Part shown: piece after piece, positions 1-64,000 of the stretch
How the letters are laid out: each line of letters begins with the position of its first letter
Position numbering within the stretch: position 1 is the stretch's first letter
The notes under the pieces: generated by a model
What the model saw: only the letters and a program-made list of their open reading frames with translations
What the model was told of the DNA's origin: nothing
The model's database searches: none
Translations under genes and position numbers: made by a program
Assembly: GCF_018156225.1 (NCBI RefSeq)
Contig: NZ_JAGTAR010000013.1
Location: 1-64,000 of the forward strand
Direction: 5' to 3'
DNA from: Carboxylicivirga sediminis
GTDB taxonomy: Bacteria; Bacteroidota; Bacteroidia; Bacteroidales; Marinilabiliaceae
DNA: 64,000 nucleotides

Positions 1-61
1 GATACTAAACATCAAGCATCTAACCAAATAATCAAGGCAATAATCTATTGATTATGAATAC

Positions 62-96
62 AAAAGAGGGCATCCGTTTTTTGGACACCCTCTTTG
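62..96 (-). terminator. Hairpin downstream of the FucP-like transporter gene
   Basis: An 8-base inverted repeat (AAAGAGGG at 63-70 and CCCTCTTT at 88-95) encloses a 17-base loop that itself contains ATCC/GGA. It lies about 60 bases past the transporter stop, and its A/T-rich outer stem gives a T-run on the transcript. It is a plausible rho-independent terminator closing the GRE operon. It could also serve a plus-strand transcript. Confidence 0.55.
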
Positions 97-153
97 TTCT
101 AATGCCCTGCCTAAACCTGTAAAGTTCTTCTTGACAAACAACTAATTGTCTAA

Positions 154-1353
154 CTATTTTCTTTTTATATTGTTATAGAAAAAACCATAAAGTGAAGTTC
201 CAACTAAAGGAATAATCACAACAATCAGGGAAGCTCGCAAACTAAAGAAATCAGCAACCAAACCATACAAAAGAGGGATGAAAAACCCACCTGAAATAGC
301 CATAATAATAAACGATGAAGCTTCATTAGTAAACTTGCCCAAATCTTTTGTGGCCAGCGCAAAAATAGATGCAAACATTATAGATACGAAAAATCCAATC
401 GCAACAATTGAATAAATCCCGGTTTTTCCAGATGATAACATTGATATAGTAACCAACAATGCAGCTATCAACGCAAAGAACCCAAGTATCTTTGTTGGAT
501 CAATCTTCGTCATAATCCAGGCTCCGAGAAACCTGCCTAACATTAATCCATAGAAAATTATAGCTGAAAGTTTAACGGCCTCAGTACTGCCAATCTTACC
601 TATTTCTTTAAAATAAGGCGTCATTAACTGGTATAAAATGGCTTCGGCTCCCATATACGAAAACATGATAATAAAGCCGATTACAAAATGACGGTATTTA
701 AAAGCACCTTGAATTTTTAAACTTTCAAGCAAATTAGTACCTCTTGTCTCGGTTTTATTTTCGGGCATTTGAGCTGTATGCACTAAAACCGCCAATACTA
801 AAAACACTAGAGCTACCAGTATATAAAAAAATTTAATTCCTCCGAAAATATTTCCTTCATACAATTCCAGTATAAACCACCCACCTAAAGGTGCTGTTAA
901 AGCAGCACCTATTGCTCCAATGCCTTGAGCAAAATTAATTCTCGCTTCACGTGTTTCAGGTGCACCTAAAATTCCGATATATGGATTACATACAGTTTGA
1001 AGGATTGTTACACCACTAAAAATTATAAACAACCCCAAAAGAAAACCATTATAGCTTTGAAAAGAAGCAGCTGGATAAAATATAATTAATCCCACGGCTG
1101 ATAACAGAGCTCCCAGTGATATCGCTTTTTGAGTGCCAATACGATTAATTAGCACTTTTGCCGGATATGCCATTAAAAAGAAAGCCAGAAAAGATAATGA
1201 AGTTCCTAACGATGTCTGAAGATTTGATAGGCTAAAAGTTTCCTGAAAAAATGTTGCTAGTACATTGAATAGATTCCAGACAAAGCCCCACATAAAAAAC
1301 AAGGCATAAATGAGTATCATGGGATATATCACTACTCCCCGTTTAAGATTCAT
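154..1353 (-). CDS. FucP-like MFS sugar permease
   Basis: This 399-residue inner-membrane protein has about 12 hydrophobic segments. It carries the FucP-type start (YALFFMWGFVWNLFNVL) and the NPYI..LG...ARINFAQG.GAIGA pattern around residues 122-150, which is typical of the fucose/glucose:H+ symporter (FGHS) family. It should import a monosaccharide; L-fucose is the natural guess given the fucosidases nearby, but the sugar is not readable from sequence. The FucP-type N-terminal Asp of the 'LND' motif appears as N-V here, so coupling or substrate may differ. It is the last gene of the minus-strand run starting at the glycyl radical enzyme, and a hairpin follows it. The ATG at 1353 is the first good start before the hydrophobic N-terminus. 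Confidence 0.8.
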   Translation of the reverse strand: MNLKRGVVIYPMILIYALFFMWGFVWNLFNVLATFFQETFSLSNLQTSLGTSLSFLAFFLMAYPAKVLINRIGTQKAISLGALLSAVGLIIFYPAASFQSYNGFLLGLFIIFSGVTILQTVCNPYIGILGAPETREARINFAQGIGAIGAALTAPLGGWFILELYEGNIFGGIKFFYILVALVFLVLAVLVHTAQMPENKTETRGTNLLESLKIQGAFKYRHFVIGFIIMFSYMGAEAILYQLMTPYFKEIGKIGSTEAVKLSAIIFYGLMLGRFLGAWIMTKIDPTKILGFFALIAALLVTISMLSSGKTGIYSIVAIGFFVSIMFASIFALATKDLGKFTNEASSFIIMAISGGFFIPLLYGLVADFFSLRASLIVVIIPLVGTSLYGFFYNNIKRK

Positions 1354-1450
1354 AAAGGTTCTTTTTTTAAGGTTTTATTATAATTATGAACATTGACTGC
1401 TTCAACCGTTATTTAACCCTATCGCCTGTATACATTCTTATGGCTTTCGT

Positions 1451-2266
1451 TCAGGCTAAATGATCCCTCAAAAGATCTCTCATTACAATATTTTGAGTCC
1501 ATTGATCAGTAACAGGTCTATAACTAAAAGGCAAAGTCTGCAAATACGGCTCTGGACCAAATTCAGTACAAACCGGAAATTCTGTATAGCCTTTCAATTT
1601 TGCATTTTCAAGTATTCTTTTCCACCATGACAAGTGCGTCTCAATGGCCAACCGGTTATTATCAGACTGCAAATGATTAATCTGTGGCCCTTGTTCATAG
1701 CCCACTCTTGCATGTATAAAGTCAGCTCTTTGGCAGGCCTGTAAAACAATATCATTCTGATCTTTCAATAACGATTCCGATACACAACACCAATGCGAGA
1801 AATCTGCATTGATTCTTAAATCAGGCAGCGCATTGAAGTATTGTTTAGCCATGAGGGTCGAAAAGAGTGCTCGCCCCCTGTGGGTTTCATGGACAATCTT
1901 TACGCCTGTATATTCACCAACTCTTTCTGCGGCCTCAAATATCCTGCAATTCTCTTCAAATGAATAGAAATCCTTCCCTGTATGGGAATTAATAAACAAA
2001 GGGTTAAATGAAGCAAGATAGGAAAAGTATTCTTCCATACGTTCAATATATTCGTCAGGAGTTTCATCTTTGGATTCCAACCATTGCTGGGCAATTAACT
2101 CAAGTTCGTATTGAGGTAATAACTGTCTTATTTTTTCAGCAATGCCTTCATCGAATGAGATATTCATTTCAACACCATCAAAACCAGCATTTTTTACCCT
2201 TTCAAAGAAATGCTCCAATGAAAGATGACTACTTCCCCAGTATGGATAGAAAAATTTAATTTTCAT
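1451..2266 (-). CDS. Sugar phosphate isomerase/epimerase-like TIM-barrel protein
   Basis: This 271-residue cytoplasmic protein belongs to the xylose-isomerase-like TIM barrel (AP endonuclease 2) superfamily. It opens with MKIKFFYPYWGSSHLSLEHF and shows the expected barrel patterns: GFDGVEMN near 28-35, 'INSHTGKDFYSFEE' near 92-105, 'VHETHRGRALFS' near 125-136 and 'INADFSHWCC' near 152-161. The His, Glu and Asp residues at these strand ends are the usual metal and substrate ligands. Members interconvert ketoses or act on keto-sugar and inositol derivatives; the actual reaction is not readable. It sits between the PhyH dioxygenase (48-base gap) and the FucP-like permease, so it probably works on the sugar or product handled by that cassette. 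Confidence 0.75.
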   Translation of the reverse strand: MKIKFFYPYWGSSHLSLEHFFERVKNAGFDGVEMNISFDEGIAEKIRQLLPQYELELIAQQWLESKDETPDEYIERMEEYFSYLASFNPLFINSHTGKDFYSFEENCRIFEAAERVGEYTGVKIVHETHRGRALFSTLMAKQYFNALPDLRINADFSHWCCVSESLLKDQNDIVLQACQRADFIHARVGYEQGPQINHLQSDNNRLAIETHLSWWKRILENAKLKGYTEFPVCTEFGPEPYLQTLPFSYRPVTDQWTQNIVMRDLLRDHLA

Positions 2267-2314
2267 TTATTATCTTCTTTATTACTCATTCAAGATACTC
2301 TGTATTTATGCAGT

Positions 2315-3298
2315 TCACTTAGCCTTTACATCAGAAACCATCATTTCTTTCCAGGTAACATTAAAGCGGTTTGTAACGGGACTTCCTGTGAAATTTTCTC
2401 TCAGATGCTTAAACTCCTCATACGATTTAATAATTTCATTTTTTCTTTTTTTAGACCTTACCAAAAAGTCTGCGTCAGGCGGGTAACACGCTGCAGGAAC
2501 CCCTGCTTTTTTATTTTCTTTTTGGTCACCTTCAAAACGGGTAATATTTGCATTGGTAGGCAAATCTGCACTTTGGTAACGCAAATCCATACTCCATCTG
2601 ACACTATCCGTAGTATTTTTGAAACTAGCATGAATAACCTTATTTGAAAGAAGCAATACTCCACCCTTTGGTACGGGGCATTCGACCCAATTTTCTTTTG
2701 GAAGCAATTCATCCTTTACGGCCAGATACTTTCCGGTTTCATGCATTACATGCTCCACCACATCACCTTTATGGCTACCTGGGATGACGTACAAACATCC
2801 ATTATCAGCATTGGCATCAACCAGAGGAATCCACATGGTCATCACCAAAGCGTCATCACAAAATGGTTCAAAATAACCCGAATCCTGATGCCAGGGAACC
2901 TCACCATATCCAAAATTAGGGATTTTGGGACGAAGTCTGTACACCGAACTTGCAATCACTTCTTCCCCGCAAAATGCCTCAGCAACATCTAATAACTTTC
3001 GATTTGTAATTAGTTCAAAAATAGCCGGGCCATGTAAAATTCCATTCCAGATTGACACTGCAAGTTTGGGTGTTTGACTGCTTATTTTTGCGAGTCTTTT
3101 TTCAAACGGTTCATTCTCATATTTATCAGATAATTCTCCACTTTTAAAGAGTGAATTTGCCCTTATCCCGATTTCCGCATTTAACTCATCAATAACACCC
3201 TGAAGGTCTATGCTTTCAATCACTTTGTCGATTATCAAGTATCCCTCCTCTTTGAAGAATTGCTTTTGCTTATCTGTAACAACGATTTTTTTCTCCAT
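2315..3298 (-). CDS. Phytanoyl-CoA dioxygenase (PhyH) family Fe(II)/2-oxoglutarate oxygenase
   Basis: This protein is about 327 residues long from the ATG at 3298. A longer reading from 3337 would overlap the activase gene, so the internal Met is preferred. The PhyH metal triad is visible as H137-x-D139 in 'PWHQDSGYF' and a distal His223 in 'KVIHASF'. Arg residues in 'SVRWSMDLRYQ' are likely 2-oxoglutarate ligands. 'DNGCLYVIPGSHKGDV' is the usual family segment. The family hydroxylates small molecules using O2, Fe(II) and 2-oxoglutarate; the substrate here is unknown. Its place directly after a glycyl radical enzyme and its activase is odd, because those are destroyed by O2. It may supply an oxic branch of the same pathway. 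Confidence 0.85.
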   Translation of the reverse strand: MEKKIVVTDKQKQFFKEEGYLIIDKVIESIDLQGVIDELNAEIGIRANSLFKSGELSDKYENEPFEKRLAKISSQTPKLAVSIWNGILHGPAIFELITNRKLLDVAEAFCGEEVIASSVYRLRPKIPNFGYGEVPWHQDSGYFEPFCDDALVMTMWIPLVDANADNGCLYVIPGSHKGDVVEHVMHETGKYLAVKDELLPKENWVECPVPKGGVLLLSNKVIHASFKNTTDSVRWSMDLRYQSADLPTNANITRFEGDQKENKKAGVPAACYPPDADFLVRSKKRKNEIIKSYEEFKHLRENFTGSPVTNRFNVTWKEMMVSDVKAK

Positions 3299-3323
3299 AA
3301 ACTGAAATTTATACGATACTATT

Positions 3324-4274
3324 CTACCTGGACACAAAGCCGGTTATTTCAATTTTATTGTTTGAATGTTTTTCCTGAAACTGGTTCATTTTCTTTAAAT
3401 CCGATTCCATATACTTTTTCCCGGTATATCGCCACTTCTGGTTCATTTTAATATACTTATCTTCACAAACATCGTTAAACATACAAAGTTCCCATTTGGT
3501 GAATAGTCCAGTAAGGTTCTTTTCAAGTAGTACTGAAATGGCATTTAAGTTTTCTTGGGTATCAGTAGCATCCGGAATTAATGGCGTACGAATCTGCAAT
3601 TCAGGGGCTCCATATTTTTCTATAAACGACTTAACAACCTGAAGTGAAGCAAGTATTTCTTTTGTACCTTGCCCTGTCAACTGTTTTGCTTTTTCGGCAA
3701 TCAATATTTTCAGATCAAAAAATACCAAATCAATGTAAGGCAGGAGTTCTTGCATCACCTTTTGCGAAACAAATCCGGAGGTATCGAAAGCAGTATGAAT
3801 CCCTTCCTTTTTACATTTTTTCAAAAGCTCAATGCAGAATCTGGAATAAGTGGCAGGTTCACCTCCTGTGAGTGTAACCCCACCACCTGAAGCATCCCAG
3901 AATGGTTTATCTCCCATAATCCTTTCAAATAATTGATCAACTGTATATTCATCTCCCAGTTTTTCTATCGCTTTTGACGGACAGACATTTGCACAAATTT
4001 GGCATCCGGTACACTTTTGTCTATCAACTTTAATTCCTTCTGAGGCCATTGATAACGCCTCTGTCGGGCAAACCTGAACACAAGATTCACAACCGATGCA
4101 TCGCTTGTTAACCACCCAGATCTCCTTCTGCGGTGAAATGCTTTCGGGATTATGACACCACTGGCATTTTAAGGGACACCCCTTAAAGTACACAACGGTA
4201 CGATAACCAGGACCGTTGTGGGTATTTAATGATTCCACCTTAAAAACTATTGCCGTTAATTCATTCACTTTCAA
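3324..4274 (-). CDS. Glycyl-radical enzyme activating protein (radical SAM)
   Basis: This 316-residue cytoplasmic activase installs the glycyl radical on the enzyme encoded just upstream. It has a radical-SAM CxxxCxxC motif (C33, C37, C40) after 'GPGYRTVVYFKGC'. Two inserted ferredoxin-type [4Fe-4S] motifs follow (C59-C62-C65-C69 and C88-C91-C94-C98), as in activases of the PflA/CutD/HypD type with a ferredoxin domain. 'GGVTLTGGEPATY' near residue 130 is the usual SAM-binding 'GGE' strand. The gap to the GRE stop is only 21 bases, so the two are cotranscribed. No in-frame ATG exists near the 5' end; the start is TTG at 4274 or GTG at 4268. Confidence 0.93.
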   Translation of the reverse strand: MKVNELTAIVFKVESLNTHNGPGYRTVVYFKGCPLKCQWCHNPESISPQKEIWVVNKRCIGCESCVQVCPTEALSMASEGIKVDRQKCTGCQICANVCPSKAIEKLGDEYTVDQLFERIMGDKPFWDASGGGVTLTGGEPATYSRFCIELLKKCKKEGIHTAFDTSGFVSQKVMQELLPYIDLVFFDLKILIAEKAKQLTGQGTKEILASLQVVKSFIEKYGAPELQIRTPLIPDATDTQENLNAISVLLEKNLTGLFTKWELCMFNDVCEDKYIKMNQKWRYTGKKYMESDLKKMNQFQEKHSNNKIEITGFVSR

Positions 4275-4295
4275 TCTTTTTCACTATATAGCGAT

Positions 4296-6569
4296 TTATA
4301 AATTCTGGTAATTCACCCGTTCAATAAACTCCTTCTGGAAACGTTTATCCATGGTTACAAAATGACTGGAGTATCCGGTAACTTTTACATTAATATCGTG
4401 ATAAACCGGATTGTCATTGTCATGATATGCTTCTTCTAATATCTTTAAGTCAACTAAATTAAAATTGATTTGAACTCCACCCTTTTTGAAAAATCCAATA
4501 GCAAAGGCTTCCATTAACTTCTCCTTATTAACACCTCCTTTAAAGAAATCCGGTGTTAATTCGATCTGAAATGACCCCCCTTGGAATTTTGCAAAATCAA
4601 GTTTAGTAAATGAATTAACGGTGGCGCCAATACCATTTTTATTCCGCCCGTGCATTGGATTCATCCCATGAGCAAGCGGCTCTTTTGCCAGTCGTCCGTC
4701 AGGTGTAGCTCCCATCATTGGTCCTGCATAGGTGTGTCCCATGTATTGAAAAAGTGATGGTCTGAAACAGAAACCCTTGTTGTTTTGTTTGCTTTCCAAT
4801 ACTTCCCGAACCTGTTCAGAAACCTTGACAGCCATTTCATCCGCTTCTTTATGGTCGTTTCCAAACTTTGGAACGTTCAAAAAATGCTGACGCATCATTT
4901 CATTCTCAGACCAATCGGTTTCCAGGGCTTTTTTCAACTCAGTTAAGGCATATTGCCTTTTACTAAACACCAATTCTTTAATGGCATAAATGGAATCAGA
5001 TACATTGGGAACACCCAGAACATTTACGGAGGTATAGTTATATCTAACCGCCCCTTTATCAGTAACATCTTTACCTTTTTCAATACAATCATGCATGCAA
5101 AAAGAAGTAACCATCTCTGGCCACACTTTTGCCTGCCAATCGTAAGTGGCATTCTTAAACTTCACAAGAGCATCAGCAGTGCAATCAACTTCATGGCAAT
5201 ACAATTCCCAAAATTCATCGAATGAATTAAGGTCTTTTTCTATCGCTCCATCAATTGCCCGTTGCATTGGTTTAATCAGAACAAGACTATTCACATCCTG
5301 ATCGTTATATTCAGTTCCAACCCCGCAATACCACTGACAGCCACTATATGCAACATTCCATGCGTCTTCAGGTTTATAACCACTTCGTACTTCACTAGCT
5401 TTTATCACATCGTAATTAACCAAAATAGGAACACCACAACCATGACGGGTTAATACATCGCAGGCATATTCAAAAAATGCCTCATTCATGTCTTCGTGCC
5501 ACATCACCCCCATGTGGTTTATGCCTCCAACTAGGTCGTATGCCTCCAGACAAACCCAACTCATTTCATTCGTTGCATCAGATAAATCCTGTAATCGGCC
5601 ACCTAATGCGGTATAACTACCATATTTAATGTACATCTCACCGATTATCTCACGAGCAAATTGCCGGGTGATCTTTCCTTCTGCCATATCCTTTTCATAG
5701 AACGACAGTAAAAGCTGGTCCGTACGGCCATAACCGTTTCCATGGCCATGTATTCTTTCTGCCACCTGGAAGAACCAAATCCATTGAACCGCCTCATGCA
5801 AAGTTTGCGGCGCTCTTACTGACAGGTTCTCACAAACTTCGGCAATAGACAGATAGAGATCAATTTGAGAAGCATCGGAGCAACAAGATGCCTTTTCACG
5901 TGCCACATCAGCATGTCGGCAGATAAACCGTTGAATTGATAGGGCAACAATTTCCGAGCCTTTCAGATATTCTACCTGTTCTGTTTTTCCTTCCTTCTCA
6001 AATTTTTCGATGTTTGCCCGCACTTTATCCAACAATCCATTCCAACCTAATTCTAAACCAATACTTAAATCAGGACATGTATGCGTAAAACTAATACCTC
6101 CGGCTCCCAATTCGCGGGCCTCAAATCCTGCCTCCCGCTGCTCCTCTGGATATTGAAAATAGCGTGCTTCATCTAACTGCCAATGAAACTCACCCACAAT
6201 CAATTCATTTTCGTGAACTTCTGCCGGACTGTTATCAATAAAAAAAGCATAGTCTTTTGCCCAGTTCAACGGAGTATATTCAAAATTGCCATTTTTAGAG
6301 GGCATTTCATCTGTTTTAGGAAATGAAATTCCAACATCAACCCGGGCATTATGATCGCCAATTTCAATTCTTTTATCACTATCGCATGCGTGCTCACCTG
6401 TAGCAGGGGAGAATGAGGCTGCCTCTCCTGACCAGTGATATACCAGGAATTCAGCGTTATCGCAATATATGTCTCTTTTTTTATCAATCACCAACTGTAA
6501 CCTTCTATCAATTAAGGCTTGCATCCTATAATCAGGTACAAATTTCTTAGCCACTTCCTTTTCCTTCAT
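4296..6569 (-). CDS. Glycyl radical enzyme (PFL-like) of unassigned reaction
   Basis: This 757-residue protein has the full pyruvate-formate-lyase-like architecture. The N-terminal PFL domain carries the thiyl-radical cysteine at C411 (SGCQWYC). A C-terminal loop 'VKVTGYSSHF' holds the radical glycine G732. The late 'ATPDGRLAKEPLAHGMNP' and 'GATVNSFTKLDF' segments are typical of the family. Diol and hydroxyproline dehydratases and CutC carry GCxE, with the Glu acting as base. Here the position is Trp (GCQW), so the enzyme is unlikely to be a standard glycerol/propanediol dehydratase, choline lyase or HypD. C415 lies four residues after C411. The next gene is its activase, followed by PhyH, an isomerase-like protein and a FucP-like permease. 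An AraC regulator is divergent, with tandem repeats between the two starts. A sugar or sugar-derived substrate is inferred. Confidence 0.9.
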   Translation of the reverse strand: MKEKEVAKKFVPDYRMQALIDRRLQLVIDKKRDIYCDNAEFLVYHWSGEAASFSPATGEHACDSDKRIEIGDHNARVDVGISFPKTDEMPSKNGNFEYTPLNWAKDYAFFIDNSPAEVHENELIVGEFHWQLDEARYFQYPEEQREAGFEARELGAGGISFTHTCPDLSIGLELGWNGLLDKVRANIEKFEKEGKTEQVEYLKGSEIVALSIQRFICRHADVAREKASCCSDASQIDLYLSIAEVCENLSVRAPQTLHEAVQWIWFFQVAERIHGHGNGYGRTDQLLLSFYEKDMAEGKITRQFAREIIGEMYIKYGSYTALGGRLQDLSDATNEMSWVCLEAYDLVGGINHMGVMWHEDMNEAFFEYACDVLTRHGCGVPILVNYDVIKASEVRSGYKPEDAWNVAYSGCQWYCGVGTEYNDQDVNSLVLIKPMQRAIDGAIEKDLNSFDEFWELYCHEVDCTADALVKFKNATYDWQAKVWPEMVTSFCMHDCIEKGKDVTDKGAVRYNYTSVNVLGVPNVSDSIYAIKELVFSKRQYALTELKKALETDWSENEMMRQHFLNVPKFGNDHKEADEMAVKVSEQVREVLESKQNNKGFCFRPSLFQYMGHTYAGPMMGATPDGRLAKEPLAHGMNPMHGRNKNGIGATVNSFTKLDFAKFQGGSFQIELTPDFFKGGVNKEKLMEAFAIGFFKKGGVQINFNLVDLKILEEAYHDNDNPVYHDINVKVTGYSSHFVTMDKRFQKEFIERVNYQNL

Positions 6570-6649
6570 AATTGTTTGTTATATTTGACGATCTAAACTT
6601 TTTATATATTCTTAAAATCTAAAAGAACACTATATCAGTTAAATATTAA

Positions 6650-6677
6650 ATGCACATATCAAACATTCACATGCACA
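6650..6677. promoter_or_regulatory. Tandem ATGCACA repeats, probable AraC operator
   Basis: ATGCACA occurs at 6650-6656 and again at 6671-6677. The starts are exactly 21 bases apart (two helical turns), which is the usual geometry of AraC-family half-sites. The pair lies between the divergent AraC gene (ATG at 6689) and the GRE gene (ATG at 6569), about 80-110 bases upstream of the latter. It is a good candidate for the regulator's binding site, though this rests on spacing alone. Confidence 0.5.
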
Positions 6678-6688
6678 ATCTTAACTAA

Positions 6689-7516
6689 ATGGCAATAGAT
6701 TCATTCGAATGCAAGATAATCACTGGCGGTTATAGCCATTGCGATAGTTCATGGAATAAAAGAAGAGATGAGCTTGACCAGTGTTTTAAAATATATATTC
6801 CAACCGAAGGAGAAGCCTCTATTCGAATCAAAGACGTAGATTATTGCATAAACTCTAACAACATCTATTTCATCTCAGGGTTCCAACTAAATAACCAAAA
6901 GTGTGATTCATTTATGAAAGTATATTGGCTCCATTTCATCCCAACATCGCTTTACTTACGTAGGATTTTAATGAATTCAGCCCCATTCTTTTCATGGAAG
7001 AAAGAAAACGTCCACTTTCTCGATGAAAAAAGCAGCTATATAAAATCCTTGTTCAAACCAAACTACAAGGACACAACTTTCATTTCACAGATACCCTACT
7101 CGTATGAAGAAGCCAAGTTGCATGCTTTCATCCTAAGTTTAATTGCAGATGTATTGAAACATAATTCCAAAGCTGAGATATCCCCCACAACAGAGCTAAT
7201 GATCTTAAAACCAGCTATAGATTTTATGAATAATGAATTCAGACGCAACCCGGCATTGGAAGAAATTGCTAAGAAATCAAACCTTGCACCAAATTACTTT
7301 CACAGGCTATTCAAAAAGAATTTTGGTTTAACCCCACTGAACTATATGTTACGAATGCGAATGGAAATAGCGGTAAGACTCTTAACAACCACCGCTAAAA
7401 GTGTGAAAGAAATTGCTTATGAGGCAGGATATAATAACGAATTTTATTTCTACAGGCAATTCAAGAAACATTATAACTACAGCCCTGGAAGATTGAAAAA
7501 AATGAGACCTTTTTAA
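6689..7516 (+). CDS. AraC-family transcriptional regulator of the GRE cassette
   Basis: This 275-residue regulator has an N-terminal cupin-like ligand domain (about residues 1-165) and a C-terminal AraC double helix-turn-helix from about 178. The latter includes 'LEEIAKKSNLAPNYFHRLFK' and 'VKEIAYEAGYNNEFYFYRQF'. It is transcribed divergently from the GRE operon with 119 bases between starts, and tandem 7-base repeats sit just upstream of its ATG. It probably senses a sugar or sugar derivative and switches on the GRE operon. It is one of only two genes on the plus strand, and both are AraC regulators. A strong hairpin follows it. Confidence 0.88.
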   Translation: MAIDSFECKIITGGYSHCDSSWNKRRDELDQCFKIYIPTEGEASIRIKDVDYCINSNNIYFISGFQLNNQKCDSFMKVYWLHFIPTSLYLRRILMNSAPFFSWKKENVHFLDEKSSYIKSLFKPNYKDTTFISQIPYSYEEAKLHAFILSLIADVLKHNSKAEISPTTELMILKPAIDFMNNEFRRNPALEEIAKKSNLAPNYFHRLFKKNFGLTPLNYMLRMRMEIAVRLLTTTAKSVKEIAYEAGYNNEFYFYRQFKKHYNYSPGRLKKMRPF

Positions 7517-7536
7517 TTTGAATATGTGCAAAATTA

Positions 7537-7576
7537 AAGCTTTGCTACTGATGTTAACACATCAGCAGCAAAGCTT
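7537..7576. terminator. Bidirectional terminator hairpin between convergent genes
   Basis: A 17-base stem with one mismatch (7537-7553 against 7560-7576) and a six-base loop TTAACA lies between the AraC stop (7516) and the GH95 stop (7649) on the opposite strand. Flanking A/T runs on both sides suit termination in both directions. Confidence 0.8.
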
Positions 7577-7648
7577 ATAGAAATCATGCAACTACATTAG
7601 TTCTCAACATACGCTCAACCAAATATTGCAACAAAACCTGCATTTTAT

Positions 7649-10057
7649 TTATTTATAATCAGCTGCATGTAATTTAATACAATCACCAATATTACCATTA
7701 AATTCTTTTTCAATTTCCTTATAACGAATTTTACAATTCGTGCCTGTTTTTGAATAAATAACTGCTTCAACTAATTCATTATCCCTCCATTTGATATCCA
7801 CTTCAAAACCTCCTCTGGCTAGCAGTCCTTTTACTTCGCCGGTTGTCCATTCAAACGGCAAGGCAGGTAATAAATGTATAGTTTCATCATGGCTTTGGAT
7901 TAACATTTCTGCGATTCCTGCTGTTGCTCCAAAGTTGGCATCCATCTGAAAAGGAGGGTGTAGTCCAAATAAATTGGGAGAAGTACTTTTCTCCAAAACA
8001 GTGTTCAGGCTTTCTTTTGCTTTCTCTGCCTGATTCAATCGAGCATATTGACTTATCAGCCAGGCTGCGCTCCATCCGGTATGCCCCCCTCCGTTGGCAA
8101 TCCTGTAATCCAGTGATTTTTGTGCAGCTTTTGCTAATTCAGGTGTATTCTCCAAACTAATTTGTCTTCCCGGATGCAAGGCAAAAAGGTGAGATATATG
8201 GCGGTGTCCTGGTTCCACCTCCGGAAATTCTTCTGCCCATTCCATTAAACGGCCATCAGATCCAATCTGTGGACCGGCAAGCAAATTTATGGCTTGTTTC
8301 ACTTCCTGAACGGTTGTATTTTCAAGTTCAAGTTCCTCGGAAGCAAAAATAAAATCAGAAAAAAGCTGCCATATTACCTGTTGGTCATGAGCTGGCCCCA
8401 TGCTTATCTGACTTCGGCTACCATCAGGCGCAATAAAACTATTCTCTGGTGAAACTGCCGGACCGGAAACCAACTTACCGGTTTTTGGATCAGCAACTAA
8501 CCAATCCAAATAAAACTCTACCGCTCCTTTCAAAACAGGGTACATTCTTCTCAAAAAATCTTTATCATCGGTAAACAAATAATGTTCCCCGATGTGAGAA
8601 CAAATCCAGGCACTTCCTCCTGTGTGCATTCCCCAACTGGCCATTTCGCCCGGCGAAGTGTATCCCCATACATTTGTAATGGGGTGAATAACCCAACCCT
8701 TGTTCCCGTATTGTACCTGCGCCGTTTTCTCACCTGGCTTTACCAATGATTCAATTAAATCAAATAATGGCAAATGCATTTCCGATAGGTTGGTCACTTC
8801 TGCTGGCCAGTAATTCATTTCCACATTTACATCGGTATGGTAATCTCCGTTCCATGGTGTCTGGATTTTATTGGCCCAAATTCCTTGTAAATTAGCCGGC
8901 AATGTTCCTGGTCTGGACGAAGAAATTAAAAGATAACGCCCATATTGAAATAACAACTCAACTAAGTGAGGGTCTGATTTTGTTTTCTTAAAATCGATTA
9001 CACGTTGGTCAGTTGCAAAATTAATGTTATTTTCTGGGGTTAAATCAATACTTACCCTGTTAAAATAGGCCTGGTATTCTTTCTTGTGAGTGTCCAGTAA
9101 CTCCTGATATGGCCTACTTATAGCACGTTCAATATTTTCGTTTGTTATCTTCTCGTACTCCCTTCCTTTATATTCAGGATAACTCAACACATAGTCTGTT
9201 GATGCTGTAAGAAAAAGCACAACTTCATCGGCATTTTCAACAATTACTGTTGAATCGGTATAGCTTACTGAACCATTTTTGCAGACTGCTTTTAACCGTG
9301 CCATGTATTGTAATCCGTTTCCTCCCTTACCATCAGAAAGAGCACCTGACATTACCAACTGATCATTTTCCGAATATGTTTTAAACCTTTCAGGGCGACT
9401 CATTGAACATTTGAAAGAAATCTGACCCATTTTATCTGCAGTAAAACGGGCAACCATCGCCTGATCCGGTTGGCTTGTAAATATTTCCCTTTGATAATTA
9501 ACCCCATCCTGTAAATATTTTACGCGAACTACGGCATCATTCAGATCCAGTTCCCTGTAATAATTCTCATAGCCAGTTGTTTTTCCGTTTTCAATCCACA
9601 GATCGCCAAGTGTTTGAAAACAACCAAATGGGACTTCTGCACCATTGCCATGCCCGGAACCTTTTCCGACACAAATTTGGGTCTTGTTTGTTAACTCAGT
9701 GGCTTCTTTATACTTTCCTTCAAAAAGTAATTGGCGTATCTTTGCCTGGGCTTCCTTTGCCACGGGATTGTCATTGACATCAACGCTACCCGACCACATG
9801 CTTTCTTCATTTAACTGAATGCGCTCCTTATTTACATCGCCAAAAACCATTAGCCCTAACGAACCATTGCCCAAAGGCAGGGCTTTCAACCACTCCGGAT
9901 CGTCTTTCCATCCATCGGGAGAGTCTTTTACTGTAGCATCAGCCGGTTGGTTATACCAGAGCTTTAGAGCTTTAGAGCTTGTTTCTTTCTTTTCGTTGGT
10001 ACATGAAAAAAGAACCAGCATGATGAATAAGGAGGATAAGTGTCTTTTAATTTTCAT
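7649..10057 (-). CDS. GH95 alpha-L-fucosidase (lipoprotein)
   Basis: This 802-residue exo-enzyme removes terminal alpha-L-fucose (typically alpha-1,2), or in some members alpha-L-galactose. The N-terminus is an SPII lipoprotein signal (LVLFSC, C19). It has the GH95 order: an N-terminal beta-sandwich starting at 'LPLGNGSLGLMVFGD', an (alpha/alpha)6 barrel with 'NLQGIWANK', then a C-terminal beta domain. By eye against Bifidobacterium AfcA, the general acid is E538 (VSPENSF) and the base-assisting Asp is D706 (QMDANFG). The Asn pair maps to D409-V-N411, so the first Asn is replaced by Asp. It is the last gene of the fucose locus, 24 bases after the GH29 stop, and meets the AraC gene tail to tail. 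Confidence 0.9.
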   Translation of the reverse strand: MKIKRHLSSLFIMLVLFSCTNEKKETSSKALKLWYNQPADATVKDSPDGWKDDPEWLKALPLGNGSLGLMVFGDVNKERIQLNEESMWSGSVDVNDNPVAKEAQAKIRQLLFEGKYKEATELTNKTQICVGKGSGHGNGAEVPFGCFQTLGDLWIENGKTTGYENYYRELDLNDAVVRVKYLQDGVNYQREIFTSQPDQAMVARFTADKMGQISFKCSMSRPERFKTYSENDQLVMSGALSDGKGGNGLQYMARLKAVCKNGSVSYTDSTVIVENADEVVLFLTASTDYVLSYPEYKGREYEKITNENIERAISRPYQELLDTHKKEYQAYFNRVSIDLTPENNINFATDQRVIDFKKTKSDPHLVELLFQYGRYLLISSSRPGTLPANLQGIWANKIQTPWNGDYHTDVNVEMNYWPAEVTNLSEMHLPLFDLIESLVKPGEKTAQVQYGNKGWVIHPITNVWGYTSPGEMASWGMHTGGSAWICSHIGEHYLFTDDKDFLRRMYPVLKGAVEFYLDWLVADPKTGKLVSGPAVSPENSFIAPDGSRSQISMGPAHDQQVIWQLFSDFIFASEELELENTTVQEVKQAINLLAGPQIGSDGRLMEWAEEFPEVEPGHRHISHLFALHPGRQISLENTPELAKAAQKSLDYRIANGGGHTGWSAAWLISQYARLNQAEKAKESLNTVLEKSTSPNLFGLHPPFQMDANFGATAGIAEMLIQSHDETIHLLPALPFEWTTGEVKGLLARGGFEVDIKWRDNELVEAVIYSKTGTNCKIRYKEIEKEFNGNIGDCIKLHAADYK

Positions 10058-10081
10058 ATTCGATTGTTTAAAATAAATAGA

Positions 10082-11962
10082 TTAAGGCTCAATTTTTATT
10101 TCTGCTATTCTCACCACGTTCTGCCCGCGTGTTGCAGAAAGCATCACATACCGCAAATATCGGCCTTTTGCCAGTTTGTGGAGGGTTACGGATTGTGGCA
10201 CAGGATTATTATCCACGTTTCCATTCTTACCTTCACCCACTTTAAAATTGATATTTTCCGGATCATTGCCAACATACACTTCAAATCGTTCTACCCTACC
10301 AGGCTCTTCCGGACTTCCCTGAGGAGGAATGTAAGTAAACACTGACAAGGTTGTTTCTTCTCCCAAATCGATATCAATGTAAGCAGGCTTTCCATCTTTC
10401 AATTCTCCTTTCCAACAGGTATTCAGGTCTCCATCCTTAATGGCAGCATCTGTTTTCCAGTTATCCCTGGATAAATCTTTTTTCTGATTGATTATGTTAG
10501 GCTCTATCAACTCAGGTACTTTCAATAGTTTTACAGTTGCCAAACTTGGCGACAAACGGGAAGAAAGAATCCGAATTCGAATCTTATCTGTAGTGGTTGA
10601 TTTTACTCTTTGAATTCGTCTAAAACCAACGGTAGTATTTTTTACCAACTCCCTCCACCTGCCATCTACCATGGCATCCACTGCAAATGCTTCAATTCGC
10701 TGTCCGAAGTCAGCCACCATTTCCTGAAGATAAACAGCATCGAAAGTTTGTTCTCCGTATAGATTAATCACTATTTCTGCTGTTTCAATCCCTTCAGGAG
10801 CCACCCAACCGGTACGGATATCATCGTCAAACATATAACTTACATTGTAACCGCCCTCACCAGTTGGAGTCGTTTCGGCCCTGGCGCCCAAAGCGTAATT
10901 ATGTCCCGTCAACTCTCTTCTCCAGTCACCAAAAGCCTTCATTACTGCCATATCTTCTTCTGGAACTAAGCCGGTAGTATCAGGAGACATATTCAGTATT
11001 ACTCCGGAATTACAGCCAATGGTACTAAAAAATGACTCAGCAAGATAGTTTAACGAACGTACTTTCTCCAATGGATTCCAGAACCATTTGGTATGAACAG
11101 GTAAACCACCCCTTGCCGGCATCCAGGTTAATTGCCTGAGTTTAGAAGTATCTCCGGTCATATCATCAATTCCTTTTAATGTCATTAACTGACTAATATC
11201 ACCTAATTCAGGTGCCATTGTAGGTACACCGGCATGTGCACCCGGGAAATCTTTTGTATCATAAACAACCCCTTGCACACACCATTCTGTTGTGCGCCCC
11301 CGACCGGCTTCATTTCCAACCCAACGCACATCAGGGCCAACACCTGAAATAACAGCCGAAGGTTGTAACTTATGAATGGTAGCATGTATCCTGTCCCAGT
11401 CAAAATCCATTTCAACACCACTAACTTTAGTACTGATACCTGCACCATCAAACCATACTACATCCACTGCGCCGTAATTGGTCAATAGTTCCGTCAATTC
11501 ATCCACCATCAAATCGTTATAAGCAGACGTCCCGTATGGTTCCTGTTTATCCCACGGAGAATAGTACACGCAAAAACGAAGTCCGTGCCTCTGGGCTGCT
11601 TCCGACACTTCTTTTACCAAATCTCCCTTACCTTCTTTATAAGGTGTTTTAGAAATATTTCTGGGGTGATAAGAACTGGGCCACAACCGGAACCCATCGT
11701 GATGTTTGCACACCATAATCACCGACTTTACACCTGCTGCGACAAAAGCTTCCATCCATTGGTCAACATTCACACTCTTTGGATTAAAAATGCTTAGGTC
11801 TTCCACTCCCGTTCCCCACTGTCTTCCGGTAAAGGTGTTCAGGTTAAAGTGAATAAACCCCATAGTTCCATATTCCTGGTAGCGAAGTTGTTTGGCAGAT
11901 GGCCTTACTGCAGCCGCCAGCTTAATCATTTCTTCTTTCGTCACATTCTCCGGTATTAACAC
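10082..11962 (-). CDS. GH29 alpha-L-fucosidase with C-terminal discoidin-like domains, separated from its signal peptide by a stop codon
   Basis: The open part (626 residues from a GTG at 11962) covers the whole GH29 catalytic barrel. The fucose-pocket His is in 'GFIHFN' and the His pair is in 'CKHHDGF'. The nucleophile is D172 (VVWFDGAG) and the likely acid/base Glu is in 'RWVGNEAG'. Two F5/8-type carbohydrate-binding-like regions follow from about residue 350 ('LTGHNYALGARAETTPTG') and about 480. It lacks a signal peptide, but an in-frame 30-codon signal-peptide segment lies directly upstream, cut off by a single TAA at 11975-11977. The catalytic part may therefore be translated poorly, stay cytoplasmic, or be a fresh pseudogene. 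Alternatively the TAA may be a sequencing error for CAA (Gln). Confidence 0.85.
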   Translation of the reverse strand: MLIPENVTKEEMIKLAAAVRPSAKQLRYQEYGTMGFIHFNLNTFTGRQWGTGVEDLSIFNPKSVNVDQWMEAFVAAGVKSVIMVCKHHDGFRLWPSSYHPRNISKTPYKEGKGDLVKEVSEAAQRHGLRFCVYYSPWDKQEPYGTSAYNDLMVDELTELLTNYGAVDVVWFDGAGISTKVSGVEMDFDWDRIHATIHKLQPSAVISGVGPDVRWVGNEAGRGRTTEWCVQGVVYDTKDFPGAHAGVPTMAPELGDISQLMTLKGIDDMTGDTSKLRQLTWMPARGGLPVHTKWFWNPLEKVRSLNYLAESFFSTIGCNSGVILNMSPDTTGLVPEEDMAVMKAFGDWRRELTGHNYALGARAETTPTGEGGYNVSYMFDDDIRTGWVAPEGIETAEIVINLYGEQTFDAVYLQEMVADFGQRIEAFAVDAMVDGRWRELVKNTTVGFRRIQRVKSTTTDKIRIRILSSRLSPSLATVKLLKVPELIEPNIINQKKDLSRDNWKTDAAIKDGDLNTCWKGELKDGKPAYIDIDLGEETTLSVFTYIPPQGSPEEPGRVERFEVYVGNDPENINFKVGEGKNGNVDNNPVPQSVTLHKLAKGRYLRYVMLSATRGQNVVRIAEIKIEP

Positions 11963-11974
11963 CGATGTACCTTC

Positions 11975-12067
11975 TTAGTAGGTATTTTCCACGTACTTAA
12001 TGCCTGTTTCCTGTGCATGGGAAAAAAGGAAAAAAACCATAAAACCAACGGCTAATATATATTTCAT
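11975..12067 (-). pseudogene. Orphaned signal peptide of the GH29 gene, ending in an in-frame TAA
   Basis: From the ATG at 12067, 30 codons encode MKYILAVGFMVFFLFSHAQ followed by ETGIKYVENTY. This is a clear SPI signal peptide with probable cleavage after SHA. TAA then occurs at 11977-11975. The frame continues without interruption (E-G-T-S-V-L-I-P-E) into the GH29 enzyme. The ATG is 14 bases after the stop of the preceding gene, which matches operon spacing and supports this as the original start. Reading the stop as CAA would restore one 661-residue secreted protein. Confidence 0.75.
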
Positions 12068-12081
12068 AAGAAAATAGGCGT

Positions 12082-13260
12082 TTAATTACTAATTTCAGGT
12101 TGAATACGAAATCCGTGAAGTACAGTCCAGGAATTGCCTTCTGCATTAAAACCACTGGGTAAAAACATATAAGCAGGCACGCCATCAACCTTGATTACTT
12201 TTGGCCGTTCAAACTTATTATTGGCATATACCGCTTTCCCTTTACTGAAGTCTTGCTCAGGAAACATAACAGGACGCGTTTCCCAGGCAACAGATGTTGG
12301 AGTCATTTTTATTTCACCTGTCTTTTCAAAATGCGACTGGTCCATCTCGCAATAAATACCTCCATTTTCAGCATACATCCCAAAGTTATCACACATAGTT
12401 GCAACGATATTACCATCTTCTGCTACAAACGCACAGAGGTCTTCAACTTTTTTTCCCGGAGGTGGGGCAAAAACCGGCACCATCTGTTCAACATAAGGTC
12501 CTTCCAGGCTTTCTGCCACAGCTACACCCAAAGAAGTATTATTCATAAGTCTGCCATTAATTTCATAAAGTCTGGGACAATACATAAAGAACAAATAATA
12601 TTTATCGTTGTATTTAACCAGCGATGGATTATCAGTGCCGCGTAAACTATTATAAGATGGAACCCCCTCAACAAGCGACTTCTGCATTATCATGCCACAA
12701 TCTTTCCATGGCCCACCCGGCTTTTCAGCCATTCTCAATCCTATTTTTCCTTCAGCTCCGGTGTTTATTCCAGGATAGGAAAGATAAGTCAATACATATT
12801 TTCCATCAATTCTTTTCACTTCAGGATTATGTGCTGTGTAGCGATTCCACACCCCCTCTTTATCTCCTCCCGGCCTGGATGGAATAATGTTCTTTACAAA
12901 AGAATAAGGACCTTCTGGATTCTCGGCAATAAAGTAATTCACTTCAGATTCAACATCCCAGGCACCAAAACCATATTCTGCTGACCACTGACAAGCATAC
13001 ATATGATATTTACCATCATCTCCCTGAACGACTGAAGTACCCCATGTATGATAATCTGGCCTATCCAGGATGACACCCAAATATTCTAAACGGTCTATAA
13101 ACTCTCTGGTAATTTTGGGTGGAATTGCAGTATCAGTTGCATTAACCATCACGTTAGTTTCTGACTTTCCTGCTTCAGAGCCTTTTTTTTGTTTGCAGGC
13201 TACCAAATTGAAACTGCCCAGTATAAGAATGGCAATACCAATTAAATAATTATATCTCAT
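12082..13260 (-). CDS. Lipoprotein glycoside hydrolase, five-bladed beta-propeller type (GH43/GH117-like)
   Basis: The protein is 392 residues from the ATG at 13260. A longer frame would run into the upstream gene's stop at 13286, so this start is preferred. It has an SPII signal ending in LVAC (C22). Repeated blade motifs are seen: 'YHTWGTSVVQGDDGKYHMY', 'AHNPEVKRIDGKYVLTY', 'TDNPSLVKYNDKYYLFF' and 'FERPKVIKVDGVPAYMF'. These resemble clan GH-F enzymes, with Asp, Asp and Glu available on three blades. The family cannot be settled by eye. It lies between a GH95-like enzyme and a GH29 fucosidase, so it probably removes another sugar or an anhydro-sugar from the same fucose-rich glycan. Confidence 0.65.
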   Translation of the reverse strand: MRYNYLIGIAILILGSFNLVACKQKKGSEAGKSETNVMVNATDTAIPPKITREFIDRLEYLGVILDRPDYHTWGTSVVQGDDGKYHMYACQWSAEYGFGAWDVESEVNYFIAENPEGPYSFVKNIIPSRPGGDKEGVWNRYTAHNPEVKRIDGKYVLTYLSYPGINTGAEGKIGLRMAEKPGGPWKDCGMIMQKSLVEGVPSYNSLRGTDNPSLVKYNDKYYLFFMYCPRLYEINGRLMNNTSLGVAVAESLEGPYVEQMVPVFAPPPGKKVEDLCAFVAEDGNIVATMCDNFGMYAENGGIYCEMDQSHFEKTGEIKMTPTSVAWETRPVMFPEQDFSKGKAVYANNKFERPKVIKVDGVPAYMFLPSGFNAEGNSWTVLHGFRIQPEISN

Positions 13261-13285
13261 CTGCTTTCTTTTGGTAATTGTTCGA

Positions 13286-15796
13286 TTAAAAATTCCTTTC
13301 TTTTCCAAGTACAGCTTCTTTGAAATGTTTTGGTTGATTGTTTTGAATACTTTTAAAAACAGTATTAGTCATTGACGGCTTTGTTCCTTTCATCACAATA
13401 ATGTATTTTCCCAATGCTTTTGTGTCAAATACAATAACGCCATCTTTTTCCTGTTTTACCTTAACTACAGATTCATCATTCCCATTCAATACATCAACCC
13501 TTTGCCCTGGCCAAGGATTAACCAATTTACAAGTACTTCCCTTTAAACTTTCAATATGAACCGTTTTAACAACTCCCTCCTTCATTTCCGATGAAACGAT
13601 GAACGCCCCTCTAGCCCGAAGCTTAAACGCAGGATTCCATCCTTCTGGAACAGCAGGGAATACCCTGATTTTGCCTCCGTTACTTTGCAGCAACATCTCA
13701 TTGATTGTTGAAGTACATATGCTCATTGGCTCTAATCCACATTGGATAAACGGCTTTGCAGGATGCCCCTTTTCGTATTTACATCGCTCATCATAGATAT
13801 AGTCACGCTGAGTGGTAATATCCGGTGTTTTAACGGAATCTGCATACAGTGACAAATAATACCAATGGTCAATGTTATAAAAAAGGCCCTGTGGAAAGTG
13901 CTGCAAACGTCGAACCTGGTTGGTTATTCGCTCCAAAGCAACATCGCCTAAGCCCAAGCGAGCTGCCACTATCGGATCGGGTGATATGGCATTTTTAGAA
14001 GGTGAATGGCTCTTTACAACATTGGCGGCAGCATTGTACTCCCGGCTCCCTTTTTGGTCAATGCCAATAATATTTGTAGGAAAGACCAACAAAGTGTTAG
14101 CGCTGAAATGATTGGTCCAGTCTCCATAGTCTTCTTTTTTAGGATAAACCGATCCATCCTGGTTATAGCCCAATTGCATGATTTCTCCAATACCTTCCTC
14201 TTCTCTGAAGGGAATAGGCCACAAATGGTCAATGATATGCTGCCATTCTTTAACTTTTTTATTGTCTCTTTCCAGTATTTTTGCAGAAGAAATGCAGGCA
14301 GTCATCGTTGAAATGATCATATTACGGTCTGTAATCGTATTCTTCAGTTTGTTAGAACGTGGACTCTCATACGGCTGCGAAGGAGATATAAAAAACTCAT
14401 TTTTAGATTTATCCCACTGCAATGTCTGCACATAAAATTCAGCAGCTTTCTTCAAAAAAGGATAGGCTTTCTTTTCTAAAAATACAGTATCACAGGTATA
14501 TTGAAAATACTCCCAAAAGAATCCGGCAATCTGACTGGCAGGCGTAAAGTTATTAATCATATCCCCCCTGTCCCAGAAGGTCATACGACCAAAAAAATCG
14601 TGTGCCTCACTCCAAAGGATAGCATTGTCAGCGCCCCGCATTTTAGCATGTTTCTCGGCTTCTGGCATAATCCGGTAATAAGTATCTAAATACGGAAGCA
14701 TTAATTCGCAATCATTCTGCGGTGCCAATCCCCAGTATTGTTGTTGTGTATTCCAATGGTGAGGCGTCACCCAATTTCTAACATCATGGTTCCAGGTCCA
14801 TAGCCCGCCGTTAAAAACAACAGGATACTTTCCTCTTGAGCTGCTTCCCATCAAATAACGACGCAGGTAATATAAATTTTCTAAATAACCCGCATCAATC
14901 TTTACAAAAGACTTGCCCCAAAACGATTTCCACCAGTCATGGTGTGCCAGCTTTTCCCGTTCAACACCCACTGACTCTGCCTCATCCAATAGCTTAATTG
15001 CCTCTTTAGTGGGAGCATCAGATTCATTTGATGTTACAAGTGCAATCATAATTGTCACTGTGTGAGCTCCGCCAAGTCCGGTAGTTAATTCAGCTCTGTT
15101 TTCACTAACTTTTTCGGCACTCACCGGGGCACCAATCAAACGGCATGCTACGGTAAAATCCAATCCATCAAAGCACTCCTCCAAAACAATATCATTGCCA
15201 ATTGTAATGGCCTTTGAGTTCCCAATACCAATCTGGGTATTACCAGTATATCCGCCATACCAGCCTGGAAAAGCTCTGCTACCATACCTTTCAAGAGTAG
15301 TTCGAAGTTTCGTTTCACGGCTCCCTTTACTATCTGCCGTGACCTCCACAAACCATACATTTTTGTTGGCCGACACCCAAGTTCTTATATCACTCTCCAT
15401 AAAAGGGGTTATTGATTTTATTGAAACATCCGCATTTTGAAGAGAAAGACGACCATCGTAGTCATCTAGGTAAAGCCAATCAAATACCGGTGCTCCAAAA
15501 TCAATACTTAGTCTTGCCCCTCCTCGTAATGTAGCCCCTGCCTCTTTATTTGGCTGATCAAATAAATCATTTTTATTTATTTGAATCTCCAGGCCGTTAA
15601 CATTTGACCACACCATGCCTCCTAAATCACCATTCCCAAGCGGAAATCCCTCGAAGCCTTCATAAGCAGGTGTTTTATATACCACATCGTGTTTATTTAA
15701 ATATGTTTCACTATCAACACCAAATACTAAATTTGAATCTTGGGCGTAGACAATCGTGCAACATAAAAGAGCAACTATAAAAGAATAATATCTCAT
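13286..15796 (-). CDS. GH95-like secreted glycosidase with atypical active site
   Basis: This 836-residue protein has an SPI signal (MRYYSFIVALLCCTIVYAQ). The N-terminal beta-sandwich carries 'FPLGNGDLGGMVWS' and an (alpha/alpha)6 barrel follows from about residue 290, the same fold order as GH95. By-eye alignment shows departures. The region of the first catalytic Asn reads 'HHWNTQQQYW' (His in place of Asn/Asp, second Asn kept). The 'SPEN' acid motif reads 'ISPSQPYES'. The base position in 'GLEPMSICTSTINEMLL' is Glu instead of Asp. It is likely a glycosidase related to GH95/DUF5703 proteins with a different sugar or linkage, but the activity is not known. It is part of the fucose locus operon, 22 bases after the previous GH95-like gene. 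Confidence 0.65.
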   Translation of the reverse strand: MRYYSFIVALLCCTIVYAQDSNLVFGVDSETYLNKHDVVYKTPAYEGFEGFPLGNGDLGGMVWSNVNGLEIQINKNDLFDQPNKEAGATLRGGARLSIDFGAPVFDWLYLDDYDGRLSLQNADVSIKSITPFMESDIRTWVSANKNVWFVEVTADSKGSRETKLRTTLERYGSRAFPGWYGGYTGNTQIGIGNSKAITIGNDIVLEECFDGLDFTVACRLIGAPVSAEKVSENRAELTTGLGGAHTVTIMIALVTSNESDAPTKEAIKLLDEAESVGVEREKLAHHDWWKSFWGKSFVKIDAGYLENLYYLRRYLMGSSSRGKYPVVFNGGLWTWNHDVRNWVTPHHWNTQQQYWGLAPQNDCELMLPYLDTYYRIMPEAEKHAKMRGADNAILWSEAHDFFGRMTFWDRGDMINNFTPASQIAGFFWEYFQYTCDTVFLEKKAYPFLKKAAEFYVQTLQWDKSKNEFFISPSQPYESPRSNKLKNTITDRNMIISTMTACISSAKILERDNKKVKEWQHIIDHLWPIPFREEEGIGEIMQLGYNQDGSVYPKKEDYGDWTNHFSANTLLVFPTNIIGIDQKGSREYNAAANVVKSHSPSKNAISPDPIVAARLGLGDVALERITNQVRRLQHFPQGLFYNIDHWYYLSLYADSVKTPDITTQRDYIYDERCKYEKGHPAKPFIQCGLEPMSICTSTINEMLLQSNGGKIRVFPAVPEGWNPAFKLRARGAFIVSSEMKEGVVKTVHIESLKGSTCKLVNPWPGQRVDVLNGNDESVVKVKQEKDGVIVFDTKALGKYIIVMKGTKPSMTNTVFKSIQNNQPKHFKEAVLGKERNF

Positions 15797-15818
15797 ATCT
15801 ATTACATTATGGATTAAT

Positions 15819-18215
15819 CTATAATTTTATCACTAGTCTGTTTAGAGTATTGCTATATTGTTTTCCATTTATAACAATTCGACTAAAACACTCTGGTATA
15901 GCAACTTCAACTTCTTGTTCTATTTCTGAATTAATTTTCAAACTAACTTGTTCCTTAGTTCGATCCCATTTTAGCTCCTCAACCTGCATTTGACGGCGTA
16001 AAAGCACATTTTCAAGCGAACCTTTTCCCCACTCTTCAGGCAATGCTGGTAAAACATCCAATTTTTCATCCCAGGCAAATATCAATGAATTATTGATCAC
16101 ATCAGGAATTGTACCAACGGGATCAAACCCATAACCTCTGTTATCCGGCCAGTAGGAAATCATAAAACTCGGAAATACATATTTTTTCGCAACAAGCCGT
16201 GATAAAACCTCGTGAACGACATCGGCCCGTCCCAAACGCGCTGCACACTGTGCCTGATTAATAATCCCATGGGTGATGTGATTACTATCCGGGTTTTTCC
16301 AGTTATTCAGGAAGCCTTTTTCTTTCCCTTCAAAGGCTTTTTCAGAAGCTGCCCATAAAACAGGGTCACTTTCTTTATCGAATTCACAAAACTGGTACAA
16401 AGGCAGCATATGTGAATGGTGACGTTGGTTGTAATTCTCCGTTGTACCTTCGTAAGCCCACTCCTGCAATTCCCCTTTTTCATTGATTTGATAATCCGGC
16501 AGTTTCTTCAACATTGCTTTCCATTTCGGCAAGTTGTTGTTTTCAATGTTAAGTAGCTCACAAGATTCGACCAGGTTACTCAAAACAGATTTTAATACCG
16601 AAATATCGAAGGTAGAGTTAGCATAAAGCAAATGATCCTGCTCAGGCGAATATGAAATCCAAAAGGTATATTTTCCATTTTCGTCTTCTGTACCTTTTAG
16701 CAAATCCTCGTAGAATAATGCATTTTCTTTAAGTAAAGGCACCACCCTTTCTTTCAGAAAATCCTTATCTCCGGTAAAGCGATAATAATCATAAAAAAAG
16801 TGCAGCATCCAGCCCATTGTACCAATTGATTGTTCGCCGGGCCATCGTCCCCAATGCAAGAACAAGTTGGTGTTTGAAGCCCTTGGGTTGGAAACAATTC
16901 CACGACAACCAAATAACTTTTGGGCGTTTAAACGACTATCCACCAACCATGATTCAATTAATTTGAAGTAACCTTCCATCAGTTCAGGCATATTGCAACT
17001 CATTATGGATTGAATTTCGAGCTGAATATTTGAATCGAGGGTATAGTCCCCACTCCACTCTGGCTTCCAGGTGCCGGTCCAAATCCCTTGAAGGTTTGCC
17101 GGATTTTTGCCGGTGCTGCAAATTATTAAATACCTGCATGCGTCATATAGCTTTTGTGTCAAAGCCGGTGTTATTGTCCCATTTTCAACTGCTAAGTTTA
17201 ACATTTCTTGGGACGTAGATTGAGTTTCACCCAAATTTAATTTCACCCGCGAGAATAATTCGCCATGTGCTTTTGCATGTGGTTTTAACAACCTGTTGTA
17301 ATCCATGGCCAATCCATCCAAATGCGCTTCCATGTCAGCCAACTTGTTTTTAGGATATCCATTCACAAAATCGGGGTATTTTGGTGAAAAAGCCCAAACT
17401 TCGCTTTGCGACTCCGGAAGTGGCGCACGCCATGGCTCTACCTGCATGACAATTAACAGCTTATCTGCGGCATTAACTTTTATTTCATTGTTCTTAGCCG
17501 TAACAGTTCCCCCTGTTGGAATAAAACGGACAAGGTTGTCGTACCCCCCTTTCCCTTTTACATAGGTAACATGTGCCTTTATCTCGGTATCCTTTGCGGT
17601 CATTTCAACGTCGATCAACTCATGTGCCATTTTCATCGAAAAATTACCTCCCACTTTTCCTTTGGGACCGGTTAGTTCCATTACCACCGCATTATCGGGA
17701 CGGGAAATAAACATTTTTCGTTCCCAATGACCAGCCTTATTATCCCATGTTACCTTTAATTCGCCTGTTTCGAAATTCTCGGTCAATTGATAGTTTTTCA
17801 CTTCACCATCATTCCCGAACTGTTCAATGTGAAATGTAAAAGCCGGATGGAAGGGGTCAGTCCACGAAATCTTTTGATTGGACGTTTCCAGCATCATTTG
17901 GTGAGCAACCGAAGGCCCGTTTTTACCAGCTTGCAGGGCAGCCTTTTTTATTTCAGGCATTGAAGCTGAAAGGTCTTTTACAAACTCTTTAGTCCCAAGC
18001 GTCAGAAACAGTTCGCAATGGTTAATAACAATGGTCTCTTGGTATGGATCGCCGTACATCATAGCTCCCATCACCCCGTTACCTGTTAGCATTGCTTCTT
18101 CCCAGCGGGTTGCCGGCTGATTTGTTATTGCGCCATTGAATTCTTTCTTCTTTTGTCCGCATGCCCAAAGGCTAATTACCATCAGGACTGCTGTAATCTG
18201 AGCTTTAAATTTCAT
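15819..18215 (-). CDS. GH95-like lipoprotein glycosidase
   Basis: The protein is 798 residues from the ATG at 18215, which gives a clean SPII signal (VISLWAC). The upstream Met at 18239 would add eight residues. It has GH95 features: 'LTGNGVMGAMMYGD' at the N-terminus, 'NPANLQGIWTGTWKPEWSGDY' in the barrel, 'LDSNIQLEIQS' at the Asn-motif position (Asp-x-Asn kept), 'YSPEQD' for the general acid, and 'GFDPVG' placing an Asp where GH95 has its base. The MNYW segment is lost, so the sugar pocket differs. It probably acts at the cell surface on terminal fucose or a related L-sugar. It follows the sulfatase in the same transcriptional direction. Confidence 0.72.
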   Translation of the reverse strand: MKFKAQITAVLMVISLWACGQKKKEFNGAITNQPATRWEEAMLTGNGVMGAMMYGDPYQETIVINHCELFLTLGTKEFVKDLSASMPEIKKAALQAGKNGPSVAHQMMLETSNQKISWTDPFHPAFTFHIEQFGNDGEVKNYQLTENFETGELKVTWDNKAGHWERKMFISRPDNAVVMELTGPKGKVGGNFSMKMAHELIDVEMTAKDTEIKAHVTYVKGKGGYDNLVRFIPTGGTVTAKNNEIKVNAADKLLIVMQVEPWRAPLPESQSEVWAFSPKYPDFVNGYPKNKLADMEAHLDGLAMDYNRLLKPHAKAHGELFSRVKLNLGETQSTSQEMLNLAVENGTITPALTQKLYDACRYLIICSTGKNPANLQGIWTGTWKPEWSGDYTLDSNIQLEIQSIMSCNMPELMEGYFKLIESWLVDSRLNAQKLFGCRGIVSNPRASNTNLFLHWGRWPGEQSIGTMGWMLHFFYDYYRFTGDKDFLKERVVPLLKENALFYEDLLKGTEDENGKYTFWISYSPEQDHLLYANSTFDISVLKSVLSNLVESCELLNIENNNLPKWKAMLKKLPDYQINEKGELQEWAYEGTTENYNQRHHSHMLPLYQFCEFDKESDPVLWAASEKAFEGKEKGFLNNWKNPDSNHITHGIINQAQCAARLGRADVVHEVLSRLVAKKYVFPSFMISYWPDNRGYGFDPVGTIPDVINNSLIFAWDEKLDVLPALPEEWGKGSLENVLLRRQMQVEELKWDRTKEQVSLKINSEIEQEVEVAIPECFSRIVINGKQYSNTLNRLVIKL

Positions 18216-18328
18216 ATGATATAAATGATTTGTTTTCAAATGTATAGTATAAAACTTGCATGTTTTTAATTATCCTCTCTGTTGTAAAATATTTTACATG
18301 CTCATTTCATAATACTCTAATTATGTGT

Positions 18329-19846
18329 TTACTTAATTTCTATTTCCGGCAGGTTCATTCCTGCATGCCATTGTTTGTACCTTTCTTTTAAATCTTGAGT
18401 AATTTCAGGAATCGTCAATGACAGGTCATTTTGTTCCCCTGGATCATTATCCAAATCGTACAGTTTGTATTCATCTGTTCTCCCAAAATACCGGAGCTTA
18501 AAGTTGTTCTTTCTAACTGCCCAGCCGGAATCATCTCCCCCAACGGAATAATAACTTTTTGCTTCTACTGAATTCATATCCTCAAATGAAGGTTCAGACG
18601 CCCTAAAACTCAATCCGGTCCAGTATAATTCATCATGAGGATGCCCTGCATTACTATTTTTTAAAAAAGGGACTAAGTCTTTACCATCGAAATCCACATT
18701 TTCTGGGTGTTCTAAACCGGCTAAATTGCATATTGTCGGGAAAATATCCATCGAGCTGACCATCGGTTTATAATTAACTCCACATGGTAGTTTCTGTGGA
18801 AAACTTATTATGTAAGGCACCCTTATTCCTCCTTCTTCAAGCAAATATTTTCCTCCTGAGAGGGGGCCATTATTGCCACTAATTCGTTTGGTTGAACCAT
18901 TATCAGAAAGAAAAATAATAATTGTATTTTCCAGTATTTCATTTTCTTTCAGCTTCGAAATAATTTTCCCAACACTTTTATCCAATTGTGATAAATGCCA
19001 CAGGAGCCTCGTTCTTCCATCGGCCATATAAGGTCCAATTCCGTCTCTAACCACCCATTCCAATGCTTCTTCCTTTTCCGGATCCCAATCTTCAATTTTT
19101 TCTATTCCAAGTCTTGTTAGCGCTGAATCAGGCATTTGATGAGTCCAGGCATGTACTTCGGTATACCCCATCATTAAAAAGAATGGTGACTTTTTGTTTT
19201 TATCAATAAACTGAAGGGCTTCATTGGTTATAATATCGGTTGTGTATCCTTCTACTTCCTTTACTGAGTCATCAAAATACCAAGGGCCAAAACCCCAATA
19301 AACGTTTAAGGGTTTCGGATACTTCATTTGGTCTTCAAACGAATGTTTCAAATAATCTATCATACCTCCCGTTCTTCCTACGAATCTCTCAAAACCATGC
19401 CTCAAAGGATACTCTGGAGACATAATATCATCAGCTTGACCTAAATGCGATTTCCCGAAAAGGGCAGTTGAATAACCTTTGTCTCTTAAATACTCGGCTA
19501 TTGTTAACTCGTTATTGGGGAATGCTGCATTCGTGTATGTATGGACTCCCCAGCGCTGTTGATACCTTCCTGTTAAAAGACCGGCACGAGATGGTGAGCA
19601 TATTTGGGCAGTTACATACCCTTGTGTAAAAAGAACACCTCTTTCAGCCAATTTATCAATATTTGGTGTGCTAACATCCGGTGCATGATGAGTATATGCA
19701 CTACAATCACCATACCCCAGATCATCAGCGACCAATAATAACACATTAGGTTTCATACTATTGTGAATATCAGTATTATCACAAGAAACAAACCCTAATG
19801 CTAGTAATACCCAAATCCTAAAGAAATAAAATTTATTTATTATCAT
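18329..19846 (-). CDS. Sulfatase, type I formylglycine-dependent (lipoprotein)
   Basis: The protein is about 505 residues. The signal is lipoprotein-like (LALGFVSC). The start is the ATG at 19846, with an in-frame alternative ATG at 19861. The catalytic formylglycine motif CSPSRAGLLTGR is complete. Metal ligands are seen in 'VADDLGYGD' near the N-terminus and 'IFLSDNGSTK' near residue 320. It removes sulfate esters from a carbohydrate; which position or sugar cannot be told. It sits among fucosidases and a hexosaminidase, so sulfated fucose or sulfated HexNAc is the probable target. Maturation needs an anaerobic (AslB-type) or aerobic formylglycine enzyme, which is not in this window. Confidence 0.92.
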   Translation of the reverse strand: MIINKFYFFRIWVLLALGFVSCDNTDIHNSMKPNVLLLVADDLGYGDCSAYTHHAPDVSTPNIDKLAERGVLFTQGYVTAQICSPSRAGLLTGRYQQRWGVHTYTNAAFPNNELTIAEYLRDKGYSTALFGKSHLGQADDIMSPEYPLRHGFERFVGRTGGMIDYLKHSFEDQMKYPKPLNVYWGFGPWYFDDSVKEVEGYTTDIITNEALQFIDKNKKSPFFLMMGYTEVHAWTHQMPDSALTRLGIEKIEDWDPEKEEALEWVVRDGIGPYMADGRTRLLWHLSQLDKSVGKIISKLKENEILENTIIIFLSDNGSTKRISGNNGPLSGGKYLLEEGGIRVPYIISFPQKLPCGVNYKPMVSSMDIFPTICNLAGLEHPENVDFDGKDLVPFLKNSNAGHPHDELYWTGLSFRASEPSFEDMNSVEAKSYYSVGGDDSGWAVRKNNFKLRYFGRTDEYKLYDLDNDPGEQNDLSLTIPEITQDLKERYKQWHAGMNLPEIEIK

Positions 19847-20109
19847 ATATTTTAATATCACTTTTTACTTCAGCAATTGTTAAAGAAATTCTATCGTATG
19901 TACTAACAACTACAACGATCACATAAATATCTGTCATTGATTTAGCAACATTTATCTGTTCGTTGCAACTATCTGTATGTACAATCCATCACTTTTCTTT
20001 ATACATATTGGAATAAGCTCTTCATTAATGTTTATTATATCGATATTCAAACAGTCGTTGAAATGTCGAGCATATAAAAATGTGGGTTCACAAAACCTCC
20101 GTTAAAAAC

Positions 20110-21702
20110 TTACCGATTAAACGGTTTACCCAACTCTGTCGGATTTCTGTATTTTACATTAAGTTTCTGTAAGCGTTCAAGCTGAGGATAAAGCCTTTTT
20201 TGAAAGGATTCCCAACTCCTGTTTTCCATTTCTGACCACCCGGCTTCTACCAATGCAAAAGCTCTAGGCCAGGTCATATAGAAAGCACGGTCTATATTTT
20301 TAACATATTCTCCCCATAAGGTGGCTTCCACTCCTATAATGTGAGCCTGTTTATTAGGAGACAATCCATAACCCGGATCAAATTTATAAACCTGTCGTAA
20401 AGGCAAATAAGCCATCCAATCGCAGGTTTCTTCCCCTTTTGCCTGTGGATAATCAAAATAGGCGTGCTCACCCGGACTACAAATGAGAGAGAAGCCTTCA
20501 TGACGAGTTTTACTGATAACCTGTGACGTTAATCCGCCACGCCAAGCATACATTGTACTTCCTTTCGGATATTTTGGCACATCTAACTCATACCAGAATA
20601 GAGGTCGTTTATTATAATCTATTAAAATTTGATTAACCTCATCAAAGAAATAGCTCATAAGGCCGTGTTCATCACCTAATCCTTTTTCCTTAATTTTACT
20701 TTGACATTTAGAGCATTCTTTCCAATGATCCAGCGGTGCTTCATCCCCTCCCAAATGAAATCTCTCAGAAGGAAATACTTCAACCATCTCGGAAATAAGA
20801 TCCCTCAAAAACAAGAAAGTACTATCATTGCCTGCACAAAACAAATCTTTAGACACACCGGGTATTGTCCTAACTTTTAGCATCTTAGGAAAGCAAGTAT
20901 ATTCAGGATATGCCGATAAGGCAGCTACACTATGACCTGGAACATCCAGTTCCGGTACAATGGTAATAAAACGTTGATTAGCATAGGCAACTAACTCTTT
21001 TAACTCAGCTTTTGTATAGTACCCATAATGCGGTTTCCCATCACCATCTGTTTCTCGCCTAAATGAGCTTATTGTATTTAGTAAAGGGTATTTTTCTATT
21101 TCAACTCTCCACCCTTGATCATCTGACAAATGAAGGTGCAGATGGTTGAACTTATACATGGCCATTACATCAATGTATTTCTTCACATCATCAACAGGTA
21201 AAAAATGACGAGCAGGGTCAAGCATCAAGGCACGGTACTTAAATCTTGGTTTATCATCTATTATAACGCAAGGTATCCGAACCGTTTTATGACCATCGCC
21301 TGCATTGTCTACGATCTGCGATAAGGTTTGAATGCCATAAAATAAGCCGGTACGGTCAGTAGCCGAAATAATTATCTGCTTATCATCTATTGAAAGAGAA
21401 TAGTCTTCTGAATCACCATTTCCTTGTGTGCATTTAAGTACAATCTGATTTTCTGTTTCTGTCCCATCTTTGACTAACTTTAAATTTGTTCCAATGGCCC
21501 GTTTTATCTGCTTGTTCAAATTCGCCACTTCAAACGATAAATCAATATCTGACTGTATTGCAATAGTACTATATTCTGAAAGCGAGTAATAGCCATCATT
21601 AACATCGATACTTAAAGGTTGTGGAATAATTGCCAGTTCACTTTGCTGCCCCATTAAATGCAGGGTCAAGAATATCATTGTTGTAGTAAATATGCATTTC
21701 AT
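20110..21702 (-). CDS. GH20 beta-N-acetylhexosaminidase
   Basis: The protein is about 530 residues from the ATG at 21702, which gives an SPI signal (MKCIFTTTMIFLTLHLMGQ). It has the GH20b N-terminal domain (about 20-150) and then the catalytic TIM barrel. Motifs are 'HLHLSDDQGWR', 'PELDVPGHS' and the catalytic Asp-Glu pair in 'HLGGDEAPLDHW'. The Asp orients the substrate acetamido group, which acts as nucleophile, and the Glu is the acid/base. It releases terminal beta-GlcNAc or beta-GalNAc in the periplasm. Its presence shows that the target glycan contains HexNAc as well as fucose. Gaps of 192 and 263 bases surround it, so it may have its own promoter. Confidence 0.93.
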   Translation of the reverse strand: MKCIFTTTMIFLTLHLMGQQSELAIIPQPLSIDVNDGYYSLSEYSTIAIQSDIDLSFEVANLNKQIKRAIGTNLKLVKDGTETENQIVLKCTQGNGDSEDYSLSIDDKQIIISATDRTGLFYGIQTLSQIVDNAGDGHKTVRIPCVIIDDKPRFKYRALMLDPARHFLPVDDVKKYIDVMAMYKFNHLHLHLSDDQGWRVEIEKYPLLNTISSFRRETDGDGKPHYGYYTKAELKELVAYANQRFITIVPELDVPGHSVAALSAYPEYTCFPKMLKVRTIPGVSKDLFCAGNDSTFLFLRDLISEMVEVFPSERFHLGGDEAPLDHWKECSKCQSKIKEKGLGDEHGLMSYFFDEVNQILIDYNKRPLFWYELDVPKYPKGSTMYAWRGGLTSQVISKTRHEGFSLICSPGEHAYFDYPQAKGEETCDWMAYLPLRQVYKFDPGYGLSPNKQAHIIGVEATLWGEYVKNIDRAFYMTWPRAFALVEAGWSEMENRSWESFQKRLYPQLERLQKLNVKYRNPTELGKPFNR

Positions 21703-21894
21703 TCGATTATTAATTTTATATATCAACTAATGCTATGTTTATATTATTTTGTTAAATTTATGCCGCCTTGAATATTACACGTGTTACTTTTATTATTATA
21801 TAAAGCCACATTATGGGATATGACTCTTAGTATCCTTTAATTCTTTCTAGTTTTATTCAACTTACTATTCCTTGATTTCTGGATAATGAATGAT

Positions 21895-23058
21895 TTAAAT
21901 AGTTTCATCAAATTCCCTTAAGTGCAAAGGATATTTTCCATGTTCTCGCACCAGCTTCACAATGTAATCGTAGCTTTGACCTGACACATTACTTGACACC
22001 GAATGGTCGGACTGAAAAATATATCCACCACCTTTGGCTGCATTCAATTTAAATAACACTTCTTTGCGAATTTGCTCTTTATCACCTGATTCCCAAACTT
22101 GAATGTTGTTATTGCCACAGTAGCTTATTTTATTGCCATATTTCTTTTTGAGTTTTACTGCATCCATATTTGCTTTTACTTCGAGTGGATTATAGGCATC
22201 CAACCCCAGTTCAATAAAATCTTCAAAAATCAGCTGTACATTTCCGCATCCGTGATAAATAACAGGCAGGTTATTGTTATGGCACTCTTCTATCATTGCT
22301 TTTACCCAGGGTTTGAAATACATTCTCCAGTATTCCGGGTCGAACAACATGGTTTGTTTGTATGCCACGTCTCCCCATATTACCATTCCGTCGAGCAAAC
22401 CATCAGCAGCTTTAATTTGAGCTTTCATACAATCGAGGTAGAATTGCCCAATCCGGTTTATTTGCACCCCTAACTGATCGGGGTACATTCCCATCCAAAA
22501 GAGTGTATTTTCCTGACCCAATAATCTGGTTAAACACTCTGAGCATTCTATTATACTTCCATAAACCGGAAAATCCGGATGTAACTTTTTAACAGTCTCA
22601 ATCCATGCGGGAGAGTTCCGTTCAAATCCATCACCTACACCGGCGATTTGATTGTCACCGGCTTCAAAAAAGCGTCGGCTGTCGTAAGGATCATCAAATT
22701 CAAATTTTTCCAGTTTTTCAATGGTATCAACTTCCCACGAAATAAATTCAGGCATAGGAAAGTCAAATTTTTTCCGCATGGTTGTTCGGAATCCAGTTTT
22801 AACAACCACCTCCGTTTCATCTTCCTTTATTGTTTCGAACGATTGTATTTTTGGATCCATATTTGGTATAGTCACAATCCAATCCAAATCGTAATAAGTG
22901 TATGGATTTGTTTCATCAGGCAGGTTTAATTCTTTTCGCCAACGCTTTACAAAACTGCCCCAAAAGAAATCACTAATGGGGACCTGATCAGGCTCTTGAT
23001 GACTTAAGGCCTTATTCATCCGGTTTAATTTTGCCAAACATTTTTTTGTTCGTTCCAT
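21895..23058 (-). CDS. Uroporphyrinogen decarboxylase (URO-D)-family protein
   Basis: This 387-residue cytoplasmic protein belongs to the URO-D superfamily (PF01208 type). 'NRMNKALSHQEPDQVPISDFFWG' at the N-terminus, 'VIYHGCGNVQLIFEDFIELGLDAYNPLEVKAN' near 275-305 and 'GGYIFQSDHSVSSNVS' near 345-360 are the usual landmarks. The haem enzyme's N-terminal Arg-rich signature is absent, so it is more like the MtaA/CmuA methyltransferase or uncharacterised sugar-cluster members. His-x-Cys-type metal binding may be provided by 'YHGCGN'. It lies inside a string of secreted glycosidases, only nine bases after a GH29 stop. Such a cytoplasmic enzyme may process the released sugar, but no reaction is established here. 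Confidence 0.78.
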   Translation of the reverse strand: MERTKKCLAKLNRMNKALSHQEPDQVPISDFFWGSFVKRWRKELNLPDETNPYTYYDLDWIVTIPNMDPKIQSFETIKEDETEVVVKTGFRTTMRKKFDFPMPEFISWEVDTIEKLEKFEFDDPYDSRRFFEAGDNQIAGVGDGFERNSPAWIETVKKLHPDFPVYGSIIECSECLTRLLGQENTLFWMGMYPDQLGVQINRIGQFYLDCMKAQIKAADGLLDGMVIWGDVAYKQTMLFDPEYWRMYFKPWVKAMIEECHNNNLPVIYHGCGNVQLIFEDFIELGLDAYNPLEVKANMDAVKLKKKYGNKISYCGNNNIQVWESGDKEQIRKEVLFKLNAAKGGGYIFQSDHSVSSNVSGQSYDYIVKLVREHGKYPLHLREFDETI

Positions 23059-23067
23059 AGTGATAAC

Positions 23068-24744
23068 TTAATTTATTCGCAGTGGTTTAAACTCAACTAC
23101 TCCATTGCATGGTTGCTCAATTTGAATGATAAGTTCAACATACAAATCAGCTTCACCTTTGATTTGAGCCGTCTGATTAATTTGTATTGTATTGTTTTTA
23201 ATCCGTACAAACTCTTGCATGGCTTTATTTCCATCGTAAAACATGGCAGCATTCTCCACCTTTACCTTCTGTTTGATTTCCGGCAAAACGGTTAAAACAT
23301 ATTGGCCAGGAACATTTATTTTATCACCAAGATTAATTTTCAGTTCGAGTTTGTTGTTGTTCACATCCTTTTTTTTCCACGAAACAACCTTTTGTGGATT
23401 CGACCAAACATGCATGCTCTGATTTTTGGGAGGAATAAAATTACTGACATTATAAACTGAAAATGACCGGATAAGAGGTTCCGCGGCTGCCTTCGTAATC
23501 ACCAGGCGAAGTTTTTCAACCTCAACATCATCGAAATAATCAATCTTTTTACGGCCAACTGAAATTCCTTTGGTTAGTTCAACCCATTTTCCATTCGAAT
23601 AACCTTCAATCCTATATTCACGGATACGCTCTCCTTCGCGATAATCTTCCATAACAACAGCATGGTTAATGCGGGTCGGTTTATTCAACTGCAAAACAAC
23701 CTCATTGCCCTTTTGAGAATTGATTTCAGCAATAGGATTGGAAAAACGACGATTGATTTCGTCCCCAAATTCTTTATAGCGTTTCATATCACCTTCAACA
23801 ATAAGGCCGGTGGTATCGGGAGAAGCGTTTAACAAGAATACACTGCCATATCCAACCGACTTATAATAGCAATCCATCAACTCATCAACCGATTTCCGTT
23901 TTTTTACTTTCTCGGGTGACCAAAACCAATAATGGTCATATAGCGTCGTATTAGTTTCAAGCGGGGCCCATACATCTCCATTCGGAGTACCATGAATTTG
24001 AGTAGAAACCCCTGTTTTCAGGTCTTCACTTCTGACGGTATTCCATGCGGGGTAAAACAGCTTTCCCGATTCAGTACCAGGCCAGCGCAATGTAGCGTGT
24101 GGTCCCTGAAATACGACCGAATTTGCGGCATATTGCTCCATTATGTCCGAAACATCAATAACACAGCTGCCATCGAACCAAACTTCCAGCATCTCTCCGT
24201 AGTTCGAAAGCACTTCAGTAAGTTGTGTTCTAAAAACCTTGTTGTACGCTTCCTGCTTTGCCGGATCTTTAGTTTTTCCTCCACTTCCAATCATTGCTCC
24301 CCAGGTACGATCACCGGGATAGATATAAACCCCAAGGTTCAATCCATATTTTTTGCACGACTCAGCGATTTCCTTCAACACATCGCCTTTGCCGTTTTTG
24401 TAGGGTGTATCTTTTATTCCATAATTGGTAGTTTCGGTTTGCCACCAACAAAAACCACCCGAATGTTTAGCAACAAATATGATTTGTTTTGCACCAAAAG
24501 CCAATGCCGCTTCGCACCATTGGTCAGTATTCAGCTTTGTAGGATTAATCCTGTCTAATGATACAGAATGGTCATTCTGTTCCACCTCCGACCAGGTCGT
24601 TGGTGCAAAATGCAGAAACATCAGCCGCTCCTGTTCATGCCATTGGTATTGTGCTTTTGTGGGAATAGGTAATGTTTGACCGATTACTTGATTAGTAAAT
24701 AATAACTCAAATACAACGCACAAAATGACCAACATACACTTCAT
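23068..24744 (-). CDS. GH29-family glycosidase (alpha-L-fucosidase-like), paralogue 1
   Basis: The protein is about 558 residues from the ATG at 24744, which gives the signal MKCMLVILCVVFELLFTNQ. The longer frame overlaps the upstream gene. The GH29 barrel shows the pocket His in 'MFLHFAPTTW', nucleophile Asp in 'LEVWFDGS' and likely acid/base Glu in 'RWPGTESG'. The usual KHHDGF reads KHSGGF, so one of two sugar-contacting histidines is Ser. A C-terminal F5/8-like beta domain follows ('EDYREGERIREYRIEG'). It is clearly paralogous to the GH29 at 27031-28761, with a GH95-like gene between them. It may prefer a modified fucose or another L-sugar. Confidence 0.83.
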   Translation of the reverse strand: MKCMLVILCVVFELLFTNQVIGQTLPIPTKAQYQWHEQERLMFLHFAPTTWSEVEQNDHSVSLDRINPTKLNTDQWCEAALAFGAKQIIFVAKHSGGFCWWQTETTNYGIKDTPYKNGKGDVLKEIAESCKKYGLNLGVYIYPGDRTWGAMIGSGGKTKDPAKQEAYNKVFRTQLTEVLSNYGEMLEVWFDGSCVIDVSDIMEQYAANSVVFQGPHATLRWPGTESGKLFYPAWNTVRSEDLKTGVSTQIHGTPNGDVWAPLETNTTLYDHYWFWSPEKVKKRKSVDELMDCYYKSVGYGSVFLLNASPDTTGLIVEGDMKRYKEFGDEINRRFSNPIAEINSQKGNEVVLQLNKPTRINHAVVMEDYREGERIREYRIEGYSNGKWVELTKGISVGRKKIDYFDDVEVEKLRLVITKAAAEPLIRSFSVYNVSNFIPPKNQSMHVWSNPQKVVSWKKKDVNNNKLELKINLGDKINVPGQYVLTVLPEIKQKVKVENAAMFYDGNKAMQEFVRIKNNTIQINQTAQIKGEADLYVELIIQIEQPCNGVVEFKPLRIN

Positions 24745-24787
24745 CAGCTTAATATTCACACACACTGATTTGCATAACTTACTATAC

Positions 24788-27016
24788 TTACTTTTCATTA
24801 TAAATTGATTTAATTATGTAGCTTTCGCCTTTTTGAGTTTCAAAAGAAATTATTTGATTTGTGTTAACCTCGGCGCTTACTTTCTCACCTTTCGATAGTA
24901 TTGTAATATCTTTCGTATTCCAGGGGTTTAACACCCTACAAGTTCCTCCTACTGTAGAAGTCACATAAATGCTTCTAATCTGGGAATCCTTCTGCTCTGA
25001 CGATACTAAAAAGCCTCCCTGCGCTCTTAAATTTTTAAATTTCCCTTCCTTTTCTAATGGCCATGCCGGAAATACCCGTATAATGTCATCAACACTTTGT
25101 AGTAATAGTTCGGTGATTGCCCCCGAACATGAAAAGTCTTCGGTATATATTCCGAAACTGTTAAACGGATGGTCACCCGGCATGATGGTCAGCATTCCAT
25201 TTGAACGACGACGTGAAACCAGTTCTTCCTTTAACCATTTCCACGTTCCATCTATACTTAGCCTTGCTTTGGCGACTGCCATGGTTATCATCGAATTAAC
25301 CCCTGTGTTTTTGATATTATTTACTGTACTTGTCAATATCTCTTTCTCGAGTGTAGGAGAGAACCACGAGTGAGTTTCGGCAGGAAAAACCGAAGCAACG
25401 GTGGTGGGAATATTGTGACTACGCTTAGGGTCATCACCAGGCCAATCGACTACTACCGGATTTTTACCTTCTGACAATGGTAATTCAGGAATCAGTTTCA
25501 TGTTTGTCTTTATCCTTTCGGCAAGAGCGCTATCCGTATTTTGCAGGTCGATTGCCTCTAATGTTGAATTAAAGGTTGATGTAATAAAAGCAATGTCGAA
25601 GGCACAATTGTAGGTTCCAAAATCGCCATGTTCAGGGCTAAAGCTTGGCCCTAGTATGGCTTTTCCTACTTCATCTTTATTGCATTGCTCAAGAACATTG
25701 CAATAAAATATCGAAGATTCTTTTAAAAGTGGATAGGCTATATTTTTCAGATAATTTTCATCCGGATAATATTTATAACGCAACCAAATATTTCGACTCA
25801 CATATCCTGAAGTCCCCAATACATATGACCAAGGTATATATGCCATCATGCGTTTATTTACACTCACACATGCATCGGGAGACGGTTCGTGGCCAAAAAT
25901 ATTTATGGGATAAAAAGCCCCATCCAGCTCAAATGTTTCCCATGCAAACCATTTTGCTCGTGGCAGATAATCCAATATCAATCTGTCATAAGGTTCCGAA
26001 AGTTCGCCTTGGTTACAACAATAAGGCCCCCAAAAAGCTTGTTCTACATTATAATCTAAAGTATAACTCCCATGCCACAAGGCATTTTCGTTAGCTGCCC
26101 CGGCATACAAGCCTATTGGATAGACACCGGGCTTACTTACACAGCGCATAAAATATAGGTTTTGATACCATATATTTGTCAAAATAGTATCCTCTAACTG
26201 AATGGCACTCCTGGACCAAAATTCCGCCCATATTTTATCGTGTTCTGAGACTAACTCAGTTGCATCTTCGGCAAGTACTTGTTTTGCCATTGCTATTGCA
26301 TCAGCTTTAGGATTTGGTGAATCAAACGAACTTACAATACCAACCGCAGTCTTCTGCTCTCCCCGAGCAAGTGCAACAGCAAAGCTCATTCCTTTCCAAT
26401 CTTTGTCAGCAGGTAAATCCTGCGTTAACCAACATACATTTTCGTCCTCACCCAAAGTTGCTTTTGGTAAATAATCAACATACACTGCTTCAAGACCAAC
26501 CTCTTCCTCCGATTGAATGAGGAAAGCATTCTTTTGCGCCAAAGCCCTGACTTCAATTTCATTTGAGTTTATATTGGCTTTTGCTTCTCGAATATCTAAA
26601 GTAGAGGAAAACGGAGCCTTATTTTTAATAATAAGCTTACCGCACATTCGCGGACACGGATAGGGATTCTTCCAACTTGGAGGCGTATCATGCTCTTTTG
26701 CCCCACCTGAATATTTCCGGCTGGCAATATCAATTTTCATTAAAGGTGGGTCGTTTTCGGTATCTAACCTGGCATCCCAAATATCATTTTTAGACAGGTT
26801 TATTACCAAATCATTCCCACTTGAAAATAACATTCCATTAATGTCTCCATTTCCAATAAACACTGCATTTTGTATTGAGTTGCTATGCTCGGTTTGATTT
26901 ATCCGGGCATTTTCTAGTACTTGACTAAATAGAATATTGTCATTTTTAACATCTCCCTTGTTACACGAAGCAATAGTAAAAAGAGCAATTATAAATAAGG
27001 TAATTCGCATGGGCAT
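24788..27016 (-). CDS. GH95-like lipoprotein glycosidase (divergent)
   Basis: This 742-residue protein has an SPII signal (LFTIASC). An in-frame ATG at 27010 is an equally good start. GH95-like landmarks are 'FIGNGDINGMLFSSG' in the N-terminal beta domain, 'SYTLDYNVEQAFWG' (Asp-x-Asn kept) in the barrel, and 'SFSPEHGDF' for the general-acid Glu. The base region 'YTEDFSCSGAITELLL' aligns Thr with the expected Asp, with E and D adjacent. The barrel is shorter than in true GH95. It lies between two GH29 paralogues, 15 bases from the upstream one, and probably works with them on the same cell-surface substrate. Its sugar specificity is unknown. Confidence 0.65.
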   Translation of the reverse strand: MPMRITLFIIALFTIASCNKGDVKNDNILFSQVLENARINQTEHSNSIQNAVFIGNGDINGMLFSSGNDLVINLSKNDIWDARLDTENDPPLMKIDIASRKYSGGAKEHDTPPSWKNPYPCPRMCGKLIIKNKAPFSSTLDIREAKANINSNEIEVRALAQKNAFLIQSEEEVGLEAVYVDYLPKATLGEDENVCWLTQDLPADKDWKGMSFAVALARGEQKTAVGIVSSFDSPNPKADAIAMAKQVLAEDATELVSEHDKIWAEFWSRSAIQLEDTILTNIWYQNLYFMRCVSKPGVYPIGLYAGAANENALWHGSYTLDYNVEQAFWGPYCCNQGELSEPYDRLILDYLPRAKWFAWETFELDGAFYPINIFGHEPSPDACVSVNKRMMAYIPWSYVLGTSGYVSRNIWLRYKYYPDENYLKNIAYPLLKESSIFYCNVLEQCNKDEVGKAILGPSFSPEHGDFGTYNCAFDIAFITSTFNSTLEAIDLQNTDSALAERIKTNMKLIPELPLSEGKNPVVVDWPGDDPKRSHNIPTTVASVFPAETHSWFSPTLEKEILTSTVNNIKNTGVNSMITMAVAKARLSIDGTWKWLKEELVSRRRSNGMLTIMPGDHPFNSFGIYTEDFSCSGAITELLLQSVDDIIRVFPAWPLEKEGKFKNLRAQGGFLVSSEQKDSQIRSIYVTSTVGGTCRVLNPWNTKDITILSKGEKVSAEVNTNQIISFETQKGESYIIKSIYNEK

Positions 27017-27030
27017 GTGATTGTTATTGA

Positions 27031-28761
27031 TTAATTAAACACTACTTTTCTCAGAAATACAATTTCATCCTGTGCTTTGTCCGCCAGATTGAATATTACT
27101 TTTATTGAGTTGTCTTTCATTGTGGGGTGAGCTGTAATATTTAGCTCCATACGGCCAAAAACCCGGTCAATTTTGCAAAAACCGGGAGTTTCAACTCCTT
27201 CCAACATTAATGCAGCCTCTGATGGTTTATTTGTTGTACCATTTACTTTCTTTGCCACGAACAGTTCATATTGTCCGGGGCGGTCAATTATTTTTGATAA
27301 ATCAACAGTAAATTGTCGCTCGTTTGTTGTTTCAACAAAACCCGAAACTTTTCCAACCTCAACTAAATCGATGTACTCTTTTGACTGACCTGCTTCCCAT
27401 GAATTACCAAAATCATCTTTATCACTTTTAAGCCTGTCGTAATCCTTTTTATCACCTACCATATAAACAGCCAGTTTCTTTATAACTGGTGGTGCTGCAT
27501 GTTCACTAGCATGAAAACGTATTTTTCGTACTTTCACAGGCTTAAATTTATCAATTCGCTTGTGCCCTACCGAAATTCCTTTTACAATTTCGAACCAATT
27601 GTTTCCATCCTTTGTCCCTTCAATGGTATATTTTCTTACCCGTTCACCAAAGGCAATATCTTCCATGGTTATTACGTGGTCTATTTCAGTTACTTTATTA
27701 AGCTCAAGTTCTACTACTTCGCCTTTTCCCGAAGTTTCTTTGATGCTTTGCGAAAACCTTCGGCGAATCTCATCTCCCAATTGCTGATATAATCTCATAT
27801 CGGCAGCAGGAATCAAACCTGATGTATCAGGTGCCGAGTTTAATAAGAACAATCCTCCACGGCCAACAGATTTATAATAGCATTCTAAAAGTTGGTCTAA
27901 GGATTTTAAATGTTTTTCGTTTTCTGGCGACCAAAACCAATAGTGGTCTTTTAATGTAGTATTCACCTCAAGGGGCATCCACATATCGCCATTTGGGTCA
28001 CTATGTGCGGCAGTTGCAGATCCGGTTCCTCCATCTTCTTTTTTTACTGTATTCCAGGCCGGATATGGCGCATAACCACGTTCATTACCAACCCAGCGGA
28101 TGTTTGCCATTGAGCTACCGAAAACAATGGCATTGGGTGCGTATTTTTCTTTTATATCGTCGATAGGGATGATGCAGTTTCCATCAAACCAAATCTCGGT
28201 TGCCTCACCATAGCGAGACAGTACTTCTTCCCATTGCTGACGCAGCACTTTATTGTATCCTTCTTGTTTTGCAGGATCTTTGGTTCGTCCTGCTCCTCCA
28301 AGGTAGGCTCCCCAGGTAAGATCGCCTGGATATACATAAATGCCTAGTTTAATGCCTCGTTCCCAACAAGCATCTGATAATTCTTTTAGAACATCACCCT
28401 TTCCGTTTTTATAAGCAGTATTTCTTATACCGTAATCAGTCGTTTCAGTATTCCACCAACAAAAACCACTTGAGTGTTTGGCTACAAACAATACCATTTT
28501 TGCACCAAATGCTTCCGCTGCATCCAGCCATTGGTTAACATCGAGCTTCGAGGGATTCATTTTTTCTATTGGGTAAGAATGATCCCCTTGTTCAATTCCT
28601 TCCCAAGTGCAGGGATCGAGGCAGATAAACATCGTTTGTTCCATATTTTGCCATTGTAGTTGTTGAGGCGACGGGGTTGCCAAACGCTTTACCTCTTGAG
28701 CAAATAAGGAATGTACCGCTATTGTGAAAACTACGCTAAAAAAAAGGATATTTCTAATCAT
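27031..28761 (-). CDS. GH29-family glycosidase (alpha-L-fucosidase-like), paralogue 2
   Basis: This 576-residue protein has an SPI signal (MIRNILFFSVVFTIAVHSLFAQ). GH29 landmarks are nucleophile D193 (TEIWFDGN), acid/base Glu in 'RWVGNERG', and a C-terminal discoidin-like region ('MEDIAFGERVRKYTIEG'). Two pocket positions are altered. The N-terminal His of 'FxHF' is Cys47 (MFICLDPCTW), and the KHHDGF motif is KHSSGF. In Thermotoga fucosidase the matching His34 and His129 contact fucose. The substrate may therefore not be plain L-fucose. It is the first enzyme gene after susD, and a hairpin separates the two. Confidence 0.82.
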   Translation of the reverse strand: MIRNILFFSVVFTIAVHSLFAQEVKRLATPSPQQLQWQNMEQTMFICLDPCTWEGIEQGDHSYPIEKMNPSKLDVNQWLDAAEAFGAKMVLFVAKHSSGFCWWNTETTDYGIRNTAYKNGKGDVLKELSDACWERGIKLGIYVYPGDLTWGAYLGGAGRTKDPAKQEGYNKVLRQQWEEVLSRYGEATEIWFDGNCIIPIDDIKEKYAPNAIVFGSSMANIRWVGNERGYAPYPAWNTVKKEDGGTGSATAAHSDPNGDMWMPLEVNTTLKDHYWFWSPENEKHLKSLDQLLECYYKSVGRGGLFLLNSAPDTSGLIPAADMRLYQQLGDEIRRRFSQSIKETSGKGEVVELELNKVTEIDHVITMEDIAFGERVRKYTIEGTKDGNNWFEIVKGISVGHKRIDKFKPVKVRKIRFHASEHAAPPVIKKLAVYMVGDKKDYDRLKSDKDDFGNSWEAGQSKEYIDLVEVGKVSGFVETTNERQFTVDLSKIIDRPGQYELFVAKKVNGTTNKPSEAALMLEGVETPGFCKIDRVFGRMELNITAHPTMKDNSIKVIFNLADKAQDEIVFLRKVVFN

Positions 28762-28788
28762 GCCATTAGTTTACTTTGTTTGCTATGG

Positions 28789-28818
28789 AAAAGAGCCGCC
28801 ATAGTGAGCGGCTCTTTT
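28789..28818 (-). terminator. Hairpin between susD and the enzyme genes (attenuator-like)
   Basis: An 11-base perfect stem (AAAAGAGCCGC at 28789-28799, GCGGCTCTTTT at 28808-28818) with an eight-base loop lies 40 bases past the susD stop. On the transcript it ends in a U-run. It can stop most transcripts after susCD, leaving partial read-through into the glycosidase genes. Confidence 0.8.
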
Positions 28819-28857
28819 ATTAATTTCACTTATATTTTTATGATTAGTGCAATAAGT

Positions 28858-30582
28858 TTAATATCCTGGATTTTGTTGCCACTCTCCTTCTGCAGTCGTC
28901 ATTTCAGACTGAGGAATAGGCATCCAATACATCTTATTATCCCATACATGTAATTTGGAATCCTCCGCTACCCTATTGTAATTGTATACAAGGTCACCAG
29001 TAGATAATTTTTCGATCCATACACCTTTTTTGGGTTTACCCATCACATCTTCTGCAATTTCCCAGCGCCTGATGTCGTGAAAGCGATGATCTTCAAAGCT
29101 AAGTTCAATGGCTCGTTCTCTTCTGTAAGCCTCAAGCAACTCTCCTCCAGTATAAGTGATTTCAGGCAATTCAACACCGGTTCTCCCGCGTATTACATTG
29201 ATGGCTGTTCTTGCTTCTGCTTCATTACCAAGAGCGATTTGCGTTTCGGCATAGTTCAAATAAAATTCAGCCTTACGATACAGAACATCTGGAGTATATA
29301 CCAAAGGAACACCTGCATAGTCTACAGACAAGGACTCGTCTGTATGTTTTCTCCATGCATATCCGGTGTGAGAGTATTCATGCCCTGTATTTCCGTATCT
29401 TGTATCTTTCCCTTGCTCTGAATTAGGAAGAGGTGTTCTTCCTTCAAAACTACCATCTCCATCATCCTCATATTGGATCCAGTACTCAACATTTCTATCT
29501 TTAAAAGGCATGCCGTTATAAAAAACAATGGCATCCATGCGAGGATCTCTATTTACATAAGGATCATGAGGATCATAACCTGAACTTGGATTTACGGAGC
29601 CGTCTGAAAGGAAAGGTCTTTGGCCGTCCTTCATGTCAAACATATCAACAAAAGTTTGTGTAGGTGTAGCATTTTGCCAGCCTTCAAAACCATTGGGTAA
29701 CAGCAATGTGTTGGCTCCTGACCATTGTCCTTGGCTGATGGTTTTGTTATATTCCTTTGCAAAAATAACTTCAGGATCCAAGTAAGACGAAGTATTGAAC
29801 ATTTTGCCATAGTCATCTGCCAAAGGATATTCAGCCAAGTCCATTACGGCCTTATTAGCTGTAGCTGCAGCAGACCATTTTGCCTGGTCGTTGTTTGGAT
29901 TAAACAACTTGCTGGCAGCATAAAGCAGAACTCTTCCTTTCATTGCCATGGCTGCCCCTTTGCTTGCTCTGGCAGGAGTTGTATTTACTGCAAGAGAGGA
30001 ATTGATCACTTTATCCAAATCTTCCACGATAAACGCAACAACCTCATCCAGTGGTGACCTGGGCAGTCTCACGTCTTTGTCTTCCAATTCATAACGTTGT
30101 TTTACCAAAGGAATTTTACCATACCATTTCATCAACTCAAAATAGTAGTATGCTCTCATAAAGTGCATTTCTGCATCCATTGATTCAAGTGTCGTCTCTG
30201 AAATGGAAGAGCTTTCTGTTTTTTCGAAGTAACTGTTGATATGGCGTATGTATCCATAGCATCTGCTCCAACGTCCACGGGATACGCCTTCGCCGTTGGT
30301 TTCATCAATTCTACCTTCCAGATAGGTATCAAATCCATCGGCATTAGTTTTTTTGAAAAAGCACAGGTCTTCATAGCCAACCGTGCCTAAGTAGTTTGCT
30401 TCGTGCATATGATATATACCTGAATATGTCGCATTCACATAAGCTTGCAATAAAGCCTCGTCGTTAAACACATCTACTTCTGATACCGAATCTAAGGGTT
30501 TTAAGTCTAGTACTGACTCATCGCAAGAGAAAAGTATTAGAGAAATGCATAAACTAATTATAATTTTATGTATTACTTTCAT
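28858..30582 (-). CDS. SusD/RagB-family surface glycan-binding lipoprotein 1
   Basis: This 574-residue outer-membrane lipoprotein (SPII signal LILFSC, C20) partners the SusC transporter encoded 11 bases upstream. It shows SusD landmarks: 'LDLKPLDSVSEVDVFNDEALLQAYVNATYSG' near the N-terminus (SusD-like_3 type), TPR-like helices including 'MHFMRAYYYFELMKWYGKIPLV', and the C-terminal 'RRERAIELSFEDHRFHDIRRW' and 'YWMPIPQSEM'. It forms the lid of the SusCD importer and binds oligosaccharide. The ligand cannot be read from sequence, but the following genes suggest a fucose-rich glycan. Confidence 0.95.
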   Translation of the reverse strand: MKVIHKIIISLCISLILFSCDESVLDLKPLDSVSEVDVFNDEALLQAYVNATYSGIYHMHEANYLGTVGYEDLCFFKKTNADGFDTYLEGRIDETNGEGVSRGRWSRCYGYIRHINSYFEKTESSSISETTLESMDAEMHFMRAYYYFELMKWYGKIPLVKQRYELEDKDVRLPRSPLDEVVAFIVEDLDKVINSSLAVNTTPARASKGAAMAMKGRVLLYAASKLFNPNNDQAKWSAAATANKAVMDLAEYPLADDYGKMFNTSSYLDPEVIFAKEYNKTISQGQWSGANTLLLPNGFEGWQNATPTQTFVDMFDMKDGQRPFLSDGSVNPSSGYDPHDPYVNRDPRMDAIVFYNGMPFKDRNVEYWIQYEDDGDGSFEGRTPLPNSEQGKDTRYGNTGHEYSHTGYAWRKHTDESLSVDYAGVPLVYTPDVLYRKAEFYLNYAETQIALGNEAEARTAINVIRGRTGVELPEITYTGGELLEAYRRERAIELSFEDHRFHDIRRWEIAEDVMGKPKKGVWIEKLSTGDLVYNYNRVAEDSKLHVWDNKMYWMPIPQSEMTTAEGEWQQNPGY

Positions 30583-30593
30583 AATAAATCACT

Positions 30594-33500
30594 TTAAAAG
30601 GTTAAGTTCAATCCAAAGTTCACTGTTCTTAGCATCGGATAGTCCCATGTAAGGTTACTTGTTTGTTCTGGATCGGTTATCCCATATTTATTTAAACTTG
30701 AAAAAGTCAGTAAGTTATACCCGCTAACGTAGAGTCTTAAACTATTCAAGCCAATCTTCTCAACTAATTGTTTTGGGAAATCATACCCAAATTGCACCGT
30801 TTTTAAACGTATGTAATCATTTTTAAAGAAGTAAAAGTCATTATCGTGAAAACCTTGTCCCGGAGCAGGCCACTCTGCATTGATGTGATCAGGATCATAA
30901 GTATGATTGGCGAAATATGCCATTGCATTATTTTCAGCACTGAAGAAAGTCCATATTTGTTTAGTTCCACCTGCACTTCCTTGCCAAAGCATATCGAAAT
31001 ACCAGTTTTTGTAGTCCACATGTCCAGTAATACCGAAGGTCATAATTGGCACATTAGAGTTGTATTGTCTGGTTTGGTCTGCAGAAGTAATTTCGCCATC
31101 CCCGTTATAATCTTGAATAATTACACTACCCAGATCGTCACCTGCTCTTTTAGGATACTTATCTAAGTCTTCCTGAGTTCTAAAAATACCAATAGCATGA
31201 TATCTCAATGCACTCGAAACAGGATGTCCTTCTGGGTTCTGCCATTCGTATTCCCATTCTGGTTGATCAATGTCTAAAATCTTGTTTTTAGCATACGTAA
31301 AGGTGCCACCTATGGAGAAATTAAAATCATTATTGATACTCTGCTTGAAATTTAAAGTTGATTCCCAACCTTTGTTTTCCATCGTTCCGATATTTGTTTG
31401 AGGTACGCTTATGCCAAGATATCCTGGTATAGTTACATTCGGGGTGGCAAGCATGTTAGAAACGTTGTCTTTAAAAACGTCTAATTCCAAGGTCAACTGA
31501 TGGTTAAAAAATGCTGCATCAATACCAAAATTCACCACATTATGAACTTCCCATGTAGTATTGGGATTTGCGCTTCCTGATTCAACATAACCTGGTGATA
31601 TAGCTCCATTAACAACTGTATTTCCTCCAGTATTGTATGAAGCTAAATAATTAAAAGTAGGTACTGCATCATTACCAAGGCTAGACAAAGATCCTCTTAA
31701 TTTTAATGAACTAATAAAGTCTGCGGACTGAAGGAACTCTTCTTCTGACGCAAGCCATGAGGCTGAGACCCCAGGGAAAAATCCAAATCGCTGACCTTCA
31801 GCAAATCTCTCTGAACCGTCATACCTAAAAACACCTTGTAAAAAATATTTTCCGCTGTAGTTGTAGTTCACACGTCCCGAATAATTAATGCGTGCAGTTT
31901 CTGATGCATAACCTCCAGCTGTACTTGCAGCGCGATCCGAACTACCCGAATTTAATTGATCAGAGCTCGATGATAGATAATCATCGTTTGATGCCGAGAA
32001 TGCATCAAAGCGACCTGTCTGTTGCTCTACCTGTAGGAGAAGATCCATATTGTGATTACCTACTGATTTGGCATAATTGATGTTTAAATTCCCCGTAAAA
32101 CCTTTTGATCTGTTGAATGATTCACTGAGACTGGTTGTACCTTGCTTATGTTGAATCGGCGTTTTATCAGCGCCTTCCGGGTTTTCGCTGTACCAGTACC
32201 AGGGTTCATTCCAATTTTTATTGAAGTTTGAAACTATTACAGCAGAACCAAATCCCCCAACAGACATTCCTTTTACCCATGGCAAATTGTATTTAAAATG
32301 TAAGCGTAGAGATTCGTTTGTTTCTTCCCATTTTTGATAACCTGCATTGTTCATTGCCAAAGGACTCTGGCCGAATCTACCATAAGCAGGATATCGCTCG
32401 TCTCCATTTACATAAAACTCTTTTAAAGGGTTGGTCAGACCTGCTGTTTGAATCGACCCTGAAAACACACCAGCAGAACGTCCAACATCCTGTTTCCTGT
32501 ATGAAATATCCATACCTACGGATAAATTCTTGGTAGCTTTCAGATCTAAATTGGTCCGAATATTATATTGTTTATTACCACCCTGTTCGTCCAGATAGTA
32601 AACACTCCCTTGATCCAAGTACCTAAGCGATGTAAAAAAAGTGAACTTATCATTACCACCTCTAACTGAAAAATTAGTATTGCTCTGTGTAAATGTATCA
32701 TTAAACGCTTTATCAACCCAATCATAATCTGGTATTTTTCCACTAGCAATATCTGCCAATTGCTGATCAGAATATGCTTTGGTATAATTTGGATCCCAAC
32801 CAGAGTTTTTCCAGTTTAACCTGTTTAAATATGTCGCATACTCTAATCCATTAGATACTTTCATCAAGCCAATTGGTGAGTTTATACCGAAATCAGTTGA
32901 TAAACTATATTGAACTTTCTCGTTTTTACCTCTTTTTGTTGTTACCAAAATTACACCACTAGCCGCCCTTGCACCATAGATAGCTGCTGCCGCATCTTTC
33001 AAAACAGAAATACTTTCAATTTCATTCGGATTTAAGCGCGATAAACCGTCAGCACCAATTACACCGTCAATAACTATAAGGGGATCGTTGCCGCTCAAAC
33101 TTGATACACCTCTTATCAGCATGGTATTTGATTCGAGTCCAGGTTCTGCTGAGTTTGAGGTAACAAAAAGTCCGGATAACCTTCCTGTAAGAGAGTTCGT
33201 CATTGAAGCAACTGGAGCAACTTCCAATGCATCGCCTTTAATTTGGGCCACAGCTCCTGATACTTCCCTTTTCTTTTGTGTTCCATATCCTACAACCACA
33301 ACTTCATCTAAATCGGTTACCTCTTCAATTAATGTTACATCGATTTGGCTTCGTTGACCAATGTTTAACTCTTGTTCAATAAAACCAATATAAGAATAGA
33401 CCAACATTGCATTATCTGTTGCAACCGAAATTGAATAGGTTCCATCCACGCCAGTTATTACACCATGTTGCGGATTACTTTTTTCATATACGTTAACACC

Positions 33501-33953
33501 AGGTAGTGGTTCACCATTTATATCCGTAACTTTACCTGAAATAACCCTCTCTATGTTCTGTACAACCTGAGTAGAATTCTGCTCTAACGGCTGTTGATCT
33601 TTTACTATTGCAATGTAATCGTTAATCACCCGATAATCGAGATCTGTTTCTTTAAGTACCTCATTTAATACATCATCTAAACTTACATCTTCGAAATTTG
33701 CACTAATCTTCTTATCTACATCCAGATATTCAATCTGGTAATAGAATGAAACATCCAATTCCTTCTCTATCTTATCAAATACTTCCTTTAGATTTGCATC
33801 CTTAAAAACAAGACTTGACACTTTTTTTTGCGAAAAAGTTGATGCAGAGATTGACACAATGCATAAAAGGTTTAGTAGGAACAATAGTTTCATAACCTTC
33901 CTGATTTTAGCCCACCACAAACAGTGAAGAGCAGTGTTTGACTTTTTTTTCAT
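30594..33953 (-). CDS. SusC/RagA-family TonB-dependent transporter 1 with STN domain
   Basis: The protein is about 1119 residues from the ATG at 33953. Another in-frame ATG at 33983 would add ten residues. It has a signal peptide ending 'SISASTFSQ' and an STN (secretin/TonB short N-terminal) domain with 'LKEVFDKIEKELDVSFYYQ'. A carboxypeptidase-D-like repeat ('GKVTDINGEPLPGVNVYE'), the SusC plug motif 'LDEVVVVGYGTQKKREVSGA', and a 22-strand barrel ending in 'NFGLNLTF' follow. The STN domain indicates signal passage to the FecR/ECF pair directly upstream, so ligand uptake should induce the locus. It imports oligosaccharides with SusD 1. Confidence 0.96.
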   Translation of the reverse strand: MKKKSNTALHCLWWAKIRKVMKLLFLLNLLCIVSISASTFSQKKVSSLVFKDANLKEVFDKIEKELDVSFYYQIEYLDVDKKISANFEDVSLDDVLNEVLKETDLDYRVINDYIAIVKDQQPLEQNSTQVVQNIERVISGKVTDINGEPLPGVNVYEKSNPQHGVITGVDGTYSISVATDNAMLVYSYIGFIEQELNIGQRSQIDVTLIEEVTDLDEVVVVGYGTQKKREVSGAVAQIKGDALEVAPVASMTNSLTGRLSGLFVTSNSAEPGLESNTMLIRGVSSLSGNDPLIVIDGVIGADGLSRLNPNEIESISVLKDAAAAIYGARAASGVILVTTKRGKNEKVQYSLSTDFGINSPIGLMKVSNGLEYATYLNRLNWKNSGWDPNYTKAYSDQQLADIASGKIPDYDWVDKAFNDTFTQSNTNFSVRGGNDKFTFFTSLRYLDQGSVYYLDEQGGNKQYNIRTNLDLKATKNLSVGMDISYRKQDVGRSAGVFSGSIQTAGLTNPLKEFYVNGDERYPAYGRFGQSPLAMNNAGYQKWEETNESLRLHFKYNLPWVKGMSVGGFGSAVIVSNFNKNWNEPWYWYSENPEGADKTPIQHKQGTTSLSESFNRSKGFTGNLNINYAKSVGNHNMDLLLQVEQQTGRFDAFSASNDDYLSSSSDQLNSGSSDRAASTAGGYASETARINYSGRVNYNYSGKYFLQGVFRYDGSERFAEGQRFGFFPGVSASWLASEEEFLQSADFISSLKLRGSLSSLGNDAVPTFNYLASYNTGGNTVVNGAISPGYVESGSANPNTTWEVHNVVNFGIDAAFFNHQLTLELDVFKDNVSNMLATPNVTIPGYLGISVPQTNIGTMENKGWESTLNFKQSINNDFNFSIGGTFTYAKNKILDIDQPEWEYEWQNPEGHPVSSALRYHAIGIFRTQEDLDKYPKRAGDDLGSVIIQDYNGDGEITSADQTRQYNSNVPIMTFGITGHVDYKNWYFDMLWQGSAGGTKQIWTFFSAENNAMAYFANHTYDPDHINAEWPAPGQGFHDNDFYFFKNDYIRLKTVQFGYDFPKQLVEKIGLNSLRLYVSGYNLLTFSSLNKYGITDPEQTSNLTWDYPMLRTVNFGLNLTF

Positions 33954-33998
33954 AAATTTGCTTTTGAATTTAACACTAGCCATTTATGGCTTTATTTA

Positions 33999-34030
33999 AT
34001 GGTTGTTCATACTGCAATATGAGCAACCAT
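33999..34030 (-). terminator. Hairpin directly after fecR 1
   Basis: A 13-base stem with one mismatch (33999-34011 against 34018-34030) and a six-base loop follows four bases after the fecR stop and precedes susC. It separates the sigma/anti-sigma unit from susCD. A similar hairpin follows the second fecR. Confidence 0.65.
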
Positions 34031-34033
34031 CTT

Positions 34034-35011
34034 TTATTTTAATATTACCTGAATTTTTTCCTGGTTTGTTAAACTGAGTTCGTAAGAAATACCAAATGTC
34101 GTTTCTAATGTGATCAACAACTGTTCGATGGGCACATTACGATGAGCTCTTCCTGAAATTTTACAATTTTTACTATACGATTCATCTACTACAATACGGA
34201 TGTTATAGAATTGTTCCAATTTAGGAACAACTTCGTCTAATGGTAAATCATCAAACACCAGGTACCCATCTTTCCATGAAGTAAAACAGCTTGTGTTAAC
34301 CTGTTTGATAGAAACATTGTCTATTCCCGCTGAGCAAACGGCTTGTTGACCTGGATTTAATCTGCCAATTGCATCACCGCTGATATTATGTAATTCAACT
34401 TTTCCTTCCTCAAGCGTTGTGATAATACTTGCTGCATCATAGGCATTTACATTAAAGGAGGTACCAAGCACCTTAATTACGAAAGATTTTGTTTTTACAC
34501 GAAATGGTATATCCTCGTTTTTTGCAACAGTAAAATACGCCTCTCCTTCTAATTGAACATCTCTGCTTTTACTATCATTAAATTGCGAGGAATAAGTCAA
34601 TTTTGAACCACCATTTAGCCAAACAATAGTTCCATCAGGTAGCGTGTTTTTGGTCGAATTTCCAAAAGTTGTTTCAACAACATACTGATTTTCTTCCTTA
34701 AAATATTCATTAGAGAAATAATGCCAGGATAGTGCTACTAGCACTACTGCTGCTGCATACTGAATGATTTTAGTAAAGACACGTTTTGGCTTGATTAACT
34801 CTCTTGATCTTGTAAAGGTAAATGAATGATATGCCCTTTCTATTGTTGCATCACTGATATCCTTCGACTCTCCTGTTAAAGCAATCACACGCTTTAAACG
34901 CTGGTACTCCCGAATACGCTTTTTATCTGCCTTTATCCATAAGGCTGTTTTCAATAGCTCATCTTCACCACCAACATCAAGTATATATCTACAAATTCTA
35001 TCCAGATCCAT
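34034..35011 (-). CDS. FecR-family anti-sigma factor 1
   Basis: This 325-residue inner-membrane protein has an N-terminal cytoplasmic sigma-binding region, a single membrane segment near 87-102 ('IIQYAAAVVLVALSWHYF'), and then periplasmic FecR and DUF4974 domains. 'GTSFNVNAYDAASIITTLEEGKVEL' near 187-211 and 'FDDLPLDEVVPKLEQFYNI' near 248-266 are diagnostic. It holds the ECF sigma factor until the STN domain of SusC 1 signals a bound ligand. It lies between the sigma gene and susC in the usual trans-envelope arrangement. Confidence 0.93.
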   Translation of the reverse strand: MDLDRICRYILDVGGEDELLKTALWIKADKKRIREYQRLKRVIALTGESKDISDATIERAYHSFTFTRSRELIKPKRVFTKIIQYAAAVVLVALSWHYFSNEYFKEENQYVVETTFGNSTKNTLPDGTIVWLNGGSKLTYSSQFNDSKSRDVQLEGEAYFTVAKNEDIPFRVKTKSFVIKVLGTSFNVNAYDAASIITTLEEGKVELHNISGDAIGRLNPGQQAVCSAGIDNVSIKQVNTSCFTSWKDGYLVFDDLPLDEVVPKLEQFYNIRIVVDESYSKNCKISGRAHRNVPIEQLLITLETTFGISYELSLTNQEKIQVILK

Positions 35012-35167
35012 TTAATCCACTTTTTTACTGCTTATACTAATAAGAGTATAAAAGTGCCAACATCCCTATAACATTATTGGATTTTTTTTAATGTTTTGTA
35101 ACAAAAAAGTGCTTTTACCAAAAAAATCAGATTACAATCACCATTTACTGCCACTTAGATGATGTAT

Positions 35168-35746
35168 TTAAAAAAACAGGTGTGTTAGGTAATCTTTTAC
35201 AACAGAACGTATAATCTTTAACCCCCTGGTTATATTGCCTTCAACGGCTTTCTCTGATATTTTAAGTTCTTGGGCAATTTCCTTATTATTAAAGCCTTCT
35301 AATCGACTCATTTCCATCACTAATTTACACCGTGGGGATAATTTATCAATTGTTTGATTAATAATAGTAGTCAGCTCTTCAAAAGAATACTCATCACTTT
35401 TTTCTTCCTCACTGATAAAAAGATCTAACTCTAAATGTGTATTATTAAGCTCTGATATCATTTGCTGATTATGCTCCTGATCTTTTAAGTATCGGAAGCA
35501 CATATTTTTGAGTACTGTATACAACCAAGAAATCAACCCTGCCTCATTGACACATCTGAGCGTATTTTTTTTCTTCCATAAAAGCAAGAATGTTTCCTGA
35601 ACTAAGCCTTCTGCCTCAATAGAATTACGCACATACTGAAATGCAAAATAATGCAATCGACGATAGTATTTATTGAAAAGCATATCGAAACTACGCTCTT
35701 CTCCTTCTTTAATACTGTCTACAATTATCTTGTCTATTTCAGTCAT
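35168..35746 (-). CDS. ECF RNA polymerase sigma factor 1 (RpoE/FecI type)
   Basis: This protein is about 192 residues from the ATG at 35746; a GTG three bases upstream is an alternative. The sigma-2 region includes 'FDMLFNKYYRRLHYFAFQYV' and 'AEGLVQETFLLLW'. The sigma-4 region includes 'LSPRCKLVMEMSRLEGFNNK' and the recognition helix 'EIAQELKISEKAVEGNITRG'. It directs transcription of the downstream susCD and enzyme genes when released by FecR. A vegetative-type promoter lies about 30 bases upstream of the start. Confidence 0.93.
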   Translation of the reverse strand: MTEIDKIIVDSIKEGEERSFDMLFNKYYRRLHYFAFQYVRNSIEAEGLVQETFLLLWKKKNTLRCVNEAGLISWLYTVLKNMCFRYLKDQEHNQQMISELNNTHLELDLFISEEEKSDEYSFEELTTIINQTIDKLSPRCKLVMEMSRLEGFNNKEIAQELKISEKAVEGNITRGLKIIRSVVKDYLTHLFF

Positions 35747-35776
35747 CACTTTTTCTGAAAGTCATATATTCAGACT

Positions 35777-35806
35777 CAAATGTATATATTTTTTAACATT
35801 TACAAA
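35777..35806 (-). promoter_or_regulatory. Bacteroidetes-type promoter of ECF sigma gene 1
   Basis: On the minus strand TTTG (35806-35803), an 18-base spacer and TACATTTG (35784-35777) match the Bacteroidetes housekeeping consensus TTTG-N(17-23)-TAnnTTTG. The expected transcript start lies about 20 bases before the ATG at 35746. Confidence 0.6.
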
Positions 35807-35918
35807 GTAACTAAAAACTCATATCTATTTTTCCTCTGAGCAATCTTCACAGAATCATTTATTATTAGATTCATATAGCTGTATTAATCAAACGGATAAG
35901 ATAATTTAAAACAGAGGC

Positions 35919-37310
35919 TTAGTTTAAACTCTTTATAGCTGCCCCCAAGGCATCCAAACCTATTGATTGACAAACACCAAATTTATTTTGTTCTTTCATG
36001 TGTGCAATGTCCCATGTATAAACATCATCAGCCAATCCCCAAAGGCTTCTGAACCTCTTTATATAAATAGCATCATTTGCTTTGGCTGTAAATTCTGGCT
36101 GAAATTGATTAATTTGTTTATCCCTTGTTTGCCATATTGCTTCGGCAGTGGCAAAAAACACCTCATCAAAACCAGAATTCAATAATACTCTTTCATTGTA
36201 CCCGCCAAAATAACGCATTAATATGCCGCGACCAGCCAGATAGTCATTACCGTGAATTGGTCCAAAACTAGACAAACAAGGTGCTTCTCGAAGCACGTTA
36301 TCAGTAGCATCAGTTAATGCCAGTCTTACACCATTACCAATAAATTTAATGAGGTATCGCAATCGTATTTCAAACGCATCAATGCTAAATGACGGTGTAA
36401 CATTCTTTACTAGTTCACTCTCTACTAATTGATTCTTAAAAGTCAGCATATCAGAAAGGGCTGCAACCAACATCCCTTGATCACCACTCCACACCCACCC
36501 CGGCGACCAGGGAGGATGAATCTTTTCCTGGTATCCCGAGCCTTCAAACTCCGCCATAGGACGTTCTTGGATTAGTCCTGCAGATGACGATAGTTTTTTA
36601 AGATATTCATACTCTTTTAATTCAAACCATTGGTCAAACCATACCCATTGGCGGTACGCCATTTCAAGATATTTATCATTATCTCCTATATTTTCTTGTA
36701 GTGTCAATTTGTAAATTCGTGTTGACAACAGAAATAATAGGACATTTGTAACAGTATTTTTAACACCCTTACTTTGACCGTTAGCATCGCCGTTTCGACA
36801 ACCATGTGATACTGGCAATGCATTATTAGAATAATCGTACGCTGTATTTTTTTTGTACTCCCAACATAAATTAACGGCAAGGTTATAATACCTCTCTGCC
36901 AATCCATCTTCTCCCATTCTTAAAAGATGCTTTCGGGCGTTTAAAGCCATAAGCCCCCACCAACCAAAATCATCTGCCCAAAGCCCGCCAGGATCAAAGC
37001 TATTAAAAAACTCCAGGTTCTTTTTAAGCATTTCAACAACCTTAACTTGCATCACCTTAACTTCTGGATCATCAGGCCACTTTTGACTAAGGGCTTCAAC
37101 AAAAACCAGGCAGGCATCAAATGTGTTCCCTCTCTTCCAGAAGTCATTAAAATCCCAAATTTCTGTGAAACGTTTAAAGGCCAGTACCGACCTTCTTTTA
37201 AGCTCCTTTTCAAAAGCTTCATTTTTTGTAGGATTACAGCCAAATGATAACCCCACTGTGGTTAATATCGAAAAGCTACCGGAAAGCTTTATAAATTTAC
37301 GTCGCTTCAT
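35919..37310 (-). CDS. Exported (alpha/alpha)-barrel protein, GH76-like, unassigned
   Basis: This 463-residue protein begins with a Tat-like signal ([16 protein letters not shown], twin Arg) that also ends at a lipobox-like 'LSFGC'. The mature part is rich in aromatic helical repeats. Segments '[23 protein letters not shown]', '[17 protein letters not shown]' and '[18 protein letters not shown]' resemble six-hairpin glycosidases of the GH76/GH88/GH105 kind. The Asp-Asp of 'ADDFGWW' is a possible catalytic pair as in GH76. I cannot place it in a family with certainty. It is the last gene of the second SusCD locus, downstream of the GH89 gene, so a periplasmic role in processing the same glycan is likely. 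Confidence 0.5.
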
Positions 37311-37423
37311 TGTTATAGGATTTACACAATTAGAACTTATATTAGTTAAACATTATCAGCCTGCCTGCTGAAGCTACACCCCAAATCTTTTATATTGTAA
37401 GAAAAGGAGTAAATCTTATCCTA

Positions 37424-39571
37424 TTAATCCAAATACATTATTAACTCCTTAAGAGGGTCTTTGAAAGGAACGGTTTCATTTTTGTATTCTGATTGAATCC
37501 ATTGCTCTTCCCACTCCAAGGTATTAAATTTTGTATTATTCTTCTCTGCTTCTAACCAGAGTTCCCAACGTTTGGCATAGTATGAGCCAATTAATCCATT
37601 CCAGGTGCGTGCGGCATATTCATTTACTCCACCGCCCCAGGTGGTATTCAGGCGCTTAGCATTGCTTTCGTAATATTGCTTCTCCTCTGGAGTATCACCA
37701 AAATTTCGTGCGAGATTCACCCAATTCTCTAATTTATGATTGGGGTGTGAGGCAAGCAAACGATCAATAAACACCATGTCTTCAATTGCATCGCCGTAAA
37801 TTGTATACTTTTTCTCACTCTTCTGTTTTCCTGCTTCTTCAAGTTTCTCATCTGCCCTTAATCCGACCAATTGAACCCCTAATTCAATAGCATCAAACTT
37901 ATAAAGTTCACTGTCGCTTAATTCATCAGCACATGCTAAAAAAAGTTTTACAGCTTGCTCGAAGACTGGTGATTGATGAACACTGCCACCCCCTCCTCTG
38001 CCGGGACGAAACTGGTATCGAAAACGTGGATGATCTGTAAAGGTACCAAAGCATGATTTTCTAAGTAAGTCCCAGGATTGTTTCATTTTATCAGGATATG
38101 CACCATAGCGGGCTTTGCAGTACATGGCCAGCCACTCATCAAGATGAATTTCTTCAGTCCGCCAGCCCCAATCTGAAAGCAATTCATAGATAACCTCGTT
38201 ATTTTCTATACCTTCCGGCGCAAATCCAAAACCTACAAGGTTACCTTTATCCTTATAATTAAGGGCCTCAGTCGGAGCTGTAGCATAAAAATCAAGCACT
38301 CCATTTAGAGGCACCTTTCCTCCCATGTTTGGAATGAATGAATAAATCCACTGTTTACCAAAAAAGCCCTTGTACATGTCCCATGAATAATCAATCTTCC
38401 AGAACAATGCATTGTATTCATTAGCCATATCCAAAATCATCAGTTTGTCATCCGGAATTTTTGACATCATGGCTTTAAGTCGTTCAGGAGTCCAAAATAG
38501 TTTTCCAGCCTTATCGCGATGGTAAGGGAATGTCCAGCCTTGCATAACCCATACAGCATCTGGATTTGCTTCGCGAATAGGCTGATAAACAACTTCCCCA
38601 TACGCCGCTAATTCATTGTTTGCTATTTCCGGATCGTTACTTAATGGCACATCCATTTCATTAAAGCTATCCGCCAAGTAGTATTTGCCTTTTCCAAATT
38701 CCTTTTCCCATTCCTCAATATACATCTTACCAATTTTCACAAAAAGATCACTTTCCGGTGAAAGAATATGCACCTTTTCGTCAAATCCACCCCATCCGAG
38801 TTCTCGTACCTTCTCATCAGGGTAAATACGGCTGATGCCTTTCGGCACAAAACCAGCAAAAGCATGCACGATTGGCTCCATCTGTAACTCCTTCATACGA
38901 TTTAGCATCTTATGGTTTAATTCAATTTGCTTATCGAAGAAGGATGCTGGCGGAGAACCATCCCAACCTCCGATGTTACCCATTCGGTTCCATGGAAAAT
39001 GAGCTGGTCCTGAAAAATAATCGAGTATTTCATCGTTGTTCAGTCCTAGATTTTCAAATACACGAAATAGAATTGCTTCATGGGCACCGGCAATTAAGGG
39101 CATATTCATACCATGCATGGCCATCCAATCCAGCTCTTTCTCCCAACGCTCCCAGCCCCAATAGGGTGTTGTATATCCATGTGTTACCGTGTTTAAATAA
39201 TAACGGTATTTAAAAGGAGACTGAACTGTTTTGTTCACTTCAGGAAGCTCTTCTGGGATATCAATGCGATTACCCGACCAACTAACAATTGAATGGCAAT
39301 CATTACGCAGGTAATCGTAAGCACCCCGACAAAGAGCAGTAGGTGAACTGGCTGTTACCACAACCTTTCCATCAGCTGACTCAATCGAATATGCATCATT
39401 ACCTTGTCCTTCAATATATTTAAAAGTAAAAACATCGGCATTAGCCTTACCAATAACACGACTAAGCACCTGTTTTGCCACCACTTCGGCAGGTTTATCC
39501 ATACCGCTTTTCGCCTTACAGCTATTCATTATAAGCAACAGAATTGCTACTGTCCAAATTTTAAGATACAT
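37424..39571 (-). CDS. GH89 alpha-N-acetylglucosaminidase (NAGLU-like)
   Basis: The protein is about 715 residues from the ATG at 39571; the codon two residues upstream is GTG. It has a lipoprotein signal (LLIMNSC). It has the full NAGLU layout: a small N-terminal domain, a TIM barrel beginning at 'YRYYLNTVTHGYTTPYWGW', and an all-alpha C-terminal domain. The predicted catalytic glutamates are E305 in 'ADSFNEMDVP' and E453 in 'GFAPEGIENNE'. It hydrolyses terminal alpha-linked GlcNAc, as found in heparan-type chains and alpha-GlcNAc-capped mucin glycans. It is the first enzyme gene after susD 2, with a hairpin between them, and defines the likely specificity of this second locus. Confidence 0.94.
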   Translation of the reverse strand: MYLKIWTVAILLLIMNSCKAKSGMDKPAEVVAKQVLSRVIGKANADVFTFKYIEGQGNDAYSIESADGKVVVTASSPTALCRGAYDYLRNDCHSIVSWSGNRIDIPEELPEVNKTVQSPFKYRYYLNTVTHGYTTPYWGWERWEKELDWMAMHGMNMPLIAGAHEAILFRVFENLGLNNDEILDYFSGPAHFPWNRMGNIGGWDGSPPASFFDKQIELNHKMLNRMKELQMEPIVHAFAGFVPKGISRIYPDEKVRELGWGGFDEKVHILSPESDLFVKIGKMYIEEWEKEFGKGKYYLADSFNEMDVPLSNDPEIANNELAAYGEVVYQPIREANPDAVWVMQGWTFPYHRDKAGKLFWTPERLKAMMSKIPDDKLMILDMANEYNALFWKIDYSWDMYKGFFGKQWIYSFIPNMGGKVPLNGVLDFYATAPTEALNYKDKGNLVGFGFAPEGIENNEVIYELLSDWGWRTEEIHLDEWLAMYCKARYGAYPDKMKQSWDLLRKSCFGTFTDHPRFRYQFRPGRGGGGSVHQSPVFEQAVKLFLACADELSDSELYKFDAIELGVQLVGLRADEKLEEAGKQKSEKKYTIYGDAIEDMVFIDRLLASHPNHKLENWVNLARNFGDTPEEKQYYESNAKRLNTTWGGGVNEYAARTWNGLIGSYYAKRWELWLEAEKNNTKFNTLEWEEQWIQSEYKNETVPFKDPLKELIMYLD

Positions 39572-39651
39572 TTTCACTAGTTTTAAAGTTTATCTTATAA
39601 TTTTTTATCCAACTAATTCAAGCAAAGTATTACTAAACTCTAGTAACTAAT

Positions 39652-39687
39652 AAAGAGATGACCGCATTACTATATGGCCATCTCTTT
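39652..39687 (-). terminator. Hairpin between susD 2 and the GH89 gene
   Basis: A 12-base stem with one mismatch (39652-39663 against 39676-39687) and a 12-base loop lies about 60 bases after the susD stop. Its position matches the hairpin after susD 1, suggesting transcript attenuation between transporter and enzyme genes in both loci. Confidence 0.7.
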
Positions 39688-39747
39688 ACATCCAGTTAAA
39701 TGAAACACTTTCTATTATAACCTATAGAATATTCCAAATAGATACTA

Positions 39748-41289
39748 TTAGTTCCAACCTGCGTTTTGATCTAAGTTTTCATTATTTATTAATTCCCATT
39801 CAGGTATTGGCCATAAATAATCACGTGGTGCAGTAAAAACACGATTTTCGAGTGGCACCACACCTACTGCGGGTTGATTCATTGTTGTTTCCAGTAATTT
39901 CCACCTATGGTAATCATAGTACAAAACACCTTCACCAACAAGCTCAATAATACGTTCGTTCCTTATAATTTCTCGGAAACTATCTTTAGTTAATCCTGAT
40001 AAAGCAATTGGTGGAACAACGATATCTGAGCCATCATCGGCCGCTTTTTTACCTCCCCGCTCTCTTAGTTCATTAATAAGATCAACCAGTTCCTGAGATG
40101 GACCATTCAGTTCATTACTGGCCTCAACATAGTTTAAATATACTTCTCCTAACCTGAAGATTATATGATCAACATGGCTACGCTGTTCAGCCTCTTCACT
40201 TGGATCTATAAATTTACGGAAATTTAACCAAGTTCCTCCATTGATAAACATAGCTCCTTCATATTCTACATCTTTGGTCCAATCAAAAATAGATTGATTC
40301 AAGCGTGGATCTCTGTTTTCAAATGGTTTATCAGCATCGTAAATAGGACTGGAAGTAATAGGGACTCCGTTAATATCAGGATACCTTTCCACTAAAGCTA
40401 TTGTAGGCGAAAAAATGTTCCAAGAAGCATGAAAACTAATTGGGCCTAACCACTGACCAAGAGAATGGTACTGTCCTTCCAGATCAGCATTGATACGCGC
40501 CAATATAATTTCTTCGCTACCATCCCCTTCGGGTCTAAACAACTCTGTATAATTATCATGAAGCGAATATCCTCCTTGATCCATAATCTGCTTAGCTAAT
40601 TTGGCACTTTCATCTAGCATGGTGTTATCATTAGCAAGCGTCCCCTCATACAATAAAATCCTAGATTTCAATGCGATAGCTGCCCACTTATTAATCCGAC
40701 CTTGCTCAGGAGTGAAATCGGAGGCTGATAATTCAGAGATAGTTTTATCTAACTCGGTTAAAACAAACTGCAACACTTCTGCCCTTGGACTCTGCGTAAC
40801 TTTTCCTTCAGTAATAGCCAAAACCTTATCAACAATAGGTACATCTCCAAATTGATACAGTAACTTATAATGCGCCCAGGCCCTAATAAAGCGCCACTGA
40901 CCATTATACTTGTCTAACTTCGACTCATCAAGTCCAGCTTTACCAACATTATCCAAAAACCAGTTCGCATTTCTGATGGAGCTATATGAACTTTGCCATA
41001 AACTATTAACCATGGATGCACCTGGATTTAGCGCACCTGTGGATATTTCGGCATTAGGACCAGACTGGCTAAACATAACTTCCGTCAGCGCATCCCATTG
41101 TAATTGTCCTACATTATCTAAATCGAAATGAGCAGCGTTAGCAGCTTGTATCACTTGCTCTTCTGATGTCCAAAACTGATCATCAAATATCGCGGTTACC
41201 GGAAGTTTGGTAATATCTTCCTCTGAACATCCCATCAATAAAACACTGAATAGGAATAAATTAAGATATATAATAAAATTCTTTTTCAT
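39748..41289 (-). CDS. SusD/RagB-family surface glycan-binding lipoprotein 2
   Basis: The protein is about 513 residues from the ATG at 41289, with SPII signal LLMGC. An ATG at 41301 overlaps the susC stop by one base and is also possible. SusD landmarks include 'KLPVTAIFDDQFWTSEEQVIQAANAAHFDL', 'WRFIRAWAHYKLLYQFGDVPIV', and the C-terminal 'RNERIIELVGEGVLYYDYHRWK' and 'DYLWPIPEWEL'. It caps the SusC 2 barrel at the outer membrane and binds oligosaccharide. The neighbouring GH89 suggests a ligand with alpha-GlcNAc. Confidence 0.95.
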   Translation of the reverse strand: MKKNFIIYLNLFLFSVLLMGCSEEDITKLPVTAIFDDQFWTSEEQVIQAANAAHFDLDNVGQLQWDALTEVMFSQSGPNAEISTGALNPGASMVNSLWQSSYSSIRNANWFLDNVGKAGLDESKLDKYNGQWRFIRAWAHYKLLYQFGDVPIVDKVLAITEGKVTQSPRAEVLQFVLTELDKTISELSASDFTPEQGRINKWAAIALKSRILLYEGTLANDNTMLDESAKLAKQIMDQGGYSLHDNYTELFRPEGDGSEEIILARINADLEGQYHSLGQWLGPISFHASWNIFSPTIALVERYPDINGVPITSSPIYDADKPFENRDPRLNQSIFDWTKDVEYEGAMFINGGTWLNFRKFIDPSEEAEQRSHVDHIIFRLGEVYLNYVEASNELNGPSQELVDLINELRERGGKKAADDGSDIVVPPIALSGLTKDSFREIIRNERIIELVGEGVLYYDYHRWKLLETTMNQPAVGVVPLENRVFTAPRDYLWPIPEWELINNENLDQNAGWN

Positions 41290-41300
41290 AACTATTTTCA

Positions 41301-44300
41301 TTAGAATTTAACATTTAAACCAATTACATACGTTTTAAGTGGCGGTATACCTAAACCTCCGGTTTCTGGATCGTGGCCAGGTCTGAAATTGGAAATAGTT
41401 AGCAAATTGGTTCCTGTAGCATAAATTCTTACACTACTTAGTATATTGTTATCAGGTATTGGCAGTGTATAACCAATCTGAATATTCTTAAGCCTTAAAT
41501 AACTGGCATTAAATGCCCAGTAATCAGAATTTGTATAGAAATTTTGAAAATAAGTTTGCTGGGCATATAAAAGTGGTCTTGGATATGTACCATTGGTATT
41601 TGTTTCGCTCCATGCGTCATTAGCCTCTTCTGGTATCCAGGCGTAATTACCAAACAAGTCATTTGATTTATACTGATCAGCTCCAGCAACTCCTTGGAAA
41701 AATGCTAAAAAGTCAATGTTTTTCCAATCAGCCTGTAATCTTAATCCCCAAGTCACTTTTGGCAAAGTTTCTGCGATTTTCACGCGATCATTAAAGTCCA
41801 ATATACCATCATTATTAATATCCTTATACTTTATATCACCAGCTGAAGTATTTGGATGAATTCCTGAACTTATTGAAGCCCTATACTCCTGAGCTTCTGC
41901 TTCTGTTGAGATAATTCCCTCACTCACATACCCATAAACTGAACCTAAAGGATCACCCACGCGTGTATCTCCCCACTCACTGAATGCATCGGTTAACTCA
42001 AGAATTTCGTTTTTATTGTAGGTTCCATTTAATGAAACACGATAATTAAAATCGCTAACATGCCCCTGGTGTGTTAATATCATTTCGACACCAGTATTCT
42101 GAACACTTCCTGCATTTACGGCTGGCCCGCTTCTATTGGTTCCTACGACACCTTGTACCGGACTTGCAAGCAGAATGTCATCGGTGACCTTTTTATATAC
42201 ATCTATCTCTCCGCTTAATAATCCATTCTTAAATGAAAACTCCATCCCTAAGTTAGATGTAGTAGTTGTTTCCCATTTTAGATCCCTGAAAGGAATACTT
42301 CCCTCTGAAGCTGTTGGTGCCACTATATCACCCATCCCAAAATAATAGGTATTAAAAGCTATAGCCGAAAAATAGCTACCATCAACAGCATTATTTCCAC
42401 TTGTACCATATGAAGCCCTGATTCTCAGGTAATCGAAAAACTCACTATTAAAGAAGTTTTCTTCAGACAAAGCCCATTTACCTGATACGGCTGGAAAAAA
42501 ACCATACCTCGTTTCTGGAGCGAATGTTGAAGAGCCATCATATCTGCCACTTACTTCTATAAAATACTTCGATGCATAATTGTAACTTATTCTACCAACA
42601 CCTGACTGCAATGCGCTTTCTCCAAGGTTACTTGACAGGGCAGTAATATCATCATTATCACCTGAATTAGGTGCATCTAATTCTGTTAATAACTCATCAA
42701 ATTGAAATGCTCTTCGTCCTCCTTTAAGAAATGATCTTTTATAGAACTGTACATCCCAGCCAGCAAGTGCACTAATTGAATGAGCACCAAAGGTCTTATC
42801 ATAATTTAAGAAATTCTGAAAATTGAGTTGTCTGCTTGTTACATATTCCTTAGAAAGAGAATTCACATCAGAGAACCAGGCTGGTCCCTGACTATATGTT
42901 CTGCTATATATATATGAAGTATTGTTTGAATTTCCAAATACACCAGAATATCTACCAGTAAAACTTAAACCATCAATAATATCCCAGTTAATACTAGTAT
43001 TAGCAGTAAATTCACTTCCTTCATAGTTTGATGATCCAGCCTGTAATTCCCAAACAGCATTCCAAAAGCCTCTAGGGTAAGCACCCGCCTGATTTAAATA
43101 AGCAAACCCACCGCCATCTTCTTCTGACTGATAAACAGGTAAAAATGGAGCGGTTGAGTTCATGTGTAGATAAATGTTATCTATTCCTCCATTTACACTT
43201 GGTGAAGTATTATCAATAATCGTGTAATTTAAATTGGCAGAGATTTTTAAACTATTAGTTACCTGTGTTGAAAGGTTTGAGCGTAGTGTATATTTATTCC
43301 GCTCAATGCCATTCATAATACCATCATCATTTTTATAACCCAACGAAAATAGATAAGATGTCTTGTCGTTGTTTCCTGATACACTTAAATAATGGCGATT
43401 GGAGCGTTCTGTCTTAAGCACCTCATCCTTCCAATTTGTATTAGCATAATAATGATCTGTGCCGCTTTCAAACAACTGAATCTCTTCTGGTGTAAACATT
43501 TCTGCTCCACCCGAGTTTAATGAAGCCTGATTCATTATCTTAGCTGAATTAACTGAGTTCATTGACTCTTGAGTGGATGTTAGCTTCCCCCAACTGGTAT
43601 AAGTTTCATAATTAAAAACGGCCTTACCGTCCTTACTTTTACCCGATTTAGTAGTGATCAACACAACACCCGCTGCAGCACGCGCTCCGTATATTGAAGA
43701 AGCGGCTCCGTCTTTTAATACAGAAATACTTTCAATATCATTAGGATCAATATTATCCGAATTCTGAGGAATCCCGTCAACAATAAAGAGTGGTGAATTA
43801 TTCCCAATTGTTGTCGCTCCCCTTACCTGGTAACTTAATCCTTGGTTATAACCGGCATCGCGCACATACAATCCGGGTAACTGTCCCTGAAGTGCAGAAC
43901 CAATACTAGTTGTAGTGATATTACCCAATTCTTTAGAATTAATCTGCGTTACAGCAGCAGTTACATTCACCTTCTTTTGCGTTCCATATCCGACCACAAT
44001 GACTTCATCCAATCCGGTAGCCTCTTCAACTAACACTACGTCAATTGCAGTTCTGTTGGCAACTTGTACGGTTTGCGTATCATACCCAATAAAAGAAAAT
44101 GTAATAACAGATTCCCCTGAACTTAATTCAATAGTATATGAACCATCAATTCCAGTTATTACCCCATTAGTAGGATTACCTTCTTCAAACACATTTACAC
44201 CAGGTATGGGATCTCCGTTGGGATCGGTCACAACCCCTCTAACAGTCACACTTCTTTGCTGAGCAGATTGTTCATTTATATTACGCGTAGATGCAAATAG

Positions 44301-44651
44301 AAGAATTTTATCGTCTATAATCTTAAAATCAAGATGTTGAGCCACCAACAGTTGTTTTAAAACATCTTCCATATTGGAGTTTTCTACTTGCATAGAAACA
44401 GTCTCTGATTCATCTACAACATCATGGTTATAAATGAAATTCACATTCGTCTGGCCTTCAATTTCCTTAAAAACCTGCTTAAGAGTCATTCCATTCGCCT
44501 TCAAGCTGACCTTTTGATTTTGGGCACTTGTGTTAGCCTGCAAAGGCAAAAGCATGGCAAACAATAACCAAATAGTTATCCGCATAATAATCCATGTTTT
44601 TTGAAAACCACTGGCATGTCGCAGCGTTCTCACTTTAGTCATTTTTTTCAT
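41301..44651 (-). CDS. SusC/RagA-family TonB-dependent transporter 2 with STN domain
   Basis: This 1116-residue outer-membrane importer has a signal peptide ending 'LQANTSAQ' and an STN domain ('LKQVFKEIEGQTNVNFIYN'). A carboxypeptidase-D-like repeat ('GVVTDPNGDPIPGVNVFEEG'), the plug motif 'LDEVIVVGYGTQKKVNVTAA', and a barrel ending in 'VIGLNVKF' follow. The STN domain links it to the FecR 2/ECF 2 pair upstream. It shares its whole layout with SusC 1, but the barrel loops differ strongly, so a different oligosaccharide is expected. Confidence 0.96.
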   Translation of the reverse strand: MKKMTKVRTLRHASGFQKTWIIMRITIWLLFAMLLPLQANTSAQNQKVSLKANGMTLKQVFKEIEGQTNVNFIYNHDVVDESETVSMQVENSNMEDVLKQLLVAQHLDFKIIDDKILLFASTRNINEQSAQQRSVTVRGVVTDPNGDPIPGVNVFEEGNPTNGVITGIDGSYTIELSSGESVITFSFIGYDTQTVQVANRTAIDVVLVEEATGLDEVIVVGYGTQKKVNVTAAVTQINSKELGNITTTSIGSALQGQLPGLYVRDAGYNQGLSYQVRGATTIGNNSPLFIVDGIPQNSDNIDPNDIESISVLKDGAASSIYGARAAAGVVLITTKSGKSKDGKAVFNYETYTSWGKLTSTQESMNSVNSAKIMNQASLNSGGAEMFTPEEIQLFESGTDHYYANTNWKDEVLKTERSNRHYLSVSGNNDKTSYLFSLGYKNDDGIMNGIERNKYTLRSNLSTQVTNSLKISANLNYTIIDNTSPSVNGGIDNIYLHMNSTAPFLPVYQSEEDGGGFAYLNQAGAYPRGFWNAVWELQAGSSNYEGSEFTANTSINWDIIDGLSFTGRYSGVFGNSNNTSYIYSRTYSQGPAWFSDVNSLSKEYVTSRQLNFQNFLNYDKTFGAHSISALAGWDVQFYKRSFLKGGRRAFQFDELLTELDAPNSGDNDDITALSSNLGESALQSGVGRISYNYASKYFIEVSGRYDGSSTFAPETRYGFFPAVSGKWALSEENFFNSEFFDYLRIRASYGTSGNNAVDGSYFSAIAFNTYYFGMGDIVAPTASEGSIPFRDLKWETTTTSNLGMEFSFKNGLLSGEIDVYKKVTDDILLASPVQGVVGTNRSGPAVNAGSVQNTGVEMILTHQGHVSDFNYRVSLNGTYNKNEILELTDAFSEWGDTRVGDPLGSVYGYVSEGIISTEAEAQEYRASISSGIHPNTSAGDIKYKDINNDGILDFNDRVKIAETLPKVTWGLRLQADWKNIDFLAFFQGVAGADQYKSNDLFGNYAWIPEEANDAWSETNTNGTYPRPLLYAQQTYFQNFYTNSDYWAFNASYLRLKNIQIGYTLPIPDNNILSSVRIYATGTNLLTISNFRPGHDPETGGLGIPPLKTYVIGLNVKF

Positions 44652-44682
44652 ACATTTGAACTGTTTTAATTAAACTTAAGGG

Positions 44683-44721
44683 TGAGGGGGCTTGTAAATG
44701 TTGGTCGCATTTTCCCCCTCA
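44683..44721 (-). terminator. Hairpin directly after fecR 2
   Basis: An eight-base G/C-rich stem (TGAGGGGG at 44683-44690, CCCCCTCA at 44714-44721) with a 23-base loop begins two bases after the fecR 2 stop and ends 32 bases before the susC 2 start. It mirrors the hairpin after fecR 1. Confidence 0.5.
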
Positions 44722-44723
44722 TC

Positions 44724-45707
44724 TTATTCTTGCTTACTCATCACTATTGTATTATTTTGTATTTCAAATCTAAAAGGCTTTGTAACTGACAAAAATCCAA
44801 GTATTTCAAAAAGGGTTTCGTTCTTAAATCTACCGGAATACTTATAGCTATAAAGCTCCTCATCAAGAACTATTAGCTCAACCCCAAACTTTCGTTCTAA
44901 TCTTGTAACAATCTCTTTTAGGGTGGCCTGTTCAAAGACCAGATATCCATCAACCCAGGACTTGTTATGGTCCGCTGCTTTTACAACTTCCATTTGCATA
45001 TTCCCTTTATAAAGAATAGCTTTTTCATCGGGTTTCATCTCACAACTTTTCAAGTTCGAAAATGCCCCATTTAACCGAACACTACCTTCTTTTAAGTATG
45101 TTGTTATCATTTCATCTTCCTGATAAGCCGATAGAATAAATTCAGTGCCTAATACCTCCACCTGCAAATGGGAAGTTTCTACCCTAAACGGCCTGTTTAT
45201 GTCTTTAGACACCTTAAAAGAACCTTCTCCAATCAGAACAACATCCCTGCTATCATTAGAAAACATTTCTGGGAAAAGGAGAATCGATGATGCATTCAAA
45301 ATAACTTTACTGCTATCTGGCAGTATAATTTCCTTGGTCTCACCAATAGCTGTTGAGTACCTAATGGTATTAACTAGTGGAGAATCTTTCTGTAACAAAT
45401 AAACCAAAGAAGTAGATAAAAGCACTAGGATTGATGCTGCCACCTTCAAAAACAAGTTTTGTCTTCTTTGCCATAGAATTGTCTTATCCTTCACATCAGA
45501 GAATACTCTATTATATATCCTATTGGTAGCATCGGGACTCACTGTTAAGTATCCACTATCCCAAAACCGTTTAACAACATCGTATTTCTTACCATGAGTT
45601 GTATCTTCTTTAATTAACTCATGTAATAAAGCACTTTCCTCAAGGGTGTTCTCCTTTATTAACTCTCTAGTAAAAAGTGGTATTATTTCTTTTTTCCTTT
45701 TCATCAT
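44724..45707 (-). CDS. FecR-family anti-sigma factor 2
   Basis: This 327-residue inner-membrane regulator has a cytoplasmic helical N-terminus, one membrane segment near 85-104 ('NLFLKVAASILVLLSTSLVY'), and periplasmic FecR and DUF4974 domains. Landmarks are 'LGTEFILSAYQEDEMITTYLKEGSV' and 'FEQATLKEIVTRLERKFGVEL'. It controls the ECF sigma factor encoded 64 bases upstream and receives the signal from SusC 2. Confidence 0.92.
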   Translation of the reverse strand: MMKRKKEIIPLFTRELIKENTLEESALLHELIKEDTTHGKKYDVVKRFWDSGYLTVSPDATNRIYNRVFSDVKDKTILWQRRQNLFLKVAASILVLLSTSLVYLLQKDSPLVNTIRYSTAIGETKEIILPDSSKVILNASSILLFPEMFSNDSRDVVLIGEGSFKVSKDINRPFRVETSHLQVEVLGTEFILSAYQEDEMITTYLKEGSVRLNGAFSNLKSCEMKPDEKAILYKGNMQMEVVKAADHNKSWVDGYLVFEQATLKEIVTRLERKFGVELIVLDEELYSYKYSGRFKNETLFEILGFLSVTKPFRFEIQNNTIVMSKQE

Positions 45708-45771
45708 TTACTGGTCTTCATTAATAAAGACCATATGAAAATCAAAAAAGCCTAGGTTGTATTCAAAAAAA

Positions 45772-46359
45772 CTAGAAAATATTAAATAGCAACAATAACA
45801 ACCTCATGCCTTCTCGGGTAGGATGTTTTTTAGTATTCCCCACTTGTTCAATTAATTTAGTAACGGCTGTTTTCAGATGATACTCAACTGTCTTCTCTGA
45901 AATATTAAGAACATTGGCAATTTCTTTTCGTTTAAACCCTTGCAATTTGGCCATAGAGAACACAAGTTTACATTTTGGGGGCAAACAGTCAATCGCCTCG
46001 TTAAGGGCATCTATCAACTCTGAATCAAATCCCTCTTCTTTAGGCACTTCTATACGATCAATATAATATGAAGGTAGTTCATCAAGTTTAATTTCGTTTT
46101 GTTTTTTTCGTTTGATGGCTGTTAAACAGCTATTGCGTACGGCAATAAAGAGATAATTCTTTAAATCCTCTATTTCAAGTAATTTCCCTCTATTTTTCCA
46201 AAGTTTCAGGAAAACATCACTGATAATTTCCTCTGCCACCTCACTACTATTAACGAATCCCCTTGCAAAGCTATATAAACCTGAATTATAGGTACTCATT
46301 AAATGTGCAAACTCCAGTTGGTCTCCTTGGCTAATACGTGCTATTGAGGCTTGGTTCAT
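45772..46359 (-). CDS. ECF RNA polymerase sigma factor 2 (RpoE/FecI type)
   Basis: This 195-residue sigma factor has region 2 ('LMSTYNSGLYSFARGFV', 'AEEIISDVFLKLWKN') and region 4 ('LPPKCKLVFSMAKLQGFKRK', 'EIANVLNISEKTVEYHLKTA'). It is expected to drive the second susCD locus once FecR 2 is released. A vegetative-type promoter lies upstream, giving the same design as the first ECF unit. Sequence differences in the region-4 recognition helix suggest the two sigma factors use separate promoters. Confidence 0.93.
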   Translation of the reverse strand: MNQASIARISQGDQLEFAHLMSTYNSGLYSFARGFVNSSEVAEEIISDVFLKLWKNRGKLLEIEDLKNYLFIAVRNSCLTAIKRKKQNEIKLDELPSYYIDRIEVPKEEGFDSELIDALNEAIDCLPPKCKLVFSMAKLQGFKRKEIANVLNISEKTVEYHLKTAVTKLIEQVGNTKKHPTREGMRLLLLLFNIF

Positions 46360-46392
46360 AGTATTAATTAATTCCTAATAACCTGTAGAACT

Positions 46393-46421
46393 CAAATATA
46401 TGCTTTTAATTAAACACCAAC
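46393..46421 (-). promoter_or_regulatory. Bacteroidetes-type promoter of ECF sigma gene 2
   Basis: On the minus strand GTTG (46421-46418, three of four bases of TTTG), a 17-base spacer and TATATTTG (46400-46393) match the vegetative consensus. The predicted transcript start is about 25 bases before the sigma ATG at 46359. Confidence 0.5.
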
Positions 46422-46508
46422 CGTCTGTTTTGTCTAAAAAAACTGACAAAATTTAGTTTACCATCTAATGACATAAGTACCTGAATGCAATGAAAACCTC
46501 TATTTTAT

Positions 46509-47906
46509 TTACAAGCTGATAGTTTTTAAAGCGCCTCCTTCCAATCGCGATTCCTCAGCCATAAAACCCATTAAGTGACTTTCCATTGATGCCTGAATTG
46601 TTGAAGTTAATCGTTCAGGATCGTTATGCGCAACTGCTCTGATAAAGTCATACATTAGCCAGTAATCACCTCCCCCATGACCATAAAAGGCTGCATTTTC
46701 ATCAATACTTAAATTGGATGCATCCCATGTCCGTTTTTTTCCTGTAATAGCGCTGTAATGGACGAGTTCATCCATATCACCAAACATATCACCCATTGTG
46801 CCAAATATGCGGGTTCTTCTACGCCCATAATGCGTGTGCGCCTCCATAGAAAATGATAGAGTTATATCATCTTCAAATTCGAAATTACTTACCTGATGAT
46901 CCACTACGTTATTATCACAATGGTAAACACATCGACCGTAAGGCCCTGTTCGAAGTTCATTTAATATAGTCTCGTCGCTTGCACTTTGTAAATCAAAATT
47001 AAAGTGCTGCCCCCAGGTGCGCGATTCCTTGTATATTTTAATTGCTGAAAACGGACAGTTACGTTCAACCATACAACCATCGGTACACCGTAATGTAGAT
47101 CCTTTGGGTGCATTTTTCTCCTGAAAAAGTGATAACGAACCAAAGGATGACACCTTTTTACAAGACTTACCAATTAGCCAACGCAAAATATCTGTATCAT
47201 GACAGGACTTGGAGAGAATCATTGGTGTTGATTTTTGAGAGTTTCCCCAATTACCTCTGACAAAAGAATGCGACATATGAATTCGCTGGACAGGCTCAAG
47301 GTGCTGCACACTCACAATATCTCCTATTTCACCAGAATCGATAATTTGTTTCATCTTTCTGAAATACGGCGTATATCTTAAAACATGACAGATAGCAACA
47401 ATCGCCTTCTTTTTGACAGATAATTCTAAAATGTCATTACATTCTTCCCAGGTTTGGGCAATCGCTTTTTCCAAAAGCATATCATAGCCCTGGTTTAACC
47501 CTGCCATTGCCGGTCCATAATGCAGATGATCTGGTGTTGCTATAATTAAAGCATCTGCAAATTTAGCTTGCTCAAATACATGCTCCCAGGTCACAAACTG
47601 CTTGTCAGCCGGAATATTAAAAGCCTTTGCCACCCTTTCGCGACGATAAGTTATTGGTTCTGCAACACCAACAATTTTTATTTCATCACGATGCGAGGCA
47701 GCATACTGCCCATATGCTAACCACCCCCGACTTCCAGCTCCAATAATTACAGCAGTGATAGGTTTCTTTAACGCATCTTCTTTATTATTTCTTTCAGACA
47801 ATAATCGCACACTCGCCTCTGCTGTTTCAGCATGTGCCAAGAGTGGCATTGAAATCGATGCCATCCCCAGTGTCTTAATCATATTTCGTCTATTCCAGTT
47901 TTTCAT
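46509..47906 (-). CDS. Tat-exported Gfo/Idh/MocA-family oxidoreductase
   Basis: The protein is about 465 residues from the ATG at 47906, with a Tat signal (MKNWNRRNMIKTLGMASIS). A Rossmann motif 'VIIGAGSRGWLAYGQYA', 'EKAIAQTWEECNDIL' (the catalytic EK of the family) and 'SCHDTDILRWLIG' follow. Tat export with bound NAD suits exo-glycosidases of the GH109 type, which use an NAD-dependent oxidation-elimination mechanism, or periplasmic sugar dehydrogenases. The GxGxRG pattern agrees with GH109, but family membership is not certain. It precedes no other gene on its transcript and is 54 bases from the sugar porter stop. Confidence 0.75.
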   Translation of the reverse strand: MKNWNRRNMIKTLGMASISMPLLAHAETAEASVRLLSERNNKEDALKKPITAVIIGAGSRGWLAYGQYAASHRDEIKIVGVAEPITYRRERVAKAFNIPADKQFVTWEHVFEQAKFADALIIATPDHLHYGPAMAGLNQGYDMLLEKAIAQTWEECNDILELSVKKKAIVAICHVLRYTPYFRKMKQIIDSGEIGDIVSVQHLEPVQRIHMSHSFVRGNWGNSQKSTPMILSKSCHDTDILRWLIGKSCKKVSSFGSLSLFQEKNAPKGSTLRCTDGCMVERNCPFSAIKIYKESRTWGQHFNFDLQSASDETILNELRTGPYGRCVYHCDNNVVDHQVSNFEFEDDITLSFSMEAHTHYGRRRTRIFGTMGDMFGDMDELVHYSAITGKKRTWDASNLSIDENAAFYGHGGGDYWLMYDFIRAVAHNDPERLTSTIQASMESHLMGFMAEESRLEGGALKTISL

Positions 47907-47960
47907 GATTATTGATTTTTCAACAACAAACCTTAGAAACAACAGAGTACAGAAGGAATC

Positions 47961-49292
47961 TCACCTATTTTCTCGTTCAATCTCTTCTAAAGTTTTATTG
48001 GTAGTTTCAAACAAGTATTTCTTAAAAAAGAAAAATCCGCTAAATGTCATAACTGAGAAAAAGGCAAAGCTATAGGCCACACCTTTTCCCTGTTCAAACA
48101 TGCCTGTCACAACAGGAAACAGGAAAGTAATAACCCCGCTAACCATCCAATTGGAGAACGATCCTATAGCAACACCCCTTGACCGTATATTATTTGGAAA
48201 GACTTCGGCCAATAACACAAATACAACAGCTCCCATCGATGACGCAAAGAACGCAACATAAACGATTAGTACAATGATTAAAATCCAACTGCTGGTTTGC
48301 CCCATGAAAAAGGCCCACGAAAAAACACCTAAAGCAATAGCCATTCCTATAGTGCCATAATAAAGTAAAGTCTTTCTGCCAATTCGGTCGATAAACTTCA
48401 TCGCCAGTAAGGTAAAGGTTAAATTAGTCAAACCCAGTATCACGGTTTGGCCAATAGCCGAATCAGTAGAAAACCCGGCAGCTCTAAATATATCAGTTGC
48501 ATAATAAAATACGATTGCTACCCCCGTTAGTTGACTATACAACCCTATACAAATACCTATTAAGGTAAACCTCAGGTTTGGTTTTTTAAACAGTTTTTCT
48601 TGTTGTTGTTTCTTCTCTTCAGCAATTGTTTCTCTGATTTCCCTAATAATATTTTCTGATTCATCTAAAGGGTTCACTTCCTGAATGACAAGTTGTGCCT
48701 GCTCATAATTACCTTTCTGAACCAGCCATCGCGGACTTTTACCTACCTTAAATAACAATAGAAGAAATAACAGTGAAGGCACTGCCTCTGATACAAACAT
48801 GTATCTCCAATTGTTTCCACCTGTATTAATAAGCAGATAATCAACAAAGAATGCCAATAAAATACCAACTACTAATGCAAGTTGAAATGTTATAATTAGA
48901 CGTCCTCGGAAGGCAGCAGGAGCTATTTCTGAAATATACATTGGCGAAAGAACTGAAGCTGCACCTACTGCTAGTCCACCTATAAAACGAAATACAATAA
49001 AGCTGTTAATTTCTTGTGCCAGCCCGGTCCCAAGCGCTGAGATCAAAAATAGAACTGCAGCCATTTTTAACATCTGTCTCCGTCCAAATAGATCACCTGG
49101 CTTTCCAATGCTAATAGCCCCAACAATACAACCAACTAAAGCCGAGCTAACAGCCCATCCCGTCATGATGTCATTAAGTTCAAAATGAGCTTTAAAAAAA
49201 GGTAAAGCACCATTTATTACTGCTGTATCGAAGCCATATAGCAACCCTCCTATAGCTGCAACTAAAGTATAAAGAATCAGTTTTCCTTTCAT
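47961..49292 (-). CDS. MFS sugar porter (SP family, XylE/GalP-like)
   Basis: This 443-residue inner-membrane transporter has 12 hydrophobic segments and sugar-porter signatures. These are 'YGFDTAVINGALPF' in TM1, 'RFIGGLAVGAASVLSPMYISEIAP' in TM4, 'GKSPRWLVQKGNYEQA' in the central loop, and 'DRIGRKTLL' and 'EVFPNNIRSRGVA' later. It imports a monosaccharide with protons. It is the second permease of the window and differs in family from the FucP-like one, so two distinct released sugars are probable. It sits between the TIM-barrel-like gene and the Gfo/Idh gene. Confidence 0.92.
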   Translation of the reverse strand: MKGKLILYTLVAAIGGLLYGFDTAVINGALPFFKAHFELNDIMTGWAVSSALVGCIVGAISIGKPGDLFGRRQMLKMAAVLFLISALGTGLAQEINSFIVFRFIGGLAVGAASVLSPMYISEIAPAAFRGRLIITFQLALVVGILLAFFVDYLLINTGGNNWRYMFVSEAVPSLLFLLLLFKVGKSPRWLVQKGNYEQAQLVIQEVNPLDESENIIREIRETIAEEKKQQQEKLFKKPNLRFTLIGICIGLYSQLTGVAIVFYYATDIFRAAGFSTDSAIGQTVILGLTNLTFTLLAMKFIDRIGRKTLLYYGTIGMAIALGVFSWAFFMGQTSSWILIIVLIVYVAFFASSMGAVVFVLLAEVFPNNIRSRGVAIGSFSNWMVSGVITFLFPVVTGMFEQGKGVAYSFAFFSVMTFSGFFFFKKYLFETTNKTLEEIERENR

Positions 49293-49418
49293 TTTAAATT
49301 TGATAGTGCATGTTACTGCATATTAACATTGTTGCTACATTGCTAATCCAGGCAAATAAACTCAATCAAATTAATAAGTTATAGCCTGGATTAACATCTG
49401 CGCTTTCAGCTTTATTTT

Positions 49419-50447
49419 TTAGCAATTTAGTACTTCGCCATAAGCCTCACCTAATATGTCCCACACTTTACGAGGTTCAGGTGCTGATAGCAAAGTACCC
49501 TGACCAGCTCTGTATGTCCACGAAAATATAGAGTCGACTCCTTCTTCTGCATAAATTTTCACAATATCTTTTATTGTACTCAAATTTTCGGGTGAACGAA
49601 AGAAGGATTGTATCCAACGTTGCGAAGGCTTATTATTCTGCTTTGCAAGCGACACTGTCGTTTTGGCAATATTCCTATGAGCCATTAATGGATCGTTCCC
49701 ATCCACCAAAATTGATGTTGAAAACACATCATAAGCCGGATTAAATGCAATCCTTTCCCAATCATCAAACCCCCTTGCATGTGTGCTGTAGAAATGGTTA
49801 TCTGCCGGCAAGGAGCATTGAATAACCTTTAGAGAAGGGTTTATAGATTTAACGATACGACTACCTTCTGTCAGAATTTCATTTGCTTGATCAAAACGAA
49901 ACTTCAAGACTGTTTTTGTTAATGTTTTAGGCATCTCATACCCATATTTATCCTTAAATATGCGCTGGGTGATTGGGTTTCTGCATGAAAAATCAGTCGT
50001 ACTTTGGTAGCTAATCGGATAAACCGGCATGGCATAATGTGGCTCATCCCAAAAGAAACCATCAACATCACACGTTCTGGCCAAATCAGCCAAAATACCC
50101 CAGAAATATTCGCGAAATGCCGGCGAACTTGGCGAAGCTGCGGCTAATGGTTCTCCAGTTAGTGCCGACCATTGCCGATCATTGACATGACACTCCTGTA
50201 GAAATACAGATGGTGGTTCTCCCCCAAAAAACTTACCTATCCCCCAAGTATTTAAATACACTTTTAGCCCAACTTTTCTGGCCTCATCCACAATTAAAGG
50301 AATAGTCGGTTTCCAAAAAAACAAATCAAACTCAGTAAGTGCAAGAAGAACGGCGGTACAGTTGTGTGCCTTCATCTCCTGAAAGTCCTTTCGGGCATGT
50401 TCCGGATAGGAAATACCATAATAACTAACTCCTGTTTCTGTAACCAT
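49419..50447 (-). CDS. Unrecognised TIM-barrel-like protein, putative glycosidase-type
   Basis: This 342-residue protein has no signal peptide or membrane segment. It alternates short hydrophobic strands and helices as in a beta/alpha barrel: 'VSYYGISYPEHARKDFQEMK', 'CTAVLLALTEFDLFFW', 'VGLKVYLNTWGIGKFF', 'VDGFFWDEPHYAMP', 'LKVIQCSLPADNHF' and 'VDSIFSWTYRAGQG'. The acidic 'FFWDEPHY' strand end looks like the Asp-Glu site of glycosidase-type barrels. I do not recognise the family. It starts 12 bases after the SIS-domain gene and precedes a sugar porter, so it probably acts in the cytoplasm on the imported sugar or its phosphate. Confidence 0.5.
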   Translation of the reverse strand: MVTETGVSYYGISYPEHARKDFQEMKAHNCTAVLLALTEFDLFFWKPTIPLIVDEARKVGLKVYLNTWGIGKFFGGEPPSVFLQECHVNDRQWSALTGEPLAAASPSSPAFREYFWGILADLARTCDVDGFFWDEPHYAMPVYPISYQSTTDFSCRNPITQRIFKDKYGYEMPKTLTKTVLKFRFDQANEILTEGSRIVKSINPSLKVIQCSLPADNHFYSTHARGFDDWERIAFNPAYDVFSTSILVDGNDPLMAHRNIAKTTVSLAKQNNKPSQRWIQSFFRSPENLSTIKDIVKIYAEEGVDSIFSWTYRAGQGTLLSAPEPRKVWDILGEAYGEVLNC

Positions 50448-50458
50448 TGCTATTTAAA

Positions 50459-51217
50459 TTAAAGAAATTTCACTCTTGAGTTATAACGCTCACGCATGGC
50501 CTTATTCTTTTCATCACCACCAGGTATGTTCGCACTTGACCAGACAGGTGGCTCAACCCCCCTTGCCACACATGTTTTCACACATTCCATTTCTAATCGG
50601 TGTGCTATATAAAAATCTATAGTACTGGAAATACCAGTTATTGGCTGTTCCAGACCTTCTACTTTAATAACAGTATCTCCAAAAGGCACATAGTTTTCAA
50701 TGTAAATATCAACAACATCTGATAGGTGGTTTCCACTTTTATGCCTTATTGGAAAATCCTTTGGTATATTATTATCCCAATCTTTAGATGAAACACCAAT
50801 AACGGTTGCACCTCTCCTTTTTGCTTCCATGGCACAATCTATGGTTGGTGGATTAAATCCATAACTATGAAAAACAATAACCAAATCGTTTTCCTTTACT
50901 CCATAATAATCAACTGTTCCATCACCAATTCCATGCATCCTTTCGTGATTCAAATACATGTAAGCTGGTGTTACTGGGTGAATGGCGAAATCAATCATCG
51001 GGCAGATATTAGCTAATCCTCCAGCTCTCCAAAACAATTCCTGCATAACTAATGCAGTATGTCCACCACCACCATAAATATAAATTAAACGGTCATTCTC
51101 TATCGCATCTGCCATCGCCGATGCTGCTTTTTTTAACAATTCACCTTGCTCCTGCTCAAATTTTGTTGCTAAAGCATTGAATGTTTCCAATAATCTTAAA
51201 TCAGTTTTTGCTTCCAT
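50459..51217 (-). CDS. SIS-domain sugar isomerase-like protein
   Basis: This 252-residue cytoplasmic protein has a SIS (sugar isomerase) fold: a helical N-terminus, then 'RLIYIYGGGGHTALVMQELFWRAGG', 'ENDLVIVFHSYGFNPPTIDCAMEAKRRG' and 'ATVIGVSSKDWDNN'. It resembles UPF0309-type SIS proteins found beside sugar transporters, which bind phosphosugars. It lacks the C-terminal amidotransferase or kinase partner of GlmS or GutQ, so it is either an isomerase/deaminase of a phosphorylated amino sugar or a sensor. It is the first gene after the divergent AraC regulator. Confidence 0.78.
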   Translation of the reverse strand: MEAKTDLRLLETFNALATKFEQEQGELLKKAASAMADAIENDRLIYIYGGGGHTALVMQELFWRAGGLANICPMIDFAIHPVTPAYMYLNHERMHGIGDGTVDYYGVKENDLVIVFHSYGFNPPTIDCAMEAKRRGATVIGVSSKDWDNNIPKDFPIRHKSGNHLSDVVDIYIENYVPFGDTVIKVEGLEQPITGISSTIDFYIAHRLEMECVKTCVARGVEPPVWSSANIPGGDEKNKAMRERYNSRVKFL

Positions 51218-51306
51218 TTTCGTTTCATTTTTAAGTTGATTACTGTAAAAATATAGTTACTTTGATTAAATGTTATTCTAAAAAATACCATAGCACTAAA
51301 TCAAAC

Positions 51307-52194
51307 ATGGCAACACTTGATACAAAATCAACCAGCGACCGAAAAATCATTAATCTCCTTGAACTTGGTTTTAAAAACGTACTGGTGTTGGGACATTATA
51401 ACTATAAACGGGCTAAAGAAAACCTTGAGACCCATGTACACTCAGGCATCATTGAAATATGCTTTTTTGAGAAAGGCACACAGCACTATATAATAGGCCA
51501 AGATAATTACCATCTAAAAGGTGGAGATCTTCTAATTACGCACCCAAACGAACCTCATGGTACTAGTAGTTATCCGGAAGAAAAAGGTAGTTTATACTGG
51601 ATGCTTATAAGAATTCCGGAGAAAAATGACAAACTATTAAACTTGTCACCATCAAATTCTCAAATTTTAATAGAGCGTTTGCTAAACGTTAAGTCCAGAC
51701 ATTTTAAATCTCTGCCTGGAATTAAGAATATATTGTCTAGTATTTTTCAGGCTTACGCTAAGACAGATGAGCCCCTTAAAATGGTGGAGATAAACAGCTA
51801 TATACTTACCTTTCTATTGAAAGTAATTCATTCTGGTGAAGATCAGGAAAATGAACAGATGTCTGATGAAATTGTGTTTGTATGTGAATTTATCAAAGAT
51901 CATATTGAAGAAGATTTTGAGCTTGAGAAGTTAGCTTCGATAATCCACCTCTCTTTATCACGCTTTAAACATCGGTTTAAAGAAGAAAGCGGTGTTCCGC
52001 CTAAAGAATTTATCCTGAGGCAGAAAATTGAAAAAGCAAAACAACTTCTATTAACTTATCGGATGCCCATAAATGAAATTGCATTTACCCTTGGTTTTAC
52101 ATCTTCATCCTACTTTGCGACTGTTTTTAAACGGTTTACCAGGCAAACTCCAACTGAGTATATGAACAGTTATCACCAAAGATCTATTCAATAA
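51307..52194 (+). CDS. AraC-family transcriptional regulator with cupin domain
   Basis: The protein is 295 residues from the ATG at 51307; an in-frame TTG at 51262 would add 15 unlikely residues. The N-terminal cupin segment has 'LETHVHSGIIEICFFEKGTQHY' and 'GGDLLITHPNEPHGT'. The C-terminal AraC double helix-turn-helix has 'LEKLASIIHLSLSRFKHRFK' and 'INEIAFTLGFTSSSYFATVF'. It is divergent from the SIS, TIM-barrel, sugar-porter and Gfo/Idh genes and is the natural regulator of that cassette. The inducer is probably the sugar or a metabolite. Confidence 0.88.
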   Translation: MATLDTKSTSDRKIINLLELGFKNVLVLGHYNYKRAKENLETHVHSGIIEICFFEKGTQHYIIGQDNYHLKGGDLLITHPNEPHGTSSYPEEKGSLYWMLIRIPEKNDKLLNLSPSNSQILIERLLNVKSRHFKSLPGIKNILSSIFQAYAKTDEPLKMVEINSYILTFLLKVIHSGEDQENEQMSDEIVFVCEFIKDHIEEDFELEKLASIIHLSLSRFKHRFKEESGVPPKEFILRQKIEKAKQLLLTYRMPINEIAFTLGFTSSSYFATVFKRFTRQTPTEYMNSYHQRSIQ

Positions 52195-52276
52195 TTAACA
52201 GAAGTTCACTTGTTCGTTATGAAATATCTTTGCAGAACAACAAACTGGCTGTTTTGAAGAAAGGTGACAAGTTGTG

Positions 52277-54652
52277 TCAATCATTAACCTCAAATGAATA
52301 CACATTTCCTCCAAAATCTGAAATAATAAAACCTTTATCAAAAGACGCAACAGGAGCAAGTATCGGAGCTCCTAGTTCAAACTTTTGAATTACCGTCCCA
52401 TCAATAGGATTAACCCGGTATAAACAGCCATCTGAGGCTCCAAAAAATATTTCCCCATTAATTAGTTCAGGAGCAGATTCAACTGTCTGGCTCTTAGGAG
52501 AAGAGTATGGTGCAGTGTAAAATAAAGCCTCTCCGGTATTAATGTGCCATACTTCATCACCTCGCTGAATATCATATGCCACTATACCATCACCCGATGT
52601 GCCAAATATTATAAGCCCATTGTACACTATTGGTTTTGTTGCTACCTGCAAATCATATGGTGTTTCAACATATTGATAAAGCTCTCCTGTATATACATTA
52701 AATAATCCAATTCCTTTTTGAGAACAAACATAGAGCGTATCATTATGACAAGTTGCTGAGCTACTTCTAAAGCGAAACCCATTATCGCTCATTTTCCATA
52801 GTAAGTTTCCGTTTGATATATCATGAATGTACAATGCGTTCCAGTTTGAACCAGTTATTAAAACATCATTAACTACAGTCATAGTTGCCGTATTTCCTTC
52901 ACCACCTGACCATGCCTTGTTTTGCCAAATAACACTTCCTGAATTTATATCAATCGCCTTTAAATAATTACCAAATCCGGTATAATAAATATCGTCTTTA
53001 ACTACACTACCTGTTACAAAAGCACCAAGACTACTTTGTCCTAAACTGGTTTCCCACAATAATTGTCCATCGTTGGCATTTAAAGCATACACATTTCCAA
53101 AGTGGTCTGTTAAAAGAACCATTTCTTTTGAGTAGCAAAAACTGTTTTTTATTGATCCTTTGGTTTTGTATGTCCACAGTTTATCTCCAGTAGCTATATC
53201 CAAAGCGTGAATACCACATTTTTCCATCGCGAAATCGTCTATTGTTGCAACAAACACTTTACTATTACCCACAACCGCTTTTGCCATCCAGGTGTTTGCA
53301 TTTAGGTTCGATAACCACTTTATTGACAACCCTTCCTTTTCATTTGAGAAATTGCCTTTTTGTATAATGTTTTTTCCATCATCAAAGGCAACTTCAACCT
53401 GCACTTCTGTACTTTCACTCAACTCAAACCAGTCTGGAATAACCACACTCCAATTCCAATCACTATTCTGTTGGAAATCCAAAGTAATCTGGCTTCCTTT
53501 TGGATTTATGAACAAGCCTTTAACTATCTGAACTTGAGCAGATGTATGATAAGTATTCACAGAAACAAGATTGCGTTGTCTATCTACATTATAGGGGAGA
53601 GCTGATTCTGAGGTAGTTATTGCCAACTGACGTTCAACATAAGTATACCGAGGCGTAATTTTCACTTCACCTTCATTTGTTATATTGAATACCAAAAAAT
53701 TAGATGGAGAATGATCGATCCCTCCCTTATCTGGAGTTGACGCACAAACACTTACTGGCCCATCACCTCCATGCTTCTTGTAAAAATTAATATGCCAATG
53801 ACCATACACCCATGCTTTTAGGTTGTGTTCATTCAAATCTACATACTTTTTGTTTCTTCCTTTAATATGAAATTTTTCATCATAAGTTAGTAAGTCGTGA
53901 TTAAATACTACCAGATTTTTCTCTGGCGATACGTGTTCTAAGTCATTTATTAACCACTCATATAACTGATTTAGAGTATATGATGGCTTAACATCTCCAT
54001 TCGCCATTGGAGTAACTATAAAATGTGTATTACCTGCATCAAATGAATAATAAACAGGTCCAAATAGAGTTTCAAACAACTGCTCGCCATATTCACCCTT
54101 AACCAAGTCATGATTACCTATACAATAATAAACAGGCACTCCCATTGTATGAGAGTTAACATTTTCAGCATGAAAATTTAAGCCGTCCTCATAACAGATA
54201 TCACCTGTGTGGATAATAAAACCAACATCGTAATTAGTCGAATAATCTTTCACATCCTTTATCCACTTTTTATGCTCATGAGTTTCGGTATCGGCCAACT
54301 GTATAAATTTTGAACTATTCAATGTTCTCTTATATGGCTTTAGAGCAAAATCATAGGAAGCATCCTTACTTCCTATCGGGATATAATGCTTTCCTGCTGC
54401 TTTGTAGCCAGCTGGTACCGTAATAAAAATAAACCGGGTTACTTGAGCACCTGGTAAGATAAAATTACCACCTGCATCAGTTTTAACAACATGTAATCCG
54501 TCCGATACACATACCCCTTCAACTCCTTTGTCACCAGTATCAAATTGTGCATTTTCATTATTATCCAAAAACACACATCCATTATATGAAGCCTTTAATG
54601 TTATTCCACAAAATATGAATATACCCAGTAATATTAGTTTACTAACAGCCAC
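52277..54652 (-). CDS. Exported calcineurin-like phosphoesterase fused to a PQQ-type beta-propeller
   Basis: The protein is about 791 residues from the GTG at 54652, which gives a clean signal peptide (VSKLILLGIFIFCGITLKA). A GTG at 54727 is a longer alternative. The order is an N-terminal beta domain ('GCVFLDNNENAQFDTGDKGV'), then a metallophosphoesterase with 'LADTETHEH', 'HTGDICYE', 'GNHD', 'FNHD' and 'GHWH'. A metallophos-C-type beta domain follows, and then from about residue 455 repeated PQQ/Trp-docking blades ('GDKLWTYKTKGSI', 'GQLLWETSLGQS', 'GSVIWQNKAWSG'). It probably hydrolyses a phosphoester in the periplasm; the propeller may bind substrate or partner. It is likely monocistronic, after the GH5 terminator. 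Confidence 0.85.
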   Translation of the reverse strand: MAVSKLILLGIFIFCGITLKASYNGCVFLDNNENAQFDTGDKGVEGVCVSDGLHVVKTDAGGNFILPGAQVTRFIFITVPAGYKAAGKHYIPIGSKDASYDFALKPYKRTLNSSKFIQLADTETHEHKKWIKDVKDYSTNYDVGFIIHTGDICYEDGLNFHAENVNSHTMGVPVYYCIGNHDLVKGEYGEQLFETLFGPVYYSFDAGNTHFIVTPMANGDVKPSYTLNQLYEWLINDLEHVSPEKNLVVFNHDLLTYDEKFHIKGRNKKYVDLNEHNLKAWVYGHWHINFYKKHGGDGPVSVCASTPDKGGIDHSPSNFLVFNITNEGEVKITPRYTYVERQLAITTSESALPYNVDRQRNLVSVNTYHTSAQVQIVKGLFINPKGSQITLDFQQNSDWNWSVVIPDWFELSESTEVQVEVAFDDGKNIIQKGNFSNEKEGLSIKWLSNLNANTWMAKAVVGNSKVFVATIDDFAMEKCGIHALDIATGDKLWTYKTKGSIKNSFCYSKEMVLLTDHFGNVYALNANDGQLLWETSLGQSSLGAFVTGSVVKDDIYYTGFGNYLKAIDINSGSVIWQNKAWSGGEGNTATMTVVNDVLITGSNWNALYIHDISNGNLLWKMSDNGFRFRSSSATCHNDTLYVCSQKGIGLFNVYTGELYQYVETPYDLQVATKPIVYNGLIIFGTSGDGIVAYDIQRGDEVWHINTGEALFYTAPYSSPKSQTVESAPELINGEIFFGASDGCLYRVNPIDGTVIQKFELGAPILAPVASFDKGFIISDFGGNVYSFEVND

Positions 54653-54780
54653 AGTTTTAATCTTAGTTAATAATTGTCTAGTATAGTAATTGAAAATTCC
54701 ACAAAAATCAATGATTTTCAGAATCACGTATGAAGCCCTCTGATGGTGTTAGAGTATTAGAGCAGTTATTCTAATAACAA

Positions 54781-54811
54781 TGCAGGAATCCTCTGGAATA
54801 GGATTCCTGCA
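54781..54811 (-). terminator. Terminator hairpin downstream of the GH5 gene
   Basis: A perfect 12-base stem (TGCAGGAATCCT at 54781-54792, AGGATTCCTGCA at 54800-54811) with a seven-base loop lies about 65 bases after the GH5 stop and before the phosphoesterase start. It separates the two transcripts. Confidence 0.7.
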
Positions 54812-54874
54812 ATCTTTATAAGTTATATACTCACTTATTGAGGTCGTTTAATTCATACGAATTCCTTCATTCTC

Positions 54875-56482
54875 TTAATTCATCTCAAGTTCACGATTAG
54901 GCTTGATTGTAATTTTTAAACTTCGCTCCTGAGCTGTACCTTGTGGCTGGATCTCCAAATAACCACCTATTCCATTATCGTTTTTCACAAACTTGTATGC
55001 ATCTGACTTCGGCATAAGTTCTAAAGAGTTGAAAGAAACATTCTCAAAAACAGGAATAAAAATACGGGTTGGCGCTTTTATTTCGGCTTTCTCCATCCAC
55101 TTACAAGAAAAAACACTCTTTTGTGGATCATAATCATATGATAATAGTTTACCGGCTATCTCAGATGGAAAAGGACGAATGACTCCATATTTAAAATATG
55201 AATACTTTTCTGTTCCTTCATGATAAGCCCAGTAAGTGTTATTAAACAAATACTTCTCAAAAAGTCGCAAATTGCGATGAGCCAGTTCAACTCGTCCTGG
55301 TGTTTCATGCCCAAGTGCTCCCCATTCTCCAATAAGAACAGGTACATTCATTCGTTTGCCACTCTCATTTATTCGTCCAAAAATTAATTCAAGTCTTTCG
55401 TCACTGGAATCTGATAAATTATCTGTATCCACTAACAAGTCATATCCATGTGCGGCATATACTACATTTTTATCAACTTCTCCGTTTGAAAGAGTGAATG
55501 GCTTAAGAGCTGTATAAACACCACTATTACAGAAATAACTATGGTTAAAGAACAGCATCTTGTCGGAAGTAACCTCACGAACAGCATTGGCTACTTTTTG
55601 ATAAAAGCTTTGCAAAGCTCCTTTTTCAAATGAACTATTTAACTCATACACAGCGTCCATAACTTTCGCAAAACTTTCCTTATCATTTACAAGCTGAAGT
55701 GCTTCATACCTATTTCCAGTGTTTTCCCACATCTGAGCAACTTCCAATGCAGATACTTCTGTATTTGTTTTTTCGGATACAACCTGCGCGTATGCAGTAA
55801 ATAAAACCGGCATAAACATTTTTGCATCCGATCCGGCAAAAGGTTCATTCATTATATCAAAACCTATCACAGTTGAGTTATCTGAATATCGTTTAGCCAG
55901 ATGCTGCACCGCTTTAGCATAATGGTCCTGAACTCCCATTCCACCATCAACTTGCTTGTTTGCCCAAAAGTTATCCCACGATTTTTGTACTGCAGGGCTA
56001 ATTAAATATGAATCACTCCACACTGCTCCTGTAATATGCTCTTCTCCTTCATCGAGAGTGGCCCATTCTGGAGCTCCATCGCTAAATTTCACACTGAATA
56101 AATCCTGGTGCATATCTAGAAAAACAAACAAGTTGTTATCCTTCGCCCATTGAATCTGTTCATCAATTTTTTGAAGGTAAGCTTCGTTAAAAACACCTGG
56201 TTGAGGTTCCAAACCATCCCATATAACACCTAAACGAATCACGTTAAATCCCCACTTTCTGAAGTTCTTGAATGCGTCCTCTTTCTCTGGACCAATATAT
56301 CCCTCTTCTGGTTTTTTGTTAACAAGATTAACTCCATTCAAAAGAACTTGCCGTCCGTGTTGGTCAATAAATTCAGTCCCATTTATATGTAGGCTTGTTG
56401 CATTATTATCATTTACTTGTTGACAAGCCCCCAAAAACATTCCAATGAAAACAACCAAAACCACAAAATGTAATCGTTTCAT
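54875..56482 (-). CDS. GH5 endoglycoceramidase-like lipoprotein
   Basis: This 535-residue surface or periplasmic lipoprotein (SPII signal MFLGAC, C20) belongs to the endoglycoceramidase branch of GH5. Features are 'IDQHGRQVLLNGVNLVNK', 'WGFNVIRLGVIWDGLEPQPG', 'LFVFLDMHQDLFS', acid/base E213 in 'GFDIMNEPF' and nucleophile E386 in 'VLIGEWGALG'. A C-terminal beta domain follows from about residue 435. Relatives cut the glycan from glycosphingolipids or act on similar aryl/alkyl glycosides. That would fit the fucosidase and hexosaminidase set in the window, but specificity is not fixed by these motifs alone. Confidence 0.85.
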   Translation of the reverse strand: MKRLHFVVLVVFIGMFLGACQQVNDNNATSLHINGTEFIDQHGRQVLLNGVNLVNKKPEEGYIGPEKEDAFKNFRKWGFNVIRLGVIWDGLEPQPGVFNEAYLQKIDEQIQWAKDNNLFVFLDMHQDLFSVKFSDGAPEWATLDEGEEHITGAVWSDSYLISPAVQKSWDNFWANKQVDGGMGVQDHYAKAVQHLAKRYSDNSTVIGFDIMNEPFAGSDAKMFMPVLFTAYAQVVSEKTNTEVSALEVAQMWENTGNRYEALQLVNDKESFAKVMDAVYELNSSFEKGALQSFYQKVANAVREVTSDKMLFFNHSYFCNSGVYTALKPFTLSNGEVDKNVVYAAHGYDLLVDTDNLSDSSDERLELIFGRINESGKRMNVPVLIGEWGALGHETPGRVELAHRNLRLFEKYLFNNTYWAYHEGTEKYSYFKYGVIRPFPSEIAGKLLSYDYDPQKSVFSCKWMEKAEIKAPTRIFIPVFENVSFNSLELMPKSDAYKFVKNDNGIGGYLEIQPQGTAQERSLKITIKPNRELEMN

Positions 56483-56523
56483 AATTCTTATAGTTTAATT
56501 TTTAATTCGTGTAACAATTGAGG

Positions 56524-56531
56524 CAAACATA
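56524..56531 (-). promoter_or_regulatory. Possible -7 element upstream of GH5
   Basis: TATGTTTG on the minus strand matches TAnnTTTG and sits about 42 bases before the GH5 ATG. No TTTG is found at the matching upstream distance, so this is only a weak promoter candidate. Confidence 0.3.
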
Positions 56532-56649
56532 TACTTAAAACTCTTATTATCCTTACTTTAGGTATATATACAACCATAGAGGTATAAACGTGTATAACAT
56601 GGTATCAACTAAACAGATGGTTAATAGCTGGAATACATAGAATATTCAG

Positions 56650-57675
56650 TTAATTCACAATCTCACCATCTTCATCCCATAAATCTTTCCAGCTGTTGGC
56701 TCCCTCCCATAAAAACACTTGTCCCTTAACTAACCGAGAACCACATTCGCATTCATTAATTGAGTTATATTCCTCATTAGTAAGAGGGTGTTCAAACGAT
56801 GCCTTGAGGTTACTAGTAATTTTATGCTTATGTACAGAAAACGGAATTGTAATATGTCCATTTTTCATTGCCCACTTAATACATATTACTGCCGGATGAA
56901 CTCCATGTTTTTCTGCAATATCTTTTATTTGGGGCATTTCAATATCTATGGCATCTCCTTCAGCCTTATCACGCAAAGGGCGATTTGGTGAACCAATAGG
57001 CATATATCCAATGGGTAGTATTTGCCTATTTACACAATAGTCAAAAAGTTCCCGTTGCTGAAAACAAGGATGAATTTCCATTTCATTAACTGCCGGCAGA
57101 ATATCCATAAGAGGAAGAACCTTCTCAAACTTTGGAATTGTCATATTTGAGGTTCCAATATTTCTTACTTTTCCGCTCTTAACAAGCTCCTCCATCTGCC
57201 TCCAGGTATTCATAAATTGCTCAACAGAAAATGGTTTCGAATTAGGATTTCTCGAATCACCATCACAGCCTGGAGCGTGATAATTGGGAAATGGCCAATG
57301 GACCAGATACATATCCAAGTAGTCAAGTTGAAGATTTTCCAAACTTTCCTGACAGGCTAGTGCCACCTCCGAATGTCGGTCATTCCACACTTTACTGGTA
57401 ATAAACAACTCCTCTCGTTTACATAGGCCTGATTCAAACACTTCTTTTAATGCTCTACCAATCTCCTTTTCGTTGCCATAAACCTCAGCACAATCAATAT
57501 GTCTGTACCCTAATCCAATGGCATCTTTTACCGCATTAGCAATTTGTTCACTTGTAAACCGGTCTGAACCAAATGTACCTAATCCAATAACAGGTATCTT
57601 ATCGCCGGTGCGTAATATTTTAACCGGAACATCATTAGGATCTACCGGAATGCACTCATTATTAAAATCTAACAT
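56650..57675 (-). CDS. Aldo/keto reductase
   Basis: This 341-residue cytoplasmic NAD(P)H oxidoreductase has a complete AKR catalytic tetrad: D61 and Y66 (IDCAEVYGNE), K95 (TSKVWN) and H126 (LVHWP). 'GKVRNIGTSNM' and 'IPFSVHKHKITSNL' form the cofactor pocket. It is the last gene of the ROK-FucU-dehydrogenase-AllA-like operon, 22 bases after the AllA-like gene. It probably reduces an aldehyde or keto-sugar made in that pathway, for example lactaldehyde or a keto-deoxy sugar. This assignment is inference from context. Confidence 0.88.
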   Translation of the reverse strand: MLDFNNECIPVDPNDVPVKILRTGDKIPVIGLGTFGSDRFTSEQIANAVKDAIGLGYRHIDCAEVYGNEKEIGRALKEVFESGLCKREELFITSKVWNDRHSEVALACQESLENLQLDYLDMYLVHWPFPNYHAPGCDGDSRNPNSKPFSVEQFMNTWRQMEELVKSGKVRNIGTSNMTIPKFEKVLPLMDILPAVNEMEIHPCFQQRELFDYCVNRQILPIGYMPIGSPNRPLRDKAEGDAIDIEMPQIKDIAEKHGVHPAVICIKWAMKNGHITIPFSVHKHKITSNLKASFEHPLTNEEYNSINECECGSRLVKGQVFLWEGANSWKDLWDEDGEIVN

Positions 57676-57697
57676 AATACATTAATTTAAGATCATT

Positions 57698-58198
57698 TTA
57701 AAATTCTATTCTAAGCCAATCTTCTTGTGGCAATTCCATAACGACACAATCATTTGCATACGTTCTCTCTGGAAGATTAATCAGAATGTTAGCTGGATTA
57801 TCATTACTGGAAAAAGGAGCCCAATGCCAAACTCCAGGTTTAATTGTGATGACTGTACCTTTAGGCACATAAAAAACTCGGATTTTCTCTATAGGTATCG
57901 GAATTTGACTAACTGTTGCCAAACCAACCTGTAATAGTATATCATTGTCTAATGGGAGTACTGCTTCGCTGCATGAAGAATGGTACTCAAGGGTATCAAT
58001 CACATAATCACGTTTTTCAACTCGACAACAAGAATAGCTTAAGGGTAGGTTTCCATTAACACTTAATTGTAGTTGATCTCTAAAAAACTCAACCGGGGGT
58101 GTACCCAGTCGTTCATCTACCGGATCAATTAAATTAGCATACGTCCCAAACGGTTTGTAGGCTTCCAGCGAAAGTGGTTCTATTTGAATTACTTTCAT
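57698..58198 (-). CDS. Ureidoglycolate lyase (AllA)-family cupin
   Basis: This 166-residue protein aligns with the AllA cupin family. It has 'LEAYKPFGTYANLIDP' at the start, a central 'LEYHSSCSEAVLPLDNDILLQVG', and 'FYVPKGTVITIKPGVWHWAPF' near 111-131, which carries the cupin His. AllA releases urea from ureidoglycolate in purine breakdown, but no purine genes are present. In this sugar operon it is more likely to act on a related hydroxy- or keto-acid from a sugar, as a lyase or epimerase. The reaction is therefore left open. Confidence 0.75.
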   Translation of the reverse strand: MKVIQIEPLSLEAYKPFGTYANLIDPVDERLGTPPVEFFRDQLQLSVNGNLPLSYSCCRVEKRDYVIDTLEYHSSCSEAVLPLDNDILLQVGLATVSQIPIPIEKIRVFYVPKGTVITIKPGVWHWAPFSSNDNPANILINLPERTYANDCVVMELPQEDWLRIEF

Positions 58199-58259
58199 TA
58201 TACATAAAATATTAGACTAAGAATATCATTTCAATTGCAAGTAAATAATAGACCTTCAA

Positions 58260-59321
58260 CTATTTAATTTCCTCATCATACACAACGGCTACTTTCCCGC
58301 ATCGGCCCTCATTCATTAGTGCGAATGCTTTATCAGCATCTTTTAATTCAAAACGGTGTTGCACTAAATCCTCTGGATGAAGATTCCAGCGTACCAGCAA
58401 CTCAATTAATTCTTCCATTCTCCACGAATTTGTCACCCATGAACCATGAATAGAAATTTGATCGTGAATAATATCAGGTGATGGATTAAATTCAACAGTA
58501 CCACCTTCACCTATCATCACATTTTTTCCCCATTTCCGGGTAGCACGAATGGCCAATTGACGACCATGAGTATTTCCAGAGCAATCAACTGTCTTCTCAA
58601 ATCCTTCGCCCGTATGTGTTTCTGCCAAAACATTGTCTAAAGTGTCAACGCCTGCAACATAAACTGCATCGGCTAAGTCTAAGCCTTTTGCAATATCACA
58701 ACGTTCTTGTACGGTATCAACTCCTACAACTTTGTTTGCACCTAAAGCTTTGGCTAACATTAAAGCGGCAAGACCAACAGGGCCAAGACCGACTACCAAC
58801 ACCGCATCCTTTCCTGAAATACCAATTTTCTCAAGCCCCTCATACACAGTACCAAATCCACATGCAACCTGGGCTCCATCAGTATATGTCAATTCTTCCG
58901 GTAAGTATATACAATCCTTCTCGTCAGCCAATATATATTCTGCCATTCCTCCATCTCGTTGCCAGCCATATGCCTGCCGAGCCTTACTTGTACAAGAGAT
59001 CATATATCCACGACGGCAATCATTGCAAACGCCACAACCTGAAATATGATACAATACAACTCGATCTCCTTCTTTAAAACGCTTCATGTCCGATCCACAT
59101 TGCACTATCTGTCCACAAGGTTCATGACCTGCAACAACATTCTGATACGCCTCGGGTCCTTTACCTAAGTGCTCACGATAAATAGCCCGTATGTCGCTTC
59201 CACAAATAGTAGATGATTTGGCTTTCACCAATACCTGGCCGGGACCAGGAGAAGGAATTGGCACATTCTTTAGTTCAACACTGCTATTACCTGGCAGGTA
59301 TGCTGCTAACATAGTTTTCAT
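58260..59321 (-). CDS. Zinc-dependent alcohol/sugar dehydrogenase (MDR family)
   Basis: This 353-residue cytoplasmic enzyme of the medium-chain dehydrogenase family has catalytic zinc ligands C40 (TICGSD) and H66-E67 (AGHEPCG). Structural zinc Cys are C96, C99, C102 and C110 (CGVCNDC..GYMISC). A Rossmann motif 'VLVVGLGPVGLAALMLAKALG' follows. It oxidises an alcohol or sugar with NAD(P)+. In context with FucU it may be a fucose or other sugar dehydrogenase. Two tandem 11-base repeats lie in the 94-base gap upstream and may be operator sites. Confidence 0.9.
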   Translation of the reverse strand: MKTMLAAYLPGNSSVELKNVPIPSPGPGQVLVKAKSSTICGSDIRAIYREHLGKGPEAYQNVVAGHEPCGQIVQCGSDMKRFKEGDRVVLYHISGCGVCNDCRRGYMISCTSKARQAYGWQRDGGMAEYILADEKDCIYLPEELTYTDGAQVACGFGTVYEGLEKIGISGKDAVLVVGLGPVGLAALMLAKALGANKVVGVDTVQERCDIAKGLDLADAVYVAGVDTLDNVLAETHTGEGFEKTVDCSGNTHGRQLAIRATRKWGKNVMIGEGGTVEFNPSPDIIHDQISIHGSWVTNSWRMEELIELLVRWNLHPEDLVQHRFELKDADKAFALMNEGRCGKVAVVYDEEIK

Positions 59322-59330
59322 ATTCGATTC

Positions 59331-59362
59331 TTTTATAAGTGAGTATCTTAATTTTATAAGTG
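59331..59362. promoter_or_regulatory. Tandem TTTTATAAGTG repeats upstream of the dehydrogenase gene
   Basis: The 11-base word TTTTATAAGTG occurs at 59331-59341 and 59352-59362, with starts 21 bases apart. It lies 10 bases upstream of the dehydrogenase ATG, between it and fucU. The spacing suits a dimeric regulator bound to one face of the helix, such as the ROK repressor encoded upstream. It is supported by sequence identity and spacing only. Confidence 0.4.
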
Positions 59363-59415
59363 CTCATCATAAATATTATATATTGAAACACTTAATTAGA
59401 TGATATTTTATCTGC

Positions 59416-59847
59416 TTAATAAGGCGTAACGCCCTTCTTTAAAATTATATTACCATACTTTGCGACCTCGCCAGTCATTACAACAGCAAAAGCACTTTTA
59501 GCTCTCTCATAAAATTCAAACCGACCTATCCGTTCTATAGGAGCAACATTGGGATTCGTCTGATGAATGGCCGAAAGGTAGCTTCGCTCTACTGATGGAT
59601 CTAGCTCATCTCCATCTACTGCTGCCATCATGATTAATGGAGATGAAGCGTAAGAATCTAGTTCAAAGAGGGGTAAAATTGCCTCCAAAAGATCATTAAT
59701 ATTAAGGCCGTCTGCCCTGATAACTCTATCATTAAAGCTCTCCCCCGGAAAGTGAGCATCTGCAAGAATTATTTCGTCTCCGTGACCCATCCGGGCTAAT
59801 AGCTCTAAAAGCTGAGGACTGATAAGTGGTGAGATTCCTTTTAACAT
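59416..59847 (-). CDS. L-fucose mutarotase (FucU/RbsD family)
   Basis: This 143-residue protein is almost full-length similar to FucU. It has '[20 protein letters not shown]', '[14 protein letters not shown]' with the catalytic His, '[20 protein letters not shown]', '[19 protein letters not shown]' and '[13 protein letters not shown]'. It interconverts the alpha and beta anomers of L-fucose in the cytoplasm. This is the clearest sign that L-fucose itself is metabolised. No FucI, FucK or FucA gene is beside it; a ROK repressor is upstream and a dehydrogenase downstream. It begins 49 bases after the ROK stop. Confidence 0.95.
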
Positions 59848-59896
59848 AGCTGTATTTTACTTTTTAATGTTAAGAAACTATCTTTTTCTGAACTTA

Positions 59897-61111
59897 TTAT
59901 TCTCTCAAGTTCAAAACTTCATTTAAAATTAAAGAAACAGCGCCAATGGCAGCTGCTTCATTCCCAAGTTTACTCTGAATTAAATCGATACTTCTAGCTG
60001 GTTGCTGAATAACCTCACGCTGAAATACAGTACGAATTCGTTCTGTAAAAAAGGAACCGGCATTAGCTACTTTACCTCCTAAAACAATTACGGCTGGGTT
60101 TAATAAATTGGCAATAAAAGCAATCGATACCCCCAAATAATCCGCTGCCTGATTGAATAAGAAAAGTGCCAATTCGTCACCTGCTTTCGCTTTTTCAGCG
60201 ATGATTTGGGTTGTCAGCTCATCCAATTTATTAAGACTTGAGTTAGGGTAGTACTTTAGCTTTTCAGAGGCTAATTTTGAAATACCTCTACCTGATGCAT
60301 AACACTCAAGACAATCGATCTTACCACAGGCGCAAACTATTCCTGCAGGCGCATTAGAATGAATTTTATTATGACCTATTTCACCAGCAATTCCTTCAAA
60401 ACCAAAGAAAGGTTCTCCATTCAGAATAATACCGGAACCAATTCCATAACCAATATTGATAAAAACAAAATCTTTATAGGTTTCGCCTACCCCATACATT
60501 AACTCTCCTTGTGCCATTACTCTTGAAACATTATCTACAAACACTGGCACATCAAATAACTCGGTTAGAGGTTTTCTAATATCCACATTCTCCCAATTAA
60601 AATTAGGTGAATATTCAATAACATCGGTCGTCTTATTATGAAACCCTGCTGCAGCAACACCTATACCTCGAAGCTTTTTCTTATTTACTCCTGACTTAAA
60701 AATTAGTTTCTCAATTATTTTTGAAACCAATCTCAGATCAGCCTCAAAACCATCTGTTGGATTTGTCTTTATATCATGAGCCAAAAGAGTATTCCCGTCT
60801 AAATCGGATAAAATAGCGTAAATATGCGTACGTCCCCAATCTATCCCAATAACATAACTATCGTCACCTCTGAACTTAACGATTACGGGTGGTCTTCCGC
60901 CTTTCGACTCACCTATCCCTACTTGCTCAGCCAATTGCTCTATATTGATCAAACTATCGACAATTCGTGTGATAGTTGGTGCACTAAGGCCTGTCCTTTT
61001 TACTATTTCTGCACGAGAAATCTCACGGCTTTCACGAATAAGATTAAGTACCTTAATTTTATTCAGGCGATTAATATACTCAGCGCTTCCTTTGGGATGA
61101 TTAGAGCTCAT
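59897..61111 (-). CDS. ROK-family transcriptional repressor (NagC/XylR type)
   Basis: This 404-residue regulator has an N-terminal winged helix ('SRAEIVKRTGLSAPTITRIV') and a C-terminal ROK sugar-kinase-like domain. The latter has 'GIDWGRTHIYAILSDLDGN', 'NIGYGIGSGIILNGEPFFGFEGIAGEIGH' and the zinc motif C-A-C-G-K-I-D-C-L-E-C. It likely senses a sugar and represses the operon it heads (FucU, dehydrogenase, AllA-like, AKR). The kinase Asp in 'VFVDNVSRVMAQGEL' reads Asp-Asn rather than the usual Asn-Asp, which suggests a sensor more than an active kinase. Confidence 0.9.
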   Translation of the reverse strand: MSSNHPKGSAEYINRLNKIKVLNLIRESREISRAEIVKRTGLSAPTITRIVDSLINIEQLAEQVGIGESKGGRPPVIVKFRGDDSYVIGIDWGRTHIYAILSDLDGNTLLAHDIKTNPTDGFEADLRLVSKIIEKLIFKSGVNKKKLRGIGVAAAGFHNKTTDVIEYSPNFNWENVDIRKPLTELFDVPVFVDNVSRVMAQGELMYGVGETYKDFVFINIGYGIGSGIILNGEPFFGFEGIAGEIGHNKIHSNAPAGIVCACGKIDCLECYASGRGISKLASEKLKYYPNSSLNKLDELTTQIIAEKAKAGDELALFLFNQAADYLGVSIAFIANLLNPAVIVLGGKVANAGSFFTERIRTVFQREVIQQPARSIDLIQSKLGNEAAAIGAVSLILNEVLNLRE

Positions 61112-61224
61112 AAACTTTCTTTAGCTACGAAAATAACCAGTACTAAGATAATGTCCAAATTGAATTACATTCTTTCTTGAATATTTTCTAATTTGATAAC
61201 TGAACGCTAGAATCTAACTTTGAT

Positions 61225-62085
61225 CTAATTCAATCCAGCCACCTTACCATCTAACTCCCACTCATCTTTTATTGGTACTCCCAGGTGATGCAAAGCTGTC
61301 ACGGCAACGTCTACAACATCAACTTTATCTTTAATAAGACCTTGTTCAACATCCTTTCCGTTTAAGATATAAAAAATAGTTGTATGCTCATCAATGTTTT
61401 TCCCATGTTCATAACCACTTCCTCCATGATCGGTCGTGAGAATAACTAACCAATTTTCACCATCGTATTCCTTTCGTTGCTTAAGCGATTTAATTAGTGT
61501 ACCCACTCGTTTATCTGCTTTTTCAATACTTTTTAAATATTTTACTGAATCAGGTGAAAACCCGTTGACATGTCCTGAGTGATCAACTTCATCAAGCTGA
61601 ATAAAAATAGCATCAACATCCTCTCGTTTGATTACTTGTCTAGCAGTTTTTGTAACAGTTCTATCAAATAATCGAGATTTCTCAAAGTTGGCATCACCTT
61701 CCTGAAGAATATTGTGTATGGGTTTCCAATTCACAATTGAGTAGGTTTTAGCCATAGGATTATACTCCTTCAGTCGCTTAAAGAAGTGAGGATATTTTTC
61801 AATATTGGGATTTTTATACTCATTAGTTACTACATTATGTTTTTGGTGCCAAACTCCTGTTAACATTCCGGTCCAGCAAATCCCACTGCTACTTATAGGA
61901 TCTGTTTGTGCCGAAAAAGAATACGCACCTTCGCGCCATAGTCTATCAATATTGGGAGTATTGGCTCTCTTTAACGCGTCAGGCCTACAGCCATCGATCC
62001 CAATAATTAGTACTTTGTTATTTCCTGCATTAGAGTGATAACAACCCAATATAACAAACAGCATTAATACAAATAAATTTTTCAT
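61225..62085 (-). CDS. Secreted alkaline-phosphatase-superfamily phosphodiesterase
   Basis: This 286-residue secreted or lipid-anchored protein has a signal peptide (MKNLFVLMLFVILGCYHSNA, also resembling a lipobox). It belongs to the type I phosphodiesterase/nucleotide pyrophosphatase group of the alkaline phosphatase superfamily. Metal ligands appear in 'VLIIGIDGCRPDALK', 'IFIQLDEVDHSGHVNGFS' and 'VILTTDHGGSGYEHG'. The nucleophile region 'SSSGICWTGMLTGVWHQKH' is unusual, with no clear Thr directly where NPP has one. It may hydrolyse a phosphodiester or sugar-phosphate. It is separated from the ROK gene by 113 bases. Confidence 0.82.
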   Translation of the reverse strand: MKNLFVLMLFVILGCYHSNAGNNKVLIIGIDGCRPDALKRANTPNIDRLWREGAYSFSAQTDPISSSGICWTGMLTGVWHQKHNVVTNEYKNPNIEKYPHFFKRLKEYNPMAKTYSIVNWKPIHNILQEGDANFEKSRLFDRTVTKTARQVIKREDVDAIFIQLDEVDHSGHVNGFSPDSVKYLKSIEKADKRVGTLIKSLKQRKEYDGENWLVILTTDHGGSGYEHGKNIDEHTTIFYILNGKDVEQGLIKDKVDVVDVAVTALHHLGVPIKDEWELDGKVAGLN

Positions 62086-62172
62086 CTTCCTCTACTTATA
62101 AATTACGCGTGTATACGGTATTTAATTTCAATTAATATCAACGTTTAATCATACATAATCCAGCTCAAAATA

Positions 62173-62203
62173 TCGTTGCCCGCTTTAAAAAAAGGGGCAA
62201 CGA
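62173..62203 (-). terminator. Terminator hairpin downstream of the small secreted protein gene
   Basis: A nine-base perfect stem (TCGTTGCCC at 62173-62181, GGGCAACGA at 62195-62203) with a 13-base loop rich in A/T lies 20 bases after the stop at 62223. It separates this gene from the phosphodiesterase gene. Confidence 0.6.
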
Positions 62204-62222
62204 AACTCTTATTGACAATAGC

Positions 62223-62591
62223 TTACCCTTTTGCTTTTTTCATAGTAATGGGAATATCTCCTTCTGGGGTAACAGCATTACCTGCTAATTGACCATTTTT
62301 CAGCTCTAATTGCACCTCAACTTCTTCATATTGCACCTCAACTTTAAAGCTTACTTTATTGCCTTCAATTTTTAATGCAAAACCATTCACATCTTCATAC
62401 TCAAATACCAGCTTAACCTTTATTTCATTGCTGTCATTGAAAAAAACTGCTTTTCCAACCTGATACTCATAGGGGGCATGCTCAACATCAAACTCCCAAC
62501 TACCAATAACTTCCTTTTCTATTCCTTCCGCTTTTAAGTTCATTGTACTTACTAAAACCAATGAAACAAAAATTAACATCGCTCTTTTCAT
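62223..62591 (-). CDS. Small secreted beta-rich protein of unknown function
   Basis: This 122-residue protein has a cleavable signal (MKRAMLIFVSLVLVSTMNLKA) and a mature part of alternating beta-strand residues: 'GSWEFDVEHAPYEYQVGKAVFF', 'LKIEGNKVSFKVEVQYEEVE', 'VQLELKNGQLAGNAVTPEGD'. It resembles lipocalin-like or DUF-type small periplasmic proteins, but I do not recognise the family. A weak promoter element lies about 90 bases upstream and a hairpin follows the stop, so it is probably monocistronic. Confidence 0.7.
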   Translation of the reverse strand: MKRAMLIFVSLVLVSTMNLKAEGIEKEVIGSWEFDVEHAPYEYQVGKAVFFNDSNEIKVKLVFEYEDVNGFALKIEGNKVSFKVEVQYEEVEVQLELKNGQLAGNAVTPEGDIPITMKKAKG

Positions 62592-62676
62592 TCTAACTTA
62601 CTTTTTAAATTTATAAAACTATTATTTCAGATGGCCTATTACAATTAAGTTTCTATGCCTCCTAATCTGTTAGAAA

Positions 62677-62684
62677 CAAATTTA
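62677..62684 (-). promoter_or_regulatory. Possible -7 element upstream of the small secreted protein
   Basis: TAAATTTG on the minus strand matches TAnnTTTG. TTTA at 62705-62702 is a near-match to the TTTG element with a 17-base spacer. It lies about 85 bases before the ATG at 62591, so the 5' leader would be long. Support is modest. Confidence 0.3.
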
Positions 62685-62746
62685 TAAACGTAATTGCAAT
62701 GTAAAAAACTAAAGGGATAAACGGAACATATCAGGGATGAATGGTT

Positions 62747-63565
62747 CTACATATCCAGAATATCGATAAACTGTGGGGTGTAGCTTCTAGATACGGGAAG
62801 TAGAGTATCCACTTCCTTAACTTTAATTTTATAACCACGTCCTACTTTTCTAATCCAGTCAATATTTTCTACATTGATAGCGAATGAACGATGGCAGCGT
62901 AGCAATCCCTGAGACTGAAACTCTGACTGTACAATCTTCAAGGAGCTTCGTACCATTTCAGATTTAACGTTCCCCTTCTCAAGGTAAAAAATGGTAATAT
63001 AATTGTCTGTTGATTCCAGATAAAGCACGTTATCTCGCCGAATACTAATTTTAATTTGCCCTCTCTCGTCCTTAAAATTAAACATTTCAATTTTGTTTAT
63101 GTCTTCCCTAGTATCTGATTTATTAGCAGTGAAAACATAAAGAATTAGCAGTGAAAACAAATAGGGAAATATAACTATCAACAAAACATACTTAAAACTA
63201 TTAATCCACTCGGTGACATAAGAATACCCTTCCTCACCATAAATAAATGATAATGCAAATGTCAGAATAATAATCTCTGAGAAAAGCCACAACGTTAAAT
63301 TTCCAAGTTTGAAAGAATGCGATTTTGCAAAGAAATACATTCCTCCTTGAGATATACTCATTACAATAGCACCAATCAGAATAAACCCATTAATACCTAA
63401 TGAAGAAATCCAATATGGTGAAGCAATCCATTCGGACATATTAAATGCCTTGAGGCCTATTAGTAAAAATGTGCAAAGGCTCAATGTGACCAATAAATGT
63501 ATTAACCGATATCGTAACTCATTAAAAAATGACAGCTCTATGTTTATCAAGGCACCTTTCTTCAT
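62747..63565 (-). CDS. Membrane-anchored LytTR-type response regulator
   Basis: This 272-residue protein has four predicted membrane helices in its first half: 'LIHLLVTLSLCTFLLIGLKA', 'SLGINGFILIGAIVMSI', 'LTLWLFSEIIILTFALSFIYG' and 'YVLLIVIFPYLFSLLILYVF'. A C-terminal LytTR DNA-binding domain follows ('ISIRRDNVLYLESTDNYITI', 'LLRCHRSFAINVENIDWIRK', 'TLLPVSRSYTPQFIDIL'). It lacks a receiver domain, so the membrane part is the probable sensor. It is the first gene after the partial GH95 and may not belong to the glycan loci. Confidence 0.85.
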   Translation of the reverse strand: MKKGALINIELSFFNELRYRLIHLLVTLSLCTFLLIGLKAFNMSEWIASPYWISSLGINGFILIGAIVMSISQGGMYFFAKSHSFKLGNLTLWLFSEIIILTFALSFIYGEEGYSYVTEWINSFKYVLLIVIFPYLFSLLILYVFTANKSDTREDINKIEMFNFKDERGQIKISIRRDNVLYLESTDNYITIFYLEKGNVKSEMVRSSLKIVQSEFQSQGLLRCHRSFAINVENIDWIRKVGRGYKIKVKEVDTLLPVSRSYTPQFIDILDM

Positions 63566-63751
63566 TTAACCATTTTTATTCTTGCAAAAATATTTAAGGT
63601 CTTTGAAAACAACGTGTCAATCTATAAATTTATTTAAAAAAAAGAATCAATCAGCACAAAACCTATATCAATTCACTAAATGAAAACTACTTCGTACTCC
63701 TTCAGGCTATAAACACCTCCTTACATCAAACAATATTGACTATCATTAAAA

Positions 63752-63790
63752 ACAAAAAAGTCCACAGAATGATTCTGCAGACTTCTTTGT
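63752..63790 (-). terminator. Terminator hairpin after the GH95 fragment
   Basis: A near-perfect stem formed by ACAAA-x-AAGTC and GACTT-x-TTTGT closes at an internal CAGAAT/ATTCTG, spanning 63752-63790. It begins 18 bases past the stop of the partial GH95 gene and ends in a U-rich run on its transcript. Confidence 0.6.
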
Positions 63791-63807
63791 CAAAAAATCA
63801 TTTATAA

Positions 63808-64000
63808 TTATTGTATTCTGATATAGCCTTCATCAGGTAGTTCAAAAGCGACAACCTCACCATTTAACATGTACTTTCCTACTTGCCCAGGCTGCCCACT
63901 AATCATTGCGATAACAACTTGACCATTTTGCCACTTAATATCAACCACATAATTGCCCCTTGCTTTGAGTCCCTTGATAGATCCATTGCGCCAATTTTGT
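63808..64000 (-). CDS. GH95 alpha-L-fucosidase-type enzyme, C-terminal 63 residues only
   Basis: The gene enters from beyond the right edge and stops with TAA at 63810-63808. The visible end includes 'NWRNGSIKGLKARGNYVVDI' and 'KWQNGQVVIAMISGQPG', the C-terminal beta-domain pattern of GH95 (compare 'EVKGLLARGGFEVDIKWRDN' in the complete enzyme at 7649-10057). It is therefore probably another GH95-family enzyme, at least the fifth GH95-type gene in the window. Nothing upstream can be judged. Confidence 0.75.
   Translation of the reverse strand, partial: QNWRNGSIKGLKARGNYVVDIKWQNGQVVIAMISGQPGQVGKYMLNGEVVAFELPDEGYIRIQ

Follow-up and report, generated by a model that had tools for sequence, protein, structure and literature searches.

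The described systems closest to the locus considered here are the B12-independent glycerol and 1,2-propanediol dehydratases, the sugar-phosphate glycyl radical enzymes (GREs) YbiW and PflD, which belong to a ring-opening pathway, and the canonical L-fucose operon fucI-fucK-fucP. Glycyl radicals are destroyed by O2. Here we describe a gene cassette in which a divergent GRE is encoded next to a member of an O2-requiring enzyme family, and which adjoins a fucosidase-rich locus.

The analysed DNA (hereafter the window) spans 64,000 nucleotides, positions 1-64,000 of contig NZ_JAGTAR010000013.1 of Carboxylicivirga sediminis (GCF_018156225.1), and contains the following features:

154..1353, minus strand: FucP/GluP-family MFS sugar permease (Pfam MFS_1)
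1451..2266, minus strand: xylose-isomerase-like TIM barrel of the sugar isomerase/epimerase type (PF01261, AP_endonuc_2)
2315..3298, minus strand: PhyH-family Fe(II)/2-oxoglutarate oxygenase (PF05721, 97 bits)
3324..4274, minus strand: GRE-activating radical SAM enzyme carrying two additional ferredoxin-type clusters (Radical_SAM and Fer4; TIGR02494)
4296..6569, minus strand: GRE of the CQW subfamily (PF02901, PFL-like, and PF01228, Gly_radical)
6570..6688, no strand: intergenic region of the divergent GRE and AraC genes; a block towards AraC is conserved (6-sequence alignment)
6689..7516, plus strand: AraC-family regulator, divergent from the GRE (HTH_18)
7537..7576, minus strand: terminator-like hairpin of 18 pairs with a T-rich tail, 3' of the minus-strand GH95 gene (pattern match only)
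7649..15796, minus strand: GH95, GH29, GH43-like and GH95-like genes, the fucosidase-rich locus adjoining the cassette (Pfam)

All six cassette genes are intact at these positions, and Pfam domains together with signature residues confirm the arrangement proposed in the sequence-only reading, namely a minus-strand run of GRE, activase, PhyH, TIM barrel and FucP-like permease with a divergent AraC regulator. The gaps within the run are 21, 25, 48 and 97 bases, and 119 bases separate the GRE and AraC genes; the PhyH gene (2315-3298, minus) starts with ATG, not with the TTG at 3337 given in the list of open reading frames. In the GRE-AraC intergenic region, AGTTAAGAT is invariant among six aligned sequences (region lengths 119-122). 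The window starts at contig base 1, so that whatever lies beyond the permease gene is missing; in the related loci L012 (Sunxiuqinia) and L019 (a MAG), GH29 genes come after the permease.

Membership of the GRE in its superfamily is indicated by the PFL-like and Gly_radical domains, the catalytic Cys, the Gly loop and the GRE fold. Both signature residues, Cys411, which we take to be the thiyl site, and Gly732, presumably the radical site, are present and lie on the tips of strand pairs in the AlphaFold2 model (pLDDT 85.5, pTM 0.90), for which the closest solved folds are glycerol and propanediol dehydratase (23-25% identity). The Glu expected of an eliminase at Cys+2 is replaced by Trp413: Cys-Gln-Trp (CQW) is found in all 26 readable family members, whereas 35 of the 42 distinct GREs outside the family in the same genomes have Cys-x-Glu. 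The His pair (H163 and H276, aligned and invariant in 23/23) and an Asp (one alignment points to D423, another to D425; both are invariant) are retained; we assume these to be the eliminase active-site residues. The cassette GRE reaches no NCBIfam equivalog cut-off, and, like the GREs of L012, L028 and L032, falls far below those for PFL, CutC, HypD, HpsG/HpfG, HPAD and IAD; PFL, HypD, CutC and other named GRE identities were rejected on these scores. The 25 family rows in the GRE tree form one branch (SH-aLRT 100), with relatives in Bacteroidota, Spirochaetota, Clostridiales, Chloroflexi, Chlorobiota, Phycisphaerales, Pontiella and others. Judged by sequence, the GRE belongs to an unnamed subfamily, a clade separate from the known groups; the test on which the sequence-only reading had staked its proposal, clustering with PFL, CutC, HypD or propanediol dehydratase, thus came out in its favor by both cut-offs and clade. 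Searches for this GRE recovered only itself in 296 genomes of the phylum at 1e-100, four matches, all already in the family set, in 241 genomes around G602, and two matches, including one new locus (L133), in 240 genomes around that of Pontiella. The GRE of L019 carries an in-frame stop.

The activase scores 271.7 bits against TIGR02494 (cut-off 174.35) and contains CX3CX2C at residue 33 and two CxxCxxCxxxC ferredoxin clusters; a homolog is present in 22 of the 27 clustered loci, including the cassette locus. The oxygenase has the HxD...H triad and the 2OG-binding Arg (H137, D139, H223 and R234, presumably acting as ligands), invariant in 4/4 aligned orthologs. In the TIM barrel, the likely metal set E126, D154, H184 and E234 is likewise invariant in 4/4 aligned sequences; Foldseek places its AlphaFold2 model (pLDDT 79.8) closest to D-tagatose and L-ribulose 3-epimerases at 14-16% identity, and sequence comparison with the PDB gave chance-level matches (E 0.18; best E 0.014, an IolE protein). 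The permease is a member of the FucP/GluP family, and to that extent the label "FucP-like" holds, but it stays below both cut-offs, with 184.3 bits against 280.4 for fucP (TIGR00885) and 196 against 203 for gluP. A permease above the fucP cut-off (387.8 bits, 280.4 required) follows GRE-activase in L035.

The complete order GRE-activase-PhyH-TIM-MFS recurs in two of the 26 loci compared, several of which are incomplete, namely L012 and L019. An AraC regulator 58-61% identical to that of the cassette is divergent from the GRE in L012, L013, L014, L015 and L019, and in L014 PhyH is present while RhaT replaces both the TIM barrel and FucP. Across the family loci, the usual core consists of GRE and activase, elsewhere alone or near other sugar importers. 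Accordingly, the other test set in the sequence-only reading, joint conservation of the five genes, is passed in part: the five stay together only within a narrow clade of Bacteroidota (L012, L019), whereas GRE-activase alone is kept elsewhere. In Treponema and Clostridiales, neither PhyH nor TIM accompanies GRE-activase, and at 1e-20 the TIM family is absent from those genomes. This family occurs in only 9 of 25 GRE genomes and in 6 of 295 genomes of the order, comprising all three with the GRE and three GRE-less ones where TIM is found alone. An oxygenase neighbor is present at 10 of 16 TIM loci and at none of the other six, and an obligate TIM-oxygenase pairing was rejected. In L034 and L133, the partner of the TIM gene is a non-homologous protein of the fatty acid desaturase family (a fragment in L120). 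PhyH-TIM pairs away from the GRE are found in L121-L124, all in GRE-carrying genomes, with PhyH of a different type (24-28% identical to the cassette PhyH where matched), and no genome examined has PhyH-TIM without the GRE. At 1e-60, the only cassette PhyH ortholog in the 295 order genomes is the cassette's own copy, so that no PhyH-only version of the cassette was found. PhyH in the GRE operon occurs in 4 of 11 genomes with haem-copper oxidase and 0 of 14 without, an association that rests on one clade. No description of the CQW GRE family or of the gene set appears among the open-licence literature matches listed, including the available portions of PMC11574389 and PMC7356697; within these matches, the earlier remark that no described pathway with this set is known stands.

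The cassette context with the best support is that of a fucose-type sugar. Fucose markers are found near 13 of 28 family loci, or 10 of 28 if the permease is not counted, compared with 1 of 20 GRE loci taken as controls (p=0.003 and p=0.016, respectively); the available flanks of the remaining 15 family loci contain none. The L-fucose-isomerase family PF07881 is present in 21/25 GRE genomes compared with 42/198 genomes of the order (in Bacteroidota alone, 9/11 GRE genomes; p about 5e-5). In L028, GRE-activase adjoins an ABC importer, an FGGY kinase, FucI and FucU, and in L021 GH29 abuts the GRE. However, the same contig encodes, at about 111-117 kb, L-fucose isomerase, L-fuculokinase, a FucP above the cut-off (544.8) and a class II aldolase; given fucI, fucK and fucP on this contig, the cassette cannot be the sole fucose route and is accessory. 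Of the route proposed earlier, the fucose-like sugar class gains support from the enrichment of markers and PF07881 and from the L035 permease.

Our tentative explanation is an accessory cassette in which the GRE catalyzes an eliminase-like reaction on a fucose-type sugar after its import, and the oxygenase and TIM barrel form an O2-dependent arm. Under AraC control, a 6-deoxyhexose of fucose type freed by the neighboring fucosidases would be imported as free sugar by the permease. Without O2, the activase would generate the glycyl radical at G732, from where it would move to C411, and the GRE might cleave a C-O (or other C-X) bond in the sugar or a close derivative, working without the Cys+2 glutamate and with the His pair and Asp retained in the predicted fold. 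With O2, the GRE would be destroyed, the same sugar might be attacked by PhyH, whose product the TIM barrel might isomerize or cleave; the products would join metabolism elsewhere in a genome that has a separate canonical fucose set. The O2-requiring family beside the O2-sensitive GRE argues against a simple linear pathway, and two arms are suggested by the GRE-activase loci without PhyH-TIM, the desaturase-family partner of TIM and the association of PhyH with haem-copper oxidase. Against this explanation count the RhaT-type transporter in L014, the 15 of 28 loci without a fucose marker and the single gene run, which shows no sign of separate oxygen control; the idea of two arms is also weaker than it looks because no genome was seen with oxygenase and TIM but no GRE. 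It is unlikely that the cassette combines two unrelated chemistries for the very same bond of a fucose derivative, with the Trp-for-Glu GRE, as a new class, acting without O2 and the Fe/2OG oxygenase (replaced by the desaturase-family protein in Pontiella and one relative) acting with TIM in its presence; such a bond could be a methyl ether.

Somewhat unlikely, but deserving more weight, is that oxygenase, TIM barrel and GRE work one after another, or handle separate substrates within one regulon, and are not two routes for one step. The destruction of glycyl radicals by O2 and the many GRE-activase loci without PhyH-TIM speak against this, whereas the closely spaced genes of the single run, which share a promoter region, the lack of PhyH-TIM in any GRE-less genome seen, and Pontiella, for which PMC7356697 reports high-affinity oxidases and oxidase activity, are compatible with it. 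The GRE could also be a divergent (S)-1,2-propanediol dehydratase disposing of propanediol from the FucI-FucK-FucA route, given that, in both sequence and fold, the solved structures closest to it are propanediol and glycerol dehydratases, and that it co-occurs with the FucI family. This weak rival is rather improbable: Cys+2 Glu is Trp in 26/26, there is no aldehyde dehydrogenase or shell protein among the profile-scanned neighbors, a propanediol dehydratase would need no sugar permease, and the GRE carrier Pontiella sulfatireligans yields 1,2-propanediol as a main product from L-fucose, according to PMC7356697. Quite improbable, too, is an O-methylated fucose or rhamnose as the substrate, from which PhyH would take the methyl off as formaldehyde with O2 while the GRE would cleave the ether without it. 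The PhyH-TIM pairs of L121 and L124 do adjoin a methyl-transfer set (URO-D-like, homocysteine methyltransferase and MetH-activation-like, with a corrinoid-binding protein in L124, where the methyltransferase and activation genes were assigned by visual comparison with those of L121), and a URO-D-like gene is found in the vicinity of the family GRE in each of L013, L014 and L036, and in the window at 21895-23058. However, this proximity is not significant (3/28 vs 0/20, p=0.26; 4/28, p=0.13, counting the gene about 15 kb from the cassette GRE), the cassette yielded no corrinoid gene, and no GRE cleaving a methyl ether is among the literature matches listed.

Across many phyla, the members of this GRE clade share one and the same change where the catalytic base is expected, which makes them a clear-cut and testable candidate for new radical chemistry. 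Should the oxygenase arm have the same job, the operon would exemplify how enzymes for aerobic and anaerobic conditions can serve a single sugar step under one promoter, and a step would be added to the use of fucose-type sugars.

Among known systems, the canonical L-fucose operon fucI-fucK-fucP shares the sugar class and the contig with the cassette but differs in that its permease passes the fucP cut-off (544.8) where that of the cassette fails (184.3), and in that no radical enzyme or oxygenase is seen there. HypD is represented in the same genome by a separate HypD-like GRE (L001, SGCIE motif; 985 bits on a 648-aa stretch, cut-off 1100), whereas the cassette GRE scores 264 bits against that cut-off. 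YbiW and PflD (1,5-anhydrohexitol-6-phosphates; 8id7, 8id0) resemble it as GREs with a sugar-sized substrate bound, judging by PDB titles, at 21-23% identity, but PflD keeps CVE in the 8id0 alignment. The glycerol/1,2-propanediol dehydratases (1r8w, 5i2a/5i2g) differ by 23-25% identity, Trp for the Cys+2 Glu and the sugar-importer context of the cassette GRE, and share with it the GRE fold, the Cys and Gly loops, the His pair H163/H276 and the aligned Asp.

The cassette at 154-7516 had been noticed from sequence. It is a minus-strand run of genes for a glycyl radical enzyme (GRE), its activase, a PhyH-type Fe(II)/2-oxoglutarate oxygenase, a xylose isomerase-like TIM barrel protein (TIM) and a FucP/GluP-family permease, with a divergent AraC gene; all six genes lie where claimed, with gaps of 21, 25, 48 and 97 bases and the domains as named. 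Its downstream end is the contig edge. The genome encodes three GREs, among which that of the cassette has the lowest PF02901 score. The surrounding locus contains GH29, GH95-type, GH20, NAGLU and sulfatase genes, which suggests fucosylated, GlcNAc-containing, sulfated glycans as its likely target. A URO-D-family gene (21895-23058) is found within this fucosidase/sulfatase locus, and similar genes are located near relatives of the cassette GRE (hereinafter the family) in three loci of other genomes (L013, L014 and L036). The window also encodes a second sugar module, and homologs of its reductase, DUF4867 and dehydrogenase genes are found upstream of the GRE in locus L008:

Window 46509-62085: GFO/IDH/MocA dehydrogenase, Sugar_tr permease, SIS protein, aldo-keto reductase, ureidoglycolate-lyase/DUF4867 protein, Zn-dehydrogenase, FucU-type mutarotase and ROK protein

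In an NCBIfam profile search, the window GRE falls far below all equivalog models (338 bits against TIGR01774, cut-off 678), as do the GREs of Sunxiuqinia (L012), Treponema (L028) and WS1 (L032). Neither NCBIfam nor the open-licence paper listings searched give the subfamily a name. Named genomes scanned with a three-sequence alignment yielded 26 loci (48-84% identity in best segments), two of which (L016 and L018) are contigs of genomes already counted; their titles cover Bacteroidota, Treponema and other Spirochaetota, Clostridiales, Chloroflexi, Phycisphaerales, Victivallales, WS1, Desulfobulbaceae, Chlorobiota and Pontiella. The family is rare: it is present in 1/296 genomes of the phylum sample, namely the window's own (at 1e-100), 3/295 of the order sample, own genome counted (at 1e-70), 4/241 in the order of genome G602 and 2/240 in the class of Pontiella. 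A quick tree, with long branches flagged, combined the 25 family rows with 41 other GREs encoded in their genomes; all family rows fall into a single clade (SH-aLRT 100). The motif YSGCQWYC is found in all 26 readable members, whereas the Cys+2 column of the other GREs is occupied by Glu in 35 of 42 distinct sequences, the remainder being six of the PFL-type CVS and one CHW; the latter (L098) attaches to the family by a long branch and its placement is unsure. Divergent GREs with CWE, CYE, CTE, CME, CCE, CGE, CLE or CHW motifs are encoded elsewhere in family genomes (L084, L085, L088, L090, L091, L092, L094, L097, L098, L099, L100 and L102).

The common core of the family loci is GRE-activase, with an activase homolog in 22 of 27 clustered loci. 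The expectation that the five genes stay together is borne out only in part: the complete window order, followed by GH29 genes, is found in L012 and in a MAG (L019), whereas in L014 GRE-activase-PhyH is followed by RhaT and a URO-D-like gene. GRE-activase is joined to a FucP-like gene in L013 and L015 and to a FucP-type permease in L020 and L035 (above the fucP cut-off in L035); a Sugar_tr-type permease is close by in L008, L017, L034 and L133, an SSF symporter is upstream in L029, and parts of a sugar ABC importer are present in L025, L026 and L028, in the last followed by FGGY kinase, FucI, LacI-type and FucU genes. A FucI gene is located ~6.6 kb upstream in L036. Two MAG copies show error or decay, namely an in-frame stop in the GRE (L019:846-3119) and a split activase (L013:12318-13282). 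A Phycisphaerales locus (L029:7572-14340) encodes two GREs separated by ~2 kb, of which the second shares only 27% identity with the window GRE. A conserved 122-aa protein, hydrophobic by eye, is encoded between activase and sugar permease in L034:13238-13606 and L133:6806-7174 (the two share 70% identity, and the L034 protein matches no Pfam family), and homologous proteins of 400 and 403 aa are encoded near the GRE in Victivallales (L031:10386-11588; no Pfam match at 1e-5) and WS1 (L032:13360-14571).

The proposed fucose-type sugar context gains support from the flanks. Fucose markers (GH29, GH95, FucI, FucU and FucP-like profiles, at 1e-8) are found near 13/28 family loci vs 1/20 control loci centered on other GREs from these genomes (p=0.003), with flanks of 3-22 kb and 5-20 kb, respectively, and marker seeds partly from family loci; with the permease left out, since it is itself part of the cassette, the counts are 10/28 vs 1/20 (p=0.016). 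The L-fucose isomerase family PF07881 is present in 21/25 GRE genomes vs 42/198 in the order sample, and in 9/11 Bacteroidota GRE genomes (p about 5e-5; groups unmatched for genome size). At ~111-117 kb of the same contig, the window's genome has genes for L-fucose isomerase, L-fuculokinase and FucP that pass their cut-offs, together with a class II aldolase below fucA cut-offs; the cassette therefore supplements normal fucose use and does not replace it.

PhyH carries the metal and 2-oxoglutarate residues and should, judging from these, require O2; O2 destroys the glycyl radical. Loci of Treponema, Clostridiales and others have GRE-activase but neither PhyH nor TIM, and the TIM family, the subject of the genome-wide search (at 1e-20), is missing from 16/25 GRE genomes. 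Four PhyH-TIM pairs apart from the GRE (L121-L124) all belong to genomes that encode this GRE at another site, and the PhyH proteins of these pairs differ in type from that of the cassette (24-28% identity where a match was made). In L034 (Pontiella) and L133, TIM overlaps a fatty acid desaturase-family partner beside AraC-GRE-activase, and a fragmentary TIM/desaturase-type version is also present in Pontiella's genome (L120). Over 16 loci, the TIM partner is PhyH in seven, the desaturase type in three and neither in six, the last including all three TIM loci of order genomes without a family GRE. Haem-copper oxidase genes are present in 11/25 GRE genomes, including all four with PhyH in the GRE operon (Fisher 0.026, shared ancestry ignored). 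All three GRE genomes of the 295 encode TIM, unlinked in two of them, compared to 6/295 overall. These patterns suggest a task shared by the GRE with TIM and the oxygenase, but fall short of showing that the latter two are an alternative to the GRE. In its predicted structure, TIM is similar to 3-epimerases and other sugar isomerases related to them, a likeness that leaves its reaction unfixed.

As for the reaction of the GRE, dehydration of propanediol is disfavored because 1,2-propanediol is reported among the main products that Pontiella sulfatireligans forms from L-fucose (PMC7356697). A methyl ether is suggested as the bond that may be acted on: methyl-transfer genes adjoin PhyH-TIM in L121 and L124, although direct support is absent from the window itself. 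These two clusters look like demethylation sets:

L121:4137-11421: with PhyH-TIM, a GntR-like regulator (by eye), URO-D-like, homocysteine S-methyltransferase and MetH-activation-like genes
L124:4583-12343: with PhyH-TIM, a GntR-like regulator (by eye), URO-D-like, homocysteine S-methyltransferase, MetH-activation-like and corrinoid-binding protein genes

The GRE subfamily is real, conserved and new, and is set in a putative cassette for a fucose-type sugar. In the AlphaFold2 model (pLDDT 85.5, pTM 0.90), C411 and G732 are located at strand-pair tips, as in GREs of known structure. Among solved structures, the closest folds are those of glycerol and propanediol dehydratases (TM 0.79-0.81, 23-25% identity), with whose His pair H163 and H276 align, both invariant in 23/23 family members; because this pair and an Asp are kept, the leaving group may still be protonated. 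In eliminases the Glu at Cys+2 is the base, whereas the family has Trp in this position; the absence of this Glu suggests that the radical carbon might not need such a base, as could be the case for a ring or ether carbon.
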